From: Alphaproteobacteria bacterium
Lineage (GTDB): Bacteria; Pseudomonadota; Alphaproteobacteria; Sphingomonadales; Emcibacteraceae
DNA: 38,285 bases
Direction of reading: 5' to 3'
Assembly: GCA_013152755.1 (NCBI GenBank)
Contig: JAADFR010000002.1
Span: 1 to 38,285, forward strand
The notes under the pieces were generated by a model. The model did not search any database. It saw nothing but the letters and a program-made list of their open reading frames with translations, and had not been told where the DNA came from. Below, piece after piece: positions 1-38,285 of this stretch. A program made the translations under genes and the position numbers. The number at the start of each line of letters is the position of its first letter. The first letter of the stretch is position 1.

Positions 1-1353
1 CTTATCGCCCGTAAGTGTTAGGCTTTCCCCCACATAGCCCAGTCTTTTCATCACCATCAATAAGATAATTCCCGGAATGGCCATCGCTGTAGTCAAGAGG
101 AAGAACTCGGTATAGCCCATGGCCTCCTGCATAAAGCCGGACGGGGCCCCGATCAATAAGCGCCCAAGGGAAGCAAAGGCCGACAACAGGGCATATTGAG
201 TCACCGTATAGGCCATATTGCACAGCCCCGACAGATAGGCAATGGCAATCGTCCCCCCCATACCAGTGGCAAAATTCTCAAACCCGATGGCAAAAATCAA
301 TATATCCACATTGCGGCCATTTTCCGCCAGAAGCACAAAGCTCAAGTTTGTCACCATCATAAGAACCGCCGCAACCATAAGTCCCCGGTAAGTGCCAAGA
401 CGGTTAAGAACAACACCACCAAAAAACGCCCCCACAAGCACCGCCACAAAGCCCACGGTTTTATTGGCCCAGATAATTTCATCCTTGGAAAACCCCAGGT
501 CACCGATCAACGGCGCGGTCATCACCGCCGCCATACTGTCCCCGACTTTAAGCAACAGGATGAACAGCAAAATAACCCACCAGCCTTTACGTTGGATAAA
601 TTCCTTAAACGGCACGACCACGGTCATATAGATATTCTCTACGACCTTATGCAGGACTTCCGGCTTCTGTCCGCCCTGTGACAACCAGACCCGAACCGCC
701 TGAATTTCTTTTTCAATCAGCTTCTGACCACGCTTCACCGGCTCACCGAAAATCAGAGCCGGAATCAAGCCGAAAAGAAGTAATAACGGCATGGTGAGAT
801 AGGCGACTTCCCAACCATACCAGTCAGCAAGTTTCAGGGTCACAACCCCGGCAATCAAATTGCCAACCCGGTAACCGAATTGGGTCATGGCCGCCCCCGC
901 CGGCATTTCTTCTTCTTTCAGGATCTCAATCCGGTAAGCATCTATCACCAGATCCTGACTGGCACTCATAAAGCAAACCATCATGGCCATAAGGCCAAAA
1001 TAAACCGGGGCCTCAACCGGCGATGCGCTTGCCAGACCCACAATAGCGAGGCCAAGGCCAATCTGAATCAAGATCAGCCACGCCCGGCGACGGCCAAATA
1101 ACCTGCCCAGTATAGGCACACGCAGGCTATCCAGCACAGGCGCCCAGACAAATTTCAGGAAATAAGGAATGAGGGACAGGGTGAGCAGGCCAATGGTTGA
1201 CTTTGATACCCCCTCATCAATCAACCAGAAGCCCAAAGACGACAAAAGAAGCGTCAGGGGAAAGCCGCTGGAAATGCCCATAAAAAAAACGCCAATCACC
1301 CGTGGGTGACGATACTCCTGAACGGAATTCCGCCAGCTTTTACCTGTTACCAT
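1..1353 (-). CDS. ampG: AmpG-family muropeptide permease (MFS), 3' end outside window
   Basis: AmpG imports anhydro-muropeptides released by cell-wall turnover across the inner membrane for recycling; in many Gram-negatives it also feeds beta-lactamase induction. The minus frame is open from the ATG at 1353 to the window edge: 451 residues, against about 490 for E. coli AmpG, so only the C-terminus is missing. Features recalling E. coli AmpG are the N-terminal GISSGFPLTLLLSSLGFWL segment, the SASQDLVIDAYR motif near residue 130, NKTVGFVAVLVGAFFGG near residue 300, and FENFATGMGGT followed by TQYALLSAFASLGR. At least ten hydrophobic helices are visible. It lies 30 bases downstream of the SYLF-domain gene on the same strand, so the two may be cotranscribed. 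The family call is firm; substrate is inferred from the family. Confidence 0.9.
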   Translation of the reverse strand, partial: MVTGKSWRNSVQEYRHPRVIGVFFMGISSGFPLTLLLSSLGFWLIDEGVSKSTIGLLTLSLIPYFLKFVWAPVLDSLRVPILGRLFGRRRAWLILIQIGLGLAIVGLASASPVEAPVYFGLMAMMVCFMSASQDLVIDAYRIEILKEEEMPAGAAMTQFGYRVGNLIAGVVTLKLADWYGWEVAYLTMPLLLLFGLIPALIFGEPVKRGQKLIEKEIQAVRVWLSQGGQKPEVLHKVVENIYMTVVVPFKEFIQRKGWWVILLFILLLKVGDSMAAVMTAPLIGDLGFSKDEIIWANKTVGFVAVLVGAFFGGVVLNRLGTYRGLMVAAVLMMVTNLSFVLLAENGRNVDILIFAIGFENFATGMGGTIAIAYLSGLCNMAYTVTQYALLSAFASLGRLLIGAPSGFMQEAMGYTEFFLLTTAMAIPGIILLMVMKRLGYVGESLTLTGDK

Positions 1354-1383
1354 ATTTTCTCTTATATCTTTTCCGGGCTATGG

Positions 1384-1941
1384 TCATTTATTCAGTTTTT
1401 TACTGACCCAATATTTGGTTCCCTGCAAGGTGGCTTGCAGAGCCAGACCGCGTTTAGTCATTTGATAGACGGTCACGCCGCCGATGACCGTGTCGGCCGC
1501 ATTGACCTCACCGCCGGTGTCATCCAGGGTTGCCGCCGCATCTGCCTGCCCGGAAAAATCCCAGCCATGCTCAACAAATTTATCAAAGGCAGACCGTTTG
1601 TGAAAGATCATCACAGCCCGATAATCCTTAATGCCAAGGCCGATACCGACACCGCCGGTGGCCATACGCATGAAAGTGTCTTTGCCGCTCTTATTGTCAT
1701 GGGCAACACCCTTGCCGCTACCCGCTGACAGTAAAATCAGGTTAATACCCCCATTGTTAAATACCGCATAGCCCGCCGCATTTTTAATCATGGTTTTTGC
1801 TTCCGGGTGATTAGCATAGAGCTGACTTAAGACCTCCGAGCGCATCTCAAGAATATCAGCCCTTTTCTGCGCGCTGGATTTTGCCATGGCGACTGCGGGC
1901 ATAAGGGTCAGTGCAATAATCAGAATGGTTTTTTTCAACAT
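1384..1941 (-). CDS. Exported SYLF-domain (YSC84/DUF500-like) protein
   Basis: This 185-residue protein has an N-terminal signal peptide (MLKKTILIIALTLMPAVAMA) and then a SYLF-type domain. Diagnostic segments are AGYAVFNNGGINLILLSAG, GKGVAHDN and the glycine-rich GGVGIGLGIKDYRAVMIF. In eukaryotes SYLF domains bind phosphoinositides; bacterial members are small exported proteins of unknown role, plausibly lipid-binding. The start is supported by a GGGAG site 7 bases upstream of the ATG. It ends 30 bases before ampG, so a shared transcript is likely, although no functional link to muropeptide import is shown. Exact function unknown. Confidence 0.8.
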   Translation of the reverse strand: MLKKTILIIALTLMPAVAMAKSSAQKRADILEMRSEVLSQLYANHPEAKTMIKNAAGYAVFNNGGINLILLSAGSGKGVAHDNKSGKDTFMRMATGGVGIGLGIKDYRAVMIFHKRSAFDKFVEHGWDFSGQADAAATLDDTGGEVNAADTVIGGVTVYQMTKRGLALQATLQGTKYWVSKKLNK

Positions 1942-2023
1942 AATCTGGCTCCCGGTTGTTCCTAGATGATCATAGCATCAAAATTTATTTTGATGCCAAC
2001 GATTATTACGCCGGGAATAGATC

Positions 2024-2051
2024 AAAAAAAAGGCGACCCGTAAAGGCCGCC
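2024..2051 (-). terminator. Rho-independent terminator of the first PEP-CTERM gene
   Basis: Read on the minus strand, a 7-bp GC-rich stem (2045-2051 with 2032-2038, one G-T wobble) with a 6-base loop is followed by eight T residues. It starts 24 bases after the stop of the 2075-3232 gene. It is almost identical to the terminator at 3552-3578 and shares the same flanking bases up to the stop codon. Confidence 0.85.
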
Positions 2052-2074
2052 TGAAAGTAACACCAATATTATGT

Positions 2075-3232
2075 TTATTTACGGCGCCGGCGCGCCAATC
2101 CCAGACCCAACAAACCAAACCCCAGTAAAGCCATAGAAGCAGGCTCGGGCACATCACGTTTAATAGAAGCGCGGCCAAAAGTGATGCCACCCTCATAATC
2201 TATGCCACTCAAGCTAAACAATGAAGCCACATCGTTTTCTGACACAAATAAGGCTCCGGAAGATACGTCAATAGTACCGGCAGAGAAATCATCAACCAGC
2301 CAGCGATATATATTGTCCGTATTTTCCTCTGCAATATAGAAATTACCGAAATCATCGAAAATGATACCGCCTTCCAGATTTACATCACCACCAACAAGCC
2401 CTTCTAGTTCCAATTCAGAAAGAAAACCGGATACAATACCGCCGGGAGTAACCCGAAAGATCTGATCTCCGGTAGAACCGGAATCATTGGCAATAATAAT
2501 ATCCCCGTTCGGTGCAAGGGTCAGAAATACATCAAGATCACTAAACCTGCTGTCATCAGACAGTAAAGTCGGTGTTCCGGTCAGCAAATCGACCTCATAA
2601 ATTGCCCCTGCTGTATCACTGGTACGATCTTCATCATGGGCCACATAAATTTTGGTCCCGTCAGGAGAAACAGCAATACCGCTTTCAATATCCACATCAA
2701 GTCCGTCTGCGGCCACCCCCTCAAAGGTTACTTCATCTGTCACCACCGTAACAACACCTGTTGCGGCATCAATTTTCAGCAAAGTATCAGATCTTGGATC
2801 AGTGACATATAACATCCCGTCCCGCATGGTTATATGTTCCGGGCTGGCAGAATCATTGCCCGGAACCGCAAGCTCAATATCAGCTGCAGAGGCAACGACG
2901 GAAACAATCCCTGTTGCCCCATCCCACACCAAAACCGCATCAGACTCACTATCGGTAAAATAGAGTTTGTCATTGGCCTGATCATAATAGACGCCGTTAT
3001 CCGTAAAACGTGCTGTCGTAGCACCAGTTGCAGCCAATATGTCCGCCTCGGACACCAATATTGTAATGGCTTTAGTCGGCGTAATTGCAAAGATATTGCC
3101 GGACTGTGAATCCGTCACATAAAGATCCCGTTCAACGGGAACCGCCCATGCAGGCGTACTAACCACCATACCCAGCAACACAACCGTTGCACCAACGACC
3201 TTACCAAGCCTTTTACTCTTATAATTAAACAT
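2075..3232 (-). CDS. PEP-CTERM sorted protein, beta-propeller-like
   Basis: This 385-residue exported protein has a signal peptide (hydrophobic core about residues 11-30, ending TPAWA). Repeating segments of about 45-50 residues follow, such as LYVTDSQSGNIFAI, LYFTDSESDAVLVWD, LYVTDPRSDTLLKID and FYIAEENTDNIYRW, resembling NHL/SMP-30-type beta-propeller blades. The C-terminus is a textbook PEP-CTERM tripartite tail: VPEPASM, a hydrophobic helix (ALLGFGLLGLGLA) and a basic end (RRRRK). PEP-CTERM proteins are cut and anchored by exosortase during export and often associate with exopolysaccharide. No exosortase gene is in this window. GGGAGAAGAAA precedes the ATG. The ligand is unknown. Confidence 0.85.
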   Translation of the reverse strand: MFNYKSKRLGKVVGATVVLLGMVVSTPAWAVPVERDLYVTDSQSGNIFAITPTKAITILVSEADILAATGATTARFTDNGVYYDQANDKLYFTDSESDAVLVWDGATGIVSVVASAADIELAVPGNDSASPEHITMRDGMLYVTDPRSDTLLKIDAATGVVTVVTDEVTFEGVAADGLDVDIESGIAVSPDGTKIYVAHDEDRTSDTAGAIYEVDLLTGTPTLLSDDSRFSDLDVFLTLAPNGDIIIANDSGSTGDQIFRVTPGGIVSGFLSELELEGLVGGDVNLEGGIIFDDFGNFYIAEENTDNIYRWLVDDFSAGTIDVSSGALFVSENDVASLFSLSGIDYEGGITFGRASIKRDVPEPASMALLGFGLLGLGLARRRRK

Positions 3233-3358
3233 TTTCTTCTCCCATTACCCAACCCCAAGATACGTTCTTGACCATAGACATGCAAAATCTACGCCATTCC
3301 CAAAATATTATTATGAATCAAGGAGGTAAAAATACTTTCACAGATATTAACCATAAAT

Positions 3359-3401
3359 AAGTGTAAAGAATCCCGACTCTCTGTCAGGATTCTTTACACT
3401 T
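3359..3401. repeat. 15-bp perfect inverted repeat (stem-loop)
   Basis: The arms AAGTGTAAAGAATCC (3359-3373) and GGATTCTTTACACTT (3387-3401) are perfect reverse complements around 13 bases that contain a further GAC/GTC pair. There is no clear T-tract on either side. The position, just beyond the comM-tail remnant, matches the imperfect inverted repeat at 4280-4325 beyond the intact comM, and the two share bases such as TGTAAA...CCGAC...GTCA. It is probably the duplicated 3' hairpin of comM. Confidence 0.8.
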
Positions 3402-3420
3402 GAAATATGTTAAACAACCC

Positions 3421-3490
3421 CCTGACATATGCTTTTTGGCGATTGTTAAGGGCTTCGGAGGCATGTATTTCTCTGCTGTTCTAGCGACCC
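3421..3490 (-). pseudogene. Remnant of comM 3' end (duplicated, frameshifted)
   Basis: About 70 bases align to the last 70 bases of intact comM (4344-4414) with roughly three quarters of positions identical. Translated on the minus strand it retains IHASEALNNRQK, against IHVSEALSYRQK in ComM. An in-frame TAG stands upstream of this segment, and a small indel in the A-run shifts the frame past the native stop. It has no start or promoter and cannot encode a functional protein. Confidence 0.8.
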
Positions 3491-3551
3491 TATGTAGGAA
3501 CCGATGGGGTCAAACCTTACCGCCAAAAAATAAGAAGATATGAAAGTTGGC

Positions 3552-3578
3552 AAAAAAAGGCGGCCCGTGAAGGCCGCC
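3552..3578 (-). terminator. Rho-independent terminator of the second PEP-CTERM gene
   Basis: On the minus strand a perfect 7-bp stem (GGCGGCC at 3572-3578 paired with 3559-3565) with a 6-base loop is followed by seven T residues. It begins 24 bases after the stop of the 3603-4151 gene. The sequence from the stop codon through the stem is nearly the same as at 2024-2075. Confidence 0.88.
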
Positions 3579-3602
3579 TGAAAGTAACACCCAAAGTGTA
3601 TA

Positions 3603-4151
3603 TTATCTACGGCGCCCGCGTGCCAATCCCAAGCCTAACAAACCAAAACCTAACAGGGCAAGCGGTGCCGGTTCCGGAACTACACTTGCCTTATAGACGG
3701 CATTATCAAAAATTATAGTCGTCGCTCCCCCAGTCACGGCTATTGAACTCCATAACAGTCCTTGGGTTACTAATGCGTTAGAAATGCCAGACCATTGCAA
3801 GGAGTCTCCAACAACATTTGGAATAAAATATGTCAATGCACTAATAAGAGTAGGACCATTATGGCCACCATTCGAAGTGGTAAACCCAGTATAAGGCGCA
3901 TCTACGCTTATCCCTGACCAAGCCGTCAAAACATCAGGTGTCGCAAACGCATGATCACCAAAAATTATCCATCCCCATCCCTGGCCTGACACCCATGAGG
4001 CATCAGTGTTTGTCAACGTAAGTGTAAAATCATATTGATATGAGCCACCTCCAATAGCCGTAACATCATATTCAAGCTCCACAGGCGTGGCATTCGCATT
4101 GCAAACAAACGCAAAAAATACTGTAATCATACTATAAAATAACTTTTTCAT
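3603..4151 (-). CDS. PEP-CTERM sorted protein, unknown central domain
   Basis: This 182-residue exported protein starts with a signal peptide (about residues 1-21, ending VCNANA) and ends in a PEP-CTERM tail: VPEPAPL, a hydrophobic helix (ALLGFGLLGLGLA) and RGRRR. The middle is rich in Gly, Trp, Thr and aromatic residues (WVSGQGWGWIIFGDHAF) and looks like a beta-sandwich; no family was recognised. An AGGT site precedes the ATG. At DNA level its last about 70 bases and its terminator closely match those of the neighbour at 2075-3232, whereas the N-terminal parts are unrelated. The pair therefore looks like a tandem duplication in which one body was replaced or diverged. Confidence 0.8.
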   Translation of the reverse strand: MKKLFYSMITVFFAFVCNANATPVELEYDVTAIGGGSYQYDFTLTLTNTDASWVSGQGWGWIIFGDHAFATPDVLTAWSGISVDAPYTGFTTSNGGHNGPTLISALTYFIPNVVGDSLQWSGISNALVTQGLLWSSIAVTGGATTIIFDNAVYKASVVPEPAPLALLGFGLLGLGLARGRRR

Positions 4152-4279
4152 AACTTACCTAACTCTTTTTTTCTATTAACTCGTTTTTAACCCACAAACA
4201 CATAAGCAAGCCCTGTGCCAACTTAGGAAAACGGCAGAAACCAACGGAATTTTATACTCTCCAACTTAAAAAAAATCTA

Positions 4280-4325
4280 AAACTGTAAAATATTCCGACA
4301 GTTTGTCAAAAAGATCTTACAGTTT
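4280..4325. repeat. 9-bp inverted repeat downstream of comM
   Basis: AAACTGTAA (4280-4288) and TTACAGTTT (4317-4325) are perfect reverse complements around 28 bases. The site follows the comM stop (4341) in the direction of transcription. It lacks a T-tract directly after the stem, so terminator function is uncertain. It corresponds in position and partly in sequence to the longer hairpin at 3359-3401. Confidence 0.55.
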
Positions 4326-4340
4326 AATATATAAAATAAT

Positions 4341-5858
4341 TTACCTGATATGCTTTTTCTGGCGGTAACTCAGGGCTTCGGAGACATGTATTTTGCTGAT
4401 GTTCAGGCTACCGTCCAAATCGGCTATGGTACGTGCCACGCGCAATATCCTGTGATAGCCGCGCGCCGTCAGCCGCATGACATCAATGGCTTGGGTGAGG
4501 ATTTCCTGCCCCGCTTTGTCCAGACTTGCCACGGCCTCCAAGGCCTCGCCATCCACCTCCGCATTACAGCGAATGTGATTCAGCCCCATGGCTTGATAAC
4601 GTTCCGTTTGCAGGGTCCGGGCGGCCATGACACGGGCGGCCACATCCGGGCTACCCTCAGAAGGCGCCGGCAGGGTCAGATCATGAGCGCTAACCGCCGG
4701 CACCTCGATGTGAATGTCAAAGCGGTCCATCATGGGGCCTGAGATTTTTGACTGGTAATCCACCGCACATCTGGGCGCGCGGGAACAGGCCTGCGCCGGA
4801 TCATCCAGATAACCACAGCGGCAGGGGTTCATAGCCGCCACCAGTTGGAAACGGGCCGGATAAGTCACATGACGATTGGCCCGGGCCACCACCGCCTCAC
4901 CGCTTTCAATGGGTTGACGCAGGCTATCCAGCGCCGGACGTTGAAATTCGGGCAATTCATCAAGGAATAACACACCCCGATGGGCCAGTGAAATTTCGCC
5001 GGGCCGGGCCTTCAATCCGCCGCCCACCAGCGCCGCCATAGAGGCCGAATGATGGGGGTTGCGAAAGGGCCGATTGCGGGTAATGCCGCCCTCTGTCAAC
5101 AGGCCAGATATTGAGGCAATCATGCTCACCTCCAGCACCTCCTCCGCCGTCATGGGTGGCAGGATACCGGGCAGCCTTGCCGCCAGCATGGATTTCCCGG
5201 AGCCCGGTGGCCCCACCATACATAGATTATGCCCCCCGGCGGCAACAATTTCCAGCGCCCGTTTGGCGGTTTCCTGCCCCTTTATATCCCGAAGATCAGG
5301 GGTGTTTTTGGTGTCTTGGGCAATCGCCGCTGTCGGTGGGCTAAGTAGTTGATTGCCCTTTAAGTGATTGATCAGGCTGAGCAGATTTTCGGCGGCAATG
5401 ATCTCCACCTCCCCGGCCCATGCGGCCTCGCCGCCCGAGGCCGCCGCACAGACCAAGCCGCAATCAAGCTCCAGTGCCTTCATGGCCGCCAACAACACCC
5501 CCGGCACCGCCTGTATGGCCCCGTCCAGCCCCAGCTCCCCCAGAACAATATAGGATTCCACCGTATCACTGGCCACAGCCTCCATCGCCACCAACAGGCC
5601 AAGGGCAATGGCAAGGTCATAATGGCTGCCTTCCTTGGGCAGATCAGCAGGCGCCAGATTAACGGTAATTCTTTTCGGCGGTAGTGCCAATCCAATGGCC
5701 CCGAGTGCCGCCCGCACCCGCTCCCGGGATTCGGCCACCGCCTTGTCCGGCAGGCCAACGATGGTAAAAGACGGCAGGCCTGACGCAACCTGCACCTGCA
5801 CATCAACCAGTCTGGCCTCTATGCCGACAAAGGCAACTGTCCCGATATGTGCAACCAT
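4341..5858 (-). CDS. comM: ComM/YifB-family Mg-chelatase-like AAA+ ATPase
   Basis: ComM is a cytoplasmic hexameric AAA+ helicase that drives branch migration during natural transformation in gammaproteobacteria; the family is widespread and also termed YifB. The 505 residues match the usual full length. The N-terminal ChlI-like domain shows VQVASGLPSFTIVGLPDKAV, and then KRITVNLAPADLPKEG. The AAA+ core has Walker A GPPGSGKS near residue 216 and Walker B LFLDELPEF near residue 296. A Cys-rich zinc-finger-like stretch (NPCRCGYLDDPAQAC...PRCA) and a C-terminal helical domain (ARGYHRILRVARTIADLDG) follow. AAGGA stands 6 bases before the ATG. A decayed copy of its 3' end lies at 3421-3490. Confidence 0.93.
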   Translation of the reverse strand: MVAHIGTVAFVGIEARLVDVQVQVASGLPSFTIVGLPDKAVAESRERVRAALGAIGLALPPKRITVNLAPADLPKEGSHYDLAIALGLLVAMEAVASDTVESYIVLGELGLDGAIQAVPGVLLAAMKALELDCGLVCAAASGGEAAWAGEVEIIAAENLLSLINHLKGNQLLSPPTAAIAQDTKNTPDLRDIKGQETAKRALEIVAAGGHNLCMVGPPGSGKSMLAARLPGILPPMTAEEVLEVSMIASISGLLTEGGITRNRPFRNPHHSASMAALVGGGLKARPGEISLAHRGVLFLDELPEFQRPALDSLRQPIESGEAVVARANRHVTYPARFQLVAAMNPCRCGYLDDPAQACSRAPRCAVDYQSKISGPMMDRFDIHIEVPAVSAHDLTLPAPSEGSPDVAARVMAARTLQTERYQAMGLNHIRCNAEVDGEALEAVASLDKAGQEILTQAIDVMRLTARGYHRILRVARTIADLDGSLNISKIHVSEALSYRQKKHIR

Positions 5859-5959
5859 CCCCCATCCTTTTTTACTGGAAATACATGATATGCAGATAGC
5901 TTATCAGCAAATGCATCAAGAAAAAAGACAAGAATTTTGCGGGAAAAATAGCTTAAGAA

Positions 5960-6544
5960 TTAAATCCAGGAAAAGGCTTTCCGGACGTCCCGGTCATTTC
6001 CCTTGGTGTCAGCATCCAAATCCGTATCATGGGTTTCTTCCATGATAATCTCTTCATTACATTTGGAACTTCTTGCATAGTTCGACTTGGGCAGGATCAT
6101 TTTATAGGAAAACTGCAAGGCCCGTTCTTCCAAAGACTTGAGCCGCCGTTCGTTTCTCTGTAATTCACGCTCCAACTGCACGATGACATTTTTCTTTATT
6201 GCTGCCGGAATTGAGGGGTCCAGTTCCACCTCCCGAATGGTATCATTCAATTCCGTCACAATGTTCAGTTTTATGTCAACCAATGTCTGCCGGGCATCTT
6301 TCAGGGTTGCTTTAATATCCACAATGCCGGATTCGGTGATAACCCCAAATTGCCTGTTAAGTTCAATATCCAATTCCAAATCAGGGTGCAAGGCACTTTT
6401 TGAGGATCCATTCACATCAAGATTTCCATGGTGATCCACAAGAAATTTCTGCCCCAAAAAAGTGGCCCCTGAAAGCATTACCACAAGCCCCAAAGCGGTG
6501 CCGGACAGCTTCATGATCAATGCTTTATAGTTTTTTCTCTTCAC
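5960..6544 (-). CDS. Hypothetical membrane-anchored protein with charged helical region
   Basis: Not recognised. This 194-residue protein probably starts at GTG (6544), with GAGGG about 6 bases upstream. One hydrophobic helix (about residues 11-31, KLSGTALGLVVMLSGATFLG) is followed by a probably periplasmic part. A helical, heptad-like stretch (about 75-145) includes IKATLKDARQTLVDIKLNIV and QLERELQRNERRLKSLEERA and could form a coiled coil. The C-terminus is acidic and has a single Cys in SSKCNEE. It lies 101 bases upstream of comM on the same strand and 109 bases downstream of the AMIN-barrel gene. Context suggests an envelope protein, but no function can be assigned. Confidence 0.6.
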   Translation of the reverse strand: MKRKNYKALIMKLSGTALGLVVMLSGATFLGQKFLVDHHGNLDVNGSSKSALHPDLELDIELNRQFGVITESGIVDIKATLKDARQTLVDIKLNIVTELNDTIREVELDPSIPAAIKKNVIVQLERELQRNERRLKSLEERALQFSYKMILPKSNYARSSKCNEEIIMEETHDTDLDADTKGNDRDVRKAFSWI

Positions 6545-6653
6545 GGGAAGCCCTCACTTCAGAAATGTTTTTTTCTCTTCGGTACAAATATGTCAGAAAT
6601 GTGCCGATAATAAGGCCGCATGCTATCACAAATGCTATATTATTACAATTTGT

Positions 6654-8453
6654 TTAAAAATAGCGGGCCAGTCTGATCTGAAAAAAATCATCTCGGGACA
6701 GAGGATAAATAATATCCGTAATAGGCACGCCTAGAAAGAAACGAGCATCCAGCGATACTTTCCAGTTTTCGCCAATACGGCGACTGCCTTCAATATTGAC
6801 AAATTTTGATGAGGTTGTCATATCAAACATTGCCCCCATGAGAAGCTCCGTACTGTCCACATCATTAGCGGCCCAGCGCATACCCACGAACAAGTCATTC
6901 TGGAAAATAGTTGTCGCCAGGCTCCCCCGGTCATCATAGCTATATTCCGCCAGAATCCCGATGTCTGAATCACCGCCGCCCAGACCATACAGGGTATATT
7001 CAAATCCGCCCGCCATGGCCCAGTAATCCGGCCCGAAGCCGGTCCGGCGAATGGCCTCGAACTTGATCAATATATCATCAAAGGTTCCCTGCAGATCAAG
7101 CCCGGTCTGGCCAATGAGGTTATAACGGGGAATGATGACCGGAGTACCTGTGCCATCCACGCCCAAAAGATATTGGGCCTCGCGGCTGGTGCCCCGGAAA
7201 TGATATAGCCCCACATCCACATTGCCGATTACATGGGTCCAGCGCACCGCCCAGTCCGCATTCCATTTGCCGGAACCGGCCTCATATTGAGTTTGGGCAT
7301 AATCAACGGGCAAAGGCAGGCGCAGACGACCCTTGGCACCGGGCAGACGCTGTTCCCGGAAATAAGTCATCACATAGACGGAAAAGACCCCCATAGGGCT
7401 GTCATAGGACAGGCTGGCCATGGGCTGGCCCAGTTTATCCTCCCGGTCAATATCTTCCAGGCTGTCATCCTGATTGATAATATCCACCAGATGATTGGAT
7501 TCCGTAACCCCCCAGAACAGGGTGTCTATGCCCACGGTCATCTGTAAGCTGTCCAAGGTTCCGGTCCATTTAAGCTCCCGGATGTCAAAGTGACTGCGGC
7601 TTTTATCCTGCACATCGACCCGCCCGAAAGGCCGGAACATTATCTGAGAACTGCTGCTGTCCGAGACATATTCCAGCAAAGGTTCCAGCGCGAAAGACAC
7701 GGTCCAGTCCTCCTGCGCCGGGTCCATGGCCGATTGGGTAAAGCCGCGGGCCTCCACCTCAATATAGCCGGACAGGCTGAAATTACTGTCCTCGGTCAAC
7801 ATATCATCATAGGTTTCCGGACTTTGGGGTTCCGGGGGCGGTGCCGACACGAAGGCAGATTCCGCTTCTGCCACAGGTGGTGGTGCAGACGTTGGAGGAG
7901 GTGGCAGGGCCACAGGTTCCTGTATGGGGTCCGGAGCGGGCAGTGGCGTTGGTGATGGCGGGGGCGCGGTCAGCTTAACCTGACGGGCCCATTCTGCGGC
8001 AGAGGTGGCCTTTATATCAAAGACCAGCCGATATTGCCGTCCATGGTCCGGTTTCAAGGTAAAGCTGTTATCCACGGTGGCCGGTTTGCGCAGGGAAATA
8101 CGCAAGCGAACGGACCCCTCATGGTCCTCGACGGTAATTTTATCCAGAACGCCGATCACCGCCGCTTTTCTGGCCAAGGCTCTCACCTGTTCCATCCCCG
8201 GCGTTTCCCGCAGGTCGATGATGATTTCTCTGGGGCTATCACGATAGCTGATCTGGTAGAAGGCAACTTCGCTAACCTCCAAGACCACCCGGGTCTTATC
8301 GGGATGAAGTCCGGTACGCACATCAATGACCGACACTTCGGCTTGGCTGGGCATTACCGTAAGCGCACAAAATACCGACGTGAGCAGAAAGGTCTTTACG
8401 CCCTGTCGGCCCCTATTTTTTGCCTTTTGATGATATGGCCTATTTTTCGGCAA
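6654..8453 (-). CDS. AMIN-domain outer-membrane beta-barrel protein
   Basis: This 599-residue exported protein has a TTG start (8453), chosen because GAGAGGG lies just upstream and no ATG is available. A signal peptide with a long basic n-region ends near residue 38 (PSQA). Residues about 39-150 resemble an AMIN domain (VSVIDVRTGLHPDKTRVVLEVS; EIIIDLRETPG), a fold that in PilQ and AmiC binds peptidoglycan. A Pro-rich linker (about 165-215) leads to a region of about 370 residues with alternating hydrophobic strands. The protein ends RLARYF, and a C-terminal Phe is typical of BAM-inserted barrels. It sits downstream of the RND and LolA-like genes but is separated from them by a terminator, so it is probably transcribed independently. 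Role inferred: peptidoglycan-contacting outer-membrane channel or porin. Confidence 0.72.
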   Translation of the reverse strand: MPKNRPYHQKAKNRGRQGVKTFLLTSVFCALTVMPSQAEVSVIDVRTGLHPDKTRVVLEVSEVAFYQISYRDSPREIIIDLRETPGMEQVRALARKAAVIGVLDKITVEDHEGSVRLRISLRKPATVDNSFTLKPDHGRQYRLVFDIKATSAAEWARQVKLTAPPPSPTPLPAPDPIQEPVALPPPPTSAPPPVAEAESAFVSAPPPEPQSPETYDDMLTEDSNFSLSGYIEVEARGFTQSAMDPAQEDWTVSFALEPLLEYVSDSSSSQIMFRPFGRVDVQDKSRSHFDIRELKWTGTLDSLQMTVGIDTLFWGVTESNHLVDIINQDDSLEDIDREDKLGQPMASLSYDSPMGVFSVYVMTYFREQRLPGAKGRLRLPLPVDYAQTQYEAGSGKWNADWAVRWTHVIGNVDVGLYHFRGTSREAQYLLGVDGTGTPVIIPRYNLIGQTGLDLQGTFDDILIKFEAIRRTGFGPDYWAMAGGFEYTLYGLGGGDSDIGILAEYSYDDRGSLATTIFQNDLFVGMRWAANDVDSTELLMGAMFDMTTSSKFVNIEGSRRIGENWKVSLDARFFLGVPITDIIYPLSRDDFFQIRLARYF

Positions 8454-8645
8454 TGTTGCCCTCTCAAGCTGTGATTTGCGATTCAGGTGTAATTTATGGC
8501 AAATAAATCTCTAAAAGGGCCTAATTATTGGGCCAATTAAAATCTATCTTTAGACATTTTTTTCTAAAATTGTAAGTAATTACAGAGTCTTCCAGCCTGC
8601 TTTACCTTTCATTAACCATAAATTCCCGGAACGCAAAAATAAAGC

Positions 8646-8671
8646 AAAAAGCCCGGCCAAAATAGCCGGGC
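8646..8671 (-). terminator. Rho-independent terminator after the LolA-like gene
   Basis: On the minus strand a perfect 7-bp stem (GCCCGGC at 8665-8671 paired with 8651-8657) with a 7-base loop is followed by five T residues. It lies 35 bases after the stop of the gene at 8706-9509 and separates it from the AMIN-barrel gene. Confidence 0.85.
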
Positions 8672-8705
8672 CCTTGGAAACAGCGGAGACTCTGGTCCTT
8701 CCGGC

Positions 8706-9509
8706 TTATTTAGCCGTCTTTAATCTGCTTTTTGAGAAATTTTGTTCTTTAAGGCCGGTCCTGAAATCATAACGACTCCAAATAAGCCATGTTTTTTTGC
8801 CGGTCATGATATTTTCCATATACAGCTTGCTGGCCCGCCAATATTTATTCAGATATAATTTATAATCCGACAAGGTAAGGACTTTAAACAATTCCCCCCG
8901 GCGGTTATAAAATTCGGTTTTCATGGTCCGGTATTCCTGAGTATCAATCCAGGATACCAGCTTGGTATAGCCTGATTTGGCATATTGGGGATAGGCCTCC
9001 ACCACGAAACAGGTCATGGTGCCGCAGGGCTCATCCCGCAACCATTTATAATGATATTTACCCACTTCGCGTGAGGACATATCCTCGTAGGCAAATTCAC
9101 TGCCCATAAAAGGGCCGGATTTATTGCTGGAAGAAATCCGCTTGATCCGCCCCAATGCCGGCAGGTAAATCCATTGGTCATCGGGGTCAAGAATGTTGGA
9201 ATGCGTGAGGAACGCCGTGCCTTTAACATCGCGGGGGCTGTCAAAAATCACCAATGACTTGTCCCCCACTTTGGGGTCCGTCATCTCGAAAGTTTTTATT
9301 TTAAGTTTCCGGCGGCTCTCCCGGCCCTGACGGTTGCTCAAAATCATTTGCAGAACAGCAACTGTATCCTGAAAACCCTCATCACGACGATCTACTTCTT
9401 TTGCGATAGCAAGACCTTTTTCTTCCGGCGTTTCAGCGTAAGCTGCCGATAAGGCAACAGAGCCGCCAATCAGTAAAAAAAAGGAAATTCTCCTGAACAG
9501 ACTATGCAT
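8706..9509 (-). CDS. LolA-like periplasmic lipoprotein-sorting-type protein
   Basis: This 267-residue protein has an N-terminal signal peptide (about residues 1-25, ending SAAYA). The body resembles the family annotated as outer membrane lipoprotein-sorting protein (LolA-like fold): RRKLKIKTFEMTDPKVGDKS, DVKGTAFLTHSN, DDQWIYLPALGRIKRIS and MGSEFAYEDM are typical. Such proteins often accompany MMPL/RND transporters and are thought to carry a lipid or lipoprotein across the periplasm. Its ATG overlaps the end of the RND gene by 8 bases, indicating translational coupling, and AGAAGGA precedes the start. A terminator follows at 8646-8671. The substrate is unknown. Confidence 0.8.
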   Translation of the reverse strand: MHSLFRRISFFLLIGGSVALSAAYAETPEEKGLAIAKEVDRRDEGFQDTVAVLQMILSNRQGRESRRKLKIKTFEMTDPKVGDKSLVIFDSPRDVKGTAFLTHSNILDPDDQWIYLPALGRIKRISSSNKSGPFMGSEFAYEDMSSREVGKYHYKWLRDEPCGTMTCFVVEAYPQYAKSGYTKLVSWIDTQEYRTMKTEFYNRRGELFKVLTLSDYKLYLNKYWRASKLYMENIMTGKKTWLIWSRYDFRTGLKEQNFSKSRLKTAK

Positions 9510-11814
9510 TTACTTTGTCCTTCTTTTTATCAAGATACAGCAGGATAACCGGTAGCAACAGAAAGTCCACCACCAGAGCCACCCCGATTACCAGAGCCGT
9601 TAAAGCCCCCATTTTTGAATTCATGGAAAAATCTGACAGCATCAGTGAGCTGAAACCCACGATCAACACCAGTGACGATACCCATAACGCGGTCCCGACC
9701 ATGGAAAAGGCGTAACGCACCGCATCCTCAACATCCAAGTTTTTCTCTGTCTTGCCGCGTCGGTATTTACTCAGGAAATGAACCGTACAGTCCACAATCA
9801 ACCCAAGAGCCGTCGCCGTAACACTGGCGGCAAACATACCCAGTTCGCCGTTAATAACCGCCCATATGGCAAAGGCCACAATCACCGGCATAATATTGGG
9901 TACCAGACTGACCAGCCCCAGTTTAACGCTCCGCAAGGCGACCACCAGACAGGCAGAGATAAGCAAGAAAGCAAGACCCGTACCCCAGAACATGCTGTCA
10001 AAGGTGCGCTTGGTCAGGAAGGCGAAAATCAGGTTAACACTGGTCCCGCCCCGCGATTGCATCTCCGGCGGAGCATTTTGCGCCAGCCAGTCCTCTGCCC
10101 TGTATTTCAGGCTTTTCATGGCATCCGTATTGATATTGTCCAGAATGACCGTAAGGCGGGTGGCTGATTTACCCACATCAATCTGGTTATTCAGATCGAG
10201 GCCATACGGCAATGACATCTCATAGAGCAGAAGATATTGCGCGGCCAGGTTCCGGCTTTCGGGCAAGCGGTAAAATTCCGGCTTGTCCCCGTTCATATTC
10301 TTGTTCAGCCGCTTCATAACATCGGCAAAGGTCAAGACATGCAGTACCTCCGGCTGGGTGCGAAACCAATTGGCGAACTCATCAAGTTTCGCCAAATATC
10401 GCGGATTGGCAATGCCGCCATCCTCGCCCGAGGGCACGGAAAACTCAATGGTATATATCCCGGTCAGATTATCCATCAGGAAATCTGTGTCCTGCCGGAA
10501 CTGAAGATTCGGACTGAAAAATTCAACGAACTTGTCATTATAAACCAGTTTCGGCAGCAGAGCGGCAGAGACGGCAAGGACGACCAGAGATCCGATTAAA
10601 ATATTTCTTTTCTGAACCAAAACCCATTCCACGTAACGGGACAGGATGCTGTTTTCATACTGCTTATGTCCCCGCGAGGTCATGGGAATAATGGTCATTA
10701 ACGCTGGCAAAAACGTGACGGACAGGAACCATGCGGCTATCACCCCAAAGGCCGAGATATTGCCAAATTCCCGAAAAGGCGGGCTGTCATTAAAATTCAG
10801 GCTCAGAAAACCTATTACCGTGGTCAGCGAGGTCAGAAACACCGGTTGCATATTGATGCGCAAGCTTTCCACCGTGGCCATCTTCCGATTAGCCCCCTTG
10901 CGCAATTCCCCAAAATAGGTCAGGAGCAGATGAATGGCATCGGCCACCGATATGGTCAGGATGACCACAAAACTGTTCACCGAAACACCGTTCAGCCCCC
11001 AGCCAATATACCCGGCAACCCCGATAGCTGCCACAACGGAAAGTATGACAACAAGCATGGTGCTGACCATGCCGGCTAATGAACGCACGAACAATAAAAT
11101 CGTCAGTGCCAATAGCCCGTACATCAGGGGAAATAATGTGGTCATATCATGCTGGGCGGCCTCGGCAAATGTAATGGACATCATTACATTTCCGCTAAGT
11201 GCTATATGTACATCAGGGTTTTCAGCGCGCGCGACTTCCGCCATTTCACGTACCTGACGCACCACTTTGGCCAGCGTAGTTCTTTCCGTATCAGGGGCCT
11301 CGATCGTGATGGAAATCTGCGTTGTTTTACCATCCCTGGACACCAGCCGGTTGAGAAGCGCCGGTTCGGTCATGGACACGGTCCGGATCAGGTCCAGTTG
11401 CTTCTGGTCCAAAGCGTCCGGATCCGGCACCAAATCCTCAACAATCATGTCATCTTCTTCGGCTCTGGTATGCTGAAAGTTAGAGAGGGAATCTACGCGG
11501 ATAGCATGGGGAACCTGCCATGATTCTTTCGTGAGCTCGTAAACAAGTGCCAGAAATTTTTTATTATAAATATCCCCCTCATCCGGTTTCAGAACAATAG
11601 AAACCGTATCCACCTTGCTATAGGTTTGCTCCAACTCATCCTGCGCCGCCAGTTGCGGATTATCGGGGCCAAAAAACGCCCGGTAATCACTGGAAAAATA
11701 GATGTTTTTCACCCCGTAGGCCAATAAAATGACCACAAACACGGACGCGAACAACACAAACCAAGGCCTATTTACAATAAAATTTCCGTAGGATACAACT
11801 GGATTTTTTGGCAC
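9502..11814 (-). CDS. MMPL/RND-superfamily transporter
   Basis: This 770-residue inner-membrane transporter has the RND duplicated layout. TM1 is near residues 17-35, followed by a large periplasmic loop (about 40-220). TM2-6 lie at about 222-385. TM7 is near 405, followed by a second periplasmic loop to about 620. TM8-12 occupy the C-terminus. Segments such as ISVADAIHLLLTYFGELRKG and SVTATALGLIVDCTVHFLSK carry acidic residues in helices, as expected for proton-coupled MMPL/HpnN-like exporters. The length is shorter than that of drug-efflux RNDs (about 1030), which suits lipid-type substrates. The start is GTG (11814) with AGGA upstream. It overlaps the LolA-like gene by 8 bases, forming a probable two-gene operon. 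Substrate (lipid, hopanoid or lipoprotein) is inferred from the family only. Confidence 0.85.
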   Translation of the reverse strand: MPKNPVVSYGNFIVNRPWFVLFASVFVVILLAYGVKNIYFSSDYRAFFGPDNPQLAAQDELEQTYSKVDTVSIVLKPDEGDIYNKKFLALVYELTKESWQVPHAIRVDSLSNFQHTRAEEDDMIVEDLVPDPDALDQKQLDLIRTVSMTEPALLNRLVSRDGKTTQISITIEAPDTERTTLAKVVRQVREMAEVARAENPDVHIALSGNVMMSITFAEAAQHDMTTLFPLMYGLLALTILLFVRSLAGMVSTMLVVILSVVAAIGVAGYIGWGLNGVSVNSFVVILTISVADAIHLLLTYFGELRKGANRKMATVESLRINMQPVFLTSLTTVIGFLSLNFNDSPPFREFGNISAFGVIAAWFLSVTFLPALMTIIPMTSRGHKQYENSILSRYVEWVLVQKRNILIGSLVVLAVSAALLPKLVYNDKFVEFFSPNLQFRQDTDFLMDNLTGIYTIEFSVPSGEDGGIANPRYLAKLDEFANWFRTQPEVLHVLTFADVMKRLNKNMNGDKPEFYRLPESRNLAAQYLLLYEMSLPYGLDLNNQIDVGKSATRLTVILDNINTDAMKSLKYRAEDWLAQNAPPEMQSRGGTSVNLIFAFLTKRTFDSMFWGTGLAFLLISACLVVALRSVKLGLVSLVPNIMPVIVAFAIWAVINGELGMFAASVTATALGLIVDCTVHFLSKYRRGKTEKNLDVEDAVRYAFSMVGTALWVSSLVLIVGFSSLMLSDFSMNSKMGALTALVIGVALVVDFLLLPVILLYLDKKKDKVNA

Positions 11815-11900
11815 GCTCTGATCCTGATTTTTTCAATTAACGCCAATGTTAACACAGAAAACATTAATGTCAAAAGCAATGTCACAGAGCCAATTAAAAA

Positions 11901-14900
11901 TTACCAGACAATTTTTTCTATCCCATCAAAATCAATGGTTGAGCCATCCTCAAAGGTAATGGTGCCCGCTGAATCATCCGACAGAAATATCTCATTAGCC
12001 CCTTCATCGGTAGACTGAATTGTTGATCCATCATCCAGTGTCAATGTCCAGCCCTGTTGAGAATCAGAATCTGAAAAACCGTCAAGCTGAATTGTATCCG
12101 TCCAGCCGCCGCCATCACCGCCCGAAACAATATCCGTTCCCTCATTGGTGCCGAATACAAAGGTATCATTTCCCGCACCGCCAAACATGGAATCATTACC
12201 GGTACCGCCTATCAGCGTATCATCACCGGTTGACGTCCAGATAGTATCATCTCCGGCCCCGCCTTTAACAATGATCCCCTCATCGTAGCTATAGGTATTG
12301 GACGTCATATCAACGATGTCGTCCCCATCACCCATATCAATTTCTTCGATATTCTGAATACGGGCCTGACTATCGGTCTCAAAGTTGCTTATACCATCAT
12401 CCAGGAACAACGCATCATCACCGCTTGTTCCCACAAGCGTATCATAGCCATCCCCGCCATTAAAGACATCGCTTGACTGGTTTGTACCACTTAGAGATAC
12501 ATTTTCGCCCGTTGTGACATTATGCGCCACATACCCTGGCCATGTGCCATCCGCATTATAGGCCAATGTGTCATCGCCGCTCCCCCCCTGCAAATCATTG
12601 GCACCATCTGTACCTTCAATAGTCTGACCATCGTTGTCATGACTATCATGACTGCCAGAATCATGATTATGTTCATCATTGTCATGGTTTTCATCATGAT
12701 CATTATCATCTTTGTCGTCATGATCGCCTTTGCCATCTTTGTCGTCTTTGTCGTCCTTATCGTCCTTATCGTCCTTGTCGTCTTTGTCGTCTTTGTCGTC
12801 CTTGTCGTCCTTGTCGTCCTTGTCGTCCTTGTCGTCTTTGTCGTCTTTGTCGTCCTTATGGTCTTTGTCGCCTTTATCGCTTTTATCGCCATCATGGTCG
12901 TTATCATTAACCGCTGAGACTGCCACGCTATAGGTTGCACTACTCGTCGCACTATTGCCTGCTTCGGAAGAAGTAGCCGTTACAGAAAGATCAAAACTAC
13001 CTGAAAAATTGGACGGTGGCGTAATGGTCAGCCCATCAAGTTCTTCTGGTGTCAAGCTCCAGCTCCCATCCCCATTATCTGTTCCTGCAGACAATACCGC
13101 CCCATCGGGCACACCGGAAATAGTAACAGCAAGACTTTCCGATGAATCACTCAAACTGGCACCAATATCAAGCGCAATGGCACTATCTTCAGCCCCTGAT
13201 GCAACAGCCGTCATATCAACATTACTTGTGTCAAATGACAAGGTACCCGACCAGGGCATCGTTTCATAACCATCGCTGTCGGGCTTGTCATAATAGGCAT
13301 CCTCTGCCTCAAACGTATAGCCACCAACAAAAACACCCGCGTCGTTCGCTTCCCCGCCGATGTTGATCTTGTCAACGATAAGGTTTCTATCTTCCCCGAT
13401 AATACCATCACCGTCATTATCATTCTTGCCATCCCAGGCATCATTGACAAATTTTACTTCAACGCTGTTTATCTGCGTACCCGGTTCCACTTCAAAGCGG
13501 AAAAGTTCCCAGTCACCCCGTTCCGCATCAACGGTAAAGGTACTTTGTCCGTCAATAACCACTGCTTCACCATTGACAAAAACCTGAAACTGCGGCGAAC
13601 CAGCACCCACATCTTCTACATTATTTGGATCATAATGATCGCCGGATATTTTCAGGGTGACCGGAATGCCACCCGTGTCATTTACCGTCAATGTTGGTGC
13701 ATCCGCAACTGCGCTTACATCGATACTTGCCGTACCTGTCGTTGTCGCCGTACCATCCGAGACACTGAAGCTCAGCGGCACATCATCGCCGTTATAATCA
13801 TCCGCCGGCGTAAAAGTATAAGTCCCGTCGCCATTATCAACAACCGTACCAAAATCTTCCCCAACCGTGACATCCGTCACACTCAGACTATCCCCGTCCA
13901 CATCCGAACTATTCGCTAATAGATCAGCCGTACTGAACGTCACCGACGTATCTTCTGCCGTTGTGCCAAGATCAACAGACCCGGCTATAGGACCATCATT
14001 CTGCGCACTTACCTCAAGGCTCACCGAACCTGTACTGGTGGCTGTACCATCACTTAACGTATAGCTGAAGCTGTCCGTCCCGTTATAATCCGCCGCCGGG
14101 CTATAGCTGAACGTCCCGTCCGCATTGATCTCAACCGTACCCCCGTTCGCCGTCGTGATCGTCTCGGCCACCACGCTCAAGCTGTCCCCGTCAACATCAC
14201 TGTCATTGGACAAGACATTGCCGCTGATCCCGCTGTCTTCTGTGCCGGAGAAACTGTCAGATGCGGCTACTGGTCCGTCATTACTACCGGTTACCGTAAC
14301 TGTCGCCATGGCCGTATCCGTACCGCCCTGACCATCAGAGATTTGATAGCTGATCTCAACCGTCGCCGTCTCGCCGTCATCAAGGCTGTTATAAGCCGTT
14401 CCCGGGTCATAACTTAAAGTACCATCACTGTTGACCGTAACACTGCCATCACCCGAAGAAACGCTCGCCGTGGTTACACTCAAGCTATCACCGTCAATAT
14501 CCGTGTCATTGCCCAGAACATTGATCGTCACAGAACTGTCTTCACTCACACTCAAACTAATATCCGATGCTGCCACCGGACCATCATTAACCGCGCTCAC
14601 ATCAAGGCTTGCGGTGCCTGTCGTTGTCGCCGTACCATCCGAGACGCTGAAGCTCAGCGGCACATCATTACCGTTATAATCATCCGCCGGGGTAAAGGTA
14701 TAGCTCCCATCACCGTTATCGGTCACCGTACCATATTCAGCATCAACCGTAACGCCCGTAACGCTAAGGTTATCCCCTTCCACATCTGAACTATTAGCCA
14801 GCAAATCCGCCGTACTAAAGGTCACGGACGTGTCCTCTGCCGTTGTGCCAAGGTCAACGTTGCCCGCAATGGGGCCATCATTCACCGCGCTCACATCGAG

Positions 14901-17900
14901 GGTCACCGAACCTGTACTGGTGGCTGTTCCGTCACTTAACGTATAGCTGAAGCTGTCCGTCCCGTTATAGTCTGCTGCAGGGGTATAGCTAAACGTCCCG
15001 TCCGCATGTATGTCAACCGTCCCCCCATTGGCGGTCGTGATAATTTCGGCCACCACCGACAAGGCCCCGCCATCCACATCTGTATCATTGCTGAGGACAT
15101 TGCCGCCGATCACCTGATCCTCGGCACCGGAAAAACTGTCAGCAACCGCAACCGGGCCATCATTACTGCCCGTTATGGTAACTGTCGCCGTTGCGGTATC
15201 TGTGCCGCCCTGACCATCAGATACCTGATAACTAATTTCCACCGTTGCGGTTTCGCCGTCCGGCAAGCCATCATAAGACGTGCCTGGATCATAGCTCAGG
15301 GTGCCGTCCGCATTGACCGTCACTGTGCCATCACCCGAAGAAACGCTTGCCGTCGTTACAGACAGGCTGTCCCCTTCCACATCCGAGGCATTACTCAAAA
15401 CATCTATTGTAACCGCATCATTCTCACCCGTATTAACGAGTGTATCACCCGCAACCGGACCATCATTTACCGCTGATACATCAAGGCTGGCGGTGCTATA
15501 AACAACGCTGTGACCGCCCTGCGCCCCAAAACTCAATGGGACATCGGTCCCGTTATAGTCGGGTGCCGGGGTAAAGCTGTACGTACCATCGCCATTATCC
15601 ACAACCGTACCGTAAGCCGGGTCAACGCTTACACTTGCCACCGTCAGCACATTGCCATTGTCATCGGTACTATTGGCCAGCAGATCACTGGCAGAGAAGG
15701 TAATGACCGTATCTTCAGCCGTTGACCCGAGGTCAACAGTCCCGATATGCATTCCCGCCTCGTCAGAACTAACCTCAAGGGTCACAGAGCCGGTATCCAC
15801 GGCGGTGCCATCACTTAACGTATAGGTAAAACTATCTTCACCATCAAAATTTGTTGCCGGGGTATAGCTAAAGGTACCGTCACTGTTAATGACCACCGTA
15901 CCGCCCTGCGCCGTGGTAATGGTTTCAGCAACAACTGAAAGCGCATCTCCCTCCACATCTGTATCATTGGCCAGCAGGTTTCCGCTAATAGTGTTATTTT
16001 CTGTACCCGAAAAAATATCACTTTCCGCAACGGGCCCGTCGTTAACCGCCGTCACATCAATAGTCGCCATTCCAGCAGACTGTGTCGTACCATCGGTTAC
16101 AACAAAATGCATAGGGACATTATCATCAGTATAATCCGCTGCCGGGGTAAAAGTATATGTCCCGTCCCCATTATCAACCAAGGCCCCATCGTGTGAATCG
16201 ACCGTAATCGAAACCACACTTAGGTTATCCCCATCAACATCAGATGAGTTCGCCAGTAAATCCGCCGCACTAAAGGTCACCGACGTATCCTCTGCCGTCG
16301 TCCCAAGGTCAACATCACCCACCACAGGACCGTCATTGCTGCCGGTCACCGTGACCGTCGCCGTGGCCGTATCCGTGCCGCCCTGACCGTCAGAGACTTC
16401 ATAGCTGATCTCAACCGTTGCTGTTTCACCGTCATCAAGGCTGTTATAAGCCGTTCCCGGATCATAACTTAACGTGCCATCCGCGTTTATGGTAACGCTT
16501 CCATCACCGCTGGAAACTGTCGCTGTCGTCACGCTCAGGCTGTCACCTTCAACATCAGAGGCCCCCGATAGGACATCAAGGGTAACTGTACTGTCTTCAT
16601 CCACATTACCACTAATGTCCGTGACGGCAGCCGGCCCATCGTTTACGGTTGTGACATCAACACTCGCCGTACCCGTTGTGGTCGCCGTACCATCCGAGAC
16701 GCTGAAACTCAATGGCACATTATCACCGTTATAATCCGCCGCCGGATTAAAGCTGTAGGTCCCATCCCCATTATCAGTTACCGTCCCATACTGGGCATCA
16801 ACCGAGACAGAGGTCACACTAAGGTTATCCCCGTCAACATCCGATGAATTCGCCAACAGGTCAGCGGCACTGAAAGTAACGGATGTATCCTCAGCTGTTG
16901 TACCAAGATCAACCGACCCCACTACAGGGCCATCATTCTGCGCACTTACCTCAAGGCTCACCGAACCTGTACTAGTGGTTGTGCCGTCACTCAAGGTATA
17001 GCTGAAGCTGTCCGTTCCGTTATAATCTGCCGCCGGGCTATAGCTGAACGTCCCGTCCGCATTAATCTCAACCGTGCCGCCGTTGGCCGTCGTAATCGTC
17101 TCGGCCACCACGCTCAGACTGTCGCCATCAACATCACTGTCATTGCTCAGGACATTGCCGCTAATCCCACTGTCTTCTGTGCCGGAGAAACTGTCAGAAG
17201 CGGCAATTGGCCCGTCATTACTGCCGGTCACCGTAACGGTCGCCGTCGCCGTGTCCGTCCCGCCCTGGCCGTCAGAGATTTCATAGCTGATTTCAACTGT
17301 CGCCGTCTCGCCAACCGCAAGGCTGTTGTAAGCTGTCCCCGGATCATAGCTCAGGGTCCCGTCCGCATTGACCGTCACACTGCCATCACCCGAAGAAACA
17401 CTCGCCGTCGTTACACTCAGGCTGTCGCCGTCAATATCCGTGTCATTACCTAGTACATTAATGGATATGGCATTGTCTTCATCCGCGCTGATAATGACAT
17501 CCGATACCGCAACCGGTCCATCATTAACCGCTGTCACATCCAGAACTGCTGTTCCCGTCGTGGCGGCAGAACCATCAGAGACCGTGAAATTCAATGGCAC
17601 ATCTACCCCATTATAATCTTCAGCCGGACTAAAGCTGTAGGTCCCATCACCATTGTCCGTTACTGTCCCATACTGGGCATCAACCGTGACAGAGGTCACG
17701 CTTAAACTATCCCCGTCCACATCCGATGAATTGGCCAATAAATCAGCAGCATTAAAAGTCACAGATGTATCTTCAGCCGTTGCACCAAGATCAACCGACC
17801 CCACAACCGGACCATCGTTAACTGCCGCAATGTCAATGATTGCGCTGGCCGGCGTTATGGTGGTGCCATCAGAGATATTATAACTGAGATGAACCTCTCC

Positions 17901-19550
17901 GTTATAATCAGCCTCCGGAACATAACTCCATGTGCCATTCCCGTTATTTGTAATCGTCCCATGGTCAACCGTAATATTCTGCATCAACAATGTATCCCCG
18001 TCTACATCGCTGGCGTTGCTTAACAACATTGCCTGTAACTGCTCTCCGGTCATGGTAATAGCTTGGTCTTCGGTACCCGCAAAAATAACAGGCTCCCCCA
18101 CCACAGGGGCGTCATTGCTGCCCGTTACCGTAACTGTCGCCGTTGCCGTATCGGTGCCGCCCTGACCGTCAGAGACTTCATAGCTGATCTCAACCGTCGC
18201 CGTCTCGCCAACCGCAAGGCCGTCGTAAGCCGTGCCCGGATCATAGCTCAGGGTGCCGTCCGTATTGACCGTCACACTGCCATCGCCCGAAGACACCGTG
18301 GCGGTGGTAACCGCCAGACTGTCGCCGTCAACATCTGTCGCACCGGACAGAACGTCAATGGTCACAGAGCCATTCTCGCCCACTTCGGCAACTGTATCAA
18401 CGGCAGAGGCCGCGACCGGGCCATCATTGACCGCTGTCACATCAATGGTTGCTGTACCATCCGTGCTGGCCGTGCCGTCAGAGACCGTGAAATTCAGCGG
18501 AACATCCGTGCCATTATAATCTGCAGCTGGTGTAAAACTATAAGTTCCATCACCATTATCAACCACCGTACCATAAGAGGCATCAACAGTTACAGCGGTC
18601 ACATTCAAGGCTTCCCCGTCCACATCCGTGGCCCCCGCCAGAAGGTCCGCCGCGCTAAAAGTTACGGACGTGTCCTCAAGCGTTGTGCCAAGGTCAACGG
18701 CATTCACAACCGGCGCATCATTACTGCCCACGATTTCAAGGGTTAGGGTTGCGGTGTCCGTTCCCCCCTCACCATCAGAGATGCTATAGGTGATGGTAAC
18801 CGTTTCTGTCTCGCCATCATCCAGATAATCATAGGCGCTACCGGGATTAAAGGTAATATTGGTTCCATCATGGGAGACGGCCCCAAGGCCGCCATCAACC
18901 ACAGCATCAACAATAAAAAGCTGTTCACTGTCTGTATTGGCATCTTTGTCATTATTCAGAACATTCAGGGTAAAGGCTTCGTCTTCAGTCAAAACCCCCA
19001 CATCATCACTGGCCACCGGCGCCGCATTGGGAGCCAGATTTTCTGTTGCAAAAGGTTGCCGACTGCCGGATTCAGTTGACTGTGCCGCAGCACCAGACTG
19101 AGCTTCGCCAACCTGTGGCGTTGTCGTATTTTGAGTGACCGGATCAAAGGAAAGTTCAGACGTAGCAACCCCGGCAGTTAACACAGAGTCGTCGGATGAT
19201 GTTTCCACCTCAGGGGCAGACTCTTCATCCATAAAGGCGGATAATTTGACTTCTGCCTGCTCTATATTTGTATGAACTGGGGAGCCTTCTACTTGGGTGT
19301 TATCTGTGGATGATGATGGAAAGGCCTGCCCCCCCTCATGCTCAAAACCGCTACCTTCTGTTTCCTGACTGCCAAGGTGGATATTCGCCCGGGTTTGCGT
19401 GTCCTGTGTCTCATCAATACTTGCTGAATCAAGGCGGGCGTCTTCTTCCCGTTGTCCTTTGACACGGTCCGCGCCCTGAACAATAGGGTCCAACTCAATA
19501 TCGCTATTGTTGGGGTTGACTTTGTCCTGATTGCTATCAGCCATATTCAT
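11901..19550 (-). CDS. Giant type I secreted RTX adhesin with cadherin/VCBS-like repeats
   Basis: This 2549-residue, strongly acidic protein has no N-terminal signal peptide. Residues 1-170 are low-complexity. About 174-1950 hold 18 tandem cadherin/VCBS-like domains of about 95-102 residues, most with a DVDGD-type motif and ending in AVND, GSND or a variant. About 1953-2080 resemble a calcium-dependent carbohydrate-binding module (FVNDAWDG, EDRNLIVDKINIGG). An Ig-like domain follows, then a DDK tract (about 2215-2275). RTX nonapeptides include GGSGDDTL, GGAGDDTIW and GGTGNDSMFGGAGNDTF, before a secretion-type C-terminus ending EKIVW. It is divergent from the ABC/ABC/HlyD operon, its likely exporter. 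Two in-frame ATGs exist, and the second (19544) has better spacing from GGAG. A cell-surface or matrix adhesin role is inferred. Confidence 0.9.
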   Translation of the reverse strand: MNMADSNQDKVNPNNSDIELDPIVQGADRVKGQREEDARLDSASIDETQDTQTRANIHLGSQETEGSGFEHEGGQAFPSSSTDNTQVEGSPVHTNIEQAEVKLSAFMDEESAPEVETSSDDSVLTAGVATSELSFDPVTQNTTTPQVGEAQSGAAAQSTESGSRQPFATENLAPNAAPVASDDVGVLTEDEAFTLNVLNNDKDANTDSEQLFIVDAVVDGGLGAVSHDGTNITFNPGSAYDYLDDGETETVTITYSISDGEGGTDTATLTLEIVGSNDAPVVNAVDLGTTLEDTSVTFSAADLLAGATDVDGEALNVTAVTVDASYGTVVDNGDGTYSFTPAADYNGTDVPLNFTVSDGTASTDGTATIDVTAVNDGPVAASAVDTVAEVGENGSVTIDVLSGATDVDGDSLAVTTATVSSGDGSVTVNTDGTLSYDPGTAYDGLAVGETATVEISYEVSDGQGGTDTATATVTVTGSNDAPVVGEPVIFAGTEDQAITMTGEQLQAMLLSNASDVDGDTLLMQNITVDHGTITNNGNGTWSYVPEADYNGEVHLSYNISDGTTITPASAIIDIAAVNDGPVVGSVDLGATAEDTSVTFNAADLLANSSDVDGDSLSVTSVTVDAQYGTVTDNGDGTYSFSPAEDYNGVDVPLNFTVSDGSAATTGTAVLDVTAVNDGPVAVSDVIISADEDNAISINVLGNDTDIDGDSLSVTTASVSSGDGSVTVNADGTLSYDPGTAYNSLAVGETATVEISYEISDGQGGTDTATATVTVTGSNDGPIAASDSFSGTEDSGISGNVLSNDSDVDGDSLSVVAETITTANGGTVEINADGTFSYSPAADYNGTDSFSYTLSDGTTTSTGSVSLEVSAQNDGPVVGSVDLGTTAEDTSVTFSAADLLANSSDVDGDNLSVTSVSVDAQYGTVTDNGDGTYSFNPAADYNGDNVPLSFSVSDGTATTTGTASVDVTTVNDGPAAVTDISGNVDEDSTVTLDVLSGASDVEGDSLSVTTATVSSGDGSVTINADGTLSYDPGTAYNSLDDGETATVEISYEVSDGQGGTDTATATVTVTGSNDGPVVGDVDLGTTAEDTSVTFSAADLLANSSDVDGDNLSVVSITVDSHDGALVDNGDGTYTFTPAADYTDDNVPMHFVVTDGTTQSAGMATIDVTAVNDGPVAESDIFSGTENNTISGNLLANDTDVEGDALSVVAETITTAQGGTVVINSDGTFSYTPATNFDGEDSFTYTLSDGTAVDTGSVTLEVSSDEAGMHIGTVDLGSTAEDTVITFSASDLLANSTDDNGNVLTVASVSVDPAYGTVVDNGDGTYSFTPAPDYNGTDVPLSFGAQGGHSVVYSTASLDVSAVNDGPVAGDTLVNTGENDAVTIDVLSNASDVEGDSLSVTTASVSSGDGTVTVNADGTLSYDPGTSYDGLPDGETATVEISYQVSDGQGGTDTATATVTITGSNDGPVAVADSFSGAEDQVIGGNVLSNDTDVDGGALSVVAEIITTANGGTVDIHADGTFSYTPAADYNGTDSFSYTLSDGTATSTGSVTLDVSAVNDGPIAGNVDLGTTAEDTSVTFSTADLLANSSDVEGDNLSVTGVTVDAEYGTVTDNGDGSYTFTPADDYNGNDVPLSFSVSDGTATTTGTASLDVSAVNDGPVAASDISLSVSEDSSVTINVLGNDTDIDGDSLSVTTASVSSGDGSVTVNSDGTLSYDPGTAYNSLDDGETATVEISYQISDGQGGTDTAMATVTVTGSNDGPVAASDSFSGTEDSGISGNVLSNDSDVDGDSLSVVAETITTANGGTVEINADGTFSYSPAADYNGTDSFSYTLSDGTATSTGSVSLEVSAQNDGPIAGSVDLGTTAEDTSVTFSTADLLANSSDVDGDSLSVTDVTVGEDFGTVVDNGDGTYTFTPADDYNGDDVPLSFSVSDGTATTTGTASIDVSAVADAPTLTVNDTGGIPVTLKISGDHYDPNNVEDVGAGSPQFQVFVNGEAVVIDGQSTFTVDAERGDWELFRFEVEPGTQINSVEVKFVNDAWDGKNDNDGDGIIGEDRNLIVDKINIGGEANDAGVFVGGYTFEAEDAYYDKPDSDGYETMPWSGTLSFDTSNVDMTAVASGAEDSAIALDIGASLSDSSESLAVTISGVPDGAVLSAGTDNGDGSWSLTPEELDGLTITPPSNFSGSFDLSVTATSSEAGNSATSSATYSVAVSAVNDNDHDGDKSDKGDKDHKDDKDDKDDKDDKDDKDDKDDKDDKDDKDDKDDKDDKDDKDGKGDHDDKDDNDHDENHDNDEHNHDSGSHDSHDNDGQTIEGTDGANDLQGGSGDDTLAYNADGTWPGYVAHNVTTGENVSLSGTNQSSDVFNGGDGYDTLVGTSGDDALFLDDGISNFETDSQARIQNIEEIDMGDGDDIVDMTSNTYSYDEGIIVKGGAGDDTIWTSTGDDTLIGGTGNDSMFGGAGNDTFVFGTNEGTDIVSGGDGGGWTDTIQLDGFSDSDSQQGWTLTLDDGSTIQSTDEGANEIFLSDDSAGTITFEDGSTIDFDGIEKIVW
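12738..12860 (-). repeat. 9-nt tandem repeat encoding Asp-Asp-Lys
   Basis: About 13 head-to-tail copies of a 9-base unit (plus strand gtcgtcYTT, with minor tt/ct and a/g variants) encode a DDK tract within the giant secreted protein, between its Ig-like domain and the RTX repeats. Because the unit is a multiple of three, copy-number change keeps the frame. The flanks (12660-12737 and 12861-12905) are further Asp/Lys/His-rich and more degenerate. Confidence 0.9.
13695..19035 (-). repeat. 18 tandem cadherin/VCBS-like repeats in three classes
   Basis: The repeat array of the giant adhesin has units of about 95-102 codons in three classes. A: VDLGTTAEDTSVTF...VPLSFSVSDG. B: NVLGNDTDIDGDSLSVTTA...ISDGQGGTDTATATV. 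C: SDSFSGTEDSGISGNVLSND...FSYTLSDG. From the N-terminus the order is B A B A' A B C A B A C A B C A B C A. The later part thus follows an ABC super-repeat of about 294 codons. Class C units at about 16934-17215 and 13997-14278 are almost identical. Confidence 0.85.
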
Positions 19551-19860
19551 TATCTCCGGTCACATACAAAAAACACTTATGGCAACCCGCAAAGCTGGAA
19601 TTACACAAAATGATGTACTTGTATTTTTAACAGAGAATAATAAACAAATTGTTTCACCTTATGGTTAACGATGTTTAATGAACAATATAAAAAATACATA
19701 AATTTCAATGGTTTATAAGTTAAAACTTATGCTTTATTTGAATAAAATTTAAATTAAACCTCCGAAAGCCTGCAAAATTAACCAATATTCAACTCAATCA
19801 TCGTAATCAGGGGGTTCATGGTATGTGATTTGTAAATAATAAAAGATTTGAAGAAAATAT
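19551..19860. promoter_or_regulatory. Divergent AT-rich control region of adhesin and type I secretion operon
   Basis: This 310-base AT-rich gap has no gene and separates the start of the adhesin (minus) from the first ABC gene (plus), so it must hold the promoters of both. The clearest element is a near-palindrome ATAAGTT-AA-AACTTAT at 19715-19730, a plausible regulator site. Poly-A/T stretches are frequent. No convincing -35/-10 pair could be fixed by eye. Confidence 0.55.
19715..19730. promoter_or_regulatory. Operator-like palindrome between adhesin and exporter genes
   Basis: Arms of 7 bp (ATAAGTT / AACTTAT) are separated by 2 bases. The site is central in the divergent intergenic region, about 130 bases before the ABC operon and 165 bases before the adhesin start. 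The regulator is unknown, and in AT-rich DNA a chance palindrome is possible. Confidence 0.35.
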
Positions 19861-21594
19861 ATGACTTCATCCACTATAGAATACCCGCAAAATATGGGGC
19901 AGGACAAACGGCAGAAATCCAACGCAGGCTTCGCTCCGATCATGCGGCCCGATATTCTGGTTGCCTCCTTATTCCTGAATGTGCTGTCATTGGCTTTGCC
20001 CATGGTGCTGTTACAGGTATATGACCGGATTATACCGAATGTCGCCCTGCAAACCCTGACCCTGCTCATCATGGGGTTGCTTGTGGTATTAGTGATAGAT
20101 GTCTTGCTGCGGACGGCGCGGGCCTATCTATCCGGCTGGGTCGGGGCAAAATACGAACATGAAACCGGATGTCAGGCCGTCGAAAAAATCTTGCGGGCCG
20201 ATTTGCAAAATCTGGAAAAAGTATCTCCCGGGGTTCATCTGGACCGCCTGTCATCCATTGATTCCATCCGGGATTTTTACGCCAGTCAGGCAGGATTGGC
20301 GCTGGTTGACCTGCCCTTTGTCTTTCTGTTCCTTGGACTTTTGGGTTATATCGGCGGGGCGTTGCTAATTGTTCCGGTGATTTTATTGCTCATATTGGGG
20401 GCCATTGCCTTTATTCTTGGGGTGCGGCTGAAAGAAGCCCTGAAGAATGACACACTGTGGGAAGACCGCAGATATAGTTTTATCATCGAAGTTCTAACCG
20501 GCATACATTCCATTAAATCCATGGCCATGGAAAACCTCATGGGGCGCCGTTATGAAAAACTGATGGAAAACTGCTCCAAGGCCTCATATGAAGTGATCTT
20601 CCTCAATGGCCTCTCACAAGGCATAGGCAGTGTATTCTCACAAATCACCATGGTTTCGGTGGCCTGCATCGGCAGTGTGCTTGTCATTAACGGCGACATT
20701 TCCATGGGTGCGCTGGCGGCCAGTACGTTGCTGGCGGGACGGACGGTACAGCCCTTGTTACGCGCGCTTGGCATATGGACCCGTTTTCAGCATATTCAGA
20801 TCGCCAGCGAAAAATTACGCCAGATCAATGACATGCCCGCTGAACGACCCGCTCAGACCACGGACCTGAAAAAAGTTCAAACCATTGAAATGAAAAATGT
20901 CAGCTTCCGTTATGATGCGGATGGCAAGGAAATCCTCAGCAACATCAGTCTGAAACTGAAACATGGGGACATCATTGGCATCCGGGGCGGAAATGGCTCT
21001 GGAAAATCAACCCTGCTATGGGCCTTGATGGGAGGCTTGACGCCGACCTCTGGCCAAATACTGGTCAATGGCAAGGATCCGACAATTTTTTCCGCCGACA
21101 GCCTGCGTCAGCGCATCGCCTATCTGCCCCAGAAACCCAGCATGTTCCGGGGCACCATATTGGACAATCTGACCATGTTCCGGGGGGATGAGTATATTGA
21201 TGACGCGCTGGAGATCGCGGAAATGCTGGATCTGAACAAAATTCTGGCCCGGATGCCGGACGGGTATGAAACCGTCATCGGTGACGGCGCGCAGAGTGAA
21301 ATTCCAACCGGTATCGCCCAGCGTATCACCATTGCCCGGTCACTGGCCTGCAAACCAGATGTGATTTTATTTGACGAGGCCAATTCCGGTCTGGACAATA
21401 AATCCGACAATGACCTACAGGAGCTAATCACCCGGCTAAAAGGCACTGCAACTATAGTATTGGTCAGCTATCGCCCGTCCCTCTTGCGGTTGGCAGACAA
21501 GCAATATGACCTGAAAGATGGCTGCCTGATAGAACAGGAAAACAGCCAGAAGGCCCCGGCCGCCTCACCTGTAAATGCGGGGGGACAGAAATGA
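19861..21594 (+). CDS. Type I secretion ABC half-transporter, no N-terminal accessory domain
   Basis: This 577-residue inner-membrane ABC exporter subunit has a six-helix transmembrane domain (about residues 30-310; LVASLFLNVLSLALPMVLLQ, then VYDRIIPN, typical of type I secretion permeases) and a C-terminal ATPase. Walker A is GGNGSGKST near 377. Walker B with catalytic Glu is ILFDEAN (E506). The signature motif is IPTGI (about 481-485) instead of LSGGQ, and the H-loop has Tyr537 (VSYRPS) where His is expected. Its stop overlaps the next ABC gene by 4 bases (ATGA), arguing for a heterodimer made from one transcript. It is divergent from the giant RTX adhesin, its likely cargo. Confidence 0.88.
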   Translation: MTSSTIEYPQNMGQDKRQKSNAGFAPIMRPDILVASLFLNVLSLALPMVLLQVYDRIIPNVALQTLTLLIMGLLVVLVIDVLLRTARAYLSGWVGAKYEHETGCQAVEKILRADLQNLEKVSPGVHLDRLSSIDSIRDFYASQAGLALVDLPFVFLFLGLLGYIGGALLIVPVILLLILGAIAFILGVRLKEALKNDTLWEDRRYSFIIEVLTGIHSIKSMAMENLMGRRYEKLMENCSKASYEVIFLNGLSQGIGSVFSQITMVSVACIGSVLVINGDISMGALAASTLLAGRTVQPLLRALGIWTRFQHIQIASEKLRQINDMPAERPAQTTDLKKVQTIEMKNVSFRYDADGKEILSNISLKLKHGDIIGIRGGNGSGKSTLLWALMGGLTPTSGQILVNGKDPTIFSADSLRQRIAYLPQKPSMFRGTILDNLTMFRGDEYIDDALEIAEMLDLNKILARMPDGYETVIGDGAQSEIPTGIAQRITIARSLACKPDVILFDEANSGLDNKSDNDLQELITRLKGTATIVLVSYRPSLLRLADKQYDLKDGCLIEQENSQKAPAASPVNAGGQK

Positions 21595-23798
21595 GCAACT
21601 CCAACGGGCCCGCGCGGCAATTAATAGATAATCTGGAAGACCGTGTTCAAGAGGGTGTCGTCCTGTCAACGTCCAGCAGCGCCCAAATGGCCGAGGCCAT
21701 GAAAACCGGTGAAATCGGGTCATTCAATGCCAAATCTCCCTATGCCTCCTGCCTGATTCCTTTGCTGAATGCTTTGGGATGGCGCGGAGATGTGCGGGGG
21801 TTGTTTGAATCTCTGCCCCATTTTGCTGATAGTCTGGACCTGACAGAATTCCGAAATACACTGGCGCGGCTTCACTATAAAACAGTGCGAACGCCGGCCT
21901 GCATTTCACACATTGATGACCGGCTTTTCCCCTGCCTTTTTGCCGGGGCGGATGATGTGCCCATCATTATCCTGTCAAAGGAAAAAGAGGGCATCCGCAT
22001 ATTCGACAGTGTTGACCGGGCAGAAAAATTCCTGAAAGATACCGAGATCCACGGCACGGCCTATTTCATCTCCTCGGAATATAGCACACAAACCAACAAG
22101 AAAAAACAAGCCAAACCAAAGGAAAACTGGGTTGGCGATTTGTTCAGGCGTTTTAAAAGCACCATAAAACAGCTTTTTGCCATGACCTTCATCCTGAATA
22201 TCTTTGCCCTGCTGGTGCCGCTGTTCATCATGGCCATTTATGATCAGGTCATCCCGTCAAAATCCGGGGAGACACTGGCCTATCTGGCGGGCGGCATCAT
22301 ATTTGCCATTTTATGTGAAATTCTGTTGCGGATAATCCGCTCGGGCTTTGTCGCCTATCTCGGGGCGCGGGTTGAGAATATTGTCACCTCCGCCACCTTT
22401 CAAAAGCTGTTATCCCTGCCGCCGCCCATGACGGAATCCTCCCCCATCGGGGCGCAGGTGTCCCGGCTTAGAGAGTTTGACACCATCAAAGGATTATTTT
22501 CCGGCACGCTGGTCAATATTGTTCTGGAACTGCCCTTTGTGGTTATTTTTCTCGTGGTTATTGCCATCCTCGGCGGCTCGCTGGCCTATATTCCCATCGC
22601 CATGATGGGTGTTTTCGCATTGATTGCTTTTATCATGCTGCCGTCCATGAAACGCAATGTGGCCCTGTCCGGTCGTCAAAAATCAGAAAGACACGGCTTT
22701 CTCGTGGAAAGCATGTCCAATCTGCGTACCATCAAACAGACGGCTTCCGAACAATCCTGGCTTGACCGTTTTCGCCATTTATCAGCAGATGCGGCCTATT
22801 CCCACTTTCGGACCTCACAGGTCTCCCTGCTCATGCAAAGTCTGGCACAGGCCATCATGATGGGGGCGGGCGTGGCCACGGTAGGCTTCGGGGTTATCAA
22901 AATCCTGAACGGTGATATGACAGTCGGTGCCCTGATTGCCAGTATGGCGCTGGTCTGGCGGGTATTGTCACCCTTGCAAAGCCTGTTCCTGACCCTGACC
23001 CGCCTTGAGCAGACCCTGAATAGTGTCAAGCAGATTAACCTGCTTATGAAAATAGCGTCCGAGGATGACCCCAGCCCGTCAAGCCTGTCCCAGCGAGAGT
23101 TTTCGGGTCATATTGTCATGGACCGGGTCAGTTTCCGCTATCGTCCAAACGCAGAACCGGCCCTGCTCGGCGTCTCATTCGAGGTCAAACCCGGTGAAAT
23201 GTTATCGATCATTGGCTCCAATGCCGCCGGGAAGTCCACCGCCCTCAAACTTTTGCTGGCCATGAACAGACCGCAGGCCGGACAGGTTATTCTGGATGGT
23301 CTGGATATTCGCCAAATCAACCCCATCGCATTGCGCCGGGCCATCGCTTACGTGCCGCAAGAATCACATTTCTTTCACGGCACCATTGCCCAAAATTTAA
23401 ATCTGGCCCAGCCCATGGCGACCCGTGATGATCTGATAGAAGCCTGCGTTAAAGCCAATGTTCTGGATGACATTAAGGCCCTTGAATATGGTTTTGACAC
23501 CCGCATCGGGGATCAGTCCATTCAAAGTCTGCCGTCAAGTTTCAAACAACGGCTGTCATTGGCCCGGGCTTATCTGAAGAAAGCGCCGATCCTGTTGCTT
23601 GATGAACCGGCAAAAACATTGGATTATGAAGGCGATGTCGCCTTTATGGACTCCCTGAGAGCCATAAAAGGCACGACCACGATCCTGATGGTTTCACATC
23701 GGCCAAGCCATATTAAAATGGCCGATAAAGTATTGGTTCTGAAAGATGGCATGATCGCCAATTTCGGAACGCCCGCAGACATTTTTCCAGAGCTTTAG
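21591..23798 (+). CDS. Type I secretion ABC half-transporter with degenerate C39-like N-domain
   Basis: This 735-residue ABC exporter subunit has an N-terminal domain (about 1-165) in the position of a C39 peptidase or C39-like domain. A Cys occurs in SCLIPLLNALGW, but the expected catalytic His position reads VPIIIL, so proteolysis is unlikely and a substrate-binding role is inferred. Six TM helices (about 190-480; FALLVPLFIMAIYDQVIPS) precede the ATPase. Walker A is GSNAAGKST (about 542-550), the signature is LPSSF (647-651) in place of LSGGQ, catalytic E672 follows LLLD, and H-loop His703 is present. It overlaps the upstream ABC gene by 4 bases and is followed 9 bases later by the HlyD gene. 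Confidence 0.88.
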   Translation: MSNSNGPARQLIDNLEDRVQEGVVLSTSSSAQMAEAMKTGEIGSFNAKSPYASCLIPLLNALGWRGDVRGLFESLPHFADSLDLTEFRNTLARLHYKTVRTPACISHIDDRLFPCLFAGADDVPIIILSKEKEGIRIFDSVDRAEKFLKDTEIHGTAYFISSEYSTQTNKKKQAKPKENWVGDLFRRFKSTIKQLFAMTFILNIFALLVPLFIMAIYDQVIPSKSGETLAYLAGGIIFAILCEILLRIIRSGFVAYLGARVENIVTSATFQKLLSLPPPMTESSPIGAQVSRLREFDTIKGLFSGTLVNIVLELPFVVIFLVVIAILGGSLAYIPIAMMGVFALIAFIMLPSMKRNVALSGRQKSERHGFLVESMSNLRTIKQTASEQSWLDRFRHLSADAAYSHFRTSQVSLLMQSLAQAIMMGAGVATVGFGVIKILNGDMTVGALIASMALVWRVLSPLQSLFLTLTRLEQTLNSVKQINLLMKIASEDDPSPSSLSQREFSGHIVMDRVSFRYRPNAEPALLGVSFEVKPGEMLSIIGSNAAGKSTALKLLLAMNRPQAGQVILDGLDIRQINPIALRRAIAYVPQESHFFHGTIAQNLNLAQPMATRDDLIEACVKANVLDDIKALEYGFDTRIGDQSIQSLPSSFKQRLSLARAYLKKAPILLLDEPAKTLDYEGDVAFMDSLRAIKGTTTILMVSHRPSHIKMADKVLVLKDGMIANFGTPADIFPEL

Positions 23799-23807
23799 AG
23801 AATAAAT

Positions 23808-25274
23808 ATGACCAAGAACACAGAAAATAACGATAAAAAAACCACGGAAAATGACGCCCGGATAACATTGGATGATGTTAGAGCCTTTCGTAAGGCTGGC
23901 GCTAACAAGCTTGAGAATCTTGTGGAGAAGGCAACAGAAGCCGCCCGTCAGAAACGGACGAAGCCGGTAAGCTATTACACACGTTTTCTGTCACGCGCCA
24001 TTCTGTTGGAAGAATCCGGACCACCCCGGGCGATTGTCTCGACGGTGGGGATTATAGCCCTGTTTCTGGTTGGTGTTATTACCTGGGCATCGGTGACCAC
24101 CCTGAATGAAACCAGCGTTGCCACCGGACAGGTCCGACCCGCCGCCACGGTTCAGCCCGTGCAGCATCTGGAAGGTGGAATTGTCTCCGCTGTTCTGGTT
24201 AGCGAAGGCGAAGACGTAAAAAAAGGTCAGACTATATTAACACTGGCCCCAACGGCGGCCCTGTCAAATCTGGACAGGATCAAGGCCCGTTATATTTCGC
24301 TCAGTCTGCAAATCAAACGGCTGAAGGCCTTTGCCGCTGGCAAAGATGGTGATTTTTCCAGCTTTGAGAAAGAGCACCCCCTGTTGGTACAGGATCAAAG
24401 GGACGTATTGGCACAACAGAATAAATCACGCATAGCTCAACAAGACGTCATAAAATCACAGCTTGATGAAAGAAACAACGAACTGTTGCTATTACAGCGT
24501 CAGGAAATGACCGAGAAGAAAAATCTGGCCATTATTGCCGAAGAAATGAAAATGCGTCAGGAACTGACCGACAAAGGTCTTGGCTCAAAATTAAAGCTTC
24601 TGGAGGTCCAGCGCGCCCATAACAAGGCTGAAGGCGACCTGATCCAGACCCAATCCAGAAAAGCCGGCGTCCGGGCCACCATTGCTAAGGTCAAAGGTGA
24701 CCTGGTGGCTCTGAATGAAAGATTTCGCAATGAGACACTGATTCAGGTGGATGCTTTAAGCGGTGAGCGCGCAGAGGTTTCTGCGGAACTGACACAGCTC
24801 AATGACCGGGTAAAGCGGCTTGCGGTTCTCTCTCCCGCTGACGGGATTGTCAAGGGGCTGAAATATCACACCGTTGGCAGTGTCATCCCGCCCGGCGATA
24901 TATTAGCCGAAATTGTCCCTATTTCCGGCGGGCTGGTGGCAGAAGTGAAAATTTCGCCCCGTGACATCGGCCATGTCAATGTGGGCAGTGAAGTTTTGCT
25001 AAAAATTGATACCTATAATTATGCCCGTTACGGCAGTATCACCAGCAGCCTGCGTCAGGTATCCGCCTCCTCCTTCCTTGATGAAGAAGGCAATACCTAT
25101 TTCAAGGGATTCGTAGATCTGCCCAATAATTACATCGGTACGGATCCAAAATCCAACCGGATAACCTCCGGCATGACGGTGGTTGCCGATATTCAGACAG
25201 GTAAGAAAACCCTGCTTCAATATCTGGTAAAACCCATCAACAACGCCCTGAACACCTCATTCCGGGAACGGTAG
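23808..25274 (+). CDS. HlyD-family type I secretion periplasmic adaptor
   Basis: This 488-residue membrane-fusion protein bridges the ABC exporter and an outer-membrane channel. A charged cytoplasmic N-terminus of about 70 residues leads to one TM helix (about 67-87, IVSTVGIIALFLVGVITWAS). The lipoyl-type half-motif VQHLEGGIVSAVLVSEGEDV and a long coiled-coil hairpin (about 155-330) follow. The second half-motif is RLAVLSPADGIVKGLKYHTVG, and then comes a beta-barrel domain with GMTVVADIQTGKKTLLQYL, characteristic of the HlyD/PrtE type. It completes the three-gene operon with the two ABC subunits. No TolC-like gene follows, so the outer-membrane partner must be encoded elsewhere. Confidence 0.9.
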   Translation: MTKNTENNDKKTTENDARITLDDVRAFRKAGANKLENLVEKATEAARQKRTKPVSYYTRFLSRAILLEESGPPRAIVSTVGIIALFLVGVITWASVTTLNETSVATGQVRPAATVQPVQHLEGGIVSAVLVSEGEDVKKGQTILTLAPTAALSNLDRIKARYISLSLQIKRLKAFAAGKDGDFSSFEKEHPLLVQDQRDVLAQQNKSRIAQQDVIKSQLDERNNELLLLQRQEMTEKKNLAIIAEEMKMRQELTDKGLGSKLKLLEVQRAHNKAEGDLIQTQSRKAGVRATIAKVKGDLVALNERFRNETLIQVDALSGERAEVSAELTQLNDRVKRLAVLSPADGIVKGLKYHTVGSVIPPGDILAEIVPISGGLVAEVKISPRDIGHVNVGSEVLLKIDTYNYARYGSITSSLRQVSASSFLDEEGNTYFKGFVDLPNNYIGTDPKSNRITSGMTVVADIQTGKKTLLQYLVKPINNALNTSFRER

Positions 25275-25293
25275 GGCTAAAGACAGACCCTAC
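25271..25293. terminator. Small hairpin spanning both stop codons of convergent genes
   Basis: GTAGGG (25271-25276) and CCCTAC (25288-25293) form a 6-bp stem with an 11-base loop. The left arm contains the hlyD-type gene's TAG stop and the right arm touches the stop of the ferritin gene. No T-tract follows on either strand, so terminator function is only suggested by position. Confidence 0.35.
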
Positions 25294-25580
25294 TATTCAT
25301 GGGCAATGGTTTTTTCGGTAAAGAGGTAATCTTTCAGCTCTTTATCGAAGGAGCTGTCCCGACGTCTGATCCATTCAAGAACCATGGCAGCATGTTCTTT
25401 TTCTTCATCACGATTATGGGCAAGGATTGCTTTTAACTCAGGGTCACGGCAAGCATCCACACGTTGATTATACCAATCAACGGCCTCCAGCTCCTCCATC
25501 AGGGACACGATGGCCCTGTGCATATCTCTTGTGTCGTCTGTGAGTTCTTCTACAGGTTCGTGATAACCTTCGTTCGCCAT
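25293..25580 (-). CDS. Encapsulated-ferritin-type (EncFtn) ferritin-like protein
   Basis: This 95-residue two-helix ferritin-like protein closely resembles the EncFtn of Rhodospirillum rubrum (my recall of that sequence). Shared segments are HRAIVS.MEELEAVDWY.QRVDA, AILAHNRDEEKEHAAM and a C-terminal LFTE. The ferroxidase and entry residues described for EncFtn are all present: Glu29, Glu30, Glu32, Trp36, His55, Glu59, Glu60, Glu62 and His63. EncFtn oxidises Fe(II) inside an encapsulin nanocompartment. Here the chain stops at TEKTIAHE, with no glycine/leucine-rich cargo-targeting tail, and no encapsulin shell gene is nearby. An AAGGA site precedes the ATG, and TATAAT (25606-25611, minus) is a possible -10. 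Confidence 0.9.
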   Translation of the reverse strand: MANEGYHEPVEELTDDTRDMHRAIVSLMEELEAVDWYNQRVDACRDPELKAILAHNRDEEKEHAAMVLEWIRRRDSSFDKELKDYLFTEKTIAHE

Positions 25581-25632
25581 AATATAATCCTTTCATTATT
25601 GTTTGATTATATATGGGACATTAGAGAAGATA

Positions 25633-26724
25633 TTACAATACGCCTCGTATATCTTTGGTAAGCCCGCCCCAGGAGAATTTAAGTATATAGCCAGTGACCC
25701 ATATACTGAACGCGGCCAGCAATACCCCGCCAACACCGTCTATGACATAATGCCAGCCCAGTACAACGGTGGAAATCCACACCATCACCACCCATGGAAT
25801 AGTCACCACCAGGGTCCATTTCCGTGTGGTATAGAGCCAATAGGAGGTAAGCGTGATCATACCGATATGCAGGCTTGGCATGGCGGATATGCCCCCCAGA
25901 AGAATACCGCCTTCCTGAATGGCCTGATCAAGGGGCAGGGCAAGGGTATGGTTCAATTTGTCAACGGCCATTTTGGTCAGGGAATCCGCCGCATGATTGA
26001 AATATTCTGGCTTGTAAAAGGCCGGGCCTTTCACCGGGTTCAACATGCCGATAAACCGCCCCAGATAATAGAGAATGATCATGGAATAACCATAGAAAAA
26101 CACGACCCGCGTACTCTGACTAACCACAATCAGAAAGCACACCATCGCCATCTCAATAGCCCAACAGCTATGATACAGGGGATCCCAGAAATTCGTATTG
26201 ATATGGAGTGTGGACAGCCATTCAAACAGGGGCCCCTCAATGGCCCAGAATATCCCGTCCCGCCATTCCGTGGTCCCGGACAGAAGCTTGAAACTCAACA
26301 GGGTGATATTTGACGTTCCCAATATAGCAAGGCAAGTCAGAACAATAATCAAAAGCGCGGACAGGCCCACTGGATAAAATTTCATGGCGAATAAATTGGA
26401 CCGCAAGGGTTCAGGAAATAACGGCGCCCCGGAGATTTTTGTCTTCACATCGTCCAGTATGCTCAAAAGGATAAGCGCAATATGCCAAAGGCTACCCACG
26501 AATAAAACATATAATGCCACAACCGCCAGCAACAGATTGGTATCATTAAACCACAGGGAAAAGGGCGAGGATATTATGGACGCCGCCATCGCCGTCACAC
26601 CGAGCATAACCGCATGTAAAATAAGAATTAAGACAGCATAACGCCATACCGGCCGTTGCAGGATAAAATCACGAATATTGACTCTATTCGCCTGCACCCC
26701 GATCGCCTGATTACTGTCCTGCAT
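25633..26724 (-). CDS. PAP2-superfamily (Aur1/inositolphosphotransferase-like) membrane enzyme
   Basis: This 363-residue inner-membrane protein has about eight hydrophobic helices. The C-terminal half carries PAP2-type motifs: NPVKGPAFY, SAMPSLHIG (about residue 285-295, with the catalytic-type His) and GWHYVIDGVGG, the HYxxD motif of the Aur1-like PAP2_3 group. These enzymes move head groups between phospholipids, sphingolipids or related lipids, or dephosphorylate lipid phosphates. The gene lies 86 bases downstream of gshB and 52 bases upstream of the EncFtn gene, all on the minus strand. Substrate cannot be told from sequence. Confidence 0.8.
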   Translation of the reverse strand: MQDSNQAIGVQANRVNIRDFILQRPVWRYAVLILILHAVMLGVTAMAASIISSPFSLWFNDTNLLLAVVALYVLFVGSLWHIALILLSILDDVKTKISGAPLFPEPLRSNLFAMKFYPVGLSALLIIVLTCLAILGTSNITLLSFKLLSGTTEWRDGIFWAIEGPLFEWLSTLHINTNFWDPLYHSCWAIEMAMVCFLIVVSQSTRVVFFYGYSMIILYYLGRFIGMLNPVKGPAFYKPEYFNHAADSLTKMAVDKLNHTLALPLDQAIQEGGILLGGISAMPSLHIGMITLTSYWLYTTRKWTLVVTIPWVVMVWISTVVLGWHYVIDGVGGVLLAAFSIWVTGYILKFSWGGLTKDIRGVL

Positions 26725-26810
26725 ATGCCATTCCGTTTGAATATTAATTCAGTCAGGATTGTTCATATCAGACAAGTATAATTTTTTTCTTAAGGAAAAC
26801 TCAAAATAGA

Positions 26811-27752
26811 TTAAAGTCGCTTTTCAATGGCATCCCACAGCAGGGCGGAAATATCCGTGCCGTCAAACCGTTGAATTTCCTGAATACCGGTCGGTGAGGT
26901 AACGTTGATTTCCGTCAGATAATCCCCGATCACATCAATGCCGACAAATAACAGACCCTGTTCCCGCAATGTCGGGCCGATCTCATCACATATCTGCCGC
27001 TCCCGGTCGGTCAGCTCGGTCTTTTTGGCCTCGCCCCCCACATGCATGTTGGAGCGAACTTCGCCCGCCTGCGGCACCCGGTTGATGGCCCCGACAGCCT
27101 CCCCGTCCACAAGGATAATCCGCTTATCACCCTTGGTCACATCAGACAGATATTGCTGAACAATGAAGGGTTCGGGGTAAAATTGCTGGAATATCTCAAT
27201 CAGGCTGCTCAGATTCTGATCGTCCGGGCGTATTCTGAACACCCCAGCCCCGCCGTTGCCGTAAAGCGGCTTGACAATTATATCCTTATGCTCCTCGCGA
27301 AAGGCGATCACATCGCGCCGATTGCTGGTAATCAAAGTTGGCGGCATGAGGTCCGGAAAACGGGTCAGGAAAATCTTTTCCGGCGCATTACGTACCGCCG
27401 CCGGATCATTAACCACCAGGGTTTTTGGATGCACATGCTCCAGAATATGGGTGGCGGTGATATAGCCCATGTGAAAGGGCGGATCCTGCCGCATGAGGAT
27501 CACATCCACATCCTCGGCCAAATCAATTTTATCCTCGGCCCCATATGAGAAATGATTGCCCAATTCCCGCCGCAGGGTCAGGGCGCGCGCGTGGGCTGTC
27601 ACCCGGCCATCCTGCAACGACAGGTCATCCACATCATAATGATATAATTTATAGCCACGATTTTCTGCCTCAAGCCCAAGGGCAAAGGTGCTGTCACCGT
27701 TAATATCAACAGATTCAATGGGGTCCATTTGCAGGGCAACTTTAAGGCTCAT
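26811..27752 (-). CDS. gshB: Glutathione synthetase
   Basis: GshB joins gamma-glutamylcysteine and glycine with ATP to give glutathione in the cytosol. The start chosen is the ATG at 27752 ([15 protein letters not shown]), the usual N-terminus of alphaproteobacterial GshB; a GTG at 27767 would add five residues. The protein has the prokaryotic GSH-synthetase domain followed by ATP-grasp: [63 protein letters not shown] and [20 protein letters not shown]. The length of 313 residues is normal. It is the last of the tightly packed rsmI-yraN-sirB1-gshB series; the GTG variant would leave a 1-base gap to sirB1. Confidence 0.95.
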
Positions 27753-27768
27753 AGCCGTATTTTCCACT

Positions 27769-28686
27769 TCATTCTTTTTCAGGAAGTCTCAAAACAATGC
27801 CGCCACGGTCCTCGTGGGTCTGCTTGTCCAGACTTTTCAATGTATTGATGACCTGCTGTTCAATAAGGTCATTCCGCTCAAATTTCTCACTTTGGGTCAA
27901 GCAATAGGTCAGATATTCCCGCGCCAGATCATCCTTGCCCACATGGGCCAGCAACATACCCAGTTCGTAATGATGCTGTATCTCATCGGGGTCAATCAGA
28001 ACCTGACGCGACAGGATATTGATCGCCTGCCCCATGTCGCTGACTTTCAAGCATCTGATCTTGATATTATCCAGCAGACGGATCAGTATTTCCCGATCCG
28101 TGACCGGCTGATAATAATCCGGTTTCAAATCCACATCGGAACTTGATGTTTTCCTGACCAATTGCCGCAGACCTCTCGCATCCATTATTTTCCCCCGGTT
28201 AAAGGGATCAAGTATCACCCTGCCATCCATCGGCCCCGCGCCGGAAAGGCGGATCAGGAAATGGCCGGGAAATGTCAAGCCCTCAACATACCAGCCCTGA
28301 CTGCGCGCCGCATGAATATATAATATGCTAAGCGAAATCGGCAGACCCCTGCGGGTGTCGATAACTGACATCAGGTTGGCATTTTGCAGGTCGTCGTAAT
28401 AATCCTCATTGCCGGTATATTCATGACGGTCATAGAGAGTTGCCGCCAGTGCCTCGGCCCGCGCGGCGGCAGATGTTTCCTGTCCGCCCTGCGCCGCAAG
28501 GTCAAGGGCAAGAATTTTCAGATGATGCTCATATTTCTGGAACGAAACACCGGGCCGGTCCAAGGCCGCCAGAATCAGGGCTGTACCGGCAATGTCCGCA
28601 AGACTGCCGTCACCCTGCCCCACCGCCGTTAAATGCGCCTTATGTTCAATGTCTATTTCGTTCACTTTCTCACGTCCGTTTGCCAT
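27769..28686 (-). CDS. SirB1-family (transglutaminase-like/TPR) protein
   Basis: This 305-residue cytosolic protein of the SirB1 family has a transglutaminase-like N-terminal part and a TPR-like C-terminal helical region. Typical features are the segment after [17 protein letters not shown], then [31 protein letters not shown] and [14 protein letters not shown]; the conserved GLPISL and FPGHFL are family marks. The C-terminus has paired helices with [20 protein letters not shown]. The biochemical role of the family is not established. It overlaps yraN by 25 bases and abuts gshB. Confidence 0.88.
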
Positions 28687-29048
28687 GCGTCCTTTACATG
28701 GGTTGGCCAGGCCCAGGGTTCAAGCGCCATCACATCAAAACGACAGGAAATATCTCCCTTACCGTGACCATTTCGGGCCATATACCATTCGGCGGCGCGG
28801 GATATTCTTGATTTCTGCCGCATGGAAACTGCCTCCAAAGCCGCCCGCTTTGTCTGGCGGGCCTTGACCTCTATGAAACACAGCACAGGCCCTTTTTGCG
28901 CAACCAGATCAATCTCACCAGATTTGCACCGATACCGCCGGGCCAATATACGATAACCTTTAAAGATTAAAAAACACATGCACAGCCATTCGGCCCCCTG
29001 CCCCCACAGGTAAGCCTTTTTTTTCTTTATCTGTGCCGCATCATTCAT
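28662..29048 (-). CDS. yraN: YraN-family (UPF0102) nuclease-fold protein
   Basis: This 128-residue member of UPF0102 has a restriction-endonuclease-like fold. The family pattern is visible: a Gly-x-Gly-Ala-Glu N-terminus (GQGAEWLCMCFL), GYRILARRYRCKSGEIDLVAQ with the active-site-type GEID, and CFIEVKARQT, giving the D...ExK nuclease signature. A role in DNA processing is inferred, since it neighbours rsmI and lpoA genes in many proteobacteria. It overlaps rsmI by 4 bases (ATGA) and sirB1 by 25 bases, indicating one transcript. Confidence 0.9.
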   Translation of the reverse strand: MNDAAQIKKKKAYLWGQGAEWLCMCFLIFKGYRILARRYRCKSGEIDLVAQKGPVLCFIEVKARQTKRAALEAVSMRQKSRISRAAEWYMARNGHGKGDISCRFDVMALEPWAWPTHVKDAWQTDVRK

Positions 29049-29896
29049 TTTTTGCCCGACAGCTCCAAGGCCCGTGCATACACCCGTTTCCGTTTCAGCC
29101 CGGTGGTATAGGTAACAGACGCCACCGCCTCTTTAAGCGATAAAACCGCCAGAGCCTTTGTCAAAGCCTCGTCAAGTTGATCAGCCCGGACCTCTGTCTC
29201 GGCAGGCGGGCCTATGACAATGACCACCTCACCCTTGGGCGCACCCGCCGCCGCATAATGGGCCGCAAGCTCCGATAGGCTGCCGCGCCGGACTTCTTCA
29301 AATAATTTAGTCAATTCCCGGCATATAGCCGCCTCCCGATCGCCCAGAACCTCCAATATATCCGCCAAACTGTCCTTCAGCCGTTTGGGTGATTCGTAAA
29401 AAACCAGTGTGGCCTTGATGGCGGCAAGGTCAGACAGGGTTTTTTGCCGGGCCATCGTCTTATTGGGCAGAAAGCCAGCAAACATGAAACGGTCTGTGGG
29501 CAATCCGGCGCTGGCCAAGGCGGCTAGGATGGCGCTGGCGCCGGGAATACTGCTGACCAAATGGCCCTTATCACGGGCTTCTTTAACCAACCGGTAGCCA
29601 GGATCGGAAATCAGCGGCGTCCCCGCATCACTGACCAACGCAACCATTTCCCCCCGCTCAAGCCGGTCCAGCAGTTGAGGCAGGATTTTCTGTTCATTAT
29701 GATCATGATAGGCCACCGCCGGGGTGGCAATGTCAAAATGTGCCAGTAATTTTCCGGTTACCCGCGTATCCTCACAGGCGATAATATCCGCAGTTGCCAG
29801 AACCGCCTGCGCCCGGTGGGTCATATCGCCCAGATTGCCAATGGGAGTTGAGACAATATACAGCCCTGGCTGAATTTTTTTACTCTTTTCACTCAC
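29045..29896 (-). CDS. rsmI: 16S rRNA (cytidine1402-2'-O)-methyltransferase
   Basis: RsmI transfers a methyl group from SAM to the 2'-O of C1402 in the ribosomal P-site region. The 283-residue protein shows the SAM-dependent tetrapyrrole-methylase fold: LYIVSTPIGNLGDMTHRA, ACEDTRVTGKLLAHF, VALVSDAGTPLISDPGYRLV, IPGASAILAALASAGLPTDRF and FYESPKRL. The start is GTG (29896), set by the conserved N-terminus. It heads the operon rsmI-yraN-sirB1-gshB and is divergent from the LpoA-like gene, matching the rsmI/lpoA/yraN neighbourhood of E. coli except for the inverted lpoA. Confidence 0.95.
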   Translation of the reverse strand: MSEKSKKIQPGLYIVSTPIGNLGDMTHRAQAVLATADIIACEDTRVTGKLLAHFDIATPAVAYHDHNEQKILPQLLDRLERGEMVALVSDAGTPLISDPGYRLVKEARDKGHLVSSIPGASAILAALASAGLPTDRFMFAGFLPNKTMARQKTLSDLAAIKATLVFYESPKRLKDSLADILEVLGDREAAICRELTKLFEEVRRGSLSELAAHYAAAGAPKGEVVIVIGPPAETEVRADQLDEALTKALAVLSLKEAVASVTYTTGLKRKRVYARALELSGKK

Positions 29897-29955
29897 AGCA
29901 CCATACCCTTGCCCTATTTGTAAATTAATAGATTATTTCTGTTATGATTTATGAG

Positions 29956-29970
29956 TATACTGCTAGTATA
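29956..29970. promoter_or_regulatory. Palindrome in the rsmI-lpoA divergent promoter region
   Basis: TATACT-GCT-AGTATA is a 6-bp inverted repeat with a 3-base centre, about 33 bases before the LpoA-like start and 60 bases before rsmI. It could be a -10 element read in either direction or a small operator. Confidence 0.35.
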
Positions 29971-30003
29971 TATGAATAAAAGCAAAGAAAACCGGAATCT
30001 GTT

Positions 30004-31461
30004 TTGAAACGATATTTTGTCAAAATCATCCTATTTAGCCTTTTTATTGGCCTGACCCTGTCCGGGTGCGGCGAGGATAAAAGAGCTGTGATGCGGGATG
30101 TTACCGCAATTCCACCGTCCCCCACCAGTCAAAAGCTGGCTGATACGGCGGTCGATATGGATGGGACGGTGCGCCAAGAGATTCGCTTGGGACTTTTGCT
30201 GCCCTTAAGCGGGCCGGATGCGGTCATTGGCAAGGCCCTGTTCAATGCGGCCACCTTGGCCCTGTTTGATTCACAGGATCGGCGGTTGACGTTATTGCCC
30301 TATGACACCCATGGCACAGCCGATGGGGCCACAGAGGCCATGACAGCGTTACTGGACCAGAAACCGGACCTGATTATCGGACCGCTTTTTTCCCATTCCA
30401 TCACCGCCATAAAGACGATGGCACAGGAAGCCGGGGTTAATGTCATCGGTTTTTCCAGTGATCACACTGTTGCCGGAAACGGCGTATTCCTGATGAATTT
30501 CCGTATGGAGGAACAGATCGCCCGGGTGATCCGTTATGCGTCTGAAAATGGCTACGCACGCTATGCCGCCCTGATTCCGGAAACGGCTTACGGCAATCGG
30601 GCCTTGGAAGTATTCCGCCAAGCGGTGACCGATCAGGACCGTGATCTGGCCGCCGTGGAATTTTACCCGCCGGACAGCACCAAGCTGGTTAATCCAGTGA
30701 AAAATATCGCCCACTACAAGGAACGACGGCGGAAATATACCCGCGAAATTGATTTCCTCGAAAAACTGGGGGAGGAAGATGATTTTGCTCAAGAAATGCT
30801 TGACGAATTAAAGAGTGTGGAAACCATTGGCGATGTGAATTTCGATGCCATCCTGCTGCCCGAAGGCGGGGCGATGCTAACCACTCTGGCCGCCTGGGTA
30901 TCCTATTATGAAATTGACCCGACAAAGGTTAAAATCCTTGGCACCGGATTATGGGATGATGAAATGCTGTTTGTAGAGCCGCAGCTTCACGGGGGCTGGT
31001 TCGCGGCACCGGACCATACAAAATCCCATGAATTATTAACCCGCTATCAGGATATTTACGGCAAAAGAAGCCCGCGCCTGACCACCCTCGCCTATGATGC
31101 GGTCGCATTAGCGGCCACATTGGTGCGGCAGGAAAAATATCCTGATTTTTCCGCAGAGCAAATCACCAACCCGAATGGTTTTTCCGGCATCGAAGGGCTG
31201 TTTCGCTTCAGAAAAGACGGATTGATCGAACGGGGACTGGCGGTTTATGAGGTCGGGGCGAAGGCTTTCACAGTAATTGACCCGGCCCCGGTGAGTTTCG
31301 TTGAGCGGGACAAGCCGGAAATCATGCTGATCAAGACGCCAGAAGTCGGCCAAGCAGACTATTTAGAAGCGGCATCCCATCCTTCGTCGCCCGCAGATGA
31401 TGATCGTCCCTTTCCATATAACCCAGTTCAAAAAGACGCTGCATATAGCCCTGATCAATAA
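30004..31461 (+). CDS. LpoA-like penicillin-binding protein activator lipoprotein
   Basis: This 485-residue lipoprotein has a signal with lipobox LSGC (Cys near residue 22). A type 1 periplasmic-binding fold of the LppC/YraM group follows: IRLGLLLPLSGPDAVIGKAL, LIIGPLFSHSITAIKTMAQE, YGNRALEVFRQAV, ILLPEGGAMLTTLAAWVSYY, ILGTGLWDD and TLAYDAVALAA. E. coli LpoA activates PBP1A from the outer membrane; the present protein lacks the long N-terminal TPR half of LpoA, so activator function is inferred. The start is TTG (30004), overlapping the TGA of an 11-codon reading frame that begins at 29972. The 3' end runs 131 bases into hemW on the opposite strand, so its last about 40 residues (Pro/Asp-rich) are the antisense of the HemW C-terminus. 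Confidence 0.82.
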   Translation: MKRYFVKIILFSLFIGLTLSGCGEDKRAVMRDVTAIPPSPTSQKLADTAVDMDGTVRQEIRLGLLLPLSGPDAVIGKALFNAATLALFDSQDRRLTLLPYDTHGTADGATEAMTALLDQKPDLIIGPLFSHSITAIKTMAQEAGVNVIGFSSDHTVAGNGVFLMNFRMEEQIARVIRYASENGYARYAALIPETAYGNRALEVFRQAVTDQDRDLAAVEFYPPDSTKLVNPVKNIAHYKERRRKYTREIDFLEKLGEEDDFAQEMLDELKSVETIGDVNFDAILLPEGGAMLTTLAAWVSYYEIDPTKVKILGTGLWDDEMLFVEPQLHGGWFAAPDHTKSHELLTRYQDIYGKRSPRLTTLAYDAVALAATLVRQEKYPDFSAEQITNPNGFSGIEGLFRFRKDGLIERGLAVYEVGAKAFTVIDPAPVSFVERDKPEIMLIKTPEVGQADYLEAASHPSSPADDDRPFPYNPVQKDAAYSPDQ

Positions 31462-32494
31462 AGGGGTCTACGCCCTCGCCGATACGCTTTTCAAAGCCCG
31501 CAAGGCTCAGCCCCTCGGTTAACCTCAGGCTCATCATGATCATTTCCTCGGCCATGTCCGCTCTGGTCAGCCTGTGATTCTGATCCGTACCATGCCCCTC
31601 TGATGTCACTTTAGCCAACCATTTTTCCGGGCTTCTATGCTGGGTCAGGGCATGAAACGCCCCGTCCAAATTCAACCGCCCGTGGGCCCCCGGCCCGACC
31701 CCGATATATTCGCCGTAGGTCCAATAGGTCAGATTATGGCGGCTTTCCTGCCCCCGCGCCGCATGGTTAGACACCTCATAGGCGGGCAAGCCATGGGCCG
31801 CGCAAATCTCACGGGTCAGATCATACATATCTGCCGAGACATCCTCGGTCGGCAAGATAATCCGGCCTTTCTCATGGGCCTGATAAAAGGCCGTTCCCCG
31901 TTCAATGGTCAATTGATACAGGGACAGGTGATCCGCCGCCATATCAAGTGCCTGTCTCAATTCCGCCTCCCAATCCACCAAACTCTGCCCCATGCGGGCA
32001 TAGATCAGATCAAAGCTGGTGCGGGCAAAATATTTTCGGGACAGGTCGATAGCAGCCAGGGCTTCGGGCAGGTTATGCTCCCGCCCCAACGCCTTCAGGT
32101 CCGGGTCATTCAAAGCCTGTATCCCCAGAGACAAACGGTTGATCCCTGCCGATGCAAAATCCTTGAATTTTCCTGATTCCACACTGGTCGGGTTGGCTTC
32201 CAGCGTAATTTCAACATCTTTATCAAGGGTCCAGTTATGGGCAATCCGGCGCAACAGCCTGTCCACCGTTGACGCCGCCATCAGGGACGGGGTACCGCCG
32301 CCAAAAAAGACACTGGTAATGGTGCGCGGGCCGGACAATATTCGGTAATGATCAAGCTCCGCCACAAGGGCACCCACGAAGGCCGCCTCATCAATTTGTT
32401 CGCGCACATGGCTGTTGAAATCACAGTAAGGGCATTTAGACAGGCAAAAGGGCCAATGGATATAAATGGCAAGATTTTCAGGAGAAACAGGCAT
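31331..32494 (-). CDS. hemW: HemW radical-SAM heme chaperone
   Basis: HemW is a cytosolic or membrane-associated radical-SAM protein that binds heme and delivers it to respiratory enzymes; it was formerly called oxygen-independent coproporphyrinogen oxidase-like. The 387 residues show [19 protein letters not shown], with the HemW-type CxxxCxxC cluster (Cys17, Cys21, Cys24), [33 protein letters not shown] and the heme-binding HNxxY motif (RHNLTYW). The C-terminus [12 protein letters not shown] is normal for the family, so in the 131-base convergent overlap it is hemW that keeps conserved sequence. It overlaps rdgB by 17 bases as the last gene of rph-rdgB-hemW. Confidence 0.94.
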
Positions 32495-33080
32495 GGATCA
32501 ATTTTTTAAAAGCGTTTGCCCGGTGGCTGATATTATGTTTTTCTGATGCGTCCATTTCGCCGAAAGTGATGTCATAGCCATCGGCCTGAAACATGGGGTC
32601 ATAGCCAAAACCATTGCCGCCCCTAATCGGCCAAACCAAGGTGCCATTAACCCGGCCTTCAAAGCTTTCCACATGCCCGTCAGGCCAGGCCAGGGACAAG
32701 GCACAGGCAAAATAGGCCGCCCGGTCATCGGCGGCCAACTCATCTTCCAGCTTCTGCATACCGTAAGCAAAATCCCGCGCCCCCGTTGCCGGGTTTATGG
32801 CCCAGCGCGCCGAATGAATCCCGGGCCTGCCACCAAGGGCCGGCACCACAAGACCGCTGTCATCGGCAAGGGCCACAAGGCCCGATTTTTCCGCCGCACT
32901 TCTGGCCTTTAATTCCGCATTAGCAATGAAGGTCTCCCCATCCTCAACCGGTTCAGGCAGATTTAAATCCGCCGCCGAGAGAGTTTCGACGCCAAAGGGC
33001 AGCATAAGCGCGCTGATTTCCCGGACCTTGCCCGCGTTATGGCTGGCAACCACCAGCTTATCAGCGTCAAACTTCCGCAT
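32478..33080 (-). CDS. rdgB: RdgB/HAM1 XTP/dITP pyrophosphatase
   Basis: RdgB removes the non-canonical nucleotides XTP, ITP and dITP by hydrolysis to the monophosphate, preventing their incorporation into DNA and RNA. The 200-residue protein carries the family motifs [50 protein letters not shown] and [10 protein letters not shown]. It shares one base with the end of rph and overlaps hemW by 17 bases, so the three genes are translationally linked. Confidence 0.95.
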
Positions 33081-33796
33081 CAGAGTCCCAGAGCTTTATT
33101 CTGTAATTTCACCAGTTGATCCACTCCGATACGGGCCAGCCGCATCAGGCGCAGGAATTCTTCCTCGGTAAAGGGGTCTTCCTCTGCGGTGCCCTGAATT
33201 TCAACGATCTTGTTATCTCCGGTCAGGACAAAATTGGCGTCGGTTTCCGCAACGCTATCCTCATCATAATCAAGGTCCAGCACTGGTGTGCCCTTATATA
33301 TACCGCAAGATACCGCCGCCACAGGGGCTTTGACCGGCAGGCTGTCCAGCTTGCCATCGGCGATCATTTTCTGAAAACATTGAACCATGGCTACATAAGC
33401 CCCGGTGATGGACGCCGTGCGGGTGCCGCCGTCTGCCTGTATCACGTCGCAGTCCAGACGGATTTGACGTTCACCCAGCGCCTTCATATCAACCACGGCG
33501 CGCAGTGAGCGCCCGATGAGCCGCTGAATTTCCTGTGTCCGGCCCGACTGTTTACCTCTTGCGGCCTCACGGCCCATGCGGCTATGGGTGGAGCGGGGCA
33601 ACATGCCATATTCAGCAGTCACCCAGCCCTTGCCCGTATCGCGCAGAAACGGCGGCGCCTTATCCTCCAGCGTCGCCGTGCAGAGCACATGAGTATCGCC
33701 AAATTTTATCAGGCATGACCCTTCGGCATGTTTTGAAAATCCCGTCTCAAGCGTTACGGTACGAAGTTGGTCATTGGCACGGCCAGATGGGCGCAT
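33080..33796 (-). CDS. rph: Ribonuclease PH
   Basis: RNase PH trims tRNA 3' ends phosphorolytically. The 238 residues are full length and match the family: [81 protein letters not shown] (read in two parts) and [25 protein letters not shown] precedes the ATG. It is first in rph-rdgB-hemW, 60 bases downstream of the XRE cassette on the same strand, so read-through from that cassette is possible. Confidence 0.96.
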
Positions 33797-33856
33797 ATGC
33801 TGTCTCCTGATGCAAAGAAATATAATATTCTTTTATCTTCTAACGTGCCTGACCCG

Positions 33857-34045
33857 TTAAGGAAAGAAAATTTCCTCGATCTTTTTACCAAACAGACCGG
33901 CCATGCTGAAGGCCAGTGGCAAACTGGGGTCATATTTGCCATTCTCGATGGTATTTACGGTTTGCCGCGATACGCCCAGGGCTTCGGCAAGCTCGGCCTG
34001 TGACATCTTGCGTTCTGCGCGCAGGACCCTGAGATTATTCTCCAT
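33857..34045 (-). CDS. Small XRE-family HTH regulator
   Basis: This 62-residue single-domain Cro/C1-type repressor has an HTH about residues 6-55: LRVLRAERKMSQAELAEALG, VSRQTVNTIENGKYDPSLPL and the C-terminal IEEIFFP that is usual in this compact group. Its start overlaps the preceding membrane-protein gene by 11 bases, so it is the last cistron of a three-gene cassette. By analogy with similar cassettes it probably represses its own operon through the TGTCAA repeats at 34926-34984. Confidence 0.9.
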   Translation of the reverse strand: MENNLRVLRAERKMSQAELAEALGVSRQTVNTIENGKYDPSLPLAFSMAGLFGKKIEEIFFP

Positions 34046-34442
34046 TATTTTTCCTCGTCACAAAGAAAAAGATCACAAAATACAGCGGCGCGATCATTGA
34101 CGCCGCCACAATCAAATTCACCGGTGGAAAGCCTTGTCCCTCCAAGAAACCATAGGTAAAGGCGGAAAACATAATAACCAGCAAAGTGATAACGGCAGTT
34201 TCCATGAATATCTTTTTCTGAAATTCATCCATACGCAGGATAAACCGCACAATGGAACGGGTCACAAATGCGATGGGAATCACTGGTGCAATGGCCAGCG
34301 GGATTTCCCACATCGTCTCCGGGTAAAATCGCAATATTGCCTGCGCGCCCAGCAACACCACCACATAGGCAATCATTGGCGGCCAGAATTCCTTCATATA
34401 TTGTTTGCCGCTCTGTCTTTCTTTTTCGGTTAATTTAGTCAT
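34035..34442 (-). CDS. Four-helix membrane protein of the XRE cassette
   Basis: Family not recognised. The ATG at 34442 (MTKLTEKERQ) is preferred over a longer upstream reading because AGGAGAG precedes it and the upstream extension would overlap the neighbouring gene in another frame. The 135-residue product has four hydrophobic helices, at about residues 22-40, 47-63, 80-97 and 105-127. Short charged loops (RFILRMDEFQKKIF between helices 2 and 3) and a basic C-terminus (VTRKNNGE) are visible. Such proteins commonly accompany small XRE regulators; their role is unknown. It overlaps the regulator gene by 11 bases. Confidence 0.75.
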   Translation of the reverse strand: MTKLTEKERQSGKQYMKEFWPPMIAYVVVLLGAQAILRFYPETMWEIPLAIAPVIPIAFVTRSIVRFILRMDEFQKKIFMETAVITLLVIMFSAFTYGFLEGQGFPPVNLIVAASMIAPLYFVIFFFVTRKNNGE

Positions 34443-34452
34443 GACCACTCTC

Positions 34453-34896
34453 CTATGTCCTATACCTGAAATTAGCAAACAGCCAGCATATGAAAACCAC
34501 TCCATTGATGGCCACTGTCCAGACCCAACCGGGCTGCGGGGGTAAATCAAATCTATATTCCAGCATGCTGTATATATACGAGCCGCCAATAATGATGCTG
34601 ATCGCCCAAAACCCCATGAGCTGGCTCTTTCTGGCCTCAAACTCATCAAAATAATGTTTGAAATAACGCCAGCTAAAGGCCGCCATCGTCACAATGAACG
34701 ATATGGCCAATATATCCACGGCCAGTTGCAGATTTGGATTTTCTGCCCAAAAGTGCGGATTATCCGTTATATTTTCCCAGTTGGACCCAAAGATATATCC
34801 TAAAATACCACTGCTAAGGCCCGCCAAAGCCATCATTACCTGTATATATTTATCACCTAAGAATGGAAATAAATATGTCATCACGTTCTCTTTCAT
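34453..34896 (-). CDS. Four-helix membrane protein, first gene of the XRE cassette
   Basis: Family not recognised. The start chosen is the ATG at 34896 (MKENVMTYLF), because AGGAG lies 7 bases upstream; an upstream in-frame ATG at 34926 lacks this. The 147-residue product has four hydrophobic helices, about 17-36, 58-76, 95-112 and 124-141, and a Tyr/Phe/Asp-rich loop (WRYFKHYFDEFEARK). The next gene begins 10 bases on, so the two membrane proteins and the HTH regulator form one operon. Confidence 0.72.
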   Translation of the reverse strand: MKENVMTYLFPFLGDKYIQVMMALAGLSSGILGYIFGSNWENITDNPHFWAENPNLQLAVDILAISFIVTMAAFSWRYFKHYFDEFEARKSQLMGFWAISIIIGGSYIYSMLEYRFDLPPQPGWVWTVAINGVVFICWLFANFRYRT

Positions 34897-34925
34897 GTGT
34901 CTTCTCCTGAATATAATCAACTTCA

Positions 34926-34984
34926 ATATGTCAACTTTCCTTTACATAACCCGCCAAAATTTATATGTCAAGTTTATTTGACAT
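34926..34984. promoter_or_regulatory. Promoter with repeated TGTCAA operator-like boxes
   Basis: ATATGTCAA occurs twice in the same orientation (34926-34934 and 34963-34971), and TTGACAT (34978-34984) forms with the second copy a 7-bp inverted repeat around 6 bases. Read on the minus strand, TTGACA (34971-34966) followed after 17 bases by TATGTA (34948-34943) is a reasonable promoter for the XRE cassette. The boxes flank it, as expected for autorepression. The region also lies upstream of hrcA on the plus strand. Confidence 0.5.
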
Positions 34985-35073
34985 TTTGTCGTGCTATCCT
35001 GACATTTTCACTATTTTCCAGCGTTACATTGAAATTCCCGGCCATAGTCCCTACATTTGGGTTTGAGAAAAAA

Positions 35074-36126
35074 ATGTTGATTGAAGATTTAAACCAGAGG
35101 TCCCGGACCATATTCCGGCAGATTGTGGACACCTATATCCTTACAGGTGAGCCAGTGGGTTCGCGCACCCTGAGCCAGCGGCTGAATAATCCCCTGTCCC
35201 CGGCCAGCATACGTAATGTCATGGCCGACCTTGAGGACAGCGGTTTGATATTCTCCCCCCATAAATCAGCGGGGCGTATCCCGACCAATGTGGGCCTCAG
35301 GTTATTTGTCGATGGTATGCTGGAGATGGGCAACCTGTCCAAATCTGAGCGCACCACCATCCGGGTTAAATGTCAGGAAAGCGGCCATAATGTGGAAGAC
35401 CTGCTGACCCGGGCCACGACCATGCTGTCGGGCCTGTCCCAATGCGCGAGCCTTGTGATTGCGCCGAAAAATGATCTGCCCCTGAAACATCTGGAATTTG
35501 TTTATCTCAGCCCCGGACAGGCCCTTGTGGTTATGGTCAGTGAGGGCGATGATGTGGAAAACCGCCTGATCAAAATCCCCCTTGGCCTGACCCCGGCGGC
35601 CCTGACGCAAGCCGGAAATTACCTGAATGCCCGGCTGGTGGGCCGGACTTTCGCCGAGGCGAAGGAAAATATCGAGCAGGAACTGAAAAGCCAGCAGGCC
35701 GAACTGGACAGCCTGACCCGGTCCGTCGTGGAACAGGGTTTTGCGGTCTGGGCCGGAAAGCAGACAGTCGATAATAACCCCCATCAGAATAATCTGATCA
35801 TAAGAGGACAGGCGAATCTGCTGGACAATATGGAGGCCGTCAGTGACCTTGAACGAATCCAGCGCCTGTTTCGGGACCTTGAGAGCAAAAAAGACCTTAT
35901 TGACCTGCTGGAAAACGCCCGCGATGCCGATGGGGTACGAATTTTTATCGGTTCAGAGAATAATCTCTTTTCCCTGTCCGATTCTTCTGTTATCGCTTCC
36001 CCCTATATGGACGGTAACAATAATATCCTTGGTGTGATCGGGGTGATTGGCCCGACACGCATAGACTATGCCCGGATAATTCCGCTTGTGGATTATACGG
36101 CAAAAGTAATTGGTAAAATTCTTTAA
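35074..36126 (+). CDS. hrcA: Heat-shock repressor HrcA
   Basis: HrcA represses chaperone operons by binding CIRCE elements. The start is set at the ATG at 35074 (MLIEDLNQRSRTIFRQIVDT), the usual N-terminus; the frame is open further upstream but that part does not resemble HrcA. The 350 residues include the winged-helix segment YILTGEPVGSRTLSQRL, PASIRNVMADLEDSGLIFSPH, SAGRIPTNVGLRLFVDGML and the C-terminal IGVIGPTRIDYARIIPLVDY. It is followed 17 bases later by grpE. No CIRCE sequence was seen upstream, so the controlled operons are probably elsewhere. Confidence 0.95.
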   Translation: MLIEDLNQRSRTIFRQIVDTYILTGEPVGSRTLSQRLNNPLSPASIRNVMADLEDSGLIFSPHKSAGRIPTNVGLRLFVDGMLEMGNLSKSERTTIRVKCQESGHNVEDLLTRATTMLSGLSQCASLVIAPKNDLPLKHLEFVYLSPGQALVVMVSEGDDVENRLIKIPLGLTPAALTQAGNYLNARLVGRTFAEAKENIEQELKSQQAELDSLTRSVVEQGFAVWAGKQTVDNNPHQNNLIIRGQANLLDNMEAVSDLERIQRLFRDLESKKDLIDLLENARDADGVRIFIGSENNLFSLSDSSVIASPYMDGNNNILGVIGVIGPTRIDYARIIPLVDYTAKVIGKIL

Positions 36127-36143
36127 AATTTGAGAAATGGAAT

Positions 36144-36731
36144 ATGACGGATAATAGCGAAAACACAGAAAACGACCCTGTTGAAAATGAAGCCCCGGAT
36201 GCATCCGCCCCCCAAGAGGACCAGCAAGACGACAAGCTGGCCGCTGCCGTTGCCGAGATTGCCGACCTGAAAGACCGCCTGTTACGAGCCGTGGCAGAAA
36301 CAGAAAATCTGCGCCGCCGTTCAGACCGGGAAAAGGCTGATGCCGCCAATTACGCCATGACCGCCTTTGCCCGGGATTTGCTGAGCGTGGGCGACAATCT
36401 GCGCCGGGCATTGGACAGCATCCCCGAAGATACCGACCTTGGCGACAATGCCAAGACATTGGTTGAGGGCATTGAAATGACCGAACGGGAACTGCTCAAT
36501 ATGCTGGAACGTCATAACATCAAGAAAATTGACCCCATGGGCGAGAAATTCAGCCATGACCTCCATCAGGCTCTGTTTGAATTGCCCGACACGGGTGAGG
36601 AAGACGGCACCATCGTTCAGGTCATGCAGATTGGCTATAAAATCAAAGACCGCCTGCTTCGCCCGGCCATGGTCGGCGTCGCCAAAGGCGGCACGAAAGC
36701 GCCAACAGAACATGTGGATACCAAGGTGTAA
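36144..36731 (+). CDS. grpE: Nucleotide-exchange factor GrpE
   Basis: GrpE is the dimeric co-chaperone that releases ADP from DnaK. The 195-residue protein has an acidic disordered N-terminus, a long helix (about residues 32-90; IADLKDRLLRAVAETENLRRR and REKADAANYAMTAFARDLL) and the C-terminal beta domain with the family segment NIKKIDPMGEKFSHDLHQAL, then GTIVQVMQIGYKIKDRLLRP. It is cotranscribed with hrcA (17-base gap). dnaK and dnaJ are not next to it. Confidence 0.95.
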   Translation: MTDNSENTENDPVENEAPDASAPQEDQQDDKLAAAVAEIADLKDRLLRAVAETENLRRRSDREKADAANYAMTAFARDLLSVGDNLRRALDSIPEDTDLGDNAKTLVEGIEMTERELLNMLERHNIKKIDPMGEKFSHDLHQALFELPDTGEEDGTIVQVMQIGYKIKDRLLRPAMVGVAKGGTKAPTEHVDTKV

Positions 36732-36732
36732 G

Positions 36733-36799
36733 CGGGGGTCTTCCCCCGTTAATATTCAGCACCGAAATGGTGAGAGAATTTTAGGACATAGTCTCATTT
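36733..36799 (+). terminator. Hairpins after grpE, probable terminator region
   Basis: CGGGGG-TCTT-CCCCCG (36733-36748) is a strong 6-bp hairpin directly after the grpE stop, followed by TTAATATT. A second, weaker stem (TGAGA/TCTCA, 16-base loop) is followed by TTTTT at about 36770-36799. Either or both may terminate hrcA-grpE before the convergent DUF1491 gene. Confidence 0.55.
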
Positions 36800-36805
36800 T
36801 TGACC

Positions 36806-37138
36806 CTAAATGAACATTGGCGCATATTGTCCTTTTGGATCGTCCACTTCCAGCACCCACAGGTCTTCGTCATAGCCACGCTGGCGGGTGATATAATCAT
36901 CAGCGTCCCGTTCCGGCACGGGCGCATCCCCAAGCGGGCAATGCCAGACAAGCTTGCCGGACATATCACGTTTTCGGCTGTGGATAATACAGCCCTGCCC
37001 GGCGATATATTGCTTGATCATCACAAGGCCCCGGTCACCATCCCCCCGGTGCATGACCGTCATGGGCAGGAATATTCCGTCGCATCTTCTGATTTCTGCG
37101 GATACCCACAGGGATGTTTTTAAGCCTTCATCGAACAT
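36806..37138 (-). CDS. DUF1491 family protein
   Basis: This 110-residue cytosolic protein resembles DUF1491, a small family known mainly from alphaproteobacteria. Recognisable parts are LKTSLWVSAEIRRCDG at the N-terminus, GDGDRGLVMIKQYIAGQGC, DADDYITRQRGYDEDLWVLEVDD and the short C-terminal tail. Function is unknown. It lies between the ftsZ terminator (20 bases upstream of its start) and the grpE hairpins, and so has its own short transcript. No good ribosome-binding site is visible before the ATG. Confidence 0.8.
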   Translation of the reverse strand: MFDEGLKTSLWVSAEIRRCDGIFLPMTVMHRGDGDRGLVMIKQYIAGQGCIIHSRKRDMSGKLVWHCPLGDAPVPERDADDYITRQRGYDEDLWVLEVDDPKGQYAPMFI

Positions 37139-37161
37139 GGTTTAAACTATAGCTCATAAAA

Positions 37162-37182
37162 AAGGCGGGACAAGCCCGCCTT
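37162..37182 (-). terminator. Rho-independent terminator downstream of ftsZ
   Basis: On the minus strand AAGGCGGG...CCCGCCTT forms an 8-bp stem with a 5-base loop, followed by a run of T residues. It lies 150 bases beyond the ftsZ stop. Between them (37183-37331) is AT-rich DNA with a further stem-loop (AGCATTTTA / TAAGATGCT, 37309-37333) overlapping the ftsZ stop. Confidence 0.8.
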
Positions 37183-37331
37183 GGTGAGTTCTGGAGAAAA
37201 TAATATTAAAAAATTCCCACTGCCTGTTACAAAATTTGGATACTCTACTCTATTATAATTAGCGCACTCTTTATATACGCGAGTGTCTTATTATGTAAAC
37301 TGGTCTATAGCATCTTACGATTAATAAAATG

Positions 37332-38285
37332 CTAATTGGCTTGACGGCGCAGAAAAGCCGGAATTTCCAGATGATCACTTTCTTTTGCTACCGGTTCTGT
37401 CGGTTGAACAGGCTCATCGGCAATCAATGGCTTAGTTGCTGCCTTAACCTCTGGTGCGGGTATTTCCACGGCATCCATGGGCAAGGCCGGCTCCTCAGGG
37501 ATAAGCAAATCAGGTTGACGGGGCAGCGCCTGTTTTTTTACTGGCTTACGCTTTGGTGTCAGAAAATCCAGAAAACTTTTCTTGCGCGGGGTCTCCTTTT
37601 CCACCGGGGCATTGGCCATGGCGGCCTCGGCAAAGACGTCGGCCTGCTGTGCCAGAGGCTCCATACGTTTTTCCGGCATTACCGGTGCCGCCGCGATGAA
37701 CGGGTCCTCCCGCCGGGCCACAAGTTCCGCTGATTCTGGCTCAGATGCCGGAGGGGCAGGATTTTGCACAATGCCCTCGGCCAATTGGGCTAATATCCTA
37801 TCAGTTTCCCTCTGGATCACGCTCTTATCATCTTCAGTTACGCTCTCAACCTCATCCACCAATTCAAGGGTCTCCGGCTCAGCATTTTGAGCCATCGTTG
37901 CCGTATCCATGGCGGTTTCCACCAAACTGCGGCGTTCGGCAACCGGCTCATCCCAGTCATCTGAAGAGGCTTCACGGGTTTGAGGTTTGCTTTCCGGTTT
38001 GCTGTCAAAGCTATAGGTCTTGCGCGGCTCCTCACGGCGGTTATTGCCGTCAGATTCAATGCCCGTGGCCACAACGGACACCCGCATTTTGCCGTCCAGA
38101 TCAGGATTAAGCGCTGAGCCCACCAGAATATTTGCCTCTGGGTCCACTTCACTGCGGATGCGGTTGGCCGCTTCGTCAACCTCAAACAGGGTCAGGTCCA
38201 TGCCGCCGGTGATATTGATCAATACGCCATTTGCTCCCTTCATGGAAACTTCATCCAGAAGCGGGTTGGAGATGGCCGCTTCGGC
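37332..38285 (-). CDS. ftsZ: Cell-division GTPase FtsZ, C-terminal part (5' end outside window)
   Basis: FtsZ polymerises into the division ring. The minus frame is open to the right edge, and 317 residues are visible. It begins in the C-terminal globular domain ([20 protein letters not shown], then [20 protein letters not shown] and [12 protein letters not shown]). A linker of about 210 residues follows, acidic, Pro- and Ala-rich, with a basic patch ([14 protein letters not shown]). The chain ends in the conserved C-terminal peptide [10 protein letters not shown] that binds FtsA and other ring proteins. The long linker is typical of alphaproteobacteria. A terminator follows at 37162-37182. 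The GTPase core lies outside the window. Confidence 0.95.

Follow-up and report, generated by a model that had tools for sequence, protein, structure and literature searches.

A short EncFtn-like protein without targeting tail or encapsulin in an alphaproteobacterium, and its shell-less relatives in Pseudomonadota

The prevailing view is that encapsulated ferritins depend on a shell, since a ring on its own has no way of storing the product of its oxidation. The shell gene of such encapsulin cargo (FLP-TP) is normally adjacent to the cargo gene. Classical ferritins, bacterioferritins (Bfr) and Dps proteins carry a PF00210 domain and assemble into closed cages of 12 or 24 subunits.

The EncFtn of R. 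rubrum (Rru_A0973, PDB 5DA5; 140 aa, PMC11202242 Table 1) belongs to the family of TIGR04535, the encapsulin-associated ferritin-like proteins, and its ferroxidase, entry and exit residues have been assigned (PMC5012862). Its free construct EncFtn-sH is an active ferroxidase with 10–15 Fe per decamer, from which Fe(III) precipitates, and the free protein showed neither peroxidase activity nor mineral storage in vitro (PMC5012862). A class of short proteins has been named 'Non-EncFtn' (PMC5012862) and 's-FLP' (PMC11202242). According to the 2024 review PMC11202242, the type of the s-FLP class, NE0167 of N. europaea (PDB 3K6C), is a decamer, and the same review leaves open whether s-FLPs are encapsulated, or hold an undefined binding sequence in their short C-terminus. 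Here, we analysed a gene for such a protein in 38,285 nucleotides of alphaproteobacterial DNA. This whole stretch is referred to as the window, and the features around the gene are collected in Table 1.

The short protein and its metal sites

The open reading frame starts with an ATG and encodes 95 aa. The protein matches PF22277 (EncFtn-like; 3.1e-45, 152 bits against a curated Pfam cut-off of 27) and TIGR04535 (137 bits against an NCBIfam cut-off of 125), a family match far beyond chance that bears out the first-pass annotation of the gene as EncFtn. Pfam gave no match to PF00210 in the protein itself. The closest solved structure is 3K6C (81% identity over 95 aa), which was also the top Foldseek match to the predicted model, followed by the R. 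rubrum EncFtn. The model is a single-sequence AlphaFold prediction of the monomer only (pLDDT 79, with poorly supported termini). A third short helix is predicted at H78-93 and the protein ends after it, rather than just after the second helix as had been annotated.

Table 1 Features around the EncFtn gene in the window
Feature	Position	Strand	Evidence
HlyD-family adaptor for type I secretion (convergent neighbour), in one T1SS with 19861-23798	23808..25274	+	TIGR01843 3.3e-107
Short EncFtn-like ferroxidase (s-FLP class), 95 aa, without encapsulin targeting peptide	25293..25580	-	PF22277, TIGR04535, 3K6C identity, Foldseek
TEKTIAHE and stop; conserved I/L-A-H end where a targeting peptide would be	25293..25319	-	Homologue alignment, downstream frames
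Gap to PAP2 gene, 52 bp, with GAAAGGA ribosome-binding-like site	25581..25632	-	Sequence
PAP2-superfamily membrane protein, upstream neighbour, same strand	25633..26724	-	PF14378 6.6e-18; order kept in G629
Glutathione synthetase (GshB), two genes upstream, same strand	26811..27767	-	PF02955 5.3e-74 and PF02951

Comparison with NE0167 revealed no difference of kind. Both proteins are 95 aa long, align end to end, finish in IAHE, share the metal residues of the ferroxidase centre (FOC) and lack a targeting peptide, and NE0167 has Leu where the window protein has W36. 3K6C was crystallised with 10 chains, and the window protein comes from an alphaproteobacterium in whose own assembly no PF00210 ferritin was detected. 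The R. rubrum EncFtn resembles the window protein in fold, ferroxidase centre, and entry and exit residues, with about 70% core identity. However, its disordered C-terminus carries a targeting peptide and it is encapsulated, whereas tail and shell are both missing for the window protein. Ferroxidase-type diiron chemistry is common to the window protein and the Dps, ferritin and bacterioferritin proteins (PF00210), and by analogy a role in peroxide and iron protection may be shared as well. Unlike the PF00210 proteins, the two-helix subunit would build an open ring and no closed mineral-storing cage.

To compare residues, we aligned 99 short-A and 26 short-B sequences together with 8 tailed EncFtn sequences. 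The R. rubrum ferroxidase centre (E32, Y39, E62, H65) corresponds to E30, Y37, E60 and H63 of the window protein, the entry site (E31, E34) to E29 and E32, and the exit site (H57, E61, E64) to H55, E59 and E62. All of these are invariant in the 99 short-A close homologues, as is W36, which is also counted among the aligned metal residues, in agreement with the first-pass annotation that every metal-site residue is kept. Cys44 (window numbering), situated between the two long helices, occurs in 99/99 short-A, 25/26 short-B and three of the eight tailed sequences, whereas the R. rubrum EncFtn has Ser; a redox or partner role for this residue is possible.

Targeting tails and encapsulin shells

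Targeting-peptide patterns, such as (L/F)-x-(I/V)-GS-L, were found neither in the window protein nor in the three frames downstream of its stop, and the absence of a cargo tail after TEKTIAHE, as first noted, stands. A frameshift concealing a tail is excluded, because the homologues stop at the same place (85/99 close homologues are exactly 95 aa long) and no frame holds a tail motif. The end itself is conserved in the short-A homologues (I or L at position 92 in 99/99, A93 in 87/99, H94 in 93/99), and in nearly all relatives in the class the terminus, which carries this I/L-A-H end, shifts by no more than a few residues.

The organism's assembly, 2.9 Mb in 191 contigs and 95.5% complete, was searched by profile. 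It holds one PF22277 gene and no family-1 encapsulin (PF04454), the latter with a control that was positive in three known genomes. The profile search thus gave neither a further EncFtn nor any encapsulin in the rest of the assembly, which carries the annotated absence of a shell gene from flanks of at least 12 kb to the whole assembly. The family-2 shell profile PF19307 had no match in the assembly, yet the control genomes were silent too. No PF00210 ferritin, bacterioferritin or Dps was found in the assembly, and 14/14 control genomes were positive.

In GTDB species genomes, relatives of the window protein are encoded at no fewer than 585 loci. The best 80 of these at least 585 show 83–91% identity and belong mostly to Alpha-, Beta-, Gamma- and Zetaproteobacteria, and no encapsulin was found near them in 1.28 Mb, where three weak matches were spurious frames. 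The initial label of orphan, if it is taken to mean exceptional, is wrong: the protein is an ordinary member of a large, strongly conserved and already described class (s-FLP, 3K6C; 'Non-EncFtn'), known but functionally uncharacterised.

Tail and shell were compared in 59 Pseudomonadota genomes with EncFtn, 38 from a sample of the class and 21 from a sample of the phylum. Strong EncFtn matches were present in 38/250 genomes of the class. Seven of these proteins are tailed (126–138 aa, with ends of the SLGIGSLR-, SLRIGSLK- or LTIGRMKK-type), and each of the seven genomes has an encapsulin about 110–170 bp away; the remaining 31 are untailed (95–105 aa), with PF04454 in 0/31 genomes. The phylum sample contained one tailed EncFtn (FTIGSLKK) with an adjacent encapsulin, 16 genomes with untailed EncFtn and no encapsulin, and four divergent Bradyrhizobium-type short EncFtn proteins, for which two of the four genomes have an encapsulin elsewhere. 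In total, an encapsulin is adjacent in 8/8 tailed cases and absent from the entire genome in 49/51 untailed cases (Fisher p 2e-8, over 59 genomes that are not independent and without correction for relatedness), the two Bradyrhizobium-type proteins being the only exceptions. In the sampled Pseudomonadota, tail and shell are thus present or absent as a pair, and short forms live without a shell almost everywhere. On a tree of the 59 EncFtn sequences the tail state changes three times, and the starred branches force at least three changes, which is a count and not an order of gains and losses.

Two tailed, encapsulin-linked EncFtn proteins (L106 and L107, from genomes G033 and G162) are nested in the short-B alphaproteobacterial clade. 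Their tail end differs (LTIGRMKKRR) and their encapsulins score lower; tail and shell may have been regained here. The divergent Bradyrhizobium-type short EncFtn proteins (L169 4001-4315; G292, G310, G358 and G454) are 40–45% identical; in the four genomes, position 55 is Asn and position 62 is Lys. Such a gene on plasmid CP069301.1 adjoins an MgtC/SapB gene and is close to cadA.

Gene neighbourhoods and peroxide defence

The annotated neighbours of the EncFtn gene were confirmed as a PAP2 protein (PF14378) and a HlyD-type secretion adaptor (TIGR01843), the convergent hlyD gene ending 18 bp from the EncFtn stop. A promoter and terminator scan gave no terminator in the EncFtn-PAP2 gap, and a Fur-box scan of the 200 bp upstream of EncFtn did not rise above shuffled sequence; co-transcription with the PAP2 gene is therefore possible. 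A genome of the same genus (G629) has an EncFtn 98.9% identical to that of the window and the same gene order. The type I secretion genes at 19861-25274 (+) comprise two ABC transporters and the HlyD adaptor, and lie divergent from a gene at 11901-19550 (-) for a VCBS/cadherin-like repeat protein of 2549 aa that contains a long Asp/Lys (DKDDKDD) stretch. The window also encodes two secreted proteins, at 2075-3232 and 3603-4151 (-), with the PEP-CTERM-like ends VPEPASMALLGFGLLGLGLARRRRK and VPEPAPLALLGFGLLGLGLARGRRR.

The PAP2, GshB and T1SS neighbourhood of the window is without peroxidases. In two other genomes of the genus (G626 and G624), the order is ahpC-ahpF-EncFtn-katG, divergent from a LysR-type regulator that is oxyR-like by position and family, and katG precedes EncFtn in a genome of the same family (G637). 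Four beta- and gammaproteobacterial loci (L016, L021, L023 and L054) have the order rubrerythrin-FeS-EncFtn-DUF3501, and one alphaproteobacterial genome (G339, L147) has FeS-EncFtn-DUF3501. L015 and L188, which agree in length and are apparently one contig, were counted once. The excerpted text of PMC5114695 describes a rubrerythrin, Fe-S oxidoreductase (RFO) and DUF3501 cluster of aerobic type and shows no short EncFtn in it. In the four beta/gamma loci the short EncFtn lies between the oxidoreductase and DUF3501 genes of this operon, whereas the window locus has no such operon. AhpC, KatG, rubrerythrin, the Fe-S protein and DUF3501 each gave 3–5 matches within 4 kb of EncFtn and none beyond.

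About 130 loci were examined; at most of them EncFtn has no peroxide gene as a neighbour, and the neighbours vary widely. A conserved partner gene was rejected for the majority, since the commonest families in an immediate-neighbour Pfam tally reached at most 6/150; the largest neighbour clusters were also rejected as partners, being antisense reading frames of EncFtn itself. The commonest immediate-neighbour family was the MscS-type mechanosensitive channel, which accounts for 6 of 150 neighbouring proteins across L001-L080. A minority of loci suggests a role for short EncFtn in peroxide defence.

PF00210 ferritins are also present in most short-EncFtn genomes, and short EncFtn as a strict ferritin replacement was rejected on this ground. 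Complementarity between EncFtn and PF00210 within the genus was not significant (0/6 against 3/10, Fisher 0.25), several of the genomes being incomplete. EncFtn is intact in 6/16 genomes of the genus, that of the window included. The gene appears to have been lost in places, because G631 of this genus carries a 5'-truncated fragment (L190, about 5100-5226) that encodes the last 35 residues and ends TIAHE, with its stop at ~5226. In G658, of the same order (L191, about 5830-5975), the MANEG start of an EncFtn copy is joined straight to the AILAHNRDEE region and the frame is broken, which looks like loss of the middle part but could be an assembly error.

A proposed ferroxidase ring without a cage

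We propose that short-class EncFtn works without an encapsulin, as a free ferroxidase ring that most likely serves in peroxide defence, and consider this the probable explanation. The free-ferroxidase part is supported because no shell was found in the genome and short forms are shell-less almost everywhere. As in NE0167/3K6C and the R. rubrum construct EncFtn-sH, the two-helix subunits would assemble into an iron-stabilised ring in which every subunit pair holds a diiron ferroxidase centre. Oxidation of Fe(II) in the cytosol would leave less of it for Fenton chemistry. The short class is in effect the natural counterpart of EncFtn-sH. For this organism we infer the decamer, the ferroxidase activity, the peroxide link and the fate of Fe(III). 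Such a ring cannot store Fe(III) as mineral by itself. Against the proposal stand the window's neighbours, none of them a peroxidase, the majority of loci without an adjacent peroxide gene, the missing Fur-like box, and the lack of peroxidase activity and mineral storage in free EncFtn in vitro. Short EncFtn is not a simple ferritin substitute, because many shell-less genomes carry classical ferritins. The first-pass annotation had proposed either a free ferroxidase or loading by another route; the former is the better half, and the latter finds no shell candidate in this organism, family 1 being the one tested with a working control.

A further-reaching version is speculative and on balance doubtful. 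Short EncFtn could act as a stand-alone, peroxide-responsive ferroxidase ring that stands in for Dps or ferritin where lineages lack classical ferritins; the conserved Cys44 and the I/L-A-H end would then be parts of an undescribed, cage-free means of keeping or handing over Fe(III).

It is unlikely that iron buffering or hand-over, rather than peroxide defence, is the main role, with a low-capacity ring (about 10–15 Fe) passing Fe(II) or Fe(III) to another store or to Fe-S or haem assembly. The low capacity and lack of mineral in the free R. rubrum protein agree with this, as do the many carriers that own PF00210 ferritins as possible iron receivers, and the invariant Cys44, mostly absent in tailed forms, could serve a partner or redox contact. 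However, the organism's own genome has no classical ferritin as receiver, and the immediate-neighbour tally held no recurrent iron-transport or Fe-S assembly neighbour.

We regard it as very improbable that the final residues hold an undefined binding sequence by which the short protein still enters a shell, the shell gene having been missed in the assembly or belonging to another family. The conserved I/L-A-H residues, the 95.5% completeness of the genome and the silent family-2 control speak for it, but the 49/51 untailed genomes without PF04454 include single-contig ones rated 100% complete (for example G028 and G121), the two exceptions are divergent proteins whose encapsulins lie elsewhere in the genome, and the 80 close homologues have none nearby. 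A relic, a former cargo that lost its shell and is now decaying, is scarcely credible: the gene is patchy in the genus, intact in 6/16 genomes and 5'-truncated in G631, but identity among the best GTDB homologues is 83–91% across classes, the metal residues are invariant, and the genus mate G629 keeps a 98.9% identical copy in the same gene order.

For the sampled Pseudomonadota, the tail and shell result answers the question of encapsulation left by the 2024 review, and, with the neighbourhoods, adds evidence for a short class that does without a shell and may have a part in peroxide defence. It raises the question of what a cage-less ferritin does with its iron, for which the genus with oxyR-ahpCF-EncFtn-katG clusters and N. 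europaea NE0167, with its solved structure, are tractable systems.
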